From assembly GCA_950106755.1 (NCBI GenBank), contig OX467082.1, positions 9,238,001-9,302,000 of the forward strand: DNA of 64,000 nucleotides, given 5' to 3'. The stretch comes from Climacium dendroides (lineage: Eukaryota > Streptophyta > Bryopsida > Hypnales > Climaciaceae). The notes under the pieces were generated by a model. The model was not told the DNA's origin, made no database searches, and was given only the letters and a program-made list of their open reading frames with translations. The stretch's first letter is position 1. Each line of letters begins with the position of its first letter. The position numbers and the translations under genes were made by a program. Positions 1-64,000 of the stretch are shown one piece after another.

Positions 1-597
1 AGTTTCACTACTGGAGTAGGATCGAGTAGAGCCTGACATTCCATGCTGAAGCGTCGAAATTCCATGGTTGCAGAATGGACTATTTGGATTCCGTGCTTCA
101 GCTAGCTTCGAAATTCCATGGATTAAAGACGGACTATTTTTGGATTCAACACTGAAGCTTCGAAGTGAATTCCATTAATTGGTGCACTATGGACTATTTG
201 GATTCCATACTCAAAAGTTTCAAAATTCCATGGTTGTACCATGGACGAATTGGATTTCGCTACAGTCATACCCCACTGAAGTTAATCATAGATAACACCA
301 CACATGCCGGAATCCGAAGCGATACCCCACAACAAACTTTCAAGACTGCCCCATAGACAGCACAAGTTACAACCTCACAAGAGTCACAGTTCGAACATCT
401 CACAAGAAATCAATCCTAAGAATTTACGAGGGGTAGTCCCATTCGACCAACAATTTGCAGCTCCTCGTTGCTCGATCAAAACGAAGACAACGTGATTCCT
501 ATTCCGGCCCCCAACCTCCTCGGCATTGATTTCTAGATTCCATTGTCCAAAATTAATCAAAACTGACAAGAGTACGTGAATACGGATTGGGGATTAC

Positions 598-796
598 CAG
601 GTTTGCGGAGTCCGGTGTACGTGAAGTCCTTGGCGGTGACAGTGTCTCGGGCCTTGCACGGGAACCCATTCATCACCACCGTGGACGTCAGATCCGCCAC
701 GCAGTAGTCCTGCAGGGAGTCGGGATCCGTTGCCTTCGCAACCTGCAGTGCGCCCAGAAAGGCGCAGGCGATCACAAGCCAGTACATGGCGGCCAT
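598..796 (-). CDS. Germin-like protein copy A, exon 1 (partial gene)
   Basis: This exon encodes a signal peptide (MAAMYWLVIACAFLGALQVA) and the first part of a secreted cupin, ending at a GT donor (597-596). The first 66 residues are identical to copy B. They include the two conserved germin cysteines at residues 32 and 47 that form the N-terminal disulfide in this family. The intron runs to the window edge and exon 2 lies outside. The intron (1-597) contains several degenerate copies of a motif around ATTCCATGG and GGATTCCATAC. Germin-like proteins are apoplastic manganese-binding cupins with oxalate oxidase, superoxide dismutase or unknown activity; which one applies here cannot be told. 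Confidence 0.88.
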
Positions 797-951
797 AGCT
801 AGCTACTAACAGAGCTGCAACTGAAGCAAGAACACGAACGCCAAACTGAGAAACTGTGATCGATCGATAGCTCGCTTCAGTGGTAGTGCACAATATACTC
901 GGTGTACGTTGCGAATGATGAAGGTTTGGTGAATTGCGGCTGTATGATGAG

Positions 952-960
952 CTATTTATT
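952..960 (-). promoter_or_regulatory. TATA-like box of GLP copy A
   Basis: On the minus strand this reads AATAAATAG, about 155 bp upstream of the GLP start codon. The same element sits at the same distance in copies B, C and D. Assignment as the core promoter is an inference from position and conservation. Confidence 0.5.
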
Positions 961-1334
961 CCCGACCCACGGATCGAAGCTACGTCCCTTTTCTCGTCAG
1001 CGAGCAGTAAATCGCGGCATGTCGAAGCTGCAGCAACTGTGCTTGTGAAAAGCCGACACCTTTACACATGGCGCAACTGTGAATAGGATCGGCTCTTTTC
1101 GAAGGAGGTTCAACAGTGCACTTACAAGACAGTTTACGGTTTCTTCAAATCTTTACCTTGCAAATTCACAAAGAAATGAAAGAGAAAGCACACGAAAATC
1201 TACATTTACATTTCCAGAAAGACTGATTTCGATTTGTCAACTAAAAAAACATGGTTCCTAATTGTAATTTTGACTCTACCGATGCACATTACTTAGCTTT
1301 AGTGAGTAGTTTTCGATCATTCTCTTGACCTGGA

Positions 1335-1495
1335 TGGGCAGTTTCATTAAAATGGCGAAATTCCGCAGCTTTGGCAGTTTTTACGGGTCAGATCAGGCTT
1401 TGAAATCTATACTTCCCTAGATGACATTTTTGGGGTTTCAACCCGGGCGGTCTAAAAATGGCACATGGAATCCCCCATTTTAACGAACTTCCCCA
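1335..1495. mobile_element. MITE, TGGG..TTCATTAAAATGG family (copy in arm A)
   Basis: The inverted ends read TGGGCAGTTTCATTAAAATG on the left and, reverse-complemented on the right, TGGGGAAGTTCGTTAAAATG. Copies at 7,213-7,373, 40,515-40,806 and 60,957-61,248 occupy the same site in the other three arms. A and B share an internal deletion of roughly 120 bp relative to C and D. The element lies roughly 540-700 bp upstream of the GLP start codon. Confidence 0.7.
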
Positions 1496-1692
1496 TCTGG
1501 GCAGATTGTCAAAGCAAGCACATTGGTAGCTTGGCGCTGTAGATCTACTCGAGCGTCTGGGTCGTGAGTAACTTTTGCAGGTTCAGTGCTGGTGCAGACG
1601 AAGGGAGTGAGGCGGCACAGGATTTGCATATTCAATTCGACGGAGAGGTTCCATGCTTCCAAAGGTGACATGAGGAGAGTGAGCAGAAGCAT
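1480..1692 (-). CDS. Small putative secreted peptide ORF upstream of GLP A (doubtful)
   Basis: The ORF starts with a strongly hydrophobic stretch (MLLLTLLMSPLEAW) followed by a short polar, two-cysteine region. It lies in a GC-rich island on the same strand as GLP, roughly 700-900 bp upstream of its start codon. Homologous ORFs exist in all arms. In C and D the ORF extends upstream to MSMKLTSATLNHF, whereas in A and B a TAA interrupts that extension. The A and C/D versions also end in different frames, so protein-level conservation is not proven. It may be an ancient exon, a leader peptide or chance. Confidence 0.25.
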   Translation of the reverse strand: MLLLTLLMSPLEAWNLSVELNMQILCRLTPFVCTSTEPAKVTHDPDARVDLQRQATNVLALTICPDGEVR

Positions 1693-1710
1693 GAAATGGT
1701 TTTAAGTAGC

Positions 1711-1718
1711 TGACGTCA
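1711..1718. promoter_or_regulatory. TGACGTCA bZIP-type palindrome in GLP spacer
   Basis: A perfect CRE/TGA-type palindrome, TGACGTCA, lies about 0.9 kb upstream of the GLP start codon. It is retained in arms B (near 6,991), C (near 41,021) and D (near 60,736). Such motifs bind bZIP factors in plants; function here is inferred only from conservation among the copies. Confidence 0.35.
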
Positions 1719-2591
1719 GTTTCATGCTCGTGGAAGTTGCTGAGGTCGGCACGTACGTACTGTGACTACTTTCGAGAAGAATCCTCCACTGAGCTGGAGG
1801 AAAGGGGGGAGTCGGTTGTGGAGTTGGAGGCTGGTGGAGCTTGCCAATCACCGGTGAAATGGGCGTCCCTATTTTCCAAGGACGCCCATTTGATCAATGA
1901 TCAGCGGGCTTGATTGGCCCCCAACTCCATTTAGATTTTAAAAGCTCATCCTTAGTATTGTTTTGGTACGGAACCTCTATGGACCCCATTTGAGCTTCTC
2001 ATTGGACAAGGAGAGGCATGTTTTTTTTAGCACAAGAAACGTATGATTAGAGGAGATCTGAGCCCACTAGAAGACTACCATTTCTCAAGATGTTCCCATA
2101 AGTCCACCTTTGTTATTGGTTTTTGTGGGAACAAACTCCATGTGGTCAAGACATTACCACATTTGAGAAGGAATTTGTTGTATGTAGATAGTAATGTTAG
2201 CAAGGTTGTTTTGGCAGATGACGTGACAAAGTGACAAATAGTTGTCAGACAACGTCTAGATGCTAGATCCCTCATAACATCTAGTAAAGTCAAATTTAAA
2301 GTTGACTTTGAAATAAATTAGCCTTCATTTGTGATTTTGACATATTTAAGTCTTGTTTTAGTGAAGTGTCTCAATTTGATAAACACATATTACATTCTAA
2401 ATTTAAGCTCATAATTATAGTAAGATTTCAAATTGTCTCAATTGATGCTAATGACCTTATTAAACAACAAAAAGAGCTTATAGACATCTTGCAACATTAG
2501 ACTTCAACCACATCATCCCAACCCAAAAATGTATTAGACATAACAATATTGAATTTCAATGTAAATTAATTAATTCCTAAAGGTTAGATTA

Positions 2592-2764
2592 TGGGAAATT
2601 TTATTAAAATGGGGATATTCCATATGCCATTTTCAAAGTGTGCCATTCCCACAGTTCAGACCAGGTGGTCTAAAATCTATTAGTGTATTAGATTTCAGAG
2701 TGCCTAGTCTGAATTGTGGGAACTAGAAGTCATAGAATATTCACCGTTTTAATGAAATTCCCCA
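2592..2764. mobile_element. MITE, TGGGAAATTTTATTAAAATGG type, left arm only
   Basis: The inverted ends begin TGGGAAATTTTATTAAAATG and end TTTTAATGAAATTCCCCA. The element is present in left arms A and C (41,944-42,116) but absent from the equivalent place in right arm B, which has unrelated sequence near 5,962-6,130. It therefore marks left-to-left descent of the inner arms. Confidence 0.7.
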
Positions 2765-3180
2765 TGATCGCAAGATATTAATGTTTAAAGTGAAAAGAAT
2801 CCTTTGGGGGCCTACGAAAAATCATGCATCTACAATTCACAAGGTCACATCCATATGATAAAATATCCAAAACGGTATCTACTATTTGGATTCATTTTTC
2901 AAGGCAAGTTGGTTACATCCTTAAGAATTTAGTTATGGAATTGCAAAATGCCAATTCCAATAGTTGTATTGTTGTACTAAACAATGTATATCCAATGTTT
3001 TTATTTCTTTTCAAAAATATTGAAAATTAAGTCAAATAAAGAACGTTAAAGTTTATTTAGAATAGAGAATCCATAACTACTCATAAATTAAAACTCCTCG
3101 TGACTTACATCTCATCAATCAAAATGGAATAATTCAAAGCATTCCATATAAATATGGTATCAAATGGTTGAGATCCTAGT

Positions 3181-3325
3181 CATGGTTGTCATATTGGACA
3201 AGTTACTATTCATTTTTTGTCCTATAAGACGAGATACTATTCATCAAATGTACCTCTCAAGTACATTTGATGAATAGTAACTTGTCCTACAGGACGAAAA
3301 ATGTTATCCAGTATAACAACTATGA
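3181..3325. mobile_element. hAT-type foldback MITE in inner left arm
   Basis: A hairpin element with ends CATGGTTGTCATATTGGAC and TCCAGTATAACAACTATG. The orthologous copy at 58,018-58,170 in unit CD has cleaner ends and an 8-bp target duplication ATCCTAGT on both sides, which identifies both as the same old insertion, probably of hAT type. Confidence 0.7.
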
Positions 3326-3339
3326 TATTATCCTACTAA

Positions 3340-4760
3340 TCCTAATTTATATATCCTATGTGGATTGTTGTACCTACTACTATCCAATTTATATAAAGAT
3401 CTAGTCTTCTTTACTCAAATGGCTCTCAATAAAAGGCTCTTAAAGTTGCATTTCATAGTTGCCAAATTTTGAATGTAAAGCTAATTTTTGATAAGTAGTT
3501 TTTTAAATGCCAAACTATAATTTGTTGGTAGTTTAGAAACAATATGGACAACTTGGACCACCAACCGACCAATCATCAACATTCTTGAGATACGTTATTG
3601 AGTGTTCCACAAATAATCTAGTATGTGAAAACTTTAGGAATTTCTCAAGAGAGTGAGGATGGAAACTAGATTGAAATGATTTTCCAACAACCTCAAATAC
3701 CTCAAATTTCATTTGAAATTTTTTAAGGATCGTGGCTAATCAAGATTCAACAATCAACTATATCTGGGGACATGAAAGTATAGTTGAGGCATATTATGAA
3801 AAATAAAATCCCTCAACACTATTGCGCTTCAACATGATATTTCTCATTATAAGATTCTACTTTCACATAAAGTAATCCATATTGTTTATCAAAACCTATA
3901 TTTTTACTTTCAATGCCATGTGCATGGTGAATCATAATCTCATCTTTTGTTCACCTTTTGAGAGAGTTGTTGATCTTCCTTCTTTGACAATTATGATTTG
4001 GTTTAATCATAGTAGAAGATTATGTCCTAATAATCAACTTGTCATTTCATTGTTTAATATAATACATATTATTTATCTATTGTTAATAATATCTCATGTA
4101 ATTGATGAGATTATGATTCACCATGCAAGTTTGGACTCTCTTAGAACAAATACTTTGAAAATTCATAGTTTTTTTATACAATAGGTCATGTGAAAGTAGA
4201 GTCTCATGATGAGAAATATTAAGCTGAAGCGCAATAGTGTTGAGGGATTTTATTTTTCATAATATGCTTCTACTATACTTTCATGTACCTAGACATAGTT
4301 GATGGTTGAATCTTGATTAGCCACTATCCTTAAGAAATTTCAAATGACATTTGAGGGATTTGATGTTGTTGGGAAACCATTTCAACCTAGTTCCTATCCT
4401 CACTCTCCTCAAAAATTCCTAAAGTATTCACTTACTAGATTTTTTGTAGAAAACTCAATAATGTATTTCAAGAATGTTGATGATTGGTGGGTTGGTGATC
4501 TAAGTTGGCCATATTGTTTATAAAATACCAACTTATTAAAGTTAATCACTTAAAAGTATTACCTATCAAAAATCAACTTTACATTCAAAATTTGACAACT
4601 ATGAAATGCAACTTTAAGAGCTTTTTATTGAAAGTGTTTTGAGTAGAGAGGACAAGATCCTTATACAAGTGGGGTAGTACTAGGTAAAACAATCTATGTG
4701 GAATACATAAATTAGAATTAGTAGGATCTCAACCGCTTATACTGTATTTACCTCGAAAGT
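3340..4760. repeat. Inner palindrome arms and loop, no gene
   Basis: AT-rich sequence that folds on itself around 4,025: the stretch near 3,919 (GCATGGTGAATCATAATC) is the reverse complement of the stretch near 4,110. The 100-codon ORF at 3,882-4,184 spans this loop and has no recognisable domain, so it is not called as a gene. Nothing else coding is seen. Confidence 0.8.
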
Positions 4761-4762
4761 AA

Positions 4763-4965
4763 GAATTTTGTTCAAAGTGAAATTTTAGATTTCATTTAGC
4801 CATAGTAGAATAAGTTTTTTTCTTAAAACTTTGTACTAAAAAATAGATTTGAGTTCATCTCTAAATATCTATTTATAGCCCAACTTTTTTTAGATCCAAG
4901 CTTTTAGAAAAACTTATTCTACTATGCCTAAATAAAATTTGAAATTTTACTTTGAACAAAATTTC
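4763..4965. mobile_element. Foldback element in right inner arm
   Basis: Inverted ends of about 60 bp: GAATTTTGTTCAAAGTGAAA at the left and its imperfect reverse complement ending at 4,965. It is absent from the left arm and from the D copy, so it was gained after the inverted duplication. No ORF. Confidence 0.6.
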
Positions 4966-6474
4966 TATATTTTAACAATGAATGATCAGGCTCTCATCTT
5001 CAAATTATCTTCTATAGCCTTTGAAGATTTATAATGGACAATAAATTTTACTATAAAATTATAAAAACAACCTCTCTACCCTTTTATCTCACAAAATCTT
5101 ATTCAATTCAATCTTTTATTTAGTCATCAATAAACTTCAACTGAATGTAGACGGTTAAATGAAAGATGGGGAACCGACTTAATGGATTTTTGTATTGTCC
5201 TTCATTTTTAACCCCTAAAGGACCAAATACCATTTTTGGCAATATAACAATTTTAGGCAATTCACTATGAACATAATTTTTATTTTTTTCATTGAAATTT
5301 TCACATAAGATGTGCTCAAGGAGTAGCTTTAAGGCCCAACAATTTTCATAATGTTTGACTACATGGTTAAGATGTTATTGTTTGATATGTGATTTTTAGC
5401 AATCTTTAAACAACTCAAAAATTCTGAAAAAGTCATCTTTTTTGAGAAATAAAAATTTGAAATTAATTCTCTAGATTTAAATATATTTTTGTGGAAAGAT
5501 TTGAATCATTCTATTTTTATTAATGAGATGTAAGTTATGAGGAGTTTTAGTTTGTAGGTAGTTATAGATTCTCTATTCTAAAATAAACTTTGAAGTCCTT
5601 TATTTGATTCAATTTTTAATAATTTTGAATCAAATAAAAGCATTGGATATACATTATTTATTAAAACATTACAACCTTTGGAATTGGCATTACAATCGTT
5701 TGGATTTTCATAACTAAATCTTTAACTATTTAGTATTTTGAATCATTTTATATTTCTTTCTACTGACTATTTTTTTCCTAGATGTTGTATAATTTCAAAT
5801 GATTTGAAAATTTTCAAGTATGTAACCAAGAATGAATCCAAATAGTAGACACCATTTTAAACATTCTTTTATATTGACTACACCTTGTGAACTGCAGCCA
5901 CTCAGTTTATTTGAGGGCCTTCCAAAGGAATTTTGTCACTTCAAACATTAATATCTTGCAATGTACATGGTGAAAATTTTTGAAATTTTTTCTACATCTT
6001 TTCAAACTAGTGTACTAAAAGATCATATAGTTAAATGTGTCCAAAAATGTGTTTTTTTCCAAGATTTAATACTTGCATTAAAAATAGCTATCTTGAAGCA
6101 TTTTTTATTAAAACAAAGTCAAAAACATTTATGGATTAATTAATTTACATTGACATTCAATATTGTTATGTCTAATACATTTTTGGGTTGGGATGATGTG
6201 GTTGAAGTCTAATGTTGCAAGATGTTTATAAGCTCTTTTTGTTGTTTAATAAGGTCATTAGCATCAATTGAGACAATTTGAAATCTTACTATAATTATGA
6301 GCTTAAATTTAGAATGTAATATGTGTTCATCAAATTGAGACACTTCACTAAAACAAGACTTAAATATGTCAAAATCACAAATGAAGGCTAATTTATTTCA
6401 AAGTCAACTTTAAATTAGACTTTACTAGATGTTATGAAGGATCTAGCTACTAGACGTTGTTTGACATCTATTTG
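4966..6474. other. Right inner palindrome arm, non-coding
   Basis: AT-rich sequence that is a diverged inverted copy of about 2,240-3,060, with extra DNA at 4,966-5,500 and 5,962-6,130. The only ORFs are short, lack domains and are not shared in frame with the left arm. No gene is seen. Confidence 0.7.
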
Positions 6475-7212
6475 TCACTTTGTCACGTCATCTGCCAAAA
6501 CAACCTTGCTAACATTACTATCTACATACAATAAATTCCTTCTCAAATGTGGTAATGTCTTGACCACATGGAGTTTGTTCCCACAAAAACCAATAACAAA
6601 GGTGGACTTATGGGAACATCTTGAGAAATGGTAGTCTTCTAGTGGGCTCAGATCTCCTCTAATCATACGTTTCTTGTGCTAAAAAAAACATGCCTCTCCT
6701 TGTCCAATGAGAGGCTCAAATGGGGTCCATAGAGGTTCCGTACCAAAACAATACTAAGGATGAGATTTTAAAATCTAAATGGAGTTGGGGGCCAATCAAG
6801 CCCGCTGATCATTGATCAAATGGGCGTTCTTGGAAAATAGGGACGCCCATTTCACCGGTGATTGGCAAGCTCCACCAGCCTCCAACTCCACAACCGACTC
6901 CCCCCTTTCCTCCAGCTCAGTGGAGGATTCTTCTCGAAAGTAGTCACAGTACGTACGTGCCGACCTCAGCAACTTCCACGAGCATGAAACTGACGTCAGC
7001 TACTTAAAACCATTTCATGCTTCTGCTCACTCTCCTCATGTCACCTTTGGAAGCATGGAACCTCTCCGTCGAATTGAATATGCAAATCCTGTGCCGCCTC
7101 ACTCCCTTCCTCTGCACCACCGCTGAACCTGCACAGTTACCCATGACCCAGACGCTCGAGTAGATCTACAGCGCCAAGCTACCAATGTGCTTGCTTTGAC
7201 AATCTGCCCAGA

Positions 7213-7373
7213 TGGGGAAGTTCGTTAAAATGGGGGATTCCATGTGCCATTTTTAGACCGCCCGGGTTGAAACCCCAAAAATGTCATCTAGGGAAGTATA
7301 GATTTCAAAGCCTGATCTGACCCGTAAAAACTGCCAAAGCTGCGGAATTTCGCCATTTTAATGAAACTGCCCA
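7213..7373. mobile_element. MITE, TGGG..TTCATTAAAATGG family (copy in arm B)
   Basis: Mirror copy of the element at 1,335-1,495, with the same internal deletion. It lies 539-699 bp upstream of the GLP B start codon. Confidence 0.7.
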
Positions 7374-7747
7374 TCCAGGTCAAGAGAATGATCGAAAACT
7401 ACTCACTAAAGCTAAGTAATGTGCATCGGTAGAGTCAAAATTACAATTAGGAACCATGTTTTTTTAGTTGACAAATCGAAATCAGTCTTTCTGGAAATGT
7501 AAATGTAGATTTTCGTGTGCTTTCTCTTTCATTTCTTTGTGAATTTGCAAGGTAAAGATTTGAAGAAACCGTAAACTGTCTTGTAAGTGCACTGTTGAAC
7601 CTCCTTCGAAAAGAGCCGATCCTATTCACAGTTGCGCCATGTGTAAAGGTGTCGGCTTTTCACAAGCACAGTTGCTGCAGCTTCGACATGCCGCGATTTA
7701 CTGCTCGCTGACGAGAAAAGGGACGTAGCTTCGATCCGTGGGTCGGG

Positions 7748-7757
7748 AATAAATAGC
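7748..7757 (+). promoter_or_regulatory. TATA-like box of GLP copy B
   Basis: AATAAATAGC lies about 155 bp before the ATG at 7,912, in a block conserved in all four copies. This implies a 5' leader of roughly 120-130 nt. Confidence 0.5.
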
Positions 7758-7911
7758 TCATCATACAGCCGCAATTCACCAAACCTTCATCATTCGCAAC
7801 GTACACCGAGTATATTGTGCACTACCACTGAAGCGAGCTATCGATCGATCACAGTTTCTCAGTTTGGCGTTCGTGTTCTTGCTTCAGTTGCAGCTCTGTT
7901 AGTAGCTAGCT

Positions 7912-9318
7912 ATGGCCGCCATGTACTGGCTTGTGATCGCCTGCGCCTTTCTGGGCGCACTGCAGGTTGCGAAGGCAACGGATCCCGACTCCCTGCAGGA
8001 CTACTGCGTGGCGGATCTGACGTCCACGGTGGTGATGAATGGGTTCCCGTGCAAGGCCCGAGACACTGTCACCGCCAAGGACTTCACGTACACCGGACTC
8101 CGCAAACCTGGTAATCCCCAATCCGTATTCACGTACTCTTGTCAGTTTTGATTAATTTTGGACAATGGAATCTAGAAATCAATGCCGAGGAGGTTGGGGG
8201 CCGGAATAGGAATCACGTTGTCTTCGTTTTGATCGAGCAACGAGGAGCTGCAAATTGTTGGTCGAATGGGACTACCCCTCGTAAATTCTTAGGATTGATT
8301 TCTTGTGAGATGTTCGAACTGTGACTCTTGTGAGGTTGTAACTTGTGCTGTCTATGGGGCAGTCTTGAAAGTTTGTTGTGGGGTATCGCTTCGGATTCCG
8401 GCATGTGTGGTGTTATCTATGATTAACTTCAGTGGGGTATGACTGTAGCGAAATCCAATTCGTCCATGGTACAACCATGGAATTTTGAAACTTTTGAGTA
8501 TGGAATCCAAATAGTCCATAGTGCACCAATTAATGGAATTCACTTCGAAGCTTCAGTGTTGAATCCAAAAATAGTCCGTCTTTAATCCATGGAATTTCGA
8601 AGCTAGCTGAAGCACGGAATCCAAATAGTCCATTCTGCAACCATGGAATTTCGACGCTTCAGCATGGAATGTCAGGCTCTACTCGATCCTACTCCAGTAG
8701 TGAAACTCCTGGGATGCACAATGGATTATGCTGGGTCTCTGGAATTTTTGGATCTCTCTTTTGTTATGGGCTCCCCTCTAGTGCACATGACTAGTGATGT
8801 ATATTATCCTCGGCTCGATTCATAGACCTAACTATGTGTTGTGCTTCCCCGCAGCGCACCCGACCTCCATGTCCGAGACGGGAGCCACCGCCGACCTGGC
8901 CTTAGCTCGACAATTACCCGGTCTCAACACGATGGGCGTCAGCCACTTACGCCTGGACTTCGACATTGGCGGCGTCATCCCCCTCCACACCCACCCTCGC
9001 GCCTCGGAGACTCTCTTCGTACTCAAAGGCTCCATCTACACAGGCTTCATCAGCGACGACAACCAGCTGTTCGCCTCCGTTCTCGAAGTCGGCGACTTCA
9101 CCGTCTTCCCGAGAGGAAGCCAGCACTTCCAGCTCAACGTGGGGAACGAAACCGCCACCTCGTTCAACACGTTGACGTCGCAGAGTCCTGGGTTCTTGTT
9201 CACGGCCAACCAGATCTTCGTGCCCAATATCACCCGTGCTGTGATTGAGAGGTCGTTCGGGGTGAACGCCGCAACTGTGAAGGATCTGAGGAGCGGAACG
9301 CCTCGTTACTGGGGCTGA
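7912..9318 (+). CDS. Germin-like protein copy B (complete, two exons)
   Basis: Exons are 7,912-8,110 and 8,855-9,318, joined by a GT-AG intron with a phase-1 junction, giving 220 residues, the usual germin length. Residues 1-22 form a signal peptide, and C32 and C47 match the germin disulfide. Germin box 1 gives the manganese ligands H111, H113 and E118 in PLHTHPRASETLF; box 2 gives H157 and N161 in FPRGSQHFQLN. An N-glycosylation site, NET, is at 164. This is a secreted apoplastic cupin of the germin-like family; specific activity (oxalate oxidase, superoxide dismutase or other) is not decidable. The intron repeats a motif near CCATGGAATTTCGA several times. The upstream palindromic spacer is shared with copy A. 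The gene appears intact and is probably functional. Confidence 0.93.
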
Positions 9319-10440
9319 GAACCAAACACTCAGGCATTCTTTGGAATTGGCACCTGCATAGGCGTCCGACGTGGGAGCTCGATAGTGCCGTACTTAGTGA
9401 TGGAAATTAGTAAGCGTAGTTGAAAGGAAATCATTTTGATTCATTGACAGTTCTAGCTATATATGTACACGAGCTGCTCGGATTGTGACAGCCCTTGCTA
9501 GTATGATATTTGCAAGTGTATGGCACTGTCTAGTCTAGTGACAATTCATGATCACGTCTGGTGGACGGTGAATCCGCTAATGCAATAAATTATGATTCTT
9601 TTGCTTTGAAATCGAGCTCCACGGACGCCCAGCGTTTGCTTTTCGCAGTAAGTAGAAGGCCGAAATTGCACTGCCCCAACAGCCCGCTTGAATTCCTCCC
9701 GGGACGAAGCTGGGAGAAGATTTCAAAGACTGCCGGAGGAATTCTTAATTGAACCGCAAAGGGCTTCGTGAGATGGTTTCTTGGCTAAGGGAAACATATT
9801 CGTTAAATTGAGATAAATTGGAGTCTCATTTTAATTGCATTTTATATTTAGAATACAAGAAGCATTCATTAATTTGAGACATTTCAATAAATTGAGACTT
9901 TGAAATGTCAAAACAATATTTTCTATATATTTTTGAGTACTAGAAAAAGTTAAAATAACCTACAATTAATTTTAAAATGTTTGAATTTCATTACAAATAT
10001 AGAATAGAAAATGACCAAAATGTTATAATTTGAGACATTTTTATAAATTCTGAATTTTTGAAGAAAAACCTATTGAACTTACTTATAAGACCAAACTTAG
10101 CAGTGAAATACATTCAAACCACTAAAAAATCCAAAGAAATTCAAAAAACATTTGATAGAAATCATGGTTGTCATAGTGGATGGACGTCCAATTTGTCTAT
10201 CCGTTAGAGGTCTCGGCTGTCCGATAGAGTCAACATATAGTTGACTTTCAGATAACGAAAAAATAGGCCACGTGGCTGCCATGTGGAATCCGGAACATGC
10301 AAGGCGCGGACGGAATCGTCAGGGCGTGGACGCGGTGGTCAAGGTGCGAACACGATCGTCAGGGCTCGGACGAGATTTAGGCAGGGGCGCGGACCACCTT
10401 AAAATAAATTAATATACTTTTACATATTTCCATTTCATAT
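9319..10440. other. Intergenic, 3' flank of GLP B
   Basis: The first few hundred bases are presumably the 3' untranslated region. From 9,800 the sequence is AT-rich with repeated TTGAGACATTT-like words. A start resembling the hAT MITE end (ATGGTTGTCATAGTGGA) occurs near 10,164 without a visible partner. No gene is seen. Confidence 0.6.
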
Positions 10441-11950
10441 TCCATATTCCAAGTCACTCCAACACTCCATATTTTTTTTTAATGTTACATCATATATTCA
10501 TATCACTCTAACACCCAAACCATTTCCATATTCCAAATCACTCCACCATTCCATATTTCTTTTAATGTTAGATCATATCACTCCTTAAAAATAATTGGCC
10601 ACCCTAAAATAAATTGGTATGCTTTTCAAAAGCTTGGATCACTCCATCTCCCCTTTTTGGCATTGATTTTCAAAGCACACTTCCATTCCAAGTCAATGCC
10701 ATTTTTTTTTTGGTGGAATTATTCCCTTTCCTATTTTTTTGGCATCATTACCAAAACTCTTCTATTTTAATTCAATGCCATTTGTGTAGGGTGGAGTGAC
10801 TTCTTTTTCCTATTTTATTTTGCGTGATTAGCAAAATTGTTCCATCCCAACTCAAGGCCATTTATTTTTTGTGATCATTCCCTTCCCTTTCATTTTTTGC
10901 TTCATTAGCAAAACTCTTTCATCCCAACTCAATTCCATTTTTTTTTGTGGTATCCCAACTCTATCCCAACTCAATGGTAATTTTTTTGGGGTGTTAGATG
11001 AAATCACTTTAACATCCTATTTTTTGTGGACTTATCTCTCTCACATTTTGTTTGCTTTTATTAGCAACATTTTTTTACATTAAGCTTGAACGGTTTTTAA
11101 AAACCCAATGACATTTTATTTCCTTCTTTATTTTTGTTTATCATTCATATCACTTTAACACCCAAACCATTCCAATTTTTTTTAATGTTAGATCACATCA
11201 CTCTAATATCCAAACCATTTCAATATCCCAAGTTACTCCAGCCTTCCAAATTTTTTTTAGTGTTAGATCATTTCACTCTAACACCCAAACCACTTTAATA
11301 TATTAATCCATCATTTCCTTTCCAATTTCTTTTGCATCATAAGCAAAACTCTCCCATCCCAACTCAATGCCATTTGTTTTTCGTAAAATCATTCCCTTTT
11401 CTATTTTTCTCGCTTCATTAATTAACAAAACTCTTCTATTTTTTTCCTTCAATCCTAAAACTCTTTTATTCCAACTCATTGTCATTTTTTTTGGTGAATC
11501 ATTTCCTTTCCTATTTTTTTGGGCTTCATTCCTAAAACTCTCCCATTCTAATTCAATGCCATTTTTTATTTGTTCCATCATTTTCTTTCCTGTTTTTTTC
11601 CATTAATTCGCAAAGCTCTTCCCATCCCAACTCTATGCCATTCTTTTTGGGTTGGATCATTCTCTCTCCTATTTTTTTTGCTTCATTCCTAAAACTCTCC
11701 TATCCCAACTCATAGTTATTGTTTTTTTTTTGTTGAATCATTCATTTTTCTATTTTATTTTGCTTCATTAATTAGCAAGACTTTCCCATCCCAATTCAAA
11801 GCCATTCTTTTTTGAATTCCATCATTTCCTTTCCTTTTGGAGGGCTTCCTTTCTAAAACTCTTCCATCCCAACTCAAAGCCAAATGTTCATTTTTTGTTC
11901 CATCATTCCTTTCCCTATTTTTTTTGCTTCATTCCTAAAACTCTCCCATC
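10440..11950. repeat. Degenerate tandem repeat, unit about 85-90 bp (T-rich strand)
   Basis: Recurring blocks of the type ATTCCCTTTCC, TATTTTTTTTGCTTCATT, CAAAACTCTCCCATCCC and AACTCAATGCCATTT repeat in the same order about every 85-90 bp with many substitutions and indels. The reverse complement of the same array is found at 26,150-28,990. No coding sequence. Confidence 0.8.
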
Positions 11951-12310
11951 CTGTTGAAGGAGGATAATGACCTATTCGGAAATTACCCTATTAGTATAAT
12001 AAGTTCGTTCCAAGGGAGACGGTCAAGTAGGATTTTTGTATGCTAATAAGTTAATCCAATTTGGAACTCTATTACCAAAAACATTATTACAACAACACCA
12101 CAAACCCAATGAGGCTTATAAATTTTGCACTCTTGCATTTTATAATTTAATTTCATCACATCAGGTATACACATTTATACAAATTGGTGTATAATTTCTC
12201 TTCTTATTTTTTTTATTAATTTTCTAATTGGTGACATATCACCATTACAAATAAGTTTTGCATTTAACTCACTTATTATCCATCACTCAGACTTCACAAG
12301 CTATTTTTAA

Positions 12311-12411
<101 letters not shown>

Positions 12412-13336
12412 TTTTTTAATTTTTTAATTTATGTAATTGCTAGCTAATCTTTCTAGCTAGCTTCTCATTCAATCAATACCCAATTTGGGTTTTAGCATCC
12501 TCTTCTAATCTCATCATTCTCCACCCGATTAGGACTTAATTCATAAACCAAATTTATGCTAGTCCACCATCTGCTCATACATCTCTCCAACTTGGAATAC
12601 TCCAAATTCCACAGTTAGGCATTCACCATTTCTCTCCATCACATTAAAACTTCAAAGACTCAATCACAAATTCACATGCAACATAAACTCAAGCACCTAC
12701 TTGACACACACACATAAACAAACAAATACACAGCTTCACCAAGTTGGGACTTGCACTGGCTCTCTCCAAGTGGGTGAATAGAAATGACACAAAAACAAAC
12801 CCAAATAGGAAATTCCAAAACGGTTAGCAAACCAAATCGGTAATGCAACAACCGCTTTTCCTAACTACTGCACCCTTGTTTGGAAACTGCAGTTCCAACT
12901 TGGATTTTAATTCAATCCCAACTGGACTTCTACTTCACCTATTTGGAAATAACTGCCCAGGCTAGGTTGTACACTCACACCTCACACACTTTCTTCCAAA
13001 TAGGATGAAAATAACTACTTCCAACTTGGTTCCTGTAACTCCAACTTGGCCCTACCTTGCCATCACATTCGACTAGACTCACAACCTAATTGGTAAATAT
13101 CTTTAACTCATGCATAGATCCAACTTGGAAAATTAGACGGCCATCTCAATAACCTGACTTGGTAAATTATTCTCTCACTTTCCACCACATTCCAAAATTC
13201 ATCCAATCATAGACACAAAATAACACACTCCCAATTGGAAAACATACACACAACATACAAGGAATACACACAAAATCAGCAAAAATGACTCAAAAAATTC
13301 ACTCAAAGCATTTCAAAAATTTAAAACTTTACTGCC

Positions 13337-13341
13337 TAATT
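13337..13341. other. Target-site duplication of copia, left copy TAATT
   Basis: TAATT directly abuts the left LTR and is repeated at 21,460-21,464 directly after the right LTR. Five bases is the normal duplication for Ty1/copia integrase. Confidence 0.9.
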
Positions 13342-13607
13342 TGTTGAATTCAGTAAAATGAATTGAATTGAGAACAAGCCATGACAAGCCTGATAAACAG
13401 GAGGGAAAAGCAGTGGGAATTGAAGCCCATTCGCAGGCCGTTACAGACGGCTCTTAACTGTACAAGGGCCACTAACTCCACTAACTAGAAACATAAGTGC
13501 AGTACTTACAAGCTAATTACAGGTTAATTAGAGAGAGAGAGGATGAATGAAAGAAGGACTCATGGATGTGCGTGGTGAACTACAGAGTTGTGAGTGGAAT
13601 TTCAACA
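13342..13607 (-). repeat. Copia 3' LTR
   Basis: Ends are TGTTGAATTC and TTTCAACA; 266 bp. It matches 21,192-21,459 with about nine substitutions and a 2-bp GA-repeat indel. It is the 3' LTR because the element reads on the minus strand. Confidence 0.95.
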
Positions 13608-13620
13608 CCCCCCCTCGCTC
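13608..13620 (-). other. Polypurine tract of copia
   Basis: The minus strand reads GAGCGAGGGGGGG immediately before the 3' LTR, the expected primer for plus-strand DNA synthesis. Confidence 0.8.
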
Positions 13621-13668
13621 GCAAGACTCTGCAGGATGCTCGTGAAGTGATCTCCGGAGGCTGATGAG

Positions 13669-14205
13669 ATGTCGTGTGTGCCGGAGTTGCCTCCAGACGT
13701 GGTGCGCGTGTTGGGAGATCCAAGTAGTAGTATGTCTCTGGTGAGTCATGGGTTGGAGGCATGTGATGTCATTCTTTGAATTTAGAGTTGCGAGCTGAGC
13801 ATGGCTGATTGAGTATTTTTTTTTCATTCTATGCAGGTGCAGATTTTCCTCTTGATCATGTTATTGGTGGCGATAGCAGTGCAACGCATGATTGACTATG
13901 TGCAGAGGTTGGTGTTGACAATCCGGTGCATGGTCGATTGGATGCAGGAGACCTACACATGGTTGTGGGCGATGCTGCAGCGTCGAGAAGAGGAGGTGCG
14001 ATCCGACGGGGAGAGTTGTCAGGTTGTCTTCTTGCTTGAGGGCTCAATCAGGAATGCGGAGAAGAGGCTTGGAGTGGAGGCGTTGATTGAAATGTGCTGG
14101 AGGGACTTGGTCAAACATCCTGAAGATTGGTGGGATAATCGAGCAACCCGAAGAAACCCGAGAGCACCAGACTTCAAGCATTGGGTTACGCGGCAGGCGT
14201 TGTAG
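13669..14205 (+). pseudogene. Captured OSB-like (organellar ssDNA-binding) gene fragment, antisense in copia
   Basis: Two exons can be read on the plus strand: 13,669-13,740, a GTGAGT donor, an intron ending TATGCAG at 13,836, then 13,837-14,205, in phase. The C-terminus (residues ending WWDNR...PDFKH) matches the PDF motif of plant OSB proteins, which bind single-stranded DNA in mitochondria or plastids: W..LV.HP..WWDNR....N...PDFKH. The upstream part (hydrophobic, then acidic) is not recognised and no OB-fold is seen, so this is a fragment. It lies between RNase H and the 3' LTR in the opposite orientation to the host element. It still contains an intron, which suggests capture as DNA or from an antisense transcript. 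It could be expressed, but no evidence supports this. Confidence 0.6.
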
Positions 14206-14251
14206 ATAGATAATTCGAGAACCCCGGTGTGGGTGCGTAGGCAGTTTCAGG

Positions 14252-15785
14252 TTACAGCTTAGGGTTTGGATACCTGTCGTTAGAAGAGGGAAATGGGATT
14301 ACTCCAGCACTGCGTCGATTTGCGATAAAGCTCTGTTTGGGCAGAGGTTTGGTCAAGAAATCCGCTAGTTGGGCACCTGTAGGAATGTACTCGACTTGCA
14401 CTTCATCTACTTGGGCAGCTTCTCTTATAAAGTGGTGTTGTAATTCAATATGTTTGGTACGCGCGTACATGACCAGATTCTTCATTAACTTGATACAGGA
14501 TTGATTGTCACTGTGGAGTGTCGTGGGGCAGTGTTCTACAAATCCTAATTTATGAAGTAGACGTCAAAAATGAATGATATCTTTGGCTGCGTCCGTGAGG
14601 ACTCTATACTCTGCTTCGGTGCTGGAGAGGGATACCGTAGGTTGCAATTTGCTGCTCCAGAAAATACTTGAGTCGCCTAGTTTGTGTAGAATACCTGAGA
14701 CAGATCGCCTGGTATCGAGATCCATAGCCCAGTCGGCATCAGCATATGTGTGGTATGTGTTTTTGTTGTCGGTTGGCAGGAAAATACCATGGTCAATGGT
14801 ACCACTAAGATACCTTAGGATTTTCTTGGCAACTTGAAGGTGTGCTTCTTCAGGAGCTTGCATGTACTTGGAAACAATACTAACTGCATAGCAAATATCA
14901 GGTCTGGTATGTGTCAGGAAGAGAAGGCTTCCCACCAAGGAGCGATATTCAGTGATGTTGGCCAAGGCAGTGCCCATGGCTTTCTTCAATGGCTGTTTAG
15001 GATCGGCTGGGAGCTGTGTAGGATTGCAGCCTTGCATACCGAAGCACTCCAAAAGCTTGCGAATGTAGCCTTGTTGATTGATGAAAATGCCGTTGTCCTG
15101 TCTGTAAATTTCAATCCCTAGATAATTTTGCGCTTCTCCTAAGTCTGTCATTTCAAATTCTGCCTGCAGTTGTTTCTTCAAGTGGGCGATGTTCTGTTGA
15201 TAATTTCTTGTGATCAATAGATCATCTACATAGAGCAGTAGGATTGTAATCTTTCCATTGCGGTTGCAGTAGTATAGATTTGGGTCGGATGCGCTTCGGA
15301 TGAGTCCATGCTCTCGTAGCCACTTGTCAATCCTGTCATACCAAGCTTTTGGAGCCTGTTTTAAGCCATAGAGTGCGCGGTTGATTTTGCATACCTTGGT
15401 GGGGTCATTTGCTCCAGGAAAGCCTGGTGGAACCTCCATAAAGATGTCTTCGTCGATGGGTCCGTTTAGGAAGGCCGTGATGACGTCAAGCTGATGCAAT
15501 GGCCAGTTAAACATAACAGCTAGTGCGAGAATAAGGCGAATCGTTGACCACTTGACTACTGGAGCGAAGATGTCATGGTAGTCAATCCCTTCTCGCTGAT
15601 GGAAACCTCGTGCCACTAGACGTGCCTTTAGTTTGTTGATGTTGCCTTTTGTGTCCTTCTTGATCTTGAATAACCATTTCGCAGTTATAGGTTTGCTGTA
15701 TTTGGGTCGGTCTACTACATTCCAGGTTTTGTTCCTTAGTATGGAATCTATCTCACTTTGAATAGCTTGTTTCCAATCCGGTTGT
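14252..15785 (-). pseudogene. Copia reverse transcriptase and RNase H
   Basis: The reverse transcriptase runs from the region upstream of MARGFHQREG to beyond the catalytic LLLYVDDLLI motif. Typical copia blocks follow (ALYGLKQAPKAWY, SLVGSLLFLTHTRPDI). RNase H begins near YADADWAMD and ends after ARTKHIELQHHF and ADFLTKPLP. A TGA near 14,564-14,566 interrupts RNase H at a place where the family usually has tryptophan, and a frameshift near 15,800 separates this region from integrase. It is therefore non-functional as read. Confidence 0.93.
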
Positions 15786-17475
15786 TCAGATGTAGTTTCG
15801 AAAATCTAAGGATTCTTCTGTTAACTCTGAGAGTAACATCCAAAAATCTTTCAGTTTGACTGATGGATTTCTATTTCTGCTGGGGTAGCGGCGGTCGGAG
15901 GGGCCAGCTTGTCGATCTACTGGTGCTGGGCGTCTATTTCTGAAAGGTGAGGATTCACTAGCCTGTCCTTGATTTGGGTTAGGTTGGATAGTATGTTGAG
16001 AGGGAACTATTTGAGGGCTTTCAGGGTCTTCTTGTGAATGGGATAGGGCAGGTAGTTCGGGGTTTGGATAGATTTCGGGTTCTATAGTCTGTGGTTCTGG
16101 GATTTCGAGAATCTCGGGAGTCTCTTCTATTTCTAGGGTGTTGTGAGTTTCAGGGAAGGTGACTATGGCAGGATTTGGATGTAGTGGCCTTAAATAGTGG
16201 TAGCCTACTTTTGCCTCATCAAAGACAACGTCTCTACTTATAAGCACCTTTCTTTTGTTTGGGTCATACATGCGGAAAGCCTTTGATTCGCTGTCAAAAC
16301 CTAGAAATAGACATGCTGAGGTTTTACTGTCCAATTTCTTTCTCTCTTCTCTTGGGACATGTACATACGCTAAGCATCCGAATATTCTCAAGTTCGAGAT
16401 GTCGGGTGTCATACCTGAATACAACTTTTCCGGTGTTTCTCCAGAATTTGCTCGAGTAGGACTTCTGTTTATCATGTACGTGGCATGTGATACGCTCTCC
16501 GTCCACAGGTAAGTAGGTAAGCCACAATCAGCTGAGATGCTCCGTGCCCTCTCCATAATCGTCCGATTTCTCCTTTTAGACACCCCGTTTTGTTGTGGAG
16601 TCCTAGCTTGGGTCAGCTCTCGATTGATGCCATTGTCTCTGCAGTAGTTTATAAATTCATGTGACAGGTACTCACCACCTCTATCTGAGCGCAGTGTGCA
16701 TAGTTTATTTCCAGTCTCCTTCTCAATCTTCTTGTGGAATATGCGGAATTTTTCATATGTTTTGCTTTTGCATTTGAAGAAGTACACCCAACTCTTGCGT
16801 GAAAAATCGTCTATGAAGATAAGTGCATAACGAGACCCTCCCAAGGATGTCTGTTGCATAGGTCCTATAACGTCTGAATGGATTTTGTGTCCAGGTTTGC
16901 TAGCTCTTGTCTCTGATTTATAAGGGAATCTCTCTCTATTCTGTCTTCATGCTAGGCAGCAGGAGCAAGTTTCTTTTGCGAATTCTAGTTTTGGTAAACC
17001 AATGACTTTTGACTCCCTGGACAGGTGGCGGATGCCGGGAAAACTTAGGTGTCCTAATCTTCGGTGCCATAGTGTAGATGCATTGCTATTTACTGCTGAT
17101 AGGGCTGTGAGTTGTTGTCTAAAATAGTATAGTCCATTCATTGGGTTCCTTTGACCGGTGGCTACTGTTTGACCTTGTTTGTTCTGTATCCAGCATTGTT
17201 TGATGGAGAACCCTATTTCGTGACCACTATCAGCAAGTGCGCCAATAGACATTAGATTCTTTTTCATACTCGGCACGTAGTGAACTGTCTTTAGCTTTAT
17301 TACTCTTGAATCTGTGGTTACAGTGGCGGAGCCTGAGCCTTTTATGGCGTGGGATTCCCCTCCTCCAGTTTTGATCTCAGCGATTTCTACCCCGGAAGAG
17401 CTAGGTGGTCCATCTAGTTTCTGGTAATCTGATGCAATGTGCCCTGAGGCCCCACTGTCTAAGTACCAAGGGCCG
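15786..17475 (-). pseudogene. Copia protease (C-terminal part) and integrase
   Basis: The protease active site WYLDSGASGHI starts just inside 17,475 at the edge of the nested LTR. A GAG-pre-integrase region with LWHRRLGHLS and a zinc-binding HHCC module (16,947-17,276) follows. The integrase core has the family blocks FIDDFSRKSWVYF, RSDRGGEYLS and TPQQNGVSKRRNRT. A TGA after CSCCLA splits the zinc module from the core. The tail is proline-rich before the frameshift near 15,800. Confidence 0.92.
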
Positions 17476-20105
17476 TGTAGTCTAGCTTTTCATTTTTTTA
17501 TAGAACTTTTTCGATTTTCTATGACATTTCCCATATTATTTATATATATTTTGAGTATTTAGTGTTAAAGTAGTCCAAAGTGCACTAAAAGTTCCAAAAA
17601 GTTAAAAGATACTTTGGTAGATAGTCAAAACAGTAGTTAAAAGGACAAAAAGCAAAAAGTTAAAGAAAAAATACACAGATAAAGAGAAAGAGGAAGATAA
17701 GGAAGACAAGAAAAAGAGATAAAGAAAAATCAAATTAGGGATTTGGGGAGATTCGATCGCGGAGCGTTGCTGCTGTTGCTTCCCCTCGCTTCCGATCTCC
17801 TCCTCCTTCCTGAACTTAAATCCCTCTCCCTCTCTCATTCTTCCCCCCCGTGCAGATTTTCATATATTATCTTGTGCATACTTGCGCAGTTGTGCCTGCA
17901 ATTTACGTGCGATTTGTAATACCTTGGTGCTTTGTTTGTGTATTGTGTTTGTACAGTGGTGTATCTTGAGTGCTGTGATCAAATGTCTGGAAACTTGTCC
18001 TAGGAGTGCTGATGTAAAAATTGTGGAGATTTGAGTGCCTGGTGTGTCCTGCAACTGGTTAATTCACAATGTGTATTGGGGAAGTTTGCTAATTTGAGAA
18101 CGTACAATTGTTGACAACCTTTTCCTCTCACGGCGCTGAAGTTTTGGCTTCCCGGTGATTGTTTTGTGATGCGATTGACCGGGTGATATTTTGACATTGC
18201 TCCAGTAATTTAGGGTGTTGATTGAGGAGAGTTATGTACTGAGATTACAAGTTCACTGATTTGTGAGTGTGAAGATCCTTACCACTGATTGGAATTGAGA
18301 CTGCAGTTTTCTTCGAGAGTTCGGTGAAGAATTCGGAAGAACCATCCCGACCTCAGGGAGATGTGGATTGATTTCCAATAATTCCAGACGTGCATACGAG
18401 TTCGAAGCAGTCGTCCCTGATTAAAGCAAGAATCCAGATTGGGACTTAAAATTGGAGAGCGGTCCTTTGAGTGAACGAGACATTGGACTGCCTAAATATC
18501 TGAGAATGCTGCTTATGTAACTAGTTGCCTCATGGAAAATCCAGAGAGTAATTTGAGGAATTTCGGGCTTTGTGTTTAAATTTATTGTTGTGTTTACTTC
18601 AATTGCTGACCCAAACATCAATGCAGTACTAGCTGTCACTTGGATGATCAATGAAAATTGCATCGTTATCAGTGACCTGTGCATGCATTTTTACCAATGC
18701 AAGTCGGACTAAGTTGGAGTAACAGCAGTAATTTGATTCTTTGATTTATTGTTTCGAAATTATTGATTGACTTTTCTTGGCTGCTTGTGAATACTGCATG
18801 GTGGATTATAGTATATATTGCATATGAGTCTTTGAATTACCGGATTTGGACATTGTATGCAAAAGTTACAAATTTTTTTAAATTGACTAATTTTTACAGT
18901 CACGACTTATTGTCACATAATTAGATTAAGGATTCAGTGATAAATTAAGGGCAGTTGGACTTATGTTCTAAATTCATATTAAAGACTATTTGATTAAGTT
19001 TTGATTATTAATCGTAGGTTATAGAATATTTTATGTAATAGCTTAAGAATTACAATAATTGAAACTTTTATGGGAAAGTTATTAATTTCTGAAACCACCC
19101 AATTCATACAAAATAAAAAAAGGGAACCTATTGCCATACATTAATGATTTAATTTAAGGAACTGAGGTTAAAATTGAAATCTAAATTAGAATTTGGAAAT
19201 TTAAAGAATTGAAATTTAGGGATTCAGTTTTGAGACTGAATCAAATTTACTGATTTGTGGAATTCAAATTTGTGTTCAAAAGTATATTAGGTTGAATTAA
19301 ACATTTGAATAAATGATTATTTCAGATTTTTGAACTCTTGAAAGAAGGTACTTCAAGAACTAATACTTATTTTAAATATTATTGAATTTGGAGAATTGAG
19401 AGATATTTGAGTTAATAATTAATTGATTAGGTAATTGGAAAATTAGATTCAAAGTATTAAATCCTTAAATAATAAAATTTCTTTAATAGAAAGAATCTAT
19501 TGTCTTACTAGTAAGGTTTTAAGACCTTAGAGTTTGGTTTTAGGACTAGGTTGTAGGTATGTCTTAATAGAGTTTTGTGTAAAGATTAAATCTAATAGGT
19601 TATATTAGTATTCGCATGTATGAATTATAAGTACGAGTCTTGCATGTTGTAGGTAGTGCATGCTAATTGCACGTGTTCTGGCAATATTGTCCTTGGGATT
19701 TTGTGTATTACAGCCTATTGTAAGTTGTTTTAAACCACTAAAACTTAATTTCTTTTCTAAATACTAATACTAATATCTATTTAGTTTTAAAAGTCCTGCA
19801 TTGCACATGCATTCATTGTCAAGTCAGTCCACATTGACCTATTGTCCAAGAACTATTATCACGAGCCACTAGAACACTAGATAGGACGGGGACGACATTC
19901 ATCTGTCAATAGCATGTATTAATGGACTGTACAAATTTTACCCTGGGTTTTAGTAGACTTAAGAGTGAATAAAACATTCTAATTTAGGACATTAGTACAT
20001 TGTGACAATTGAACACACTACGCTAACCTTATATAATTCATTCCCTGGTATTCGAACTCGAACTTAGTGTATGAGATTAGATTTCAAAATTATACTACAG
20101 GCCAT
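17471..20105 (+). mobile_element. Solo LTR (about 2.6 kb) nested in the copia element
   Basis: The insert 17,476-20,100 starts TGTAGT and ends ACTACA, and is flanked by GGCCG and GGCCA (a 5-bp duplication with one change). Removing the insert and one duplication restores the copia reading frame exactly between the post-zinc-knuckle segment of gag and the DSGAS protease site, which proves the boundaries. No internal retroelement coding domains were found, so it is read as a solo LTR of a large LTR element, possibly gypsy-type. Orientation is arbitrary. It holds a purine-rich region near 17,640-17,840 and is otherwise AT-rich and non-coding. Confidence 0.82.
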
Positions 20106-21024
20106 TATCCCAATAGTGATAGTATGGGTCGTACCCTGAGTAATCTAGCTGTGATTCAAACATTTCTGCAGAGTTTGCATGACCAGTGCTTTTGCTAGGA
20201 TTTGGGTAGCTGTATTGTTTTATAGGCACTCTACATTCTCTCGCTAGGTGCCCTGGTTGATGGCAGTTATAACATATCGGAGGTGGCCTCTGAGCTCCGT
20301 GTGGGCCTCTTGCTGGAAATCCGCGGCCTCGAAGGTTTGGCTAGTGTCCTCCTCGGCCCCGCATACTCATTTGCCGTTGGAAACTTGCCGCCAAGGCTTC
20401 TTCGTCTCCAAGTTGTTGGGTCCGATGTTGACGCCTGTGTGATTCGGATAGCAGGCTTGCACTCAATGTCTCAAAGGTCATACTTGGGTTGAAATGCGTC
20501 AGAGTTTGGATTGTGCTGTCAAAAGATCGAGGCAACCCATTTAACACCATCTGGTTGATGTTGCAGTCGGTGAGCTTCTCTCCCATGCTACTGAGTCGGT
20601 TCTTCAACTCCTTGGCCTTCTTGATGTAGTTTTCGATGGAGTCCCCTTCATTCATTTGGAGCGACTGTAGCTACCCCATCAAGGTCAGAATCTGGAATTG
20701 ATCGCCTGCGTTGAACTAGTCTTTTAGTGCCTTCCATGCTGCTGCTGGGTCCATGTGCTCTGCGACAATGTCAATAAGATCATCAGATACGGACAAAAGA
20801 AGGAGCTTGCTAGCTGTGACCTTTTTCTTCTTCAGCTGCGCCTCAGTGAGCGCCTCCCCTTCAATCGTAATCGGGTATGTAGTTGGACTCTCCTCATTCT
20901 CGGTGATGGCCCACAGACCTTTCGCTCGTAGTACTGCTCTCAGTTTCAGTGCCCATACATAGTAATTTGATAGTCCTTTTAACTTATCCCCTTCCCGGAA
21001 CACCATGCTTAAACTCTCAGCCAT
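20106..21024 (-). pseudogene. Copia gag
   Basis: The ORF starts MAESLSMVFREGDKLKGLSN and has the usual copia gag body (YYVWALKLRAVL...). A CCHC zinc knuckle CYNCHQPGHLARECR lies near 20,240-20,280, with a glycine/arginine-rich stretch before it. Two TAG stops interrupt it, after KALKD near 20,718 and near 20,674; both are at positions where a glutamine codon is likely. The nested LTR ends the frame at 20,100. Confidence 0.9.
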
Positions 21025-21179
21025 CGTTCTGACTTCAAGAGCAGAGCTTCATTGTTCTAGATTCTCTTGTTTCTCAAAAGCAGAGCTCACTGTTTGTGGT
21101 AAATCTCTCTCAAACTTCCTCACTCTTTTTCTACAATCTTCACTTTTCTCTTCTATGCTTGTCTAAGTCTCTCTCTCTC

Positions 21180-21191
21180 GCTCTGATACCA
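21180..21191 (-). other. Copia primer-binding site
   Basis: The minus strand reads TGGTATCAGAGC directly next to the 5' LTR. This is the classic plant copia primer-binding site for initiator tRNA-Met. Confidence 0.93.
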
Positions 21192-21459
21192 TATTGAATT
21201 CAGTAAAATGAATTGAATTGAGAACAAGCTATGACAGGCCTGATAAATAGGAGGGAAAAGCGGTGGGAATTGAAGCCCACTCGCAGGCCGTTACAGACGG
21301 CTCTTAACTGTACAAGGGCCACTAACTCCACTAACTAGAAACATAAGTGCAGTACTTACAGGCTAATTACAGGTTAATTAGAGAGAGAGAGAGGATGAAT
21401 GAAAGAAGGACTCATGGATGTGCTTGGTGAACTACAGAGTTGTGAGTGGAATTTCAACA
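21192..21459 (-). repeat. Copia 5' LTR
   Basis: 268 bp partner of 13,342-13,607. Its terminal TG has mutated to TA. TAATT follows at 21,460-21,464. Confidence 0.95.
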
Positions 21460-21654
21460 TAATTGTATATCTACATAGCCCCACACTCATTTGTTTGCGT
21501 CCCCGCAAACTTCCTACTTGGCTTTTCGTCTTGTCAACCTAGTCTCTGGCTCCAACTTGTGCTCTAGATGCTCCTCCTTCCACCGTAACTTGGCTACCAA
21601 CTCGGTGCGCTCCACTGTCACTGCTCACTGCGTCTGCGACGGAACCTCACCAAC

Positions 21655-23051
21655 ATGGGGTGTGAGGGTTTTATGGAGGTTCTTTGGGGAATCCGAGAGG
21701 AGAGTTTAGTGTCTGATTTGCTTCGTCCGGAAAGCAGTATTTTGGATACCACCCTCCACGCGAAGCTAGAACTGTGGACGATCAATGTGTGGAGAGCCAT
21801 CTACAAGTTCCAGATGGCGTCGGAAAAAGTTATGGAGAAGAATTAGGAGTGTATGGAGGGCGAATTCTGGGCACCAACCAATCCGAAGGAGGGTCACCAG
21901 GTTTCCGACCTGGTGAATCCGGAGTATCGGGATGTGATAGCGTTTCTCAACACTATCCTTCACCCGACCAAGCCAAGGTGAGTGGTAGCCAAGGTGGCTT
22001 CCGCCATCCTGGGGAGTCTTCAAGGTAAAATGATGATGGATTGTGCAACCGTCATCCACGAGTTGATACTAGGAGACCTTGTGCGTTCCCTCCGGTTGGG
22101 GAAGAAGGGTGGGAGCCCGCTTTCGGCTTACATCTCTCACCTATATGCCCAACACTCCCTGCTCAAGGCAAACGAGGAGATTGCCTACTAGGAGCTAGTT
22201 TAGCTCCAGCAGTACGGAGGAGAAGAACCTTCTTCCCGAGACGGACCGGACGATGAGGAGACAGATGAAGAGGAGCCGCCCACCCCTTTAGCGAAGAAGC
22301 CATGGTGGAATAGGACTCCATTGGTAAGGCCAACAGAGGATCCTCTCGCGCCGGAGCCATTGGAGGAGGAGGTTCCGGAACGGAAGGAAGAAACCAGACC
22401 GGCTCCGCAAGAAGTTCGACTTTCTTCACAAGAGGTTGGACCGGTGCAACCGCAAGCTGGGCCCGCTCAGATCAAGGCCGGACCCTTCCGGATCAGACTT
22501 ACGGAGGCGGAGGAGGGAGATAGAACCGAAATCCGATTAGGGGGGATACCAATGGAAGATATCGCGGAAATGGCCCAGCACATCGTATGGCGGGCGGACG
22601 ATCTTATGAAGTTTCTCTTCAATTATGAGGAGACCCTCAAACGGGTGTGCCGGAAGATGGCACTGACCGATTGGAACGCCATCTTCCGAAGGACAGATGC
22701 GTTGGTGGCGGTGGAGAAGCAAAACGCCCTCTTGATAGAGGAGCAGAAGCGGTTGGTGACGGAGTTGGGGCTTTACGAGTAGAGAAACGGACATTGCTGG
22801 ATCGAATCCAGGAATTGGAATCCAAGTGCGTCAGATTGGAGAGCGATCTATGCACAGCCCAAGAGATGGCCAGAGTCATGGGAGAGGACCACCGCCGGCA
22901 GATAGCATCACTGTGCCAGAGTGTGGTCCGGCTCCGGAGTTCCTTGGAAGTACCAGTAGATTGCATCAACAAAGCCCGACTGTTCGAGACCAACTTCGAC
23001 GGAGCCACCAGCTCGAGCCGGGTCCCCATCATTAAGTGTTTACTAGAATAG
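21655..23051 (+). pseudogene. Gag-like protein of an LTR-type element, decayed
   Basis: One frame runs from MGCEGFMEVLWGIREESLVS through 22,782, interrupted by TAG at 21,844, TGA at 21,979 and two TAGs near 22,189-22,203. A frameshift near 22,780 then moves into a coiled-coil segment (VEKRTLLDRIQELESK...). The N-terminal part aligns by eye with the intact-looking ORF at 31,824-33,332 (MGCTGFMARPWGLKDNDIVK), so both belong to one family. It resembles the gag-type putative plant transposon protein of non-autonomous LTR elements. A proline/glutamate-rich middle and a C-terminal coiled coil fit a capsid-like role. No protease or polymerase is nearby. Confidence 0.6.
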
Positions 23052-24660
23052 GCAAGACGGATGGACGCCTCCCGAGCCGATATGCGGGATATGATGGAGT
23101 ATCTAGCTCTCGCTGAGTCAGATCCGGTAACCCCTTCTTCACCTTCCGCTCAGACTTTGGTGGTTCTGGTAGGTAATGATCTGGAATCCATCGTTACAAC
23201 AGTATCACCGGTAGTACCAGCTAGTCTGGAGCTTTCACCACCGCCCAGAAGGCCAGAAGGAGTGGATTGGGGTGCGATGGTATCCCAAGGAAGTGAAGAC
23301 CTCCTTCCGGTGATCCCACTCATTGACCTTACGGGTACTCCTACGGAGACTTACGGGGGCCGGTCGATACAGTCTTCTTTCCGTCATAAGAAGACCTAGA
23401 AGGATTCTCGAGGAAGTCCGAAAGTTCCGATAGTCGGAATCCGGAGTGTAGATAGGGACACCAACATCGCGGGAGTCCCGAGATGGGGTGCAAGGGGTCC
23501 GGATGTGTTTTCTTCAAGGAGTAGCCAGAAGCAGATCAATTTGGACTCATTGAAGGACCTTGCTCCTCCCACGGATAAGGATCCCGAGGAATAGTGTGTA
23601 GTAGTGTATATTAGCGACAGTATCGGAGTTCGGCCGTTAAAAGCCGAAAAAATAGGATCTAGGATTACCGGAAATCTAGTGGACTAGTAGGAATGTTTTG
23701 TGGGATTTTTAGGATGATGTTAGTTTTAGTATAAGTTGGGTTTTGATGGACCTTTCTGGTCATTCACATCCGTCCCATTATTTTTAACTTGTATCTTTTT
23801 GAGCCTAATTCAAGTGTTTGGAGGTTTCCATTCTCTTATCTTTTGTATTTGATACATGCTTGTGGGGTGTGTGGGTCCATTCATGCTTTTCCAGATGCTG
23901 AGAACTTACCTTGAGTAGCAAGAGTCGATTTTGTGAGTGGTTTCCGGGCGTCACTAACTTGATGGGGAGATCGGCCGGATTGTTCCGACAATAGTGTTAA
24001 TGTACTACCGCTTGGATGCCGATATAGCATAAGGGTAGAATACGGCCTTAGGTGAAAGGGTATCTAAGAGGCTGCTAGCAACTTCCGTGTACGGGAGTTT
24101 GCAAGATGTGCCGGAATTCCCTATAGACGGAGTTAAAGCCCCAACACAATGCCCAAGAGAGTACGAGGATATCCACTCGGTCGATGGGAGGCTTAGTGTC
24201 CGGTTAATGTTAGAATGTCGTTGTAGTCCTTGACCGTCCCTGCGTGACCTGGTCCGGTAAGTATTCCGGATCTGTGAGGTGACGGAAGAGAAGGACACTT
24301 CCGGTCCCTGAAGTGTTAGTTTAGCATCAATATTAGAAGTTGAGAGAGAGAGAGAGCGTGTTTCCAGACACGGTAAGCATCCGGACGGTGGATCTAGCCA
24401 CTCGTAACCTAAACCCAGGGATCCCGGAAGGGGCAACTGAACGGTTTCCGGACTCTTCCGGAACCAACCCGGCACTAGTGGCCGGACCGAACCTGTAGTC
24501 CGGAGTAGTAAGTAGGAGAGAAAGTGAATGTTTAGGTTGAAGTTAGCCTATGAATCTGTAAACCTCAAGTCCTCGTGGGAACGATTCCGAAGCGGTTTAC
24601 TCTAAGTAGGCCTTTGGTGAGAATTAAGGGCTAACAGAAGGAATACTGGTCTGACTAATC
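23052..24660. other. 3' region of the gag-like element, non-coding
   Basis: A short further open stretch (23,061-23,399) may be the C-terminus of the gag-like protein. After it come CCGGA-rich DNA and a GA microsatellite near 24,340. The 3' LTR boundary could not be fixed. Confidence 0.4.
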
Positions 24661-24676
24661 ACTACATCAATGGAAG

Positions 24677-25816
24677 ATGGCATGCGTCTTTAGTGTTGAC
24701 AGGACTCGGCAAATGGTGGAAGAATTCAAGAAAATTGACAACAATCATAGCGCATACAATCAAGAGAGGGTTTTTGGTTTGACATCGTGGGCCCTTGTGG
24801 ATGATCTTTTCAACATGAATGAAACGGTGACCATCAACATTGGTGGTGGACCAACAACCATTGATTGGTCCAAACATAGTTGGGATTTCAAGAATGAAGT
24901 TGGCTCTGCCGTCGACCATAAGGGCAATCCACTACTATTGTGGCCAAATCCTTCGACCTTCGTGTATGATGGTACTATATGTCCCATTTGTCTAAATCCA
25001 TTTGGCCCTTGAGGTGAAATGCACCTAGGCACGTGCGAACACTTGTACCATTCATTCTATCTAATTAGCTTGATGATTGTTCGTCGACGGTGTTCATTGT
25101 GCAAAGCTCCTTTCCATAAGCACTCGTATGAGTTGTTTGGATTAGTTCCCTACATGCCACGACATTGGAAATTCAATGTTCAAAATGCCCCTGATCATTC
25201 TCAGAAGTGGAGAACAGACTTGGTGTGGATTTAAAAATTGAACATCCATTCGTTGGACGAACAACACCTTTGTGCCGAATGGAGTTGGGAAAGAGATTCA
25301 GCTCGAATTGTGAAGGTGTGCCACCACTTGATTCCAATGAAGGACAAGTTCAGCCAAGGACAATAGAATTTCTTCTACCAATGCTTCAATGGGCATTGGA
25401 ACGAGGTTGGACAAAACTTCCAATTTGGACCTCATCCTAAACAATGGTTGTGGGGCGTTGATGGAGTTTGTATTACTAACGACGATGGGATTTGTATGGT
25501 GGATGACATTGACATGCCCGACCTTGATGAACTCGCACAACTATCAGAATCAGAGTGGCGAGAAACCTTTCGAAATGAAGGGATGGACTTCTTGCTTGAA
25601 CAGCATAGCCCGGGAACTCGCCAATGTCTTGAGAGCCTCAAACAATCATAAATCTTGAGGGTTGTATTAGAGGAAGACGGACCAGCGAGAAGAACTCGAT
25701 CCGTAGTTTGTAAACTTCGTTTAGGCTTAGATGAAGACCCTTTCGACATTGCACAAACACATGACAACGAGGCTGGACCAAATGACAGTGCAAGCAATCC
25801 AATGAACATTGACTAA
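24677..25816 (+). pseudogene. RING-like domain ORF, four in-frame stops
   Basis: A single reading frame of 379 codons runs from the ATG at 24,677 to the TAA at 25,814, broken by TGA at 25,010, TAA at 25,232, TAG near 25,364 and TAA near 25,649. Around residue 105 there is a RING-type pattern: CPIC, then GTCEHLYH, then CSLC. One expected ligand (the cysteine after HSF) is missing. The middle is rich in tryptophan and histidine and the C-terminus is acidic. No relative was identified; it is probably a transposon-borne or captured protein. Every stop can be explained by one C-to-T change from CAA, CAG or CGA. Confidence 0.5.
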
Positions 25817-26150
25817 GTACAGTTTAGGGTGTTTCGAGCTTTTAGCTAGTGAACTTATGTTTTCTTAAAAGACTTATATTCCTAGCATTATATAGGTTTA
25901 TAGAATTTTGATCTAGGCAATACAAATTGTTAACTATATTAGACATTGGCACATGCATTTTAGTTGGTGTCATGGTAACATCGTCATATACTTTCCAACT
26001 ATGTATTACATGACGCATATGAAATATATATTATTTTGTTTTGAATTGTTTTGCTCAAAATCACTTCATTTATTTTCTGCACGTACTCATTTGAAACGAC
26101 TTCATACATATAAAAATATTTATATCATGAAATGAAATGTCATTGAATTG
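25817..26150. other. AT-rich intergenic DNA
   Basis: Nothing recognisable; probably the 3' flank of the preceding pseudogene. Confidence 0.5.
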
Positions 26151-28990
26151 GAGTAGGATTCATTTCCAATTTCCAATCAATGAATAAAATTAAGGAAGGA
26201 CCACAAATGTCATTTAGTTGGAAAAAAACGCATTTCAAATGTTGTTAATGAAAGAGAAAAAAATGGCATTCAATTGAGATACCCCAAAAAAAAGGAAAAA
26301 AGAAGGGGGAAAAGTGTATTTCCAATCAATGACCAAAAAAAACTAAGGTTAAGGTGAGAAGGAAATAAAAACATTAAGTGCTTGAGAATTGAAGCAAAAG
26401 AAAAGGAAATAGGAGGAGGAAATATTACCTTAAGAAACTTTGCATTTCTAATCAATGATAAGCAAAAAGAAGGAAGAAAACAAAATACTTTTGTCCCCTA
26501 ATTAAATGTCCCATATACCATACATAAAGGATTAAAAATTTTCTACTCAAGATTTAATGCAAGGTGTCAATTGCCAATCTTGATTTTCTAATGCATATGA
26601 TAGCCTTTAACTTCATTTTCTTTTCTTACCTATTTTGTGTACATGACATGCAAAGAGAATGGAAAGACTTCAATTTGATAGTGTCAAAAAAAATTTAATT
26701 GATTTCGGAATTCGGATACCATAGAACTAAATGGCCTTTAGTTGGAATGTAAGAGTTTTGCTAATCAAGCCCCCCCCCCCAAATAGGAAGTGAATGATAT
26801 AAAAAATTGAGGGCATTGAGGTGGGATGGAACAATTTTGCTAATCAAGCCAAAAAAACCTAGGGAGGGAATGATATAGAAAAAATAAAGGGCATTGGGAT
26901 GGTATGGGATAAAGTTGCAAAAGAAGCTAAAAAAAAATAGGGAGGGAATGCTTTCCAAAAAAATAAATGGCATTGAGTTGGGATAAAATAATCTTGCAAA
27001 TCAAACCAAAAAAAGATTAGAAAGGGTTTAGAGAATAAAAAAATGAAATGGCCTTGGGTTGGGATGGACCAATTTTGCTAATCAAGCACAAAAAAATTAG
27101 GAAGGGAATGATCAATGAAAATGAATGGCATTGAGTTGGAAAAAATTGTGGAAGGAAATAATAATGCCATTTAGTTTTTGTATAACTTGGGATGTTTCAA
27201 TTTTGCTAATAAAGCAAAAAAAATAGGAAAGGGAATGAATCCAAGTTATCCCCCCCAAAATAAATGGCATTGACTTGGAATGTAAGTGCTTTGAAAATCA
27301 ATGCCCCCAAAAGAGGGATGGAGTGACCCAAGCTTTCGTAAATTTAATTTGGGTATTGATTCTAAACTTTACTTACAAGTTAGAGTGATTGACCCTAAAG
27401 GCCTAAACCCCAAACACTAATCCTTGAATTTGTTTTGAGGCAATTGCTAAAGTTGGAATGGTAGTGTATTGTTATCCAAAGCCCAAAAAAATGGGAAAGG
27501 TAAATGGGGATCATTAATTTGGGATGGAAATAGGTATAGGGTTCCAAAAAAATTGGTTACCAAAAAATAAAAAAATATAATGACAAAAAAAAAATTGAAA
27601 GACTTCAAATTCGGGAAGTAAAATGTCATTGAGTTGGAATAGGATTCAATGATAAAAACATGTAGGGAATGAAATGAAATGTCATTGAATTGGAGTAGGG
27701 TTCATTTTCAATCAATAAAAAAAATTAGAGAAGGAAAAAAAATGTCATTCAGTTGGAAAAAAATGTGTTTTAAATGTTGTTAATAAAAGCAAACAAATGT
27801 GAAAGATATATGAAACAAATATCGTTTTTGATTACTAATTTTTTAAAATGAGAAACGGGAAACAAATGGAAAGACTCCAAACTATAACATTTATTATTGA
27901 GTTGGGATGGAAGAGTTCTGCTAATGAATAAAAAAATAGAAAAGGGATTGATAGAACGAAAAAGAGAATGACAATGAGTTCAAATGGAACAAAGTTTGGT
28001 AATTAATGAAACAAAATAAAAGGAAAGAGAATGATGGAAAAAGAAAGAATGGTATTGAGTTAGATGGACAAGTTTTGGTAAATAATAAAGGAAAAAAATA
28101 GAAAAAAAAGATAAAAGGGTTGATGGACCAAAAAAAAATGACAGTGAGGATGAAGGAAAGAGATTTGGTAATCAATGAAGCCAAAAAAAAATTAGGAAAG
28201 GTAATGGAATGATTCAACAAATAAAGAAGTTCATGAGTTTCTCTAATGAAGGAAAAAATATATATCTCCAAAAAATGGCAATGAATTTAGGGAATGATGG
28301 AACAAAAAAAAAGAATGACATGGAGTTGGAATGGTAGAGTTTGTGAAATAATGAAGCCAAAAAAATATAAATGGGATTGATTAAACAAAAAAGAATGGCA
28401 TTGAGTTTGAATGGAAGAGTTCTAAGAATGAAACCAAAAATAAATAGGAATGAGAATGACTGATTAAAAAACAAATGACATTGAATTGGGGTTCAGGGTT
28501 TGGTAATTAATGAAGCAAAAGAAATAAGAAAGTGAATGATTCAACAAATAAAGAATGGCAATCACTTAGGATGGAAGAGTGTTTGGAATGAAGCAAAGAA
28601 AAAAAATACGAAAGGGAATGACTAAACAAAAAATGAATGGCATAGAGTTGGAGTTGGAGAGCTTTGCTAATTAATGGGAAAAAAAATAGGAAAGGGCATG
28701 ATTGAACAAAAAAAAGTTGGCATTCAGTTTTGATGCAAGAGTTTTAGGAATGAAGCCAAAAAAGAAGGAAAAAAAATGATTCAACAAAAAAAGAATGACA
28801 ATGACTTGGCATAAAGGAATTTTAGCATTGGAGGAAAAGAATAGAAGAGTTTGGCTAATTAATGAAGCAAGAAAAATAGAAAAGGAAATGAATTAGGAAA
28901 AAAAATGGCATTGACTTCGGATGGGATAGTTTTGCTTATGATGCAAAAAAAATTGGAAAGGGGATGATGGAATAAAAAATTCAAGTGACG
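26150..28990. repeat. Degenerate tandem repeat, unit about 85-90 bp (A-rich strand)
   Basis: The words AATGGCATTGAGTTGG, GATGGAAGAGTTTTGC, TAATGAAGCAAAAAAA and GGAAAGGGAATGATT recur in this order. This is the reverse complement of the array at 10,440-11,950. It is interrupted by less periodic sequence at 26,450-26,750 and 27,300-27,480. A block at 26,130-26,250 is duplicated near 27,670-27,790. There is a C9-10 run near 26,770. Non-coding. Confidence 0.8.
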
Positions 28991-30014
28991 TATTAAAGGC
29001 CATGAATTTTTTTTTAAATCCCCACTACTTCTTTCATTCTAAACAAATTAAGTTTTACCCTTTTATCTATTAGACTGCATTTCCTAAATATTTCCAAAAT
29101 ATTTTCTCAAAATTTCCTAAACATGTCCTAAATTAAAGAATTTAGAGTTATTTTCTTACAACATAAAATATTTTTTGGTTCAAAGTAGTTTGAAGTGTTA
29201 GAAGTAGAGAACGACATCTTCCACCACAATGAAGGGGACGTGCACTTCCATGAAGTTCCTTCCAAATCTTAGTCCGTTGAGCTCTTTATTTTGGCATCTT
29301 GCTTTCATGGTCTTGTCCGAATTTAAAACAAGTTGTAATTGGATGCGTTAATGGTTCTCCTGCTCCAAGAAAAGGATGGATTCAAGGATCTCATGCCCAA
29401 GTGCATTTCAAAGTCCCTCCTCATGTGCTGTACGAGCACGTCCGCGCCCTAAAGTTTGCGCCCTCACTTCAAGTCTACGCCCTAAAGTCCTAAAACTATA
29501 GAGATTGAAGATGAAAAAAATATGAACACCATTCATGAATTTGAGAGACACATGTGTAGGGGAACATAGTAGTCGTGGTGACACGTGCTTTATTAAACTA
29601 ACCCCTAAGCAAAAACAAGAATATAGTGCACCACAACAATACAAAGCAAAATGGCTTATGTCTTTGCTGAAACTTCTCACCAAAGCACTACTAAGCATGC
29701 ACATACCTAGTTGCTTTGTCATTGTTTAAGATGTCTTCAATGCAATGTAATTGCAGTGGAAAAGTGGAACACCGTCATTGGGCATGACTTTATTTGTCAT
29801 AGGAAATCCACTATTAAGTATATTGATGTCCACTTGAAAGTCAAGCGAGCTATTACTACCAAAGTGCTTCCCTATCTTGGATAGATCTAAAAATTTTACC
29901 ACAAAAAATGGACTATTATGCGCAACTTTCCCAACAAGTTTTATTTAATTTGAACATTGGATGCAAAAGTTACAACATTTTGGAGTTGACTGCTAGACTG
30001 TATGAGGACACTTT
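28991..30014. other. Intergenic, no supported gene
   Basis: A short open stretch at 29,299-29,493 has a protein-like look (VIGCVNGSPAPRKGW, HFKVPPHVLYEHV) but no start context or known domain. The rest is non-coding. Confidence 0.45.
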
Positions 30015-30218
30015 CACTACAAGAGAAAGGGATATTTTAAGTATAGTCCTAGTAGTATAGTCTTTTAAGTAATGAATTTTAAGGCGTCTTTTTAATAAAA
30101 ATTTATTGAAAGTACATGTGTTTTCAGTAAAATTTTACTAAAAAGACACCTTAAAGGTCATTACTTAAAAGACTATACTACTAAGACTATACTTAAAACA
30201 TCCCTTTCTCTTATAATG
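30015..30218. mobile_element. CACTA-type MITE
   Basis: It starts CACTACAAGAGAAAGGGAT and ends in the reverse complement CATTATAAGAGAAAGGGAT, with a long internal hairpin. It is flanked by TTT on both sides, the 3-bp duplication expected for CACTA elements. Confidence 0.85.
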
Positions 30219-31823
30219 TTTTGGTCCCCTTGGGCAATGAGGGGTAAGTGATCATGATCTAGTTTGCAAAAGAGTGGTATGGATGATAACCAATTCATCA
30301 TTCTGATGTACAATGGGCTATCTAGTATATATTGTTTATCTGTTGTTTAGAATAATCCACATGATGGATTGATTCTATTTATATGTGTATTGTTTAGATA
30401 TCTATATACCCTTCTATCTATATCTAAAAGTACAGTTAATCCCTCATGTGGGTTTGTCGTAGCACAGAGAAGCACAAACCCACTAACTAGGTGTTAAATT
30501 GAGGTAAAACACCCAAAGTGACTCGTGTATCGTTCCCACAAGATTTTTACTTGTAGTTTCCGGAAAATGGACCAGTTAGGGATGCGGAAAACAACCCCAA
30601 GGCCAATAAAAACGGAAGGCAAATCTAGAATCTTTCTCTCTACACCCGGATTCCCAGACTCTTCTTCCTTTTAAACCAACCAATTCTTCTCATCCGCACC
30701 AATCTAGGGAGATATCCTCACTATTTCTCTCTAGACTTGGTCTAGTATCCTCGTATCCTCATATCCTCGGATCCGGGTGCGGAACCAGAGTAAGTTTCCT
30801 TGAGGAATCTCTTCTAGGTCCGGATTCGGATTTCGTAACCAAAGCAACCAAAATGGAGTTTAACCTCTTTGCCGGAGGGTTCCGTTCTTGGATTAAGACT
30901 GGACGTGTAAATCCTACCCTTCTAGGGATTAAAGTGGTTGAAGTTCCACTATAAACAACACATATGCAACATAGGATGCGGATTCTTCCTCACAACGGGT
31001 CTGGAAACTAATCCGCGCCCGCAGGTCACTCAGGAAACCCCCACAATCTTCCCAATGCTACAACGACGGATCTACCCGGACCGAATTTTAGGAGTTGGAT
31101 TTGCTATCTTGATAACTAAAAGATCCTAACAGACTTCCGGTTCCTCTCTCCCGGATACAGTGAAACTTCATCAGACGTCAACCAACGCTTATCCTTCTCC
31201 TCAAGGAATTCACCTAGTCTAAGAATGGCTATCCCACTCAAGAGAATCCCAAGAACCTCAGCTGCTAGACTTTCCTCTTAGTACACAAGATTTTCTAAGC
31301 AAAACCCTCTACTACTCCCGAAATCGGATCCCGACAGAATCCGGGGGCTACCTATTCTACTCCACCACGTAGAACTCCAATTTTTCCTACTAACAAAGAT
31401 GCAAACAGTGCTAGTATGACTACACGAAACTGAACCTGCTCAAACCAACGCTTGTAAAGTGGAAAATCTGAATTCAACTTGCAATGTGGAAAAAACAAAC
31501 ATAGGAAAATACCCGGGACTTCAAATCACTTTGAGCCCCTAAAATACTAACCACTTGGGCCTCCTACAAGATCCAAGGAATAAAGCTAAAGTCCAGAGGG
31601 TGACAAGTGTCATTCCCCCTTCAAACCGCGTGAACTTTTCATCCTAAACCGCGTGAACTATAACGCGGTAATTCCCGTAAAAGCCGGATCTCAGATCCGT
31701 AAGTTCCGGATCTGGACCACTAAAAGCCTCCAAGTCAAAAGCACCTAACTAATAGCTTCCTACATAGCAAAACTAAGATCTCAAATCTTTAAAAGCCTGT
31801 ATTACTACAAAATATCTACCTAC

Positions 31824-33332
31824 CTAAATCTTCGGCTGTTTTGGAGAAGGTTCCTCAAACTTCGCGGATCCCTTCCTATGTGGTTGCTTTCTACTTGCCA
31901 AAAGTGTATAGCCAATTGGTACCTTTGCCTTTGAAGGAGTCGGAGCTGTCTTCTTGAAGCTCTTGGGGAAGATGGGGATGGGATCCGATTCCGCATCCGA
32001 CCCGGATTCGGTTTCCAGTCCCGTCTTATCTTCCTCCTCTTCCGAGTTATCAGGCAACTCATCCTCCTCTGATTGCTGGATGGGGGACTCCTCTCTTTCC
32101 TTTGTGCTAGGAGTCTTCCCCTTTGAAGTGTTGGGTGGTGTTGCAGATGGCGACTCGGTACTTCGAGGCGTTTTCACTCTCAACTTCCGGGCCTGGATTT
32201 TGGGACGGGATGTGGGCTTCTTCCCGGTATCCGTCTCTATGGCTGAGCTACTCCTCGGATCTTCCTCAAATCCTCTATGACCCTTCCAAGTAGATCTGCT
32301 CCTCCCGGTTCTAGTTTCTGGGAATCCCTCTCTTCCTCGTGGGGTCCTTTCATCTTCTCTGAGGCGGAAATCCTCCCCGAGTCTCTCTTCCTTTCAGAGG
32401 ATACTTTCCTCCTCTCTGACGACTCTCCCAGATTCCTCATCCGGGCCCTCTTTTCTTTCCTCAGCTACTTGTTCCTCATGATTAGGGATGTTGAGTTTCA
32501 ACATCACAAACTGTGCCTTGTAGAGCACCTTTTCTGCACTCCTCAAGACTCCTACGAACTCATAGAGATGAAAGAGGAATGGACTGATGGTGGTGGCCTT
32601 GGTATTCCTCAAAGTGGAAACCATTTTGCTCACCAAATTCTTCACTATCCCCGCCCAACATACTTTCCTATCTCCACTAAGTGCTCTGAAGATAGTGTTG
32701 GCCCAAGTCACTGTAATCCGGTTTGGCCTTTCCGGATACAGGATGGGCAGCAAGAACTCTAGGACCCTTTTCTCTCTCTCACTCCTACAATCCACTACTG
32801 CGTAGCCATCCTTAGGATTAGGGAGATTCATAAATTTATCCTCCGCGTACTTGTCCGTCCGGGATGCCGTCCCGTCCCCTCCTCGCGGAAAGCGGTAAAC
32901 GTCCCTCCACAGCTCAATAGTCCACTCGCTCGGCTGCGCCCGCACCGTCCTCATCCACTCGTTGGATTGTTCATGCAGCAGCTCCTTCACTATGTCATTG
33001 TCCTTCAATCCCCAAGGTCGAGCCATGAATCCGGTACATCCCATCTGCCCCAGATCCTCTACCAGCTCTACCTTCTCTTTTTTTGTTCTAGGAATGACTG
33101 GTGTAACTACCTTAAGCTTCAGCGCACTCATCCCACTTCCTTCTGCCTTCACCATCGTGCTAGCAGGAAGTTCCTCACTCAAAACTTCAGAACTCGCCTT
33201 TCTAATCTTTAGTTGCTTTCCGCGAAACCAAATTGGGAAACAGGAAATCTCTTCTAGATCACTCATCCAGAATCTCAGCACTTCAAAGCTCACAGCGCCA
33301 TAAATTAACAAGGAACAACAAGTGAGGGCCAA
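31824..33332 (-). CDS. Gag-like transposon protein, one in-frame stop
   Basis: A single frame of 502 codons, interrupted only by a TGA near 32,394. The core near residues 95-160 (MGCTGFMARPWG, EWTIELWRDVYRF) matches the pseudogene at 21,655-23,051. The C-terminal half is charged and serine/glutamate-rich (EEDELPDNSEEEEDK) and ends in a basic tail. No zinc knuckle, protease or polymerase is present. The family is the gag-only plant transposon type, from non-autonomous LTR elements. The stop may be recent; apart from it the frame is remarkably open compared with other elements here. Flanks 30,430-31,820 and 33,333-33,880 are probably element DNA, but LTR ends were not found. Confidence 0.6.
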
Positions 33333-33899
33333 GGTATCCTAACCCCAGGTTTTATACTTTCCCACTTTCCTCACCGTCGAGACTAGCCGTTTTGTAAATA
33401 GCCGTTCCTCGGTAATCCCGGAAAATCAGACCGTTGAACGGTTCCCAATCTCTTCCGATAGATCCGTTTCACCCACGTGTGAACTGATTGGATTCCGGTA
33501 TGGTGTCCGTTGGCTTCCGGTACGTTCCTGGTTACTTTTCCCGTTGATCCTGATGATTCCAGAATGATTCCCGGCCTCCAATCCGGTTCCGGTTTTTGGG
33601 AAGAATGGGAAACTTTGAGTTTCTCCTTAAGAGGGTTATCGTTTAAGCAATCCCCTAATTGTTCTAAACAATAATTTTGGTAATACTTTGAATTTCCTTT
33701 AGGGGAAACCAAAATTTTTACCCTTATCTAGATACTTATCTAGATTACTAAGTAACTAGTCTAACCTTTACATTTCGTTCTCCCACAGGGTTATTCTAAA
33801 CTAATACAAATACAATACAAGTATGGTACAAGACACGAGATACAGGGTATAGATATGAGTAAAGAATATATTTCATATCAAATGCCACCTCCACCTTCA

Positions 33900-36800
33900 C
33901 CTAAAAATTACAAAAGGGTGGAATTAGAGGATACCAAAAAATTTAATTTAATTTAAATTAAACAATTCAATTTAATTTTTTTTCAATTCGGAGATGAATA
34001 TTTTTTTATTTAATTTTTATTTGAACTCATTGTAAACTGCATTAATCTAACTATATATATCAAATCATTCAAGATATATGTTCAAGATATATTTAAAAAA
34101 AATTCACAAATAGTCTTGTCAAACTTCATACCTATAATCAATCAAGATTTAGAGAAAAAAGGTACTCCCTTTGTTCCACAGAAAACCTCTTGATTTCTTT
34201 TTGGTGAGGGGTTAACTGTACTTTTGGGTGAGTGCAAGAAATACTAGTCCTTTTTTGCGTCACACTTCGAGTGATAGAGTTGTCATTGGCCACAACTTTT
34301 GAAGGTTCAAGAAAATGAAGTTGATATTTTTTGGGGAGGTGGAGAACTCCATAGCCACGAGAGGCCATATTTTCTAAGAATTAAAAAAAATTAAATTCTA
34401 ATTAATTTCTAATTTAGCTAATTTGTCACACTTTGTAGTTTAGGGGTTTTTATTACTGGGGAGTATTCAATTTTGATCATTTTGAGCTGAAATTTTTATG
34501 GGCTCTTCCTATAATGTATTTGCATGATCCTACCAAAGGATTTTAAAGAAAACTCAATTTCAAATGCATCATGAGCGCTCGAATAAAGGTCACTTGCGCA
34601 TGCCATTTTGAACAATATAGATGATTTTGGGGGGGGGCGAGTGAAATTTAATGAGGACAAAGTCTATCAAAATGGTCATTTTTTATTTTTAAAAATAATG
34701 GTTCTCTTTTTTTTCTAAAAATTTAAAAGTGGACTTCACTATTTTCAATGAGAAACTGGGACCCCAAGCTACAACAGTACTATAAGACAACATCTAGTAT
34801 TTGGTAATACTCCTATAGCTACCTGCCTTCATCAAGTTCTACCCAAGTGTACAGTAGCTAGACACTTGTCAATTGCAACCTCAATCTGCAATTTTATCAA
34901 CGGTCCATGTAATGCTTTCTAATTCTGCAGTACAGTACTGTCGTACTCATAGTACTAAGTCGCTGAAACTAGGTACTAAGCAAAACGCTACGAAAACTCG
35001 TGAGTCTTTCTTGCACTCACCCTTTTGGTCTTTTCCACGGTCATGCATGCATTCAAGAATCTTTGTACCATCCCTAAGACCTGTGCAAAATTTGTGACGG
35101 AGTCACCATCATTTCGCTAGCTTGACGTGGAAAAGTTGAATAGCAACTTTCTCACTTTGCAACAATGCATGATTGAGACAATCAAGAATGATGGAAACAA
35201 CAAGTATAAGATGCCTTATATGGGCAAGGTCCAACTTGCAAGGAGAGGAATGCTCCCTATTCGTCTAACTTGTTCGTCTAACTTGTCCTACAGAGGTCGT
35301 TCAACATGGCCAACACTTATTGTATGGTTAAGATCAGTAAAAGGGAGTTTTTTCTGTGGAACAAGAGCTATCCTTGATTTGGAGTTTTTTTTGGAACAGA
35401 GGAAGTACTTTTCTAGTCACCCCAATACGGGATACTTTCTGACACTTCAAGTCAATTTTGTACTTACACGCTTCGTCATGGATCACTACGGATTCTTTTT
35501 TTATTCTATGCGAATCTTTAGCTCTGTGCGATGTAACTCCATTCGGTCACTGCTTATCACAGCAAGATAGGTTCGGGAAGGTGGGAGAGCACTTCACGTT
35601 TCTTATTATGCTAATGCATTTTGTCATCGACTTTTTGTTCACTTGACCGTGTATCACTGATCAGTGTCACTCAGTGCGTTACCCCAAGAGAGGATACTTA
35701 TCGCCATATTTTCAGGTTAGAAAAAACGCATATGTGTCATACTATTCAGTACTAATCTAAGTACTACACAAGTTACGTACTGCCTATCGTAACTCAATAT
35801 TTCAAAAAATTAATTTCAAACCCTATGAGTCCTGCTAAGTCATTCCAGTCATGGCTATGAATTTGCAAAGTGTGTCATACTTGATAGGGCGGGAGGGTGA
35901 GGACCCTATCAGTCACTCACTTTTATCTACATCGATGTCTCATTAGTAATTACTTACACTCAAGATGCATAATCAATAGTACCTTGGGTACTTTATCAGA
36001 GGCAGTTTATTCACATTGGTACTTAAGCAGTGATCAATCACAGATCATTAAATAGAAGCACAACTTATAATCAGTAACATTTCCATATATGTAACCAGTA
36101 TCGAGTAACCTCTCAGATCCATAAGCAGAGGCTAAATTATAATCGGTATTAATTTCAGATACATAACCAGTATCAAAAGAGTTGTGTGCCGATTTCCTGT
36201 TTGTGAGTATTAGCTACGATGTCCTCAGTATCGATCTCTGATACCTAACCAATGGCACGTAAATTGGATTCTCAATCGAGACGAGTTCATTAACTGAGCA
36301 ATTCAAGTATGCTTCATACATACAGCGACTCCAAAGTCTGAGTCAATGTTGTGTTCATTTTCATTGCATGCACCATATGTTCAATTTGAGTGGACAAAAC
36401 CCAAAAGACCAAACATGAACCTTGTAATACACTTCATACACTACAATTCACAAAAAACTTGAAGCAAAAAGCAATTACGGTTTGGAAGTAAATGAATTCC
36501 AAAGCTAACCATCCCATAGACTCAGTTTTTGAAACAGGTTTCATAATCACTCCAAAAATTGTTTATGCTTTTGTTTTGAACGTGGATGACTTCAATATTT
36601 TATAGCATGTTGTTGTACATCATTTAAGACTCATTCTCATTGGATTTTAAAAAATTTGAAATATGTATGCATCAAAAATTCTATTTAAAGAAGAAAATAT
36701 AGATAATTTTACTTTGAATGGAATTTGAAATTTTTTTTGGGACCAAAGACTTGGGATATCAATTATAGTCATAGATGACCAATGGGTTGCAATTTGAGTT

Positions 36801-37080
36801 GTTGTTGCATGTATTTTGAGTAGATTTGAACATATTTGTTGTGATACATAATAAACACAAATCATTTTAATTTTAATTTAGCAACCAAAGTCCAAAACAA
36901 TTATTTTTACTACAATCTTTTCAATTTGAACACATTAGATTGTACTAAGGGTTGTCTATAGTACATTTATTTGAAGTGCAAGTGATTTGATGAGGCAAAA
37001 AAACAATAATATGAAACCAAAATTTTGATTTATTTGAAATAAATGTGGTGGCAGTGACGATTCAAACCCGAAGATTGATG
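33900..37080. other. Intergenic AT-rich DNA
   Basis: No coding sequence, structured repeat or RNA gene was recognised. There is a G-run near 34,631. Short ORFs such as 35,127-35,570 have no domain and lie in unremarkable sequence. Confidence 0.55.
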
Positions 37081-37321
37081 AGGACCTCTTGAGAGAGATC
37101 CTTGGCATTGTCCTCAAAATGATGGTTCCCGTGAAGAAGAATACATGCCTGGTAGTGAATTGGAAGGAGGGAATGCAACTGAGGAGAACTTCAATTGGGC
37201 GCAGAGGTTGGATGCGGAAGAGGCGTTCTACGAACAAATCGCACTAGCACAAGGGATTTTCAAGCCTCCCGAAGAGTGCAAAACAACGGAAGATGACGAA
37301 GAATCTACCGAGTTGTAGTAG
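37081..37321 (+). pseudogene. Coding-like acidic exon, unidentified
   Basis: A frame without a start codon runs from near 37,081 to a TAG near 37,319, encoding about 79 residues: an acidic segment (REEEYMPGSELEGGNATEEN), then NFNWAQRLDAEEAFYEQIA and an acidic tail. It is GC-rich against an AT-rich background, which suggests real or former coding sequence. No family recognised. Confidence 0.3.
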
Positions 37322-37457
37322 TCGTCGTGATTGTCCTACGGCAACGTCCACGTACCAGTCACGAGGCCAGTCCCAATTTGGGCAGCGATGAGGGATTTCG
37401 ATGGATTTGTGGAGTTTTCAATGGGAGGTTCCTTGTTCCCTAGAGTTTAATTAGAAT

Positions 37458-37555
37458 GCAGGGGTGGAGTTGGTTTAGAAATCATGAAATTTTGCCCCGT
37501 CAGAGGTGAACAGAAAACTAGTACCCTACCATTCTAAACTAACTCCACCCCTACA
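37458..37555. mobile_element. hAT-like MITE, about 98 bp
   Basis: Inverted ends GGGGTGGAGTTGGTTTAGAA and TTCTAAACTAACTCCACCCC, with the CAGGGG-type start of hAT elements. A target duplication could not be confirmed. Confidence 0.6.
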
Positions 37556-37929
37556 TGATCAATTTTTCTATACGCAATGTCACCTGAACTCCCAAGAAGA
37601 AAAGTTCAACATTTGTGCAGAAGACGCACGATTCCATGAGCATTCTCTGAAGACACAAACCCTAATTTTAAGAGCCTTATATGTAGAGTTGTGTCACAAT
37701 TTTTGGCTCCGGAATCATGCCAATTTAACTAAATTGACGATGATGGAAGCATAGTTTAGTGATGATTAGTCGGTCCGCGCTTGAAACTTACACTTCGTCC
37801 AATTCATGCCCAAGCCTGTTTAGGGTCAGTACAATATTGGCATTATCGTTGCTGCAAACAGTCAATTAAGGGTTGCGCGTCCCTGTGAGGTATCTAAGGT
37901 CGATCACCCCCCGAAGCTCGTTTCTGAAG

Positions 37930-38500
37930 GCAGAAGAGTCATTTATTGCATTACAGGTTTCACTGTCCTGACCACCATGTACAGGTTACAGACGTGTTCA
38001 TGAATCCTCACTAAACTAGAGACACGAACTTGCAAAAGCCATACCTACCAGGAAGAGCTAGAGCTGGATGGAGCAACCAGTGCACCTCTTGTACATAGAA
38101 CTATAAATGAACCATGTTCACCTTCACCTATACTTACTAACACCCAACGAATGTGTGGTTTCTTCTCAACCCCAGATTTTAAAGGCAAATGAATCATAAT
38201 TTACTGCATTATTGGTTTCATTGTCAACCACATAACGGTGACAGACGTGCTTATGAATCGTCACTAAACTAGAGACATAATCTTGTAAAAATCATGCTAG
38301 GAAGATCTAAGGTAAGGCTGTGGCAAAATGTGCACCTCGTGTTACGTAGAACTATCAAAATACCACATTTTCCTTCAACGATCTTATAAACCTCCAAATA
38401 TCATACTAGGGAGAAGAGCTCTAAATTGCAAACAGCGCAGCTCGTGTACGTCGAACTGCAAATGAATCATATTTTCCTTCACCTATACTTAATGAATCCC
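37930..38500. repeat. Tandem duplication, units of about 160-250 bp, downstream of GLP C
   Basis: The words CTCACTAAACTAGAGACA and GTGCACCTC..GTAGAACTA recur at 38,007, 38,263 and, in part, 38,400-38,500 (CTCGTGTACGTCGAACT). Three diverged units. Non-coding. Confidence 0.65.
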
Positions 38501-38571
38501 TCCACTATCAAGCTCCCATGAATGCGCTATTTCCGACACTGAATTCAACCGAATGCGAGTTTCCAAGGTTA

Positions 38572-39976
38572 TCAACCCCAGTAACGAGGCGTTCCGCTCC
38601 TCAAATCCTTCACAGTTGCGGCGTTCACCCCGAACGACCTCTCAATCACAGCACTGGTGATATTGGGCACGAAGATCTGGTTGGCCGTGAACAAGAACCC
38701 AGGACTCTGCGACGTCAACGTGTTGAACGAGGTGGCGGTTTCGTTCCCCACGTTGAGCTGGAAGTGCTGGCTTCCTCTCGGGAAGACGGTGAAGTCGCCG
38801 ACTTCGAGAACGGAGGCGAACAACTGGTCGTCGTCGCTGATGAAGCCTGTGTAGATGGAGCCTTTGACTACGAAGAGAGTCTCCGAGGCGCGAGGGTGGG
38901 TGTGGAGGGGGATGACGCCGCCAATGTCGAAGTCCAGGCGTGCGTGGCTGACGCCCATCGTGTTGAGACCGGGCAAATGTTGAGCTAAGGCCAGGTCGGC
39001 GGTGGCTCCCGTCTCGGACACGGAGGTCGGGTGCGCTGCGGGAAGCACAACACATAGTTAGGTCTATGAATCGAGCCGAGGATAATATACATCACTAATC
39101 ATGTGCACTAGAGGGGAGCCCATAACAAAAGAGAGATCCAAAAATTCCAGAGACCCAGCATAATCCATTGTGCATCCCAGGAGTTTCACTACTGGAGTAG
39201 GATCGAGTAGAGCCTGACATTCCATGCTGAAGCGTCGAAATTCCATGGTTGCAGAATGGACTATTTGGATTCCGTACTTCAGCTAGCTTCGAAATTCCAT
39301 GGATTAAAGACGGACTATTTTTGGATTCCACACTGAAGCTTCGAAGTGAATTCCATTAATTGGTGCACTATGGACTATTTGGATTCCATACTCAAAAGTT
39401 TCAAAATTCCATGGTTGTACCATGGACGAATTGGACTTCGCTACAGTCATACCCCACTGAAGTTAATCATAGAAAACACCACACATGCCGGAATCCGAAG
39501 CGATACCCCACAACAAACTTTCAAGACTGCCCCATAGACAGCACAAGTTACAACCTCACAAGAGTCACAGTTCGAACATCTCACAAGAAATCAATCCTAA
39601 GAATTTACGAGGGGTAGTCCCCTTCGACCAACAATTTGCAGCTCCTCGTTGCTCGATCAAATCGAGGATAACGTGATTCCTATTCCGGCCCCCAACCTCC
39701 TAGGCATTGATTTCTAGGTTCCATTGTCAAAATTAATCAAAACTGACAAGAGTACGTGAATACGGATTGGGGATTACCAGGTTTGCGGAATCCGGTGTAC
39801 GTGAAGTCCTTGGCGGTGACAGTGTCTCGGGCCTTGCACGGGAACCCATTCATCACCACCGTGGACGTCAGATCCGCCACGCAGTAGTCCTGCAGGGAGT
39901 CGGGATCCGCAGCCTTCGCAACATGCAGTGCGCCCAGAAAGGCGCAGGCGATCACAAGCCAGTACATGGCGGCCAT
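38572..39976 (-). CDS. Germin-like protein copy C (complete, two exons)
   Basis: Exons are 39,778-39,976 and 38,572-39,035 with a GT-AG intron in the same place as in copy B, giving 220 residues. All manganese ligands (H111, H113, E118, H157), both cysteines and the signal peptide are kept. It differs from B at about nine residues, for example HVAKAADPD for QVAKATDPD, HARLDF for HLRLDF and VVKGS for VLKGS. The stop is reached through a different codon context, and the 3' flank is unrelated to that of B. An intact, probably functional paralogue in the same family. Its head-to-head partner D is truncated. Confidence 0.93.
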
Positions 39977-40130
39977 AGCTAGCTACTAACAGAGCTGCAA
40001 CTGAAGCAAGAACACGAACGCCAAACTGAGAAACTGTGATCGATTGCTAGCTAGCTTCAGTGGTAGTGCACAATATATTCGGTGTACGTTGCGAATGATG
40101 AAGGTTTGGTGAATTGTGGCTGTATGATGA

Positions 40131-40140
40131 GCTATTTATT
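40131..40140 (-). promoter_or_regulatory. TATA-like box of GLP copy C
   Basis: AATAAATAGC on the minus strand at the same distance from the ATG as in copies A and B. Confidence 0.5.
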
Positions 40141-40514
40141 CCCGACCCACGGATCGAAGCTACGTCCCTTTTCTCGTCAGCGAGCAGTAAATCGCGGCAT
40201 GTCGAAGCTGCAGCAAGTGTGCTTGTGAAAAGCCGACAACTTTACACATGGCGCAACTGTGAATAGTTTCGGCTCTTTTCGAAGGAGGTTCAACAGTGCA
40301 CTTACAAGACAGTTTACAGTTTCCTCAAATCTTTACCTTGCAAATTCACAAAGAAATGAAAGAAAAAGCACACGAAAATCTACATTTACATTTCCAGAAA
40401 GACTGATTTCGATTTGTCAACTAAAAAATCATGGTTCCTAATTGTAATTTTGACTCTACCTATGCACATTACTGAGCTTTAGTGAGTAGTTTTCGATCAT
40501 TCTCTTGACCTGGG

Positions 40515-40806
40515 TGGGCAGTTTCATTAAAATGGCGAAATTCCGCAGCTTTGGCAGTTTTTACGGGTCAGATCAGGCGGTCTGAAATGTACAAGTTTCC
40601 TATATTTCTTGGATCTATATCATTCCTAGATGTCTGAGATCTACAACTATCATAGATGGCACTCTCATAGTTCACACCGTGCAATCTAAAATCTACAACA
40701 ATCCTAGACTTTGAAATCTGTACTTGCCCTAGATGACATTTTTGGGGTTCAATCCGGGCGGTCTGAAAATGGCACATGGAATCCCCCATTTTAACGAACT
40801 TCCCCA
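40515..40806. mobile_element. MITE, TGGG..TTCATTAAAATGG family, long form (arm C)
   Basis: Ends as in the copy at 1,335-1,495, but with an additional internal block of roughly 120 bp containing ATCTACAACTATC-like words. The same long form is at 60,957-61,248 in arm D. Confidence 0.7.
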
Positions 40807-40855
40807 TCTGGGCAGATTGTCAAAGCAAGCACATTGGTAGCTTGGCGCTGTAGAT

Positions 40856-41041
40856 CTACTCGAGCGTCTGGGTCGTGAGTAACTTTGCAGGTTCAGTGGT
40901 GGTGCAGACGAAGGGAGTGAGGCGGCACAGGATTTGCATATTCAAATCGACGGAGAGGTTCCATGCTTGCAAAGGTGACATGAGGAGAGTGAGCAGAAGC
41001 ATGAAATGGTTTAAAGTAGCTGACGTCAGTTTCATGCTCAT
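40856..41041 (-). CDS. Small putative secreted peptide ORF upstream of GLP C (doubtful)
   Basis: 61 codons starting MSMKLTSATLNHFMLLLTLL: a signal-peptide-like start, then a short tail with two cysteines. The D copy (60,722-60,907) encodes the same peptide. The frame is open further upstream in both. It may be a leader-region ORF or an old exon; expression is unknown. Confidence 0.3.
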   Translation of the reverse strand: MSMKLTSATLNHFMLLLTLLMSPLQAWNLSVDLNMQILCRLTPFVCTTTEPAKLLTTQTLE

Positions 41042-41943
41042 GCTCGTGGGAGTTGCTGAGGTCGGCACGTACGTACTCTGACTACCTTCGAGAAGAATCC
41101 TCCACTGAGCTGGAGGAAAGGGGGAGTCGGTATTAGAGCGGGCTTCCATGTGGAGTTGGAGGCTGGTGGAGTTTGCCAATCACCGGTGAAATGGGCGTCC
41201 CTATTTTCCAAGAACGCCCATTTGATCAATGATCAGCGGGCTTGATTGGCCCCCAACTCCATTTAGATTTTAAAAGCTCATCCTTGGTATTGTTTTGGTA
41301 CGGAACCTCTATGGAGCCCATTTGAGCCTCTCATTGGACAAGGAGAGGTATGATTGTTTTTTTTAGCACAAGAAATGTATGATTAGAGGAGATCTAAGCC
41401 CACTAGAAGACTACCATTTCTCAAGATGTTCCCATAAGTCCACCTTTGTTATTGGTTTTTGTGGGAACAAACTCCATGTGGTCAAAACATTGCCACATTT
41501 GAGAAGGAATTTGTTGTATGTAGATAGTAATGTTAGCAAGGTTGTTTTGGCAGAGGACGTGACAAAGTGACAAATAGTTGTCAGACAACGTCTAGACGCT
41601 AGATCCCTCATAACATCTAGTAAAGTCTAATTTAAAGTTGACTTTTAAATAAATTAACCTTCATTTGTGATTTTGACATATTTAAGTCTTGTTTTAGTAA
41701 AGTGTCTCAATTTGATGAACACATATTACATTCTAAATTTAAACTCATAATTATAGTAAGATTTCAAATTGTCTCAATTGATGCTAATGACCTTATTAAA
41801 CAACAAAAAGAGCTTATAGACATCTTGGAATGACCACGACATGCAACATTAGATTTCAACCACATCATCCCAACCGAAAAATGTATTAGACATAACAATC
41901 TTGAATGTCAATGTAAAGTAATTAGCTCCTAAAGGTTAGATTA

Positions 41944-42116
41944 TGGGAAATTTCATTAAAATGACGATATTCCATGTGCCATTTTCAAAGTGTGCCATTC
42001 CCACAATTCAGACCAGGTGGTTTGAAATCTATTAGTGTATTAGATTTCAGAGTGCCTAGTCTAAATTGTGGGAACTCAAAGTCAGAGAATATTCACCGTT
42101 TCAATGAAATTCCCCA
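41944..42116. mobile_element. MITE shared by left arms A and C
   Basis: Orthologous to the element at 2,592-2,764, with the same ends (TGGGAAATTTCATTAAAATG) and position. Confidence 0.7.
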
Positions 42117-42454
42117 TGATCGCAAGATATTAATGTTTGAAAACATCATATTCATTAAAATGAGAGTTTTCCAATGAAATGGGAGTTGCGGAAGAGACTT
42201 TCAACCATGAATTTAATATACTTGTAGATCAATGACTACCAGGAAAGCATTACAATGACACAGAAAGCGCATACGGAAGGTACAAATTCCAAAATGGAAG
42301 GTCAAAATTGTGATTTCTTCATAATTTATAGGAAGTCATCAAATATACATGTATTGGATGTATGCACTATAAACATAAAGTAATCCATGTACTAAACTAC
42401 TACTTCCATCGTGGACTACACTTGTATAAGATACATATGATGTAAAACGTAGGG

Positions 42455-43400
42455 TTTAGGAAGCACTACGACTAAGCATTGGGACTTTTGTAAAATTGGC
42501 AATTGCATCCAGAAGATGAAGGCTTCGTGACCAAAAGGTTATGAGCTTGCCTTTATCAACAGCAGAGACAAACGTAGGGATTGTCAAAGCCCGGAAATTG
42601 AAGAGTTGAATACCAACTATTACCCGACCTAATATTCTCAGACATTGCACCGGAGAAAGTGCAATGCAAAAGATTATTTGGTGAGGCAACAGTTGTTATT
42701 CAACTCTACAACATCCGGGCTACGACAACGTACTGTCCATAATGACTATGAGGTCCACGATTGTCAAAGCCCCAAAAATTGTAGAATCGAATACCAATTG
42801 TTCCCCTAGTTGAGCCAATTCGTAGTAGAAGAGAAAGGAAACATTATATAACCTTAACTCTCAGCTACTCTTCGAATGTACTCTCACACACCACAATGTC
42901 CAAAAAGCAATGTATGAGTGTACATTAGAAGAATAGCTGAGAGTAAAGGTTATATAATGTTTCCTTTCTCTTCTACCACGAATTGGCTCAATTATGTACA
43001 TAGTCGGGTCTAAGACATCTTAAAAGTGGAAAGGGAGAAAGCAAACATCATATAACTCGACTCACACCCCTACTCATCAAGTACTCTCACACACCACAAT
43101 GTCTAAAGAGTAGTGTATGAGTGTACTTGATGAGCATGGTGTGAGTTGAGCTATATAATTTTTGCTTTGTCCATTTCCACTTTCAAGCTCAGTTGTGCAT
43201 TCAATTGGTTCCATGTGCAATGCAAACGATTATTTGCTGAGGGAACAGTTGATATTCGACTCTACAACTTCCGAGTTACGACAACCCCTACATTATTCTC
43301 TGCTATTGATCAAATCGGGCTCAAGGCCTTACTATGGTTTAGGATTTATTATTTTTCTACTCTCTACACAAACTTAGGGATTGTCGAGCCTACATGTACA
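42455..43400. repeat. Cluster of nested foldback repeats
   Basis: Segments such as AGAGTTGAATACCAACTATT (42,603) recur inverted near 42,690 and 43,240. A clear hairpin of about 75-bp arms spans 42,815-42,990, starting TTGAGCCAATTCGTAGTAGA. A second hairpin spans 43,022-43,185. Both loops contain TCTCACACACCACAATGTC. Probably old MITEs inserted into one another. Confidence 0.6.
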
Positions 43401-44458
43401 TAATTAGGACCTCTTCTACATACAATTGTACATGAGCTACAAGATGTAGTCCTCAATTTCTCCCGAGCCTTTAGAATTTTTTTTCTCCGACTGTATCTGT
43501 CCGAGGTTGCCTCCATTGCGCTTACAACGACCTTCTCTTCTAGATGCCCCAACTGGGAGTTGAAACATCAGTACAAAACGATCCACTATGTTTTTGTTTC
43601 TTCAACCTCCCTTGTTCCAACGGAACCTGTGGATGTGGAATGGACTGCCCAGAAGCAATAACTGCAACCGATTCTCCAAGCGGACTATTTGGAAACTTGA
43701 ATTTCTCTTCTACTATGGACGTTGGATAATTTGTGTCTCCATAAAGCTCACGCCCATCACCCAATAGTTTAGGGTCATCTCGGACCATCACCCATGTATT
43801 GTTATAGAACATCATTACCGAGCAGTCCTAAATGTATAATGTATGAACCCCTAGTATTGATGGAAGACTATCACTTATAAATTCCCAACATGTACTTCTT
43901 TGTAGACTGTCACTCTACAATATGAACACATAATATGAACAAGTATTATATGTGTGATTTACATCGCTGTAACTCCCTTGCCTTGAGAATCTCAGGCCCC
44001 CAACTGTATCCTGTATTTGGCTTCTTGTACTCATTCCACCGTTGATGCCTTTGCCGTTGTAAGAACATGCGGTCCGATGCGTCGAGATGACGAGCATCGC
44101 TTCGAATTCTCTGCACCCCATCATGTGTCTTAGACATCCGGACGCTCCCTGACATGACATACCTGGGACGGCGCCTTGTACTATCATAAGTAGCTCCGAT
44201 ATGAGTATCACGAGATCCACCAGTATCATGAGATCCACGAGAGATCCCTGACTTGTTCCCTGGTGCAGGAATTTGAGTTGTGGCCTCGTCATAAAGCTTC
44301 TTTTTTGGCGCCATGTCTGATGCCACCGGCGATAACTGAGAAGCAAGTGGCCCCCCGCAGCGCAAAGGAGAAGGTGAGTAGGACTTTGGCAGACGTGGGC
44401 CATTATTAGGCGGACTATCCACCACACCGTCATCTACGGGCTTAGTAGAATAGTCCAT
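43401..44458 (-). CDS. Open frames downstream of the ParB-methyltransferase gene, unidentified
   Basis: Two minus-strand frames (43,540-43,815 and 43,946-44,458) may be 3' exons. The second begins near MDYSTKPVDDGVV and is basic and serine-rich (KKLYDEATTQIPAP, TRRRPRYVMSG), without known domains. It continues in frame upstream through a TAG near 44,518. Splice links to the main gene were not established. Confidence 0.3.
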
Positions 44459-44519
44459 TGTGGAGTTTGCTGTTGCCGCCGAGCACAGAAAGTTCCCCCT
44501 GCTCAGGATTGCATACTAT

Positions 44520-44590
44520 CCATAGTCCAATATAGAATCCGCCGACGCAACGCACGGAAGGTGATCATCTCCATCAGTTGAATTCCATAC
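44520..44590 (-). pseudogene. Possible protein-kinase subdomain IX fragment (weak)
   Basis: In one minus-strand frame after a TTCTAG acceptor the sequence reads VWTYGIQLMEMITF, which resembles the DVWSFG..L.EM.TG block of plant protein kinases. The match is about 14 residues and a different frame is used by the neighbouring ORF, so chance or a tiny captured exon are both possible. Confidence 0.2.
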
Positions 44591-44890
44591 GTCCAGACTC
44601 TAGAAGCAAATCATATTTATATCATGACCACGAAATAGAACTGTATAGCATTGAGAACATGAAACACCATCCACAAACAAACCTAGAACGTAAATCAATC
44701 ACACCATCCAAGCAACTAGGAAGCTCCAATCGAGCTGATTTGAGACACAAGCACTAAACCATGACTATTTTATTAGAGGCATCAGGACTGAAATTACAAA
44801 TCTCCAGAAAGTAGGCTTAAGTCAGTTCGACTCGAGCTAAATTAGACCAGAGTATGGAAATCGAGAACCTATGCCTCCCTTAGCGTAGTC

Positions 44891-47800
44891 CTAACGAATG
44901 CAGGAAGATGCCTGCACGACCTCCATCAACTTATCGTACTCCCTCTTCTGTTTTCTATCGTCACAAAGCATGCGGCGTCCAATTCGATTGGCCGCATTCT
45001 CTCGGAAGGACTTAAGTCCCTCTTCACGAGCCACGTGAAGATTCTGGAACCAAGGGAGCAGGACATCCAGGAGGAAAGTGTCCTTCACACCATTACCTCT
45101 ATATGACCATGACTCCAGTAAAATGACGTTCTCAGCATTGTTAAGAATGTGCTTCATGGGACTGTCATCTACTATCACGGTATTTTGGGACGAGAACCTC
45201 CCCCGGTAGCCAGTGAACAAGGTCTCCAAGTTTTTAAGGAAGAGTTCCTTATTTGTGCCTGGCTCCCTGAATGTTGTAATTCTGGAGTTTTTTTCCCTAC
45301 ATTTCAGAGTCGTACAAGAGGTCTGTCCTAGTTTGACTACCGGTAGGTCGAGCCCCTTAAAGAGATAGGCGGCCACTTCATCAGTGGTGGAAGTCTTCAT
45401 ACTGCTCCACACTGAAATTGTAGCTATCTCTCCTAACGCACGTAAGAAATCAGAACACCCGGGACGGACATACACTAGCTTTGGCCCCACGACTATTGGC
45501 TCAGTAGCAGAGTGCGGTTGGAATGCGTCCCCAGTATGTTTGGCCCAGCCCTTCTACTTGTGATCTTCACAGGCGCACAATACCCCATTGAGGTCCAGGA
45601 CGACGTTGATCCACTTGTCCACAGCCCTGGACTCCAATGGAAGATTGACCACCTCCTTATGTCTTGGAAGATCACGTGGAGGATCAGATTCCTGATAAAC
45701 AATGGACGAATGTGGAGCTAGTTATTATCCTTCATTCATAGCCTCTAGACATCGCGCTAATTGAAACGGTCGTTCAGATTTGTAGATGTCACTAAACAAA
45801 CACAGAATTCAGAATGTAAAATTCAAGACATACCTTCTGCTGCGAGGTCTCGGCTGTCTCCGCAGTAACATCCCTTGTCGTAGCGGTTGGCTCGGGTATC
45901 ATGACCTCGAGAAGATCGGCATCAGGTATGACACTGTCTTCAAGTAGAAGAGCGACACTATTTAAGGATTCAGGCTTGTCCTCTTTGAAGGTGACATTCT
46001 GATCCGTCGGTTCGGAAGTGAGTACACCTGATGCAACAGTAGGTGGCAACAAATCTACAACATTGACAACGCCTGCAAGTCAGGAGTGTACAAAGGAAGT
46101 GTTGTAAGGAATCCGGGTATTACCACTTTATATAAAAATGTTTTGATGTACATACACAATGTCTGAAAATTTTGAACTCCATGGTTCGGTCCACTAGAAG
46201 TTCAACTATATCAAAATTGTTGAGTTGTCTATGAGATAACTCTAAAACTACATACAACCCACGTCAAAAACCAGATCGAGTTGAGCTAAAACTGTACAAG
46301 AACACCGAGTGATCATTGAGGTGCACTTGAGCCGGACTCTTGGCTAGGAGACGCGGTTGGTTGGTCGGGGGTCTCCACCACATCACCACTGCCTACCTCT
46401 GGAGGAGCAAGTGCACACTGCGCCTCCACAGGTACCGGTGGCGCAACCGCGGATGATGGTGGAGGAGGTGGTGTCCTAGGCAGTGGATGCGAGGGTGGTG
46501 CAGGCACCGCGAACTCTGTTGGGCCTACCTGACCTGAAGGTGGGGCCGAAGACGACGCTGATGGTTGGTTTTCAAGCCTCAGTTGAGGTGCCGCAGGTTG
46601 GACCTCGGCCATGGGCCTCCCACCCTTCATCCACAAAATCAAGGCGTCTAACTTGTCGTTAGCTTCCTTGGAATCTTGCAGCATGAACGTTTGCATGCTA
46701 TCTAGCCTCTTGTTCATCTACTGCTGCTGCAGGATGTTCTCCGCCCGATCTTGGAGCCGCTTCTCCTCGATCTCAACAAACCTCCTCTCGAGGATGTCAT
46801 CCACGAGTGAAGTCTTCCTTCTCTTCCGCGGATGGGTGGATGACGGAGTTGACGACGGTTGCGTCTCAATCGCGTCTCCAGTTGACGCAGAGGAGCCACG
46901 ATGCTCTGTTGGTGTTTCACGAACAGGCGATGAAGGAGGATCCGACATTTCATCTTGCTGGCAATCCTCTGCGTTGTCATCGGAGCTGGAGATCACTTCA
47001 GGCTCCTCGATAGGTCTCTTGTTCCGACGACCAGTGGATGGAGAATCCCACGGGCCCCTCCGCATTGTCTTCGCGGGCAAAGGTGTCGAATGAGACTCCC
47101 GCTGCCTACTTGACTTAGGCTCCTCCACTTTGTAGCCTGACTCCAGAAAGTCGGCCCTGTCAAGCAACATGGCCGTGGTGACGATGTCGTTCCAGAAGAG
47201 GGAGTCCTCTTTAACTCCAACTGCGAACACATTCACGGAACTCATCTGCGGTGACGGAAACGAGCATTTAGCATGAGTAAACTATCATATCAGCTCAACT
47301 GGAGCTGAATCAACGGACAATTAAGCTCGATTTGAACTGAAGCGACACTCATAGTGAGTTTGAAGGAATGTGAGGGATGAGGGCATACCACCACAGCGCA
47401 TGTGAACTTCCCTCCGGCAAAGACCGAGAACACACTGTCACCAGCCTTGCAGAAGGACTTCACCACCCACAAGTAGAATTCCATGCGAAGCTCTACGTTA
47501 TATATGCGGAATTCCAGTTCATTGTACCCGCGCGGCGTGTTGAAAACCGATGTGTTCGGAGCCCAAAATACATTCGGGATTTTGACGTCCGTGCAGTAGT
47601 CGGGTTTGAATAAGAACATAAGCAAGACCTTGGCATGGGACTTTGCCTTTGCCGACGACATGTCACCCAGACGCTCGTAGTCCCCGGGCATGTAGTCCAC
47701 ATACTCACACCTGAACTTGTGCAACTCCTCGTGGTTCTGCACAAACGCCGTTACTTGCGTCTGCTCCACTGCATCCGCACAGATAAAAAGCCAGACTGGG

Positions 47801-50310
47801 ACCTCCTCCAGCAGGGGCTTGCGCTTCCCCATCAACGACAGCATGACGGTGTTGAAGTAGGGAATCGCAATTGTGCCCTTCTGCTTGGACAGCACTCCCG
47901 GAATCAAACGGAAGTCAATGACCCCGACTTTCAGATCAGCTGGGGTGTCCACAGTCCACACACCGGTTGGCCATGCCGTGTGTCTGTCGTCCTTAATGTT
48001 GTATGGTGCATAGTACGCCACTACTGACGGCGGGACGAAATTCTTCCTTTCTCTCAGGAAGACCTTGAAGAACTCAGCAGCGTGCTTAGAAATTTCTTCT
48101 GTGGTCTTATTCTTGGACTTCAGCTGCTTAATCTCCGAAAAGAACTCCTTCCCAAGCCTTTCGAGGAGAACATTCATTGTGGCCGAGGTGACGAAATGTT
48201 TGGACTTAAACTCCTTCCATTTCTCCGATACGACCTCATTGTTCGCGTTTAGGAGTCCGAGTGATGGGTCAATTTTGTTCAACTCCTTCTTCACGAACTG
48301 TTTTCGTTTGCGCCTCTCAATCCAGGCACTCGATGAGTAGCAACTTTCCAAAACTGACGATGACTGCTTGATCGTCACTTTTGGATGAGGCTGCTTTCTT
48401 GTGTCGCCAGACTTATTCAAAATATGGTTGGCGAGCTTCTTCAGGTCCTCGTACGTGAGATTCCCGAAGAATTTGAAATACTCCTTATTGAGCATTCCGT
48501 TCTCGGTTTTCCATGAAGGCTTGGTGTTGAACTTCTTGAGCGTGTTTGGGTCAACGAGCTCGCCATGTGCCGCACTGGAGATGACCTCACTCCAGAGGTT
48601 GAAGACTTCGTCTGGTGCTGTGATAATTTTTACCTCGTTGGTTATCACCAGACTATTTTTTGCGTCTTTTCCTTTAGCCTTGGTCTGACCCTTGGCAACG
48701 TCGATCATGGAGAAACGCATCTGCATGGCCTTCAGGAATTCCTGCAACGAATTGTCACATTGTCTGACAGTTAATGAATGAGCTTGACTGGAGCTGAACT
48801 ACTTCGGGGTTTCGAGGGAGGGACATATCCCAGTGCAAATTGAGCTCGAGTCGAGGTGAATACTTACCGCGTATTTCATCTTATTGATGTGCGCCTCCTT
48901 GGACCACCGGGAGCTTGTAACCGATCCAGAGGAGGTGTCATCCTTGGGGTTCCGCGGTTTCCCCATCTCCTCCCAGACCTTCCGTGCCCCCAGAATGTTC
49001 GTGGCCCACAATGGCTGGATTGCTTGGAAGTGGTTCACGCGGTTGTAATACGCTGAAATGGATCGCAGAATTTCAACGTCCTCAGTCCACACAATGTAGC
49101 AACTCCATGCTCGGTAGTCGTTGACGATCTTGGGCGCGACATTGTACTTGGGGTCCTGCATTAGTTTGCTTGCCCACACACTGTGCTGCCCGTTTATTAT
49201 GTAGAAATCGCCGTCCTTGATTTCTTCCCACGAATCATCACCGTCTCTTGTGGGCTTGTTGACGGGCATCACGCAAAGGGTCTGGCGATTGCTGTGGTCT
49301 GGTATATTTACGAGCCAGTGCATCATGTCTTCGACGATGCGATCCTCCTTGCTTCGGATGTTCAACGTGGCCGGTGCCTGAATAAGTTTGTTGATGGGAA
49401 GGGTCTTCTTCTCCATCTTATACAAGAACACGTCCGTGCAAGCAGTCCAAAACCTCTTATAGGCCTTGTTGGACTCTTCGTAGTCCGGCTTCCTATTCAC
49501 CCGCAAGGACTCGGGAATGTCACTGAAGTCGCAGGCGATGTCGTCAACGCTGGACTGATCTCCCAATTTCTCCATGGACTTTTGTTGGGAGGATGAGGCA
49601 AGGTTACTGGTTTGCCTTTGTTGTCTCCCGGGATCAGCAGGCTTTTTGTTTCGTTGCCCCCTCCTCTGTGTATCTGAAGGAGGTTGCTTGTCAGTGGAGA
49701 TCTGACTCCCTCCTTGGCTCTCCACATTCAAGGACACGGTGCGGGCAGTTTTGCTTTCCCGCTCTATGGTTATTTTTGTTTTCAGACAAGCAAAGTCTTG
49801 GAACATTTGCCTGAGCTTCCTACATAGTTTGTGGCCTGATATTGGATCTCCGTTTTCTTTCAAGAAGACCCTCTCGTTCACCTTCTCCTCGAGCTCCCTC
49901 ATGTGGTCCTGATACGACGTAGTTTCAAGACTCTGGATGAGATTTGTCACGCGGAATGGTATTTTCTCGGAGTTGAAGTGGATGGTGAAGTTGTATTGAT
50001 CTTTGGCGAGGACACCCAAGACAGCCGTCTGACAGTGAATTTTAATCATTGGCGGAATGTCTTCTACCACGTCCTTCACTTGCTCTTCGTAGGACATGGG
50101 GAGGAAGCAGCTCATCCCCTTGTATTTCACGCAGAAGGCAATGAGCTCTGTACAGGGGATCATGGTAAGGCTCTAGCACTCGACCCTTTCGGGGTAAGTG
50201 AATTCCCAGTACTCCCCGTTGTCGAGGAAGTCGTCCCCGTCATCTTCACTAACCTTCAAGACTTTTGTCCTTGTGAAGTATTGTTGCAACTTCTCAACTT
50301 GGCTATCCAT
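44891..50310 (-). pseudogene. ParB-like / DNA methyltransferase-like / HAD phosphatase fusion gene
   Basis: Exons 48,868-50,310, 47,389-48,741, 46,306-47,245, 45,834-46,072 and 44,891-45,691 join in phase with GT-AG introns, about 1,590 codons. Residues about 300-445 fit a ParB/sulfiredoxin-type fold: LPINKLIQAPATLNIRSKED, then DFYIINGQHSVWASK (372-377 corresponds to the GQHR box). Exon 2 resembles a DNA N4/N6-methyltransferase in permuted order: a possible degenerate catalytic motif DTPA near 746 and the AdoMet loop GDSVFSVFAGGKFTCA near 915-925, followed by NVFAVGVKEDSLFW. A serine/proline-rich linker with KRPIEEPE and HPRKRRKT basic patches follows. The last exon is an FCP1/NIF-type HAD domain: DLNG near 1,358, VWSSMK, and VDDSP near 1,500. 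In-frame stops are at 50,173, 46,718, 46,313 and 45,554. No DPPY is seen, so catalysis is doubtful. Confidence 0.6.
48742..48867 (-). other. Intron 1 with two AGCTCGA-type palindromes
   Basis: GTAAGT donor and TTGCAG acceptor. It contains CTCGACTCGAGCTC near 48,842 and CAGCTCCAGTCAAGCT near 48,781. The second palindrome lies about 39 nt before the acceptor, close to its position in intron 2 and in the 5' leader. Confidence 0.7.
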
Positions 50311-51350
50311 CTGCACGTTGTACTGTGTTCAGCGTGTTAGCTTATTCATTTAGCTCGATTCGAGTTGATTGATTCAGTTTAATTATCGCTGCATTTCCTT
50401 CTACATGCGTCAATGTCTATTTGTTTACTACATGTTGACTATCTGTCATTCTTTTGTTAATCCTCTCATTTTCGCAAGTATGTTTTTGTCATTGATGTTT
50501 TCAAGAGCTCGAGTCGAGCTTCCTGGTTCGCTGTTTTTCTCACCATCGAGTGTCTGATTTAGATTTGTTTCATTATCTACTTGTATTGTGCTATATTAAT
50601 ACTGGGAGAGCTCGAATCGAACTCTTAGGTGGCGATTTCTAGTATCATTGCGCTTCTGTTGTCACTTTTGTGTGGTTGGTTTTCTGTTGTTGTAAGAGGC
50701 ATTATGAAGTGTCATGTTTTACTGGGTTGAGCTCGATTCGAGTTGATTGTCTGGTTTGTTCTGGTCGTTGCACGTTTTAAAGTTTGTGTGATATCGATTT
50801 TTTAACGTTATAGTTGTTTTATTATTTTTGACGGGGACTTTTAGGCTTTGTGAACTTCTCAATGTCATGTTCTTAGTTTGTATATTAAAGTTAATCTTCT
50901 TGACTTTGTGGACGCTTGTGTGGTTTTCACATATTTTTCTCTGTCATTATTTTCATTTTTAATGAAATTGAGTTGTTTTAGCTCGATTCGAGCTAATTTA
51001 GTTGTGTTGTTAAATGTATCTTTGGTTATTCGTTACATTGTTGTTGTTTTAGTCGGTTTGATAATAACATTACTCTGGATTGTTGGACCTTCCTGTTAAA
51101 AATCAGCTCGATTCGAGCTGAGTACAGTGGGATTTATCATTGTCTGGAGAGTCGTTCCTTTTGGTTATGAGTGCATTTACTGTACTTTTCTTCTTTCTTG
51201 CTATTGCTAAGGTCCGAAAATCAGGATTTTGCTCGAGTCGAGCTGGTTGGGTGGTTCTACTTGTTGCATATTCAGCTCGAACCCATCTGATTAACGGGAG
51301 TGCATTTTCGACATTCAGTGCTGTTCGAGCTGAATTCGCATTTGACTATC
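50311..51350. repeat. Leader region with dispersed AGCTCGATTCGAGCT palindromes
   Basis: Full or near-full copies lie at about 50,352, 50,505, 50,609, 50,730, 50,980, 51,105 and 51,231, with half-sites near 51,273 and 51,323. Several spacings are close to 125 bp or twice that. The surroundings are T-rich and non-coding. On the minus strand the region ends at a GTGCAG acceptor just before the ATG at 50,310, so it may be a 5' intron or promoter of the ParB-methyltransferase gene. Confidence 0.75.
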
Positions 51351-52520
51351 GCTAAAGCTAACCCTATAGTTGACCCTGACCAGAATGTTATCAACAGACC
51401 CTAAGAACTCCTAAGCGAACCCTACTAAAACCCTACTCAAACCGTAACACAGACCTTGGTAACCTCTTTAAACCCATGATAAAAAAAATGATTCAACCTC
51501 TACCAGATGCAAAACAAATGAAATAGGCATCATACCACTGAGAAATAAGTCGATGAAGAAGAACCACTGAATGCAGAACTACTACCACGGAATTAAATTA
51601 ACAGAAGCAAAGTCCCATCAAATTGTCCCAAATCCGCAATACTAAACCAGATTAACTGTACCTGCATGGTCAAATGTGCAAACAAGTTTAGGCTGTTGCA
51701 GGTGACATCATATGCAATTCAAATACTTCTTCAATTGCATACGGAATAAGAACACTACGAACCTAAAGCCATTCATACTAAATAATAAAACACAGAAATT
51801 CAAAAACATGAAAACTCAATCCAATACATACAGGACAATAAACCAAGTGACCTAATTCAGGTAGCACACAAAACCGTTAACTTTGCACCTTCTGGGTCTA
51901 AATTTCCCTCCCTAAAGATTCCTATGAAAAATTGCTATAACATTTGAGTTTGAAGATGTTTTGAGTACTAGTATCAAACCCAATGTTCGATATTCAAAAC
52001 CATGAAATGTCACTTGAGCATGCTCTAAATCCGGAACAGGAGTTGCAGGTTGTTGTTTGCCACGGCCGCATACTCCAGAAGCGCACTCGAGCTTGCCTTA
52101 CCGCATGCTCCAAAAGCGTAGTGGCACTCACAAGAAGGATATGGGGGGCATTGATTCAATTTACAGTTCTAGAACAACAGTCATGATCAATGGGAAACTA
52201 AGAAGGCAGCCACGGTAATATTTTTGCTGCAAACCAAAGGAAAACAGAGATGAAGTTAGCACAACGGGTTACAAATCAACTAAACCAATTCTAAATATCT
52301 GCTTATCAGACAGAGTAGAAGTCTTAGGGTCGCCTTCAAATTCCAATGGAGTACGTTCTGAAAACCCTAGCACCTACAAGTTTTTGTCTGCCTTGTCGCG
52401 TGCTCCAAAAGCGCACTAGAGAAAGATAGAAACAACTCAAGCTAATACAATGCACTCACTTCCAATTTCCGCGCACTCCCCAAAAAATGCAATGCACTCA
52501 CAGCAGGAATATAGAACACA
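51351..52520. other. Non-coding part of the 15.5 kb insertion
   Basis: The word AACCCTA or ACCCTACT occurs several times near 51,358-51,440. CGCACTCGAGCTTGCC near 52,083 echoes the palindrome half-site, and words like CATGCTCCAAAAGCG repeat near 52,100 and 52,400. No gene seen. Confidence 0.5.
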
Positions 52521-52521
52521 C

Positions 52522-52765
52522 TCACACAATCACACGGCGCAGCAATACGAACACGATCACACGGCACAACAACACGAACACGATCACACAGCGCAGCAAC
52601 ACGAACACGATCACACGGCGCAGCAACACGAACACGATCACACGGCGTAGCAACAAGAACACGATCACACGGCGCAGCAACACGAACACGATCACACGAC
52701 GCAACAACAAGAACACGATCACACGGCGTAGCAATACGAACACGATCACACGGCGATCACATGGC
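52522..52765. repeat. 27-bp minisatellite, about nine units
   Basis: The unit is CACACGGCGCAGCAACACGA plus ACACGAT. Because 27 is a multiple of three, the array stays open in several frames and yields repetitive peptides (TAQQHEHDH or TITRRSNTN). This is read as a DNA repeat rather than a protein gene. Confidence 0.92.
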
Positions 52766-52844
52766 GCAGCAACAGGGAATGAGAAAAAAAACGGAATGCA
52801 AAGGAGGGCGCCAAACCCTAACCCCAAAGCCGGCTTCTGATAAT

Positions 52845-53140
52845 ACCCGACCCCCCGTTGACACCTGACCCCCTTAGGTACCCGACTCACTTGACCCCCT
52901 TAGGTACCCGACTCACCTGACCCCCTTAGGTACCCAACTGGTACCCTAATCCAATTCACTTCTGGTACCCTATCCCGACCCGTTGCCTGATAACCGACCT
53001 CCCGATCATACTCGACCCCTTCTGGTATACTAACCCGCCTTGTTGCCTGGTGATCGACCTCCCGCTCATACCCGACCCCCTCTTACCCGACCTCTTCTTA
53101 CCCGACCCCTTCTGGTGCTCGAACCGGGTCCAGACCAGGT
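52845..53140. repeat. C-rich minisatellites
   Basis: CTGACCCCCTTAGGTACCC units (about 26-28 bp) repeat three times, followed by degenerate CCGACC..CTTCTGGTA units. Non-coding. Confidence 0.8.
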
Positions 53141-53745
53141 CCCTTTGTAACGACTACATTAATGACTATTAATACTAGTATGTTGTCATTACTCTAATGA
53201 TGATAAATATTGTTACCTATATTAATTTATTTAGAAAAGTCATAAGTTTTCATTCTTGATGAATATTTTTACCAACTATGGATGTAGAGTTTTCCCACTT
53301 AGAATGATACTAGGAGTTATGGTTTTCGTAAAAATATTTATGAAGAGTAAAAACTTATAGCATTTCTAAAATAATTAGTGTGGATAACACTATTTATCAT
53401 CATTAGTGTAGTGTTACTTGGACCTTTCTTTTGCATTCTAAACTTCGATTTGTTACCATTTTTCATTGTATTCACTTTTTTGACCAATAACCTTTTTGAG
53501 CATGTCATACGCTTTTTGGATTATACATTTTCTTTTGCATTTTGATGAAAAAATAAAGTAATAGTAAATGGAAACTTGTAAAAAGATTTATACCCAATAA
53601 ATCAATACACTTGTGAAGATTTTAATTCTAAGAATGTCATTATAATAATAAATGATGGATTATAATGTTTCCATACCAAAGCAGGCACCAACTAAGTAAT
53701 TCCAATTTTATCAGAATTTGTGATATTATAGGAATACAATAGGCA

Positions 53746-53995
53746 GGCCATATTCATTAAAATGAGCCAATGAGTAGTCTCAATTTTATCTTTGACTCGA
53801 AGATAGATCGTCATAACTCTTCAATTTTGAGACTATTTGATAATTAGAGACTTTTATATATTAATATATATAAAAACCTTTATATTCAAATATTGCACTC
53901 TCATTTTATCTTCGACTGGAGGATAAAATCACTGTAATTGTTATAGGGTTGAAGTCTCAAAATGACCATTTCGTCTCATTTTAACAAATATGGCC
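53746..53995. mobile_element. MITE with GGCCATATTCATTAAAATGA ends
   Basis: The inverted ends read GGCCATATTCATTAAAATGA and, reverse-complemented on the right, GGCCATATTTGTTAAAATGA. The interior is also partly self-complementary. The ends resemble those of the 15.5 kb insertion (CATATTCATTAAAATGAG near 42,148), which hints at a shared transposase. Confidence 0.65.
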
Positions 53996-54249
53996 TTTAG
54001 CTTGTACAATATCACATCTTTAAATCTTGGGAAATTACAAAAACATTATGTTCAATGAAGAGAGTTGAAATTCAGAAGTAAAAATAGAGTGATATAAGAT
54101 AATTGGCATTTCCAAATTTAGAATTGAAATCTTCACAAGTGTATTGATTTATTGTATGTATACATATAATATGTAAATGAAGTTTGAAGCCAAAATAAAC
54201 AATTAGCATCCTCTCTAATGTCATTGTATTAATCCACTCTAATACCAAT

Positions 54250-55700
54250 TCTTTTCCACAAACATGTAGAACTTGTGGGAAAATACTTTGGGCCCATCTA
54301 AATTGGCCTTGATTGATTTTCATGACCACTACTAGAAATTTCAGCAATTTCAGTCGATTCAGTCGCGTTGATTTGGCCATTTTTTGACAGAAATTTGCTG
54401 ATTTCTGTTGATTTCAGCAAATTTCTGTCAAAAAATGGCCAAATCAACGCGACCGAATCGACTGAAATTGCTGAAATTTCTAGTAGTGGACATGGGGACC
54501 CAAAAATACAGTCAATTTAAAGACTTTACGTTTGAAAATACATGTGGGACACCCATTTATTTTTTTCACACATGCATTGACCAAATCCACAACCCAAAAA
54601 AATTTAAAACTTGTGGGAAAATACTTTGGGCCCATCTAAATTGGCCTTCATTGATTTTCATGACATGGGGACCCAAAAATACAGTCAATTTAAAGACTTT
54701 ACGTTTGAAAATATATGTGGGACACCCATTTATTTTTTTCACACATGCATTGACCTAACCCACAACCAAAAAAAATTTAGAACTTGTGGGAAAATACTTT
54801 GGGCCCATTTAAATTGGCCTTGATTGATTTTCATGACATTGGCACCCAAAAATACAGTCAATTTAAAGACTTTACGTTTGAAAATACATGTGGGACACCC
54901 ATTTATTTTTTTCACACATGCATTGACCTAACCCACAACCAAAAAAATTTAAAATTTGTGGGAAAATACTTTGGGCCCATCTAAATTGGCCTTCATTGAT
55001 TTTCATGACATGGGGACCCAAAAATACAGTCAATTTTAAGACTTTACGTTTGAAAATACATGTGGGACACCCATTTATTTTTTTCACACATGCATTGACC
55101 AAATTCACAACCAAAAAAAATTTAGAACTTGTGGGAAAATACTTTGGGCCCATCTAAATTAGCCTTGATTGATTTTCATGACATTGGCACCTAAAAGTAC
55201 AGTCAATTTAAGACTTTATGTTTGAAAAAATATGTGGGACACCCATTTATTTTTTTCACACATGCATTGACCTAACCCACAACCAAAAAAATTTAAAATT
55301 TGTGGGAAAATACTTTGGGCCCATCTAAATTGGCCTTGATTGATTTTCATGACATTGGCACCTAAAAGTACAGTCAATTTAAGACTTTATGTTTGAAAAA
55401 ATATGTGGGACACCCATTTATTTTTTTCACACATGCATTGACCAAATCCACAACCAAAAAATATTTAGAACTTGTGGGGAAATACTATAGGCCTATCTAA
55501 ATTGGCCTTGATTGATTTTCATGACATTGGTACCGCAAACTATAGTCAATTTTAATAGTGTAGGTTTATAAATACATGTGGGTCACCAAATGAATGTATT
55601 TTTTTGGACACATGCATTGACCAAAACCACATACTAAAAGAATTTAGAGCTTGTGTACACAGGTTTTTGGACCATCTAGATTGGCCTTGATTGAATTTCA
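54250..55700. repeat. Satellite, unit about 172 bp, about eight units
   Basis: The words CTTGTGGGAAAATACTTTGG, GATTTTCATGACAT, CAGTCAATTTAAAGAC and CACACATGCATTGACC recur at spacings of about 170-176 bp from 54,268 to 55,647. The first interval is lengthened by a CACTA MITE. The last two units are the most diverged. Non-coding. Confidence 0.92.
54327..54488. mobile_element. CACTA MITE inside the satellite
   Basis: A near-perfect hairpin starting CACTACTAGAAATTTCAGC and ending in its reverse complement. It is flanked by GAC (54,324-54,326 and 54,489-54,491). Neighbouring satellite units without the insertion read straight through CATGACATGGGG, confirming the target site. Confidence 0.92.
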
Positions 55701-55963
55701 TGACGTTGGTATCTGAAAGTTTTATGACGTTCGTACCACAAGGTACTATAACGTTAATGACGTTCGTACAGGCTTGGCCTTTTATGTATGAACTTTGAGG
55801 CACGTGGAAATATTCATTTACATTATTTTTTTGATTAGATGTCTATGGATTGTTAAAGAAGAGCGTGATTGCAATTTCTATGAATTTTTCCTTTTTCATT
55901 TGCACTTTTATTGCATATTTTTTTTGACTTTGTGAGACAAAGTGCAGGCTTAGTCAGTTTAGC

Positions 55964-56842
55964 ATGAACCTTGAGCCACGTGGAAATATTGAATTACATT
56001 ACTCTACTGGATGTCCAGTTATGAAGTACAAGATGTTGTGCACTGATGTTGATTGGTTACCAAAGGGGACTGGTAATGGAATGAAATTGTGGAAGGAGGA
56101 CTCGGAAGGGCAAAGTTTGTGGCCACGTGGAGAGCCAAAAGTAGTTTTGCCAAGTCCAATGAAAGGGACGGAGGACATCTTGAAGGGCATATCCGGATTT
56201 GTAAAGTACTGGGAGCATTTGTGCAATCAAAATCGCACTGGGGAGTACCGAAGACGTTATGAGCACGTAGTGCACTACTGGCGTGGCGTCAAGATAGCAT
56301 TGCTAGAACCACTACCTTCATCTTCTATTTTAAAGGATGGTTTCTGGCTAACTAGCCGTGTTCAAGCTACTCGGGTGGATGAATTAGATGAAGACGGCGA
56401 GGACCGTGAATAGTTCGGAGAAGATGATGCATACGTAGGCCCTTTGAGAGGTTGTCCACAACCATCCTTTAGGGTGGGTCGAGATCTCTTTGAAGGATAT
56501 TTTGTTGCAGTTCGACCCGCAGAAGGTGACAGTCATCTTGTTTGGATTGCAAGGGCATTGTCTGATTCAAATTGTAATCCGGAGAAACCTAATTGTATAT
56601 GCATTCAGTACTTCCGTCCAACATCGAGAGATGAAGATGTTCAAGACTTCTACACTGGATGGGATAGTGAAAGAGGTCTACGTTGGAAAGTGGATGAAAC
56701 CGAACCGCCACTTTGGGAGCATACAAATGCTCTTATGACAACGTGGAAGTCTAACATTCGGAAGGATACTCGCCAATGCATGATTAAAATTCCAGCTGCT
56801 CAAATTGACATCATCAACCGAAGCCTTGCATCATATACTTGA
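55964..56842 (+). CDS. Unidentified ORF at the right end of the 15.5 kb insertion, one TAG
   Basis: One frame of 293 codons (including the stops) with a single TAG at 56,411. The N-terminal half has tryptophan-rich blocks (VDWLPKGTGNGMKLW, HYWRGVKIALLEPLP). An acidic hinge follows (DELDEDGEDRE). The C-terminal half (DLFEGYFVAVRP, WIARALSD, IQYFRPTS) has the layout of a small barrel such as BAH or chromo-like domains found in transposon proteins. That is only a resemblance; no family is claimed. It lies on the opposite strand to the ParB-methyltransferase gene and may be a second element protein. Confidence 0.45.
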
Positions 56843-57617
56843 TATTTGTAGCTATGTATTGATGTATATTGCAAGTTTTATAAATATGTTGTTTCCATCG
56901 TCATGTTTTATAAAACGAATGGAATTCATATATTAGAGTAGATGGTGTAGGTTTGATTTGATTGTTTGTATTTCATTGCTTGGTATTGCATAAATGTGTT
57001 GAAGTGTATGTTTTGTGTTTACAAAACAATGTTTTTTCTGTTCAATATTCTTTATTTTGTATTCTTCAACTTTGTTTTATCTATTTTTAACTTCATTTTA
57101 TTTTGTGTCTATCATTGAGTACATTTTATTTGAAATTACATTGCTATTGGGGAGCAAAATGTAGTGGAAATATCCACTATTTATTTGGTCAACATGTAAA
57201 GCACTTGTCACATTCTGGGTAGGGGGCCGGTTGGTTGTTACAATTTTCCTGCCTGCAAAGCTCACTTAGCAGCACCACGTCATGTTTTTTCTCTCATGCG
57301 CTCATATGTCCTTGACGGGAATCGAACTCGGACCGCTTCAATGAGATGAACAACCCCTTACAACAGACTGCGGAGCTCATGACTTGGTGTTCAGAAAATA
57401 ACACAATCTTTATTTATATTAATCAGAACATTTACTCTAAACCAAATTACATGTGTTTGAGTAGACAATCACTCAAAAGACTCTCATTTTAATGGAAATT
57501 GCAAATTACAACTAGAAAATGTAGCCTAAACTGTGGAACATTATAATTCATTATTTAGGGTCTAAATGGACTATATTATTTTGAGAGACTCCAAACCTCT
57601 CAAAATATTGAATATAG
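56843..57617. other. Right end of the insertion, non-coding
   Basis: AT-rich DNA. CTCTCATTTTAATGG near 57,480 mirrors the left end of the insertion, and a short hairpin (TTGAGAGACTCC..CCTCTCAA) lies just before the 57,618 boundary. Confidence 0.5.
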
Positions 57618-58017
57618 TGTTTGAAGTAAAAAGAATCCTTTGGGGGCCTACGAAAAATCATGCATCTACAATTCACAAGGTCACATCCATATGAAAAAAT
57701 ATCCAAAACGGTATCTACTATTTGGATTCATTTTTCAAGGCAAGTTGGTTACATCCTTAAGAATTTAGTTATGGAATTGCAAAATGCCAATCCCAATAGT
57801 TGTATTGTTGTACTAAACAATGTATATCCAATGTTTTTATTTTTTTTCAAAAATATTGAAAATTAAGTCAAATAAAGGACTTTAAAGTTTATTTAGAATA
57901 GAGAATCTATAACTACCCACAAACTAAAACTCCTCATAACTTACATCTCATTAAACAAAATGGAATAATTCAAAGAATTGTCCATACAAATATGGTATAA
58001 ATGGTTGAGATCCTAGT

Positions 58018-58170
58018 CATGGTTGTCATACTGGACAAGTCACTATTTATTTCTTGTCATGTAGGACGAGGTATTATTCATCAAATGTACCTCTCAAGTA
58101 CATTTGATGAATAGTAACTCATCCTACAGGACAAAAAATGAATAGTAACTTGTCTAGTATGACAACCATG
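58018..58170. mobile_element. hAT-type foldback MITE (orthologue of 3,181-3,325)
   Basis: Ends CATGGTTGTCATACTGGACA and AGTATGACAACCATG, flanked by an exact 8-bp duplication ATCCTAGT (58,010-58,017 and 58,171-58,178). Confidence 0.88.
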
Positions 58171-58441
58171 ATCCTAGTATCCTACTAACCCTAATTTATA
58201 TATCCTACGTGGATTGTTGTACCTACTACTATCCAATTTGTATAAAGATCTAGTCTTCTTTACTCAAATGGCTCTCAATAAAAGGCTCTTAAAGTTGCAT
58301 TTCATAGTTGTCAAATTTTGAATGTAAAGCTAATTTTTGATAAGTAGTTTTTTAAGTGCCAAACTTTAATTTGTTGGTAGTTTAGAAACAATATGGACAA
58401 CTTGGACCACCAACTTCTCAAACTTAAGGATAGACGGATTG

Positions 58442-58742
58442 TTAACAATTATCGTGTAGTTATTGTTGTTTCATGGGTTCGTACCATAATCGCATTGGCT
58501 CAGTGTATTTTTATGCACTAAATCAGTGCGAAAACAATGAATATCAATAGCGTACAGTTTATGTATTTTAACTATACAATTGTTATGCCAAAACTGCACA
58601 GCAATCATATAGTTAAAGTACATAAACTGTACGCTATTGATATTCATTGTTTTCGCACTGATTTAGTGCGTAAAAATACACTAAGTCAATGCGATTATGG
58701 TACGAACCCATAAAACAACGATAACCGCACGATAATTGTTGC
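58442..58742. mobile_element. Foldback MITE with about 130-bp arms, only in D
   Basis: The left arm begins TTAACAATTATCGTGTAGTT and the right arm is its near-exact reverse complement. It interrupts sequence that is continuous near 3,565 in unit AB, so it is a later insertion. Confidence 0.85.
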
Positions 58743-59750
58743 CAAATCGTAGGGTCTAAACTTTGTGATGAACTGACCAATCATCAATATTCTTGAGATA
58801 AGTTTTGAGTTTTCCACAAAGAATCTAGTACGTGAAAACTTTAGGAATTTCTGAGGAGAGTGAGGATGGGAACTAGATTGAAATGGTTTTCCAACAACCT
58901 CAAATCCCTCAAATGTCATTTGAAATTTTTAAGGATTGTGGCTAATCAAGATTCAACCATCAACTATATCTGGATACATGAAAGTATAGTAGAGGCATAT
59001 TATGAAAAATAAAATCCTTCAACACTATTGCGCTTCAACATGATATTTCTCATTATAAGACTCTACTTTCACATAAAGTAATCCATATTGTTTATCAAAA
59101 CCTATATTTTTACTTTCAATGCCATGTGCATTGTGAATCATAATCTCATCTTTTGTTCACCTTTTGAGAGAGTTGTTGATCTTCTTTCTTTAACAATTAT
59201 GATTTGGTTTAATCATAGTAAAAGATTATGTCCTAATAATCAGCTTGTCATTTCATTTTTTAATATAATATATATTATTTATCTATTGTTTATAATATCT
59301 CATGTAATTGATGAGATTATGATTCACCATGCAAGTTTGGACTCTTTTAGAACAAATACTTTGAAAATTCATAGTTTTTTCATACAATATCTAAAATATG
59401 CATCACTACATAGTCAATTTTAAAAATAAAAACGTTCTATCAATTGATTGCAACCAAGATTCAAGAAAAATTTGATAGTGGGAACCATATTCAAAGTATA
59501 CTATCAAATTTTTTTGACGTTTTCAGATGTAGTGAGCTGAAAATGTGGTGTGCAATTTTATTGTAAATTCACAAAAGAATTGATGAGTACTTAATCATCC
59601 TACTCTATTTTCCATAATTTTTTTGAATTTGGATTTAATTTAGTTGAATTAACTACATTTGCTGCTTGTTGATAAAATACATGCCATGCAAAACTAGTGA
59701 CTAAAAAATTTTCAAAAAAGAATTTTTTAATTAAAAAATATATATATATA

Positions 59751-60067
59751 TGGGAAATTTCATTAAAAGGCGATATTCCATGTACCATTTTCACAGTGTG
59801 CCGTTCCCATAGTTCAAACCAGGTGGTCTGAAATCTATTAGTGCCCTAGATTTGTGAACTCTATACCACTATTAGATGTATTAAATCTAGGAAAGATGTA
59901 GATTTCAAACCAATCGATTTAAAAATCTACATATTTCCTAGATTTTAGATATCTAATAATGATATAGATTTTAAAAATCTAGGACATTAGTAGAGTTCAG
60001 ACTGCCCGGTCTGAACTGTGAGAATGCCAAAGTCATGGAATAATCACCATTTTAATGAAATTTCCCA
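59751..60067. mobile_element. MITE, TGGGAAATTTCATTAAAAGG family
   Basis: Inverted ends TGGGAAATTTCATTAAAAGG and TTTTAATGAAATTTCCCA, with TATATATA on both sides as a probable target duplication. The interior is also self-complementary around CTAGATTT. Confidence 0.75.
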
Positions 60068-60721
60068 TATATATATAATTTTAATAGGTGATCATGTGGG
60101 CTAAAAAAATATTTTTATTTTTATTTTTTAAACTTTATAATTGCACATTTGTATGCAATCAAACAACCCTACATAAAGTCTAGATTTCCTTGAATGCATT
60201 GCAATTGTATCCTAAATCTACACACATAGAATTTCATATCTACAAACAACAAATTCCTTCTCTAATGTGGCAATGTCTTAAAAACATTGAATTCATTCCC
60301 ACAAAACCAATAACAAAGGTAGGCTTGTGGAAACATCTTGAGAAACGGCAATCTTCTAATGGGCTCAAATCTCCTCTAATCATACATTAATACCAAGTTC
60401 ATACTTTTGTGCTTAAAAAAAACAATCACGCCTCTCCTTGTCCAATGAGAGGCTCAAACGGGGTCCATAGAGGTTCCGTACCAAAACAATACTAAGGATG
60501 AGCTTCTAAAATCTAAATGGAGTTGGGGGCCAATCAAGCCCGCTGATCATTGATCAAATGGGCGTTCTTGGAAAATAGGGATGCTCATTTCACCGGTGAT
60601 TGGCAAGCTCCACCAGCCTCCAACTCCACAACCGACTCCCCCCTTTCCTCCAGCTCAGTGGAGGATTCTTCTCGAAGGTAGTCAGAGTACGTACGTGCCG
60701 ACCTCAGCAACTCCCACGAGC

Positions 60722-60907
60722 ATGAGCATGAAACTGACGTCAGCTACTTTAAACCATTTCATGCTTCTGCTCACTCTCCTCATGTCACCTTTGCAAGCAT
60801 GGAACCTCTCCGTCGATTTGAATATGCAAATCCTGTGCCGCCTCACTCCCTTCGTCTGCACCACCACTGAACCTGCAAAGTTACTCACGACCCAGACGCT
60901 CGAGTAG
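60722..60907 (+). CDS. Small putative secreted peptide ORF in arm D (doubtful)
   Basis: Encodes the same peptide as 40,856-41,041 (MSMKLTSATLNHF, then a hydrophobic core). It lies upstream of the truncated GLP D promoter on the same strand. Confidence 0.3.
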   Translation: MSMKLTSATLNHFMLLLTLLMSPLQAWNLSVDLNMQILCRLTPFVCTTTEPAKLLTTQTLE

Positions 60908-60956
60908 ATCTACAGCGCCAAGCTACCAATGTGCTTGCTTTGACAATCTGCCCAGA

Positions 60957-61248
60957 TGGGGAAGTTCGTTAAAATGGGGGATTCCATGTGCCATTTTCAG
61001 ACCGCCCGGATTGAACCCCAAAAATGTCATCTAGGGCAAGTACAGATTTCAAAGTCTAGGATTGTTGTAGATTTTAGATTGCACGGTGTGAACTATGAGA
61101 GTGCCATCTATGATAGTTGTAGATCTCAGACATCTAGGAATGATATAGATCCAAGAAATATAGGAAACTTGTACATTTCAGACCGCCTGATCTGACCCGT
61201 AAAAACTGCCAAAGCTGCGGAATTTCGCCATTTTAATGAAACTGCCCA
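60957..61248. mobile_element. MITE long form (arm D)
   Basis: Same long version as at 40,515-40,806, in mirror orientation; includes the internal block absent from A and B. Confidence 0.7.
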
Positions 61249-61621
61249 CCCAGGTCAAGAGAATGATCGAAAACTACTCACTAAAGCTCAGTAATGTGCA
61301 TAGGTAGAGTCAAAATTACAATTAGGAACCATGATTTTTTAGTTGACAAATCGAAATCAGTCTTTCTGGAAATGTAAATGTAGATTTTCGTGTGCTTTTT
61401 CTTTCATTTCTTTGTGAATTTGCAAGGTAAAGATTTGAGGAAACTGTAAACTGTCTTGTAAGTGCACTGTTGAACCTCCTTCGAAAAGAGCCGAAACTAT
61501 TCACAGTTGCGCCATGTGTAAAGTTGTCGGCTTTTCACAAGCACACTTGCTGCAGCTTCGACATGCCGCGATTTACTGCTCGCTGACGAGAAAAGGGACG
61601 TAGCTTCGATCCGTGGGTCGG

Positions 61622-61740
61622 GAATAAATAGCTCATCATACAGCCACAATTCACCAAACCTTCATCATTCGCAACGTACACCGAATATATTGTGCACTAC
61701 CACTGAAGCGAGCTATCGATCGATCACAGTTTCTCAGTTT
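61622..61740 (+). promoter_or_regulatory. Orphan GLP core promoter and 5' leader (copy D)
   Basis: The AATAAATAGC box and about 100 bp of leader are intact and nearly identical to copy B, but sequence after 61,740 (AACACAACTAGAATG) is unrelated. The promoter may still drive transcription into the following DNA, which is antisense to the captured exons. Confidence 0.75.
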
Positions 61741-61859
61741 AACACAACTAGAATGTGACACGTCAAAAAGGCCAAAATTCATGTATGGCATACGTGAATT
61801 TCTTTGATTTTCATCTTATGAAAATAGTTCCTAATTTGTGTCCTCCTGACATGAAGATC

Positions 61860-62025
61860 GTCGTTTTTCATGTGTGAAATTTGGGTGCACGTAAGCCTTG
61901 ATCCATCCAAGAATTTTGGCCATTTTCAAGACATGAATACCTAAAAAAATGGTCATTTTTCATGTGTGATTTGGGTGCACATAAGCCTTGATCCATCCAT
62001 GAATTTTGGGCATTTTGTAGGCACA
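61860..62025. repeat. Short tandem duplication, about 107 bp
   Basis: CATGTGTGAAATTTGGGTGC and AAGCCTTGATCCATCCA recur about 107 bp apart. Non-coding. Confidence 0.75.
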
Positions 62026-62499
62026 AATGTGACCACTATTCATAGGCATAATTTGCAACACATTCTAGATATGAAAATTGGAATATTTATGATCATGATA
62101 ATAAATCACTTTATATACATCAAATTGCACAATTTCTGTGGGTCAAATTGTAGGACTTCCATTGCATGAAAACGGTACACATAATTGTAAGCTATTTAGT
62201 GTACATATCTATCTACTAACATTTATCTATCCATCTATCTGCCAAATCTTTGATCTATCAAAGCTTTCTTCATTTCCCACTCCCTTCAATTGCTTCTCCA
62301 AATGTGCTGGGCAAGGAGTGACAGATCAGAACAAAATTTGTCTACCATTGTTGACCGACGCAGCATCCTGTTTCAACAAAACAAATCAAGTAGCTTTTAA
62401 AACAGCGAACGCCATCTAACTTCCTACCAAAAGAAAAAAGTGATAAGACTAAGCATCTCACACAAATTAAATGAGCTTATAAGATCTAGGAACTTGGCA

Positions 62500-63701
62500 A
62501 TTACACTGAGAGGATAAAATTCATCCTTGACACCAGCTATATTGTTTTCAATTGAAGAACTAAGCTTGCCAGCATTCATTTCTGACATAAGCATGGTCGG
62601 CATCCTTGATATGCTCTGCCTCCTCACACAAACTAACTCATCCTGCAATGAGAAGCAAAATGCAAACAATTCTTAATTCAAATCTCACATCGACATGCGA
62701 AGAGAGAGTCCTACAATTTTCTTACACGTTCATTTTCTATTCCAGAACTCTCAATTTGAGAAGAGAAGCACATAAGAATGAAAGAGAGAGCACCTCCTCA
62801 CCTTCAATTGCTAAATTTGCTCTTGCAGCCCTCGAACGTCTCCACACGCCTCTTTGTTGATTACAGTTTGATCATTTATTCATACCAGCCGATCAGTTTA
62901 GGGTTTTAAAATAAGAAAACCAATTGACACAACCTCGTGGCCCAAAAAACCAATGCGAGGTTTGGGGAATGACAACGTACATTATTTTGAATAAATTTCG
63001 CACGTTGTACAAACTTGAGGGTGCTAAGAGTCTCCGAGGAAGAACTGCAAACATCAATACATTAAACGGTAAACACTAGTGATTTTGGCAATCAACAACA
63101 TTCAGACGTTACAGCTAAATGTAGTCATCATTTTTCATTATAAGATAATTTACTTGTTAATAGTCTCAGATCATTCCTTCTTAGGTTCACAACAGATCAA
63201 TCATCTTTGCTCAGGTTCTAGTGAATGTGAGCAAGGAATTTATAAGCAAGCACGGACACCTAGTTTTGCAAGAAAATCTGAAGAAGTTGAAATGTAAAAA
63301 ACCTACACCTGCTTTGGTATGCATCGACATCTTTAGCTATGTGAACTGCTTGACCTACTCAGATTTTGTTTATTTATCACCAAATGGACTTAGTCCTTGA
63401 CATACTTGCAACATATACTTGACAAGCAGAGGTTCTTGAAAAGCTTAACAACTAGTGTAATAAACTTGTTCGCTGTACTACTAATAGACACCAATAGTAG
63501 AAATCTGCCAATTGACACTAGCCGTATCAAGCTCTGACATTGTAATGCCATTTCAGACCGTTTCAAAATTAATTACCACGCAATTTCTAGCTGAAAAATG
63601 GAAAAGATGGGAAACTATGGTTAAGAGGAATTGAATTCATACCCGGTGGAGGAGTCGATGTTGACAATAATGTTGGTTTTCGAGTTGCCTCCAACAAAAT
63701 C
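62500..63701 (-). pseudogene. Kinesin motor exon fragments (KIN12-like)
   Basis: The exon 63,643-63,701 encodes DFVGGNSKTNIIVNIDSSTG. It joins in phase to 62,981-63,044, which encodes SSSETLSTLKFVQRAKFIQN plus one Asn. Together they match the conserved end of the kinesin motor domain (D.LGGNSKT..I..I, then ETLSTLKFAQRAK.I.N), as in plant phragmoplast kinesins. A third exon starting near 62,642 (DELVCVRRQSISRMPTMLM) may follow. Upstream motor exons (P-loop, switch I) are absent; instead a V-ATPase exon precedes. It is therefore a captured, incomplete fragment rather than a resident kinesin gene. Confidence 0.7.
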
Positions 63702-63877
63702 CTGAGAAACACCACCATCAATCAATTTTTTCTACAAGAATTTGCAAGCATTTCTAGGTTGTTCTCTAAGGAAAACATTAATTATCACCTGAAGGAGGAA
63801 CGTGACTTTCGAATCTCAGTACGGGACATGCCTTTGTTTTCCATTTGCAATGTCCAAGTTCTGGTAAGTACAAGCAC

Positions 63878-63989
63878 CTGAAATGTCAAGGTAAGCTTCG
63901 ACCAAAATTGGAGGCCCGTTGTCAATGGGTTTCCCGGACCCACTGAAAATACGTCCCAGCATGTCCAAGGACACAGGGGTCTTCAACAC
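63878..63989 (-). pseudogene. V-type ATPase subunit B exon fragment
   Basis: An exon bounded by an ATGCAG acceptor and a GT donor encodes [20 protein letters not shown], then [17 protein letters not shown]. It matches the highly conserved nucleotide-binding region of the vacuolar H+-ATPase B subunit; the family usually has PEAYLDISG where this has VEAYLDISG. The next exon (SSINPSERTYPEE in the family) is not found downstream; kinesin exons follow 180 bp later in the same orientation. Upstream exons may lie beyond 64,000. Chimeric capture is more likely than an intact gene. Confidence 0.75.
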
Positions 63990-64000
63990 CTGCATCATAA

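Follow-up and report, generated by a model that had tools for sequence, protein, structure and literature searches.

Structure of the locus

The window, a 64,000-nucleotide stretch of a contig of the moss Climacium dendroides, carries a copy of a large transposable element (Table 1). The ends of the element are those common to copies elsewhere in the genome, with unique flanks outside them, and they reach beyond the 44891-50310 interval of the initial annotation, which holds the ParB-like gene. Imperfect terminal inverted repeats (TIRs) of about 25 bp and 4-bp target-site duplications (TSDs) were found in all four copies for which both ends were read, the other TSDs being CATG, AAAA and GAAC in gene orientation. 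At least 68 matches to exon 2, with 85-100 % identity, are present in the 412.6-Mb genome. Full-length copies measure about 19 kb and carry the DUF7869 gene on the strand opposite to the ParB-like gene, while the window copy is decayed, with about 4.27 kb missing and three in-frame stops in the ParB-like gene. The ParB-like fusion gene is thus, as the initial annotation had it, a plant transposon gene, belonging to a large family of moss TIR DNA transposons.

Table 1. Features of the element copy, in window positions
Feature	Position	Strand	Remarks
Whole element	42142-57621	minus (ParB-like gene orientation)	15,480 bp
Left TSD	42138..42141		TGAA
3'-end TIR	42142..42166	+	AACATCATATTCATTAAAATGAGAG
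Third open frame	43946..44515	-	MDYSTKPVDDGVVDSPP...; C33 version matches Ceratodon P0022
Two palindromes 3' of ParB-like gene	44722..44838		starts 44722, 44824
Exon 5, NIF/FCP1-like HAD domain	44891..45691	-	stop 45556
DLNG within exon 5	45575-45604	-	WSSMK and VDDSP also in exon 5
Exon 4	45834..~46072	-	5' end approximate
One palindrome, intron after exon 3	46273..46287
Exon 3, last part of methyltransferase-like fold with low-complexity region after it	46320..47245	-	stop 46720; 3' end approximate
Two palindromes, intron 2	47292..47338		starts 47292, 47324
Exon 2, helical putative DNA-binding region and methyltransferase-like fold	47389..48741	-
Methyltransferase motif I position	47395..47436	-	reads SVFSVFAGGKFTCA
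Methyltransferase motif IV position	47896..47925	-	reads GVIDFRLIPG
WIERRKRK, in helical putative DNA-binding region of exon 2	48301-48324	-
Two palindromes, intron 1	48781..48857		starts 48781, 48843
Exon 1, N-terminal ParB-like fold	48868..50310	-	in-frame stop 50175
ParB-like box	49168..49203	-	YIINGQHSVWAS; NGQHSV conserved
Seven palindromes 5' of ParB-like gene	50352..51244		starts 50352, 50506, 50609, 50730, 50980, 51105, 51230
Deletion junction	56001..56002		~4.27 kb of full copies gone, including most of DUF7869 gene
DUF7869 gene, C-terminal remnant	56002..56842	+	interrupted by stop
5'-end TIR	57597..57621	-	AACACTATATTCAATATTTTGAGAG
Right TSD	57622..57625		TGAA

Inverted repeats at 40023-41526 and 60237-61740 were considered as TIRs of a 21.7-kb element and ruled out because they belong to larger duplications with germin-like gene segments, the real ends lying inside them. 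Four base pairs is also the TSD length of Sola transposons. Occurrence in a moss is a further likeness, a Physcomitrella Sola1 DNA transposon being tabulated in PMC9033089; unlike the Sola1 elements of bivalves, for which PMC10294476 gives a mean of 5.4 kb, the element described here measures about 19 kb and has extra genes. Our literature search, limited to top-ranked papers and mostly to those outside subscription, found no description of this moss element.

The genes of the element

All peptides quoted in the initial annotation were found on the minus strand within the ParB-like gene. Its model of five exons in phase agrees with GT..AG ends at introns 1 and 2 and at the exon 4/exon 5 intron, the exon 3/exon 4 junction being approximate; the three stops had been missed. 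The proposed search for relatives was productive: a protein homology search found 22 relatives from mosses, all with E no higher than 3.4e-98 and alignable along the gene, of which 12 have a precomputed NIF domain and lengths of 1,379-1,587 aa, and therefore the fusion is not a product of chance. It is present also in Physcomitrium and Ceratodon. The dN/dS ratio among copies is 0.16-0.19 and the gene is selected among copies. Existing annotations call the moss relatives uncharacterized or FCP1-homology proteins.

The DUF7869 gene (profile match at E 7.4e-43) encodes the probable transposase. Examined with a DDE-type transposase in mind, 14 aligned proteins show conserved HDKMD, QxDN and GHTHxDxD, with no match among PDB profiles; one literature search found no paper on this Pfam family. 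Among 123 scored DUF7869 copies, 80 have no ParB-like partner among the 68 exon-2 matches listed. The third open frame, in its C33 version, matches Ceratodon P0022 with 42 % identity over 101 aa (E 1e-11).

Predicted folds and altered catalytic signatures

An AlphaFold model made with 22 sequences was of no use (pLDDT 33), while 98 of 106 homologs gave a pLDDT of 71.6; the eight left out (P0003, P0010, P0015-P0018, P0020 and P0021) are close to rows that were kept. The latter model and a fold search give a ParB/Srx-like fold, with ParB, KorB and Noc among the matches, and a beta-class DNA-methyltransferase fold with the beta-class motif order IV..I, upholding both parts as initially named. Among the matches are also three viral proteins, of which one is named as a phage ParB/Sulfiredoxin and the others are unnamed; their alignments run for 635-647 columns and span both folds, with domains oriented differently and TM below 0.32. 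They appear to be ParB-methylase fusions.

At the profile level only the phosphatase part of the earlier assignment is significant: the exon 5 domain matches Pfam PF03031 (NIF/FCP1) at 2.2e-14, above cutoff, and in the PDB the corresponding domain of the C33 copy finds a single weak match, a CTD small phosphatase-like protein (0.044). For the ParB and methyltransferase parts no significant sequence-profile match was found in Pfam, NCBIfam, PHROGs or PDB, and tblastn against 50,697 phage records returned a single match at E 6. An NCBIfam DGQHR match in P0093 (0.0085) covers residues 220-291, N-terminal to the NGQHSV box (369), and PRMT7 appears in the PDB profile search at 0.05.

Each fold carries altered catalytic signatures. 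The active-pocket arginine, a conserved feature of the ParB superfamily (PMC5512222), is replaced by Ser in 58 of 60 rows in the sequence register. The motif IV position has D-[FL] in 51/51 rows, followed by R in 47/50, and [DNS]PP[YFW] is absent in all 51; the P0083 row has SPPY away from this position, at residue 29. The GxG of motif I (SAM loop) has become GxK in 37/40 rows, and the HAD motif I DxDx(T/V) reads DLNG (DxD to DxN) in the window copy and in 10/10 homologs in which the N-or-D pattern was found. We infer a loss of enzymatic activity in the three parts. Since the replacements are themselves conserved while dN/dS stays low, the catalytic DNA modification initially suggested now seems unlikely from the residues present, and with all folds so altered the protein most likely acts as a DNA-bound, non-enzymatic scaffold.

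The ParB-methylase fusions of phages and bacteria (PMC5512222) have the same order, a ParB/Srx-like fold first and a beta-class methyltransferase-like fold after it. The moss protein differs from them in its replaced signature residues, in the long helical part between the domains, in its extra NIF domain, and in the introns and eukaryotic transposon setting of its gene.

Palindromes in the non-coding DNA of the element

The promoters and introns of the window-copy subfamily contain a 19-bp palindrome, TCAGCTCGANTCGAGCTGA. We counted 73 palindromes in 72.9 kb of element compared to none in 81.1 kb of flanks, and 540 exact sites compared to none for the control; coding parts hold none of 20. 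Upstream of the DUF7869 frame the sites cluster at distances of 49-626 bp, and upstream of the ParB-like ATG at 59-885 bp. A DUF7869 match at C1:10505406 (one of six on contig C1, and the one without a nearby ParB-like match among the matches listed) has no exact palindrome within 45 kb.

Two diverged subfamilies have variants of the palindrome, one copy of each having been read. In subfamily A both arms are altered alike, keeping the symmetry (1708 exact sites, none for the control), while in subfamily B the outer bases are altered alike and the inner ones are imperfect. The subfamily B copy also has three palindromes spaced every 217 bp. At the sites, divergence among copies falls below that of the surrounding sequence in both promoters (0.029 vs 0.046 and 0.027 vs 0.056) and the 3' part (0.000 vs 0.030), is much the same in intron 1 (0.053 vs 0.058) and exceeds it in intron 2 (0.066 vs 0.049); with all regions pooled it is 0.035 vs 0.048. 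The palindromes, taken with the altered fusion protein, suggest a self-recognition system controlling or protecting the element. The earlier idea that the element acts for its own benefit gains support from such self-specific sites.

A proposed function and its alternatives

We propose that the fusion protein is a sequence-specific, pseudoenzymatic DNA-binding regulator, acting in VANC-like anti-silencing or KorB-like autoregulation; we infer both the binding to palindromes and the anti-silencing. The protein would join the ParB-like fold, the helical putative DNA-binding region, the beta-class methyltransferase fold and the FCP1/NIF fold, and its ParB-type region would recognise the palindrome ahead of each of the two element genes and within the introns. 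Once bound, it may shield these promoters and introns from silencing, as VANC proteins do for the VANDAL transposons of Arabidopsis, or it may tune element transcription. We hold this regulatory explanation tentatively, at a little short of an even chance.

VANC (PMC5735166, PMC10398659) resembles the moss protein as an element-encoded protein other than the transposase, with a short motif that is dense in the introns and upstream regions of its own family and varies between related families (in the moss fully for subfamily A, partly for subfamily B). VANC motifs are 8-9 bp long in tandem arrays of a single orientation, whereas the moss sites are dispersed palindromes of 15-19 bp with no tandem same-orientation arrays. 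The moss protein is also unrelated to VANC by Pfam: with E allowed to reach 1, neither the scanned exons nor P0002, P0008 and P0010 match the VANC domain DUF1985. Fungal TET/JBP transposons (PMC12730594) are likewise DNA transposons with an acquired DNA-modification-type protein and a proposed escape from silencing; they differ in transposase and have a dioxygenase in place of the catalytically altered folds of the moss protein.

A KorB/Noc-like autoregulator that represses or balances both element promoters and limits transposition, with no role in silencing, would fit the clustering of sites upstream of both genes and the KorB and Noc fold matches. We consider it rather doubtful: a repressor should need sites in promoters only, and sites are also found in introns and on the 3' side of the gene. 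ParB, KorB and Noc proteins have palindromic operators and a CTP box, GERR. In the moss protein this box is GQHS and the sites are putative; the loss of the arginine makes a nucleotide-driven clamp doubtful, and we noticed no partition partner in the element. It is conceivable, though we would not expect it, that a phage-type ParB-methylase joined to a CTD-phosphatase fold provides a purely structural, ParB/parS-like self-marking, in which the triple pseudoenzyme loads on family-specific palindromes, extends over the element and guards it against host silencing, protein and palindrome co-diverging such that each subfamily protects only itself.

The gene adjoins that of the probable transposase and is selected among copies, as would befit a transposition accessory factor, of which TNPA of En/Spm is the model, binding the sites and assembling the ends with the DUF7869 protein. 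This is improbable, as the first palindrome of the C33 copy lies at 3708 and the last 2594 bp from its end, and the C1:10505406 match (a single case) has neither a nearby partner among the matches listed nor an exact site within 45 kb. That the methyltransferase part is an active enzyme methylating element or host DNA is more improbable still, given its motifs IV and I. NIF domains are common in plants and the fold list includes a ParB/Sulfiredoxin protein of Orpheovirus, a giant virus (E 2.1e-3), yet a host gene or viral remnant outside any transposon is hardly credible: it is contradicted by the TIRs, the TSDs and the copies with shared ends, the copies keep their intron positions, and by eye the C33 copy has no noticed capsid or polymerase frame.

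If the regulatory explanation is right, mosses have evolved their own sequence-specific transposon self-protection out of bacterial-type parts, the protein being no relative of VANC. For DUF7869 a transposase role becomes likely, and a large repeat family now annotated under non-specific names receives one of its own. Gene targeting is routine in Physcomitrium. With diverged subfamilies and different palindromes in one genome, the discrimination of self from host DNA by selfish elements becomes directly testable.

The fusion gene is a moss protein

The initial annotation described a five-exon gene joining ParB-like, methyltransferase-like and HAD phosphatase parts, and its peptides and coordinates proved right when the window sequence was rechecked. 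The window copy is decayed, as it contains three in-frame stops, at 50175, 46720 and 45556. Among the 68 listed exon-2 matches of the window subfamily there are 115 stops, 98 of them TAG, 11 TGA and 6 TAA; such a TAG excess would agree with methylated CHG sites decaying by C-to-T change, but since related copies have stops in common, these counts do not equal independent events.

A search of 5.8 billion proteins returned 22 relatives with E of 3.4e-98 or better, all 22 from two mosses, Physcomitrium patens and Ceratodon purpureus, with a single Ceratodon cluster representing 139 sequences. Of these 22, twelve carry a precomputed NIF domain and are 1,379-1,587 aa long; the fusion is therefore a normal state. 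A profile search gave 87 matches (weakest E 3.8e-32), of which many are fragments covering one exon, on unnamed contigs, and no distant bridge to bacteria was found among these 87, which passed a candidate filter demanding shared five-residue words, so that remote relatives may escape. One piece of the ParB-like protein, P0088, comes from an assembly labelled uncultured Leptolyngbya; moss DNA binned with a cyanobacterium is the probable explanation.

Genes and open frames in the window
Feature	Position	Strand	Basis
ParB-like gene, five exons	50310 to 44891	minus	window sequence
Germin-like (cupin) gene	8791-9318	plus	sequence, by eye
Germin-like (cupin) gene	38572-39057	minus	sequence, by eye
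Open frames resembling Copia-type retrotransposon polyprotein (integrase, reverse transcriptase)	14564-17489	minus	by eye
Two long open frames, 314 and 189 aa	31824-33338	minus	window sequence

Near-identical direct and inverted duplications with the germin-like genes occupy 1-9393, 38542-41830 and 60237-61740, and the transposon is located within one inverted pair. The two long open frames are perhaps another repeat.

Structure of the element

Exon 2 has at least 68 matches at 85-100 % identity in the 412.6-Mb genome, which its relatives suggest is that of a moss, including partial ones and the window, and at least 17 further ones at 50-56 %, counts that rest on the best 85 of 1,222 candidates. 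When 10 further copies were compared with the window, similarity broke off abruptly at the 3' end at 42140-42142 (9 of 10 copies) and at the 5' end at 57621 in the four copies reaching far enough upstream. Each terminus carries one arm of an imperfect inverted repeat about 25 bp long, and the 4-bp duplications read, in gene orientation, TTCA in the window and CATG, AAAA and GAAC in other copies. Three full copies with both ends measure 18.9-19.2 kb; the window copy measures 15.5 kb, about 4.27 kb being absent at 56001/56002. Tandem repeats of 173 bp (54489-55709) and 27 bp (52524-52755) lie between the two genes, and sequence comparison suggests that their numbers vary among copies.

The absent stretch holds most of the opposite-strand DUF7869 gene, which is open over 958 aa in C33, a copy at another site (DUF7869 match 7.4e-43). 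HDKMD, QxDN and GHTHxDxD are conserved in fourteen aligned relatives and look like a DDE-type catalytic core. A DUF7869 gene in opposite orientation lies within 30 kb upstream of 43 of the 68 listed exon-2 matches; for 30 of these 43 the distance is 10.6-12.6 kb, where chance would give 0.3 (best 123 of 1,704 DUF7869 candidates). The two genes carry neighbouring locus tags in Ceratodon. For a third open frame (43946-44515), a relative is present in Ceratodon too. At C41:11690163, C41:12193049, C32:213284 and elsewhere, DUF7869 genes open over 989 aa have no ParB-like partner among the matches listed and are possibly a separate element lineage.

Palindromes mark the element and vary with subfamily

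The palindrome AGCTCGANTCGAGCT, with up to two mismatches, occurs at 14 sites in the window (0.09 expected), all at 44722-51244 and all intronic or outside exons. Copies C33 and C5 have 20 sites each, and none of the 20 in C33 is coding, though 43 % of the element codes (P 1.2e-5). Over four copies including the window, 73 sites fall in 72,885 bp of element, whereas the 81,115 bp of flank contain none. Exact sites number 540 across the genome, with about 0.8 expected and none for a reversed-pattern control. Moreover, 13 of 106 homologous proteins spell the palindrome in gene calls seemingly reading into introns (shuffled control: mean 0.83, maximum 5); in one of them, P0053, it lies away from the protein end.

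Two diverged subfamilies, A and B, were read in one copy each (exon-2 identity 52 % and 56 %). The subfamily A palindrome, TCAGGTCGNNNCGACCTGA, is the first palindrome with one base altered identically in both arms; the A copy has 14 sites with up to two mismatches of a looser pattern. Across the genome, exact matches to the A pattern number 1,708 versus 0 for the control, and at least 89 subfamily A exon-2 matches are listed at 87-100 %. In subfamily B an imperfect relative, TCAGGTNGNNNCNACCTGA, whose arms differ by 1-2 mismatches, occurs at 11 sites with up to two mismatches, three of them within a 217-bp repeat. The A copy and the B copy each keep one site of the first type as well, soon after the exon-3 frame.

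Possible roles of the ParB-like protein

ParB, KorB and Noc bind palindromes via a helical domain that follows the ParB fold. The predicted model of the moss protein has a helical region after the ParB-like fold, and ERRKRK is invariant in the five sequences of alignment A2. The ParB-like protein, on the simplest reading, would bind the element's own palindromes; the identity of the binder is the weakest step. A hint comes from contig C1, because C1:10505406, one of six DUF7869 matches there, has neither a ParB-like match nearby nor, by eye, an exact palindrome site within 45 kb among the matches listed. The other five have sites within 10 kb (by eye, among the matches listed), including C1:1046008, whose nearest listed ParB-like match is 31 kb off.

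The initial annotation had further suggested an element that modifies DNA or chromatin for its own benefit; enzymatic modification of DNA fares poorly. At motif IV, counting only alignment rows that cover each position, D (51/51) is followed by F or L (51/51) and R (47/50) rather than PP, and in motif I, G is present in 39/41 and K stands two residues later in 37/40. The ParB box reads NGQHSV, with Ser in 58/60 rows, by sequence register rather than structural superposition, at the position where the superfamily has Arg (PMC5512222). HAD motif I is DLNG in 10/10 homologs. Loss of these signatures would probably mean loss of activity, and we regard enzymatic DNA modification by the ParB-like protein as highly improbable. 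Pairwise comparison of copies gives a dN/dS of 0.16 in exon 1 (45 pairs, 10 copies, 3 with stops), 0.19 in exon 2 (55 pairs, 11 copies, 1 with stop) and 0.40 in the DUF7869 gene (3 pairs, 3 copies, 2 with stops), although biased mutation of methylated sites could move these values. The protein is under selection, but probably not as an enzyme.

Of the palindromes in C33, six precede the DUF7869 frame and seven precede the ParB-like gene, the others being intronic or 3'. KorB-like autoregulation seems rather unlikely, and a part in transposition, in an element that carries a probable transposase gene, more doubtful still. VANC motifs of VANDAL elements are placed in introns and in upstream sequence, and they change from family to family (PMC5735166); the moss palindromes are likewise non-coding with subfamily variants. 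By this analogy, the reading that we tentatively prefer is that the ParB-like protein may act in anti-silencing.

No description of the element, or of a plant ParB-methylase-NIF fusion, was found in the part of the literature covered. The parts are each of a known kind; what would be new is their combination, together with a moss transposon that recognises itself by a palindrome.
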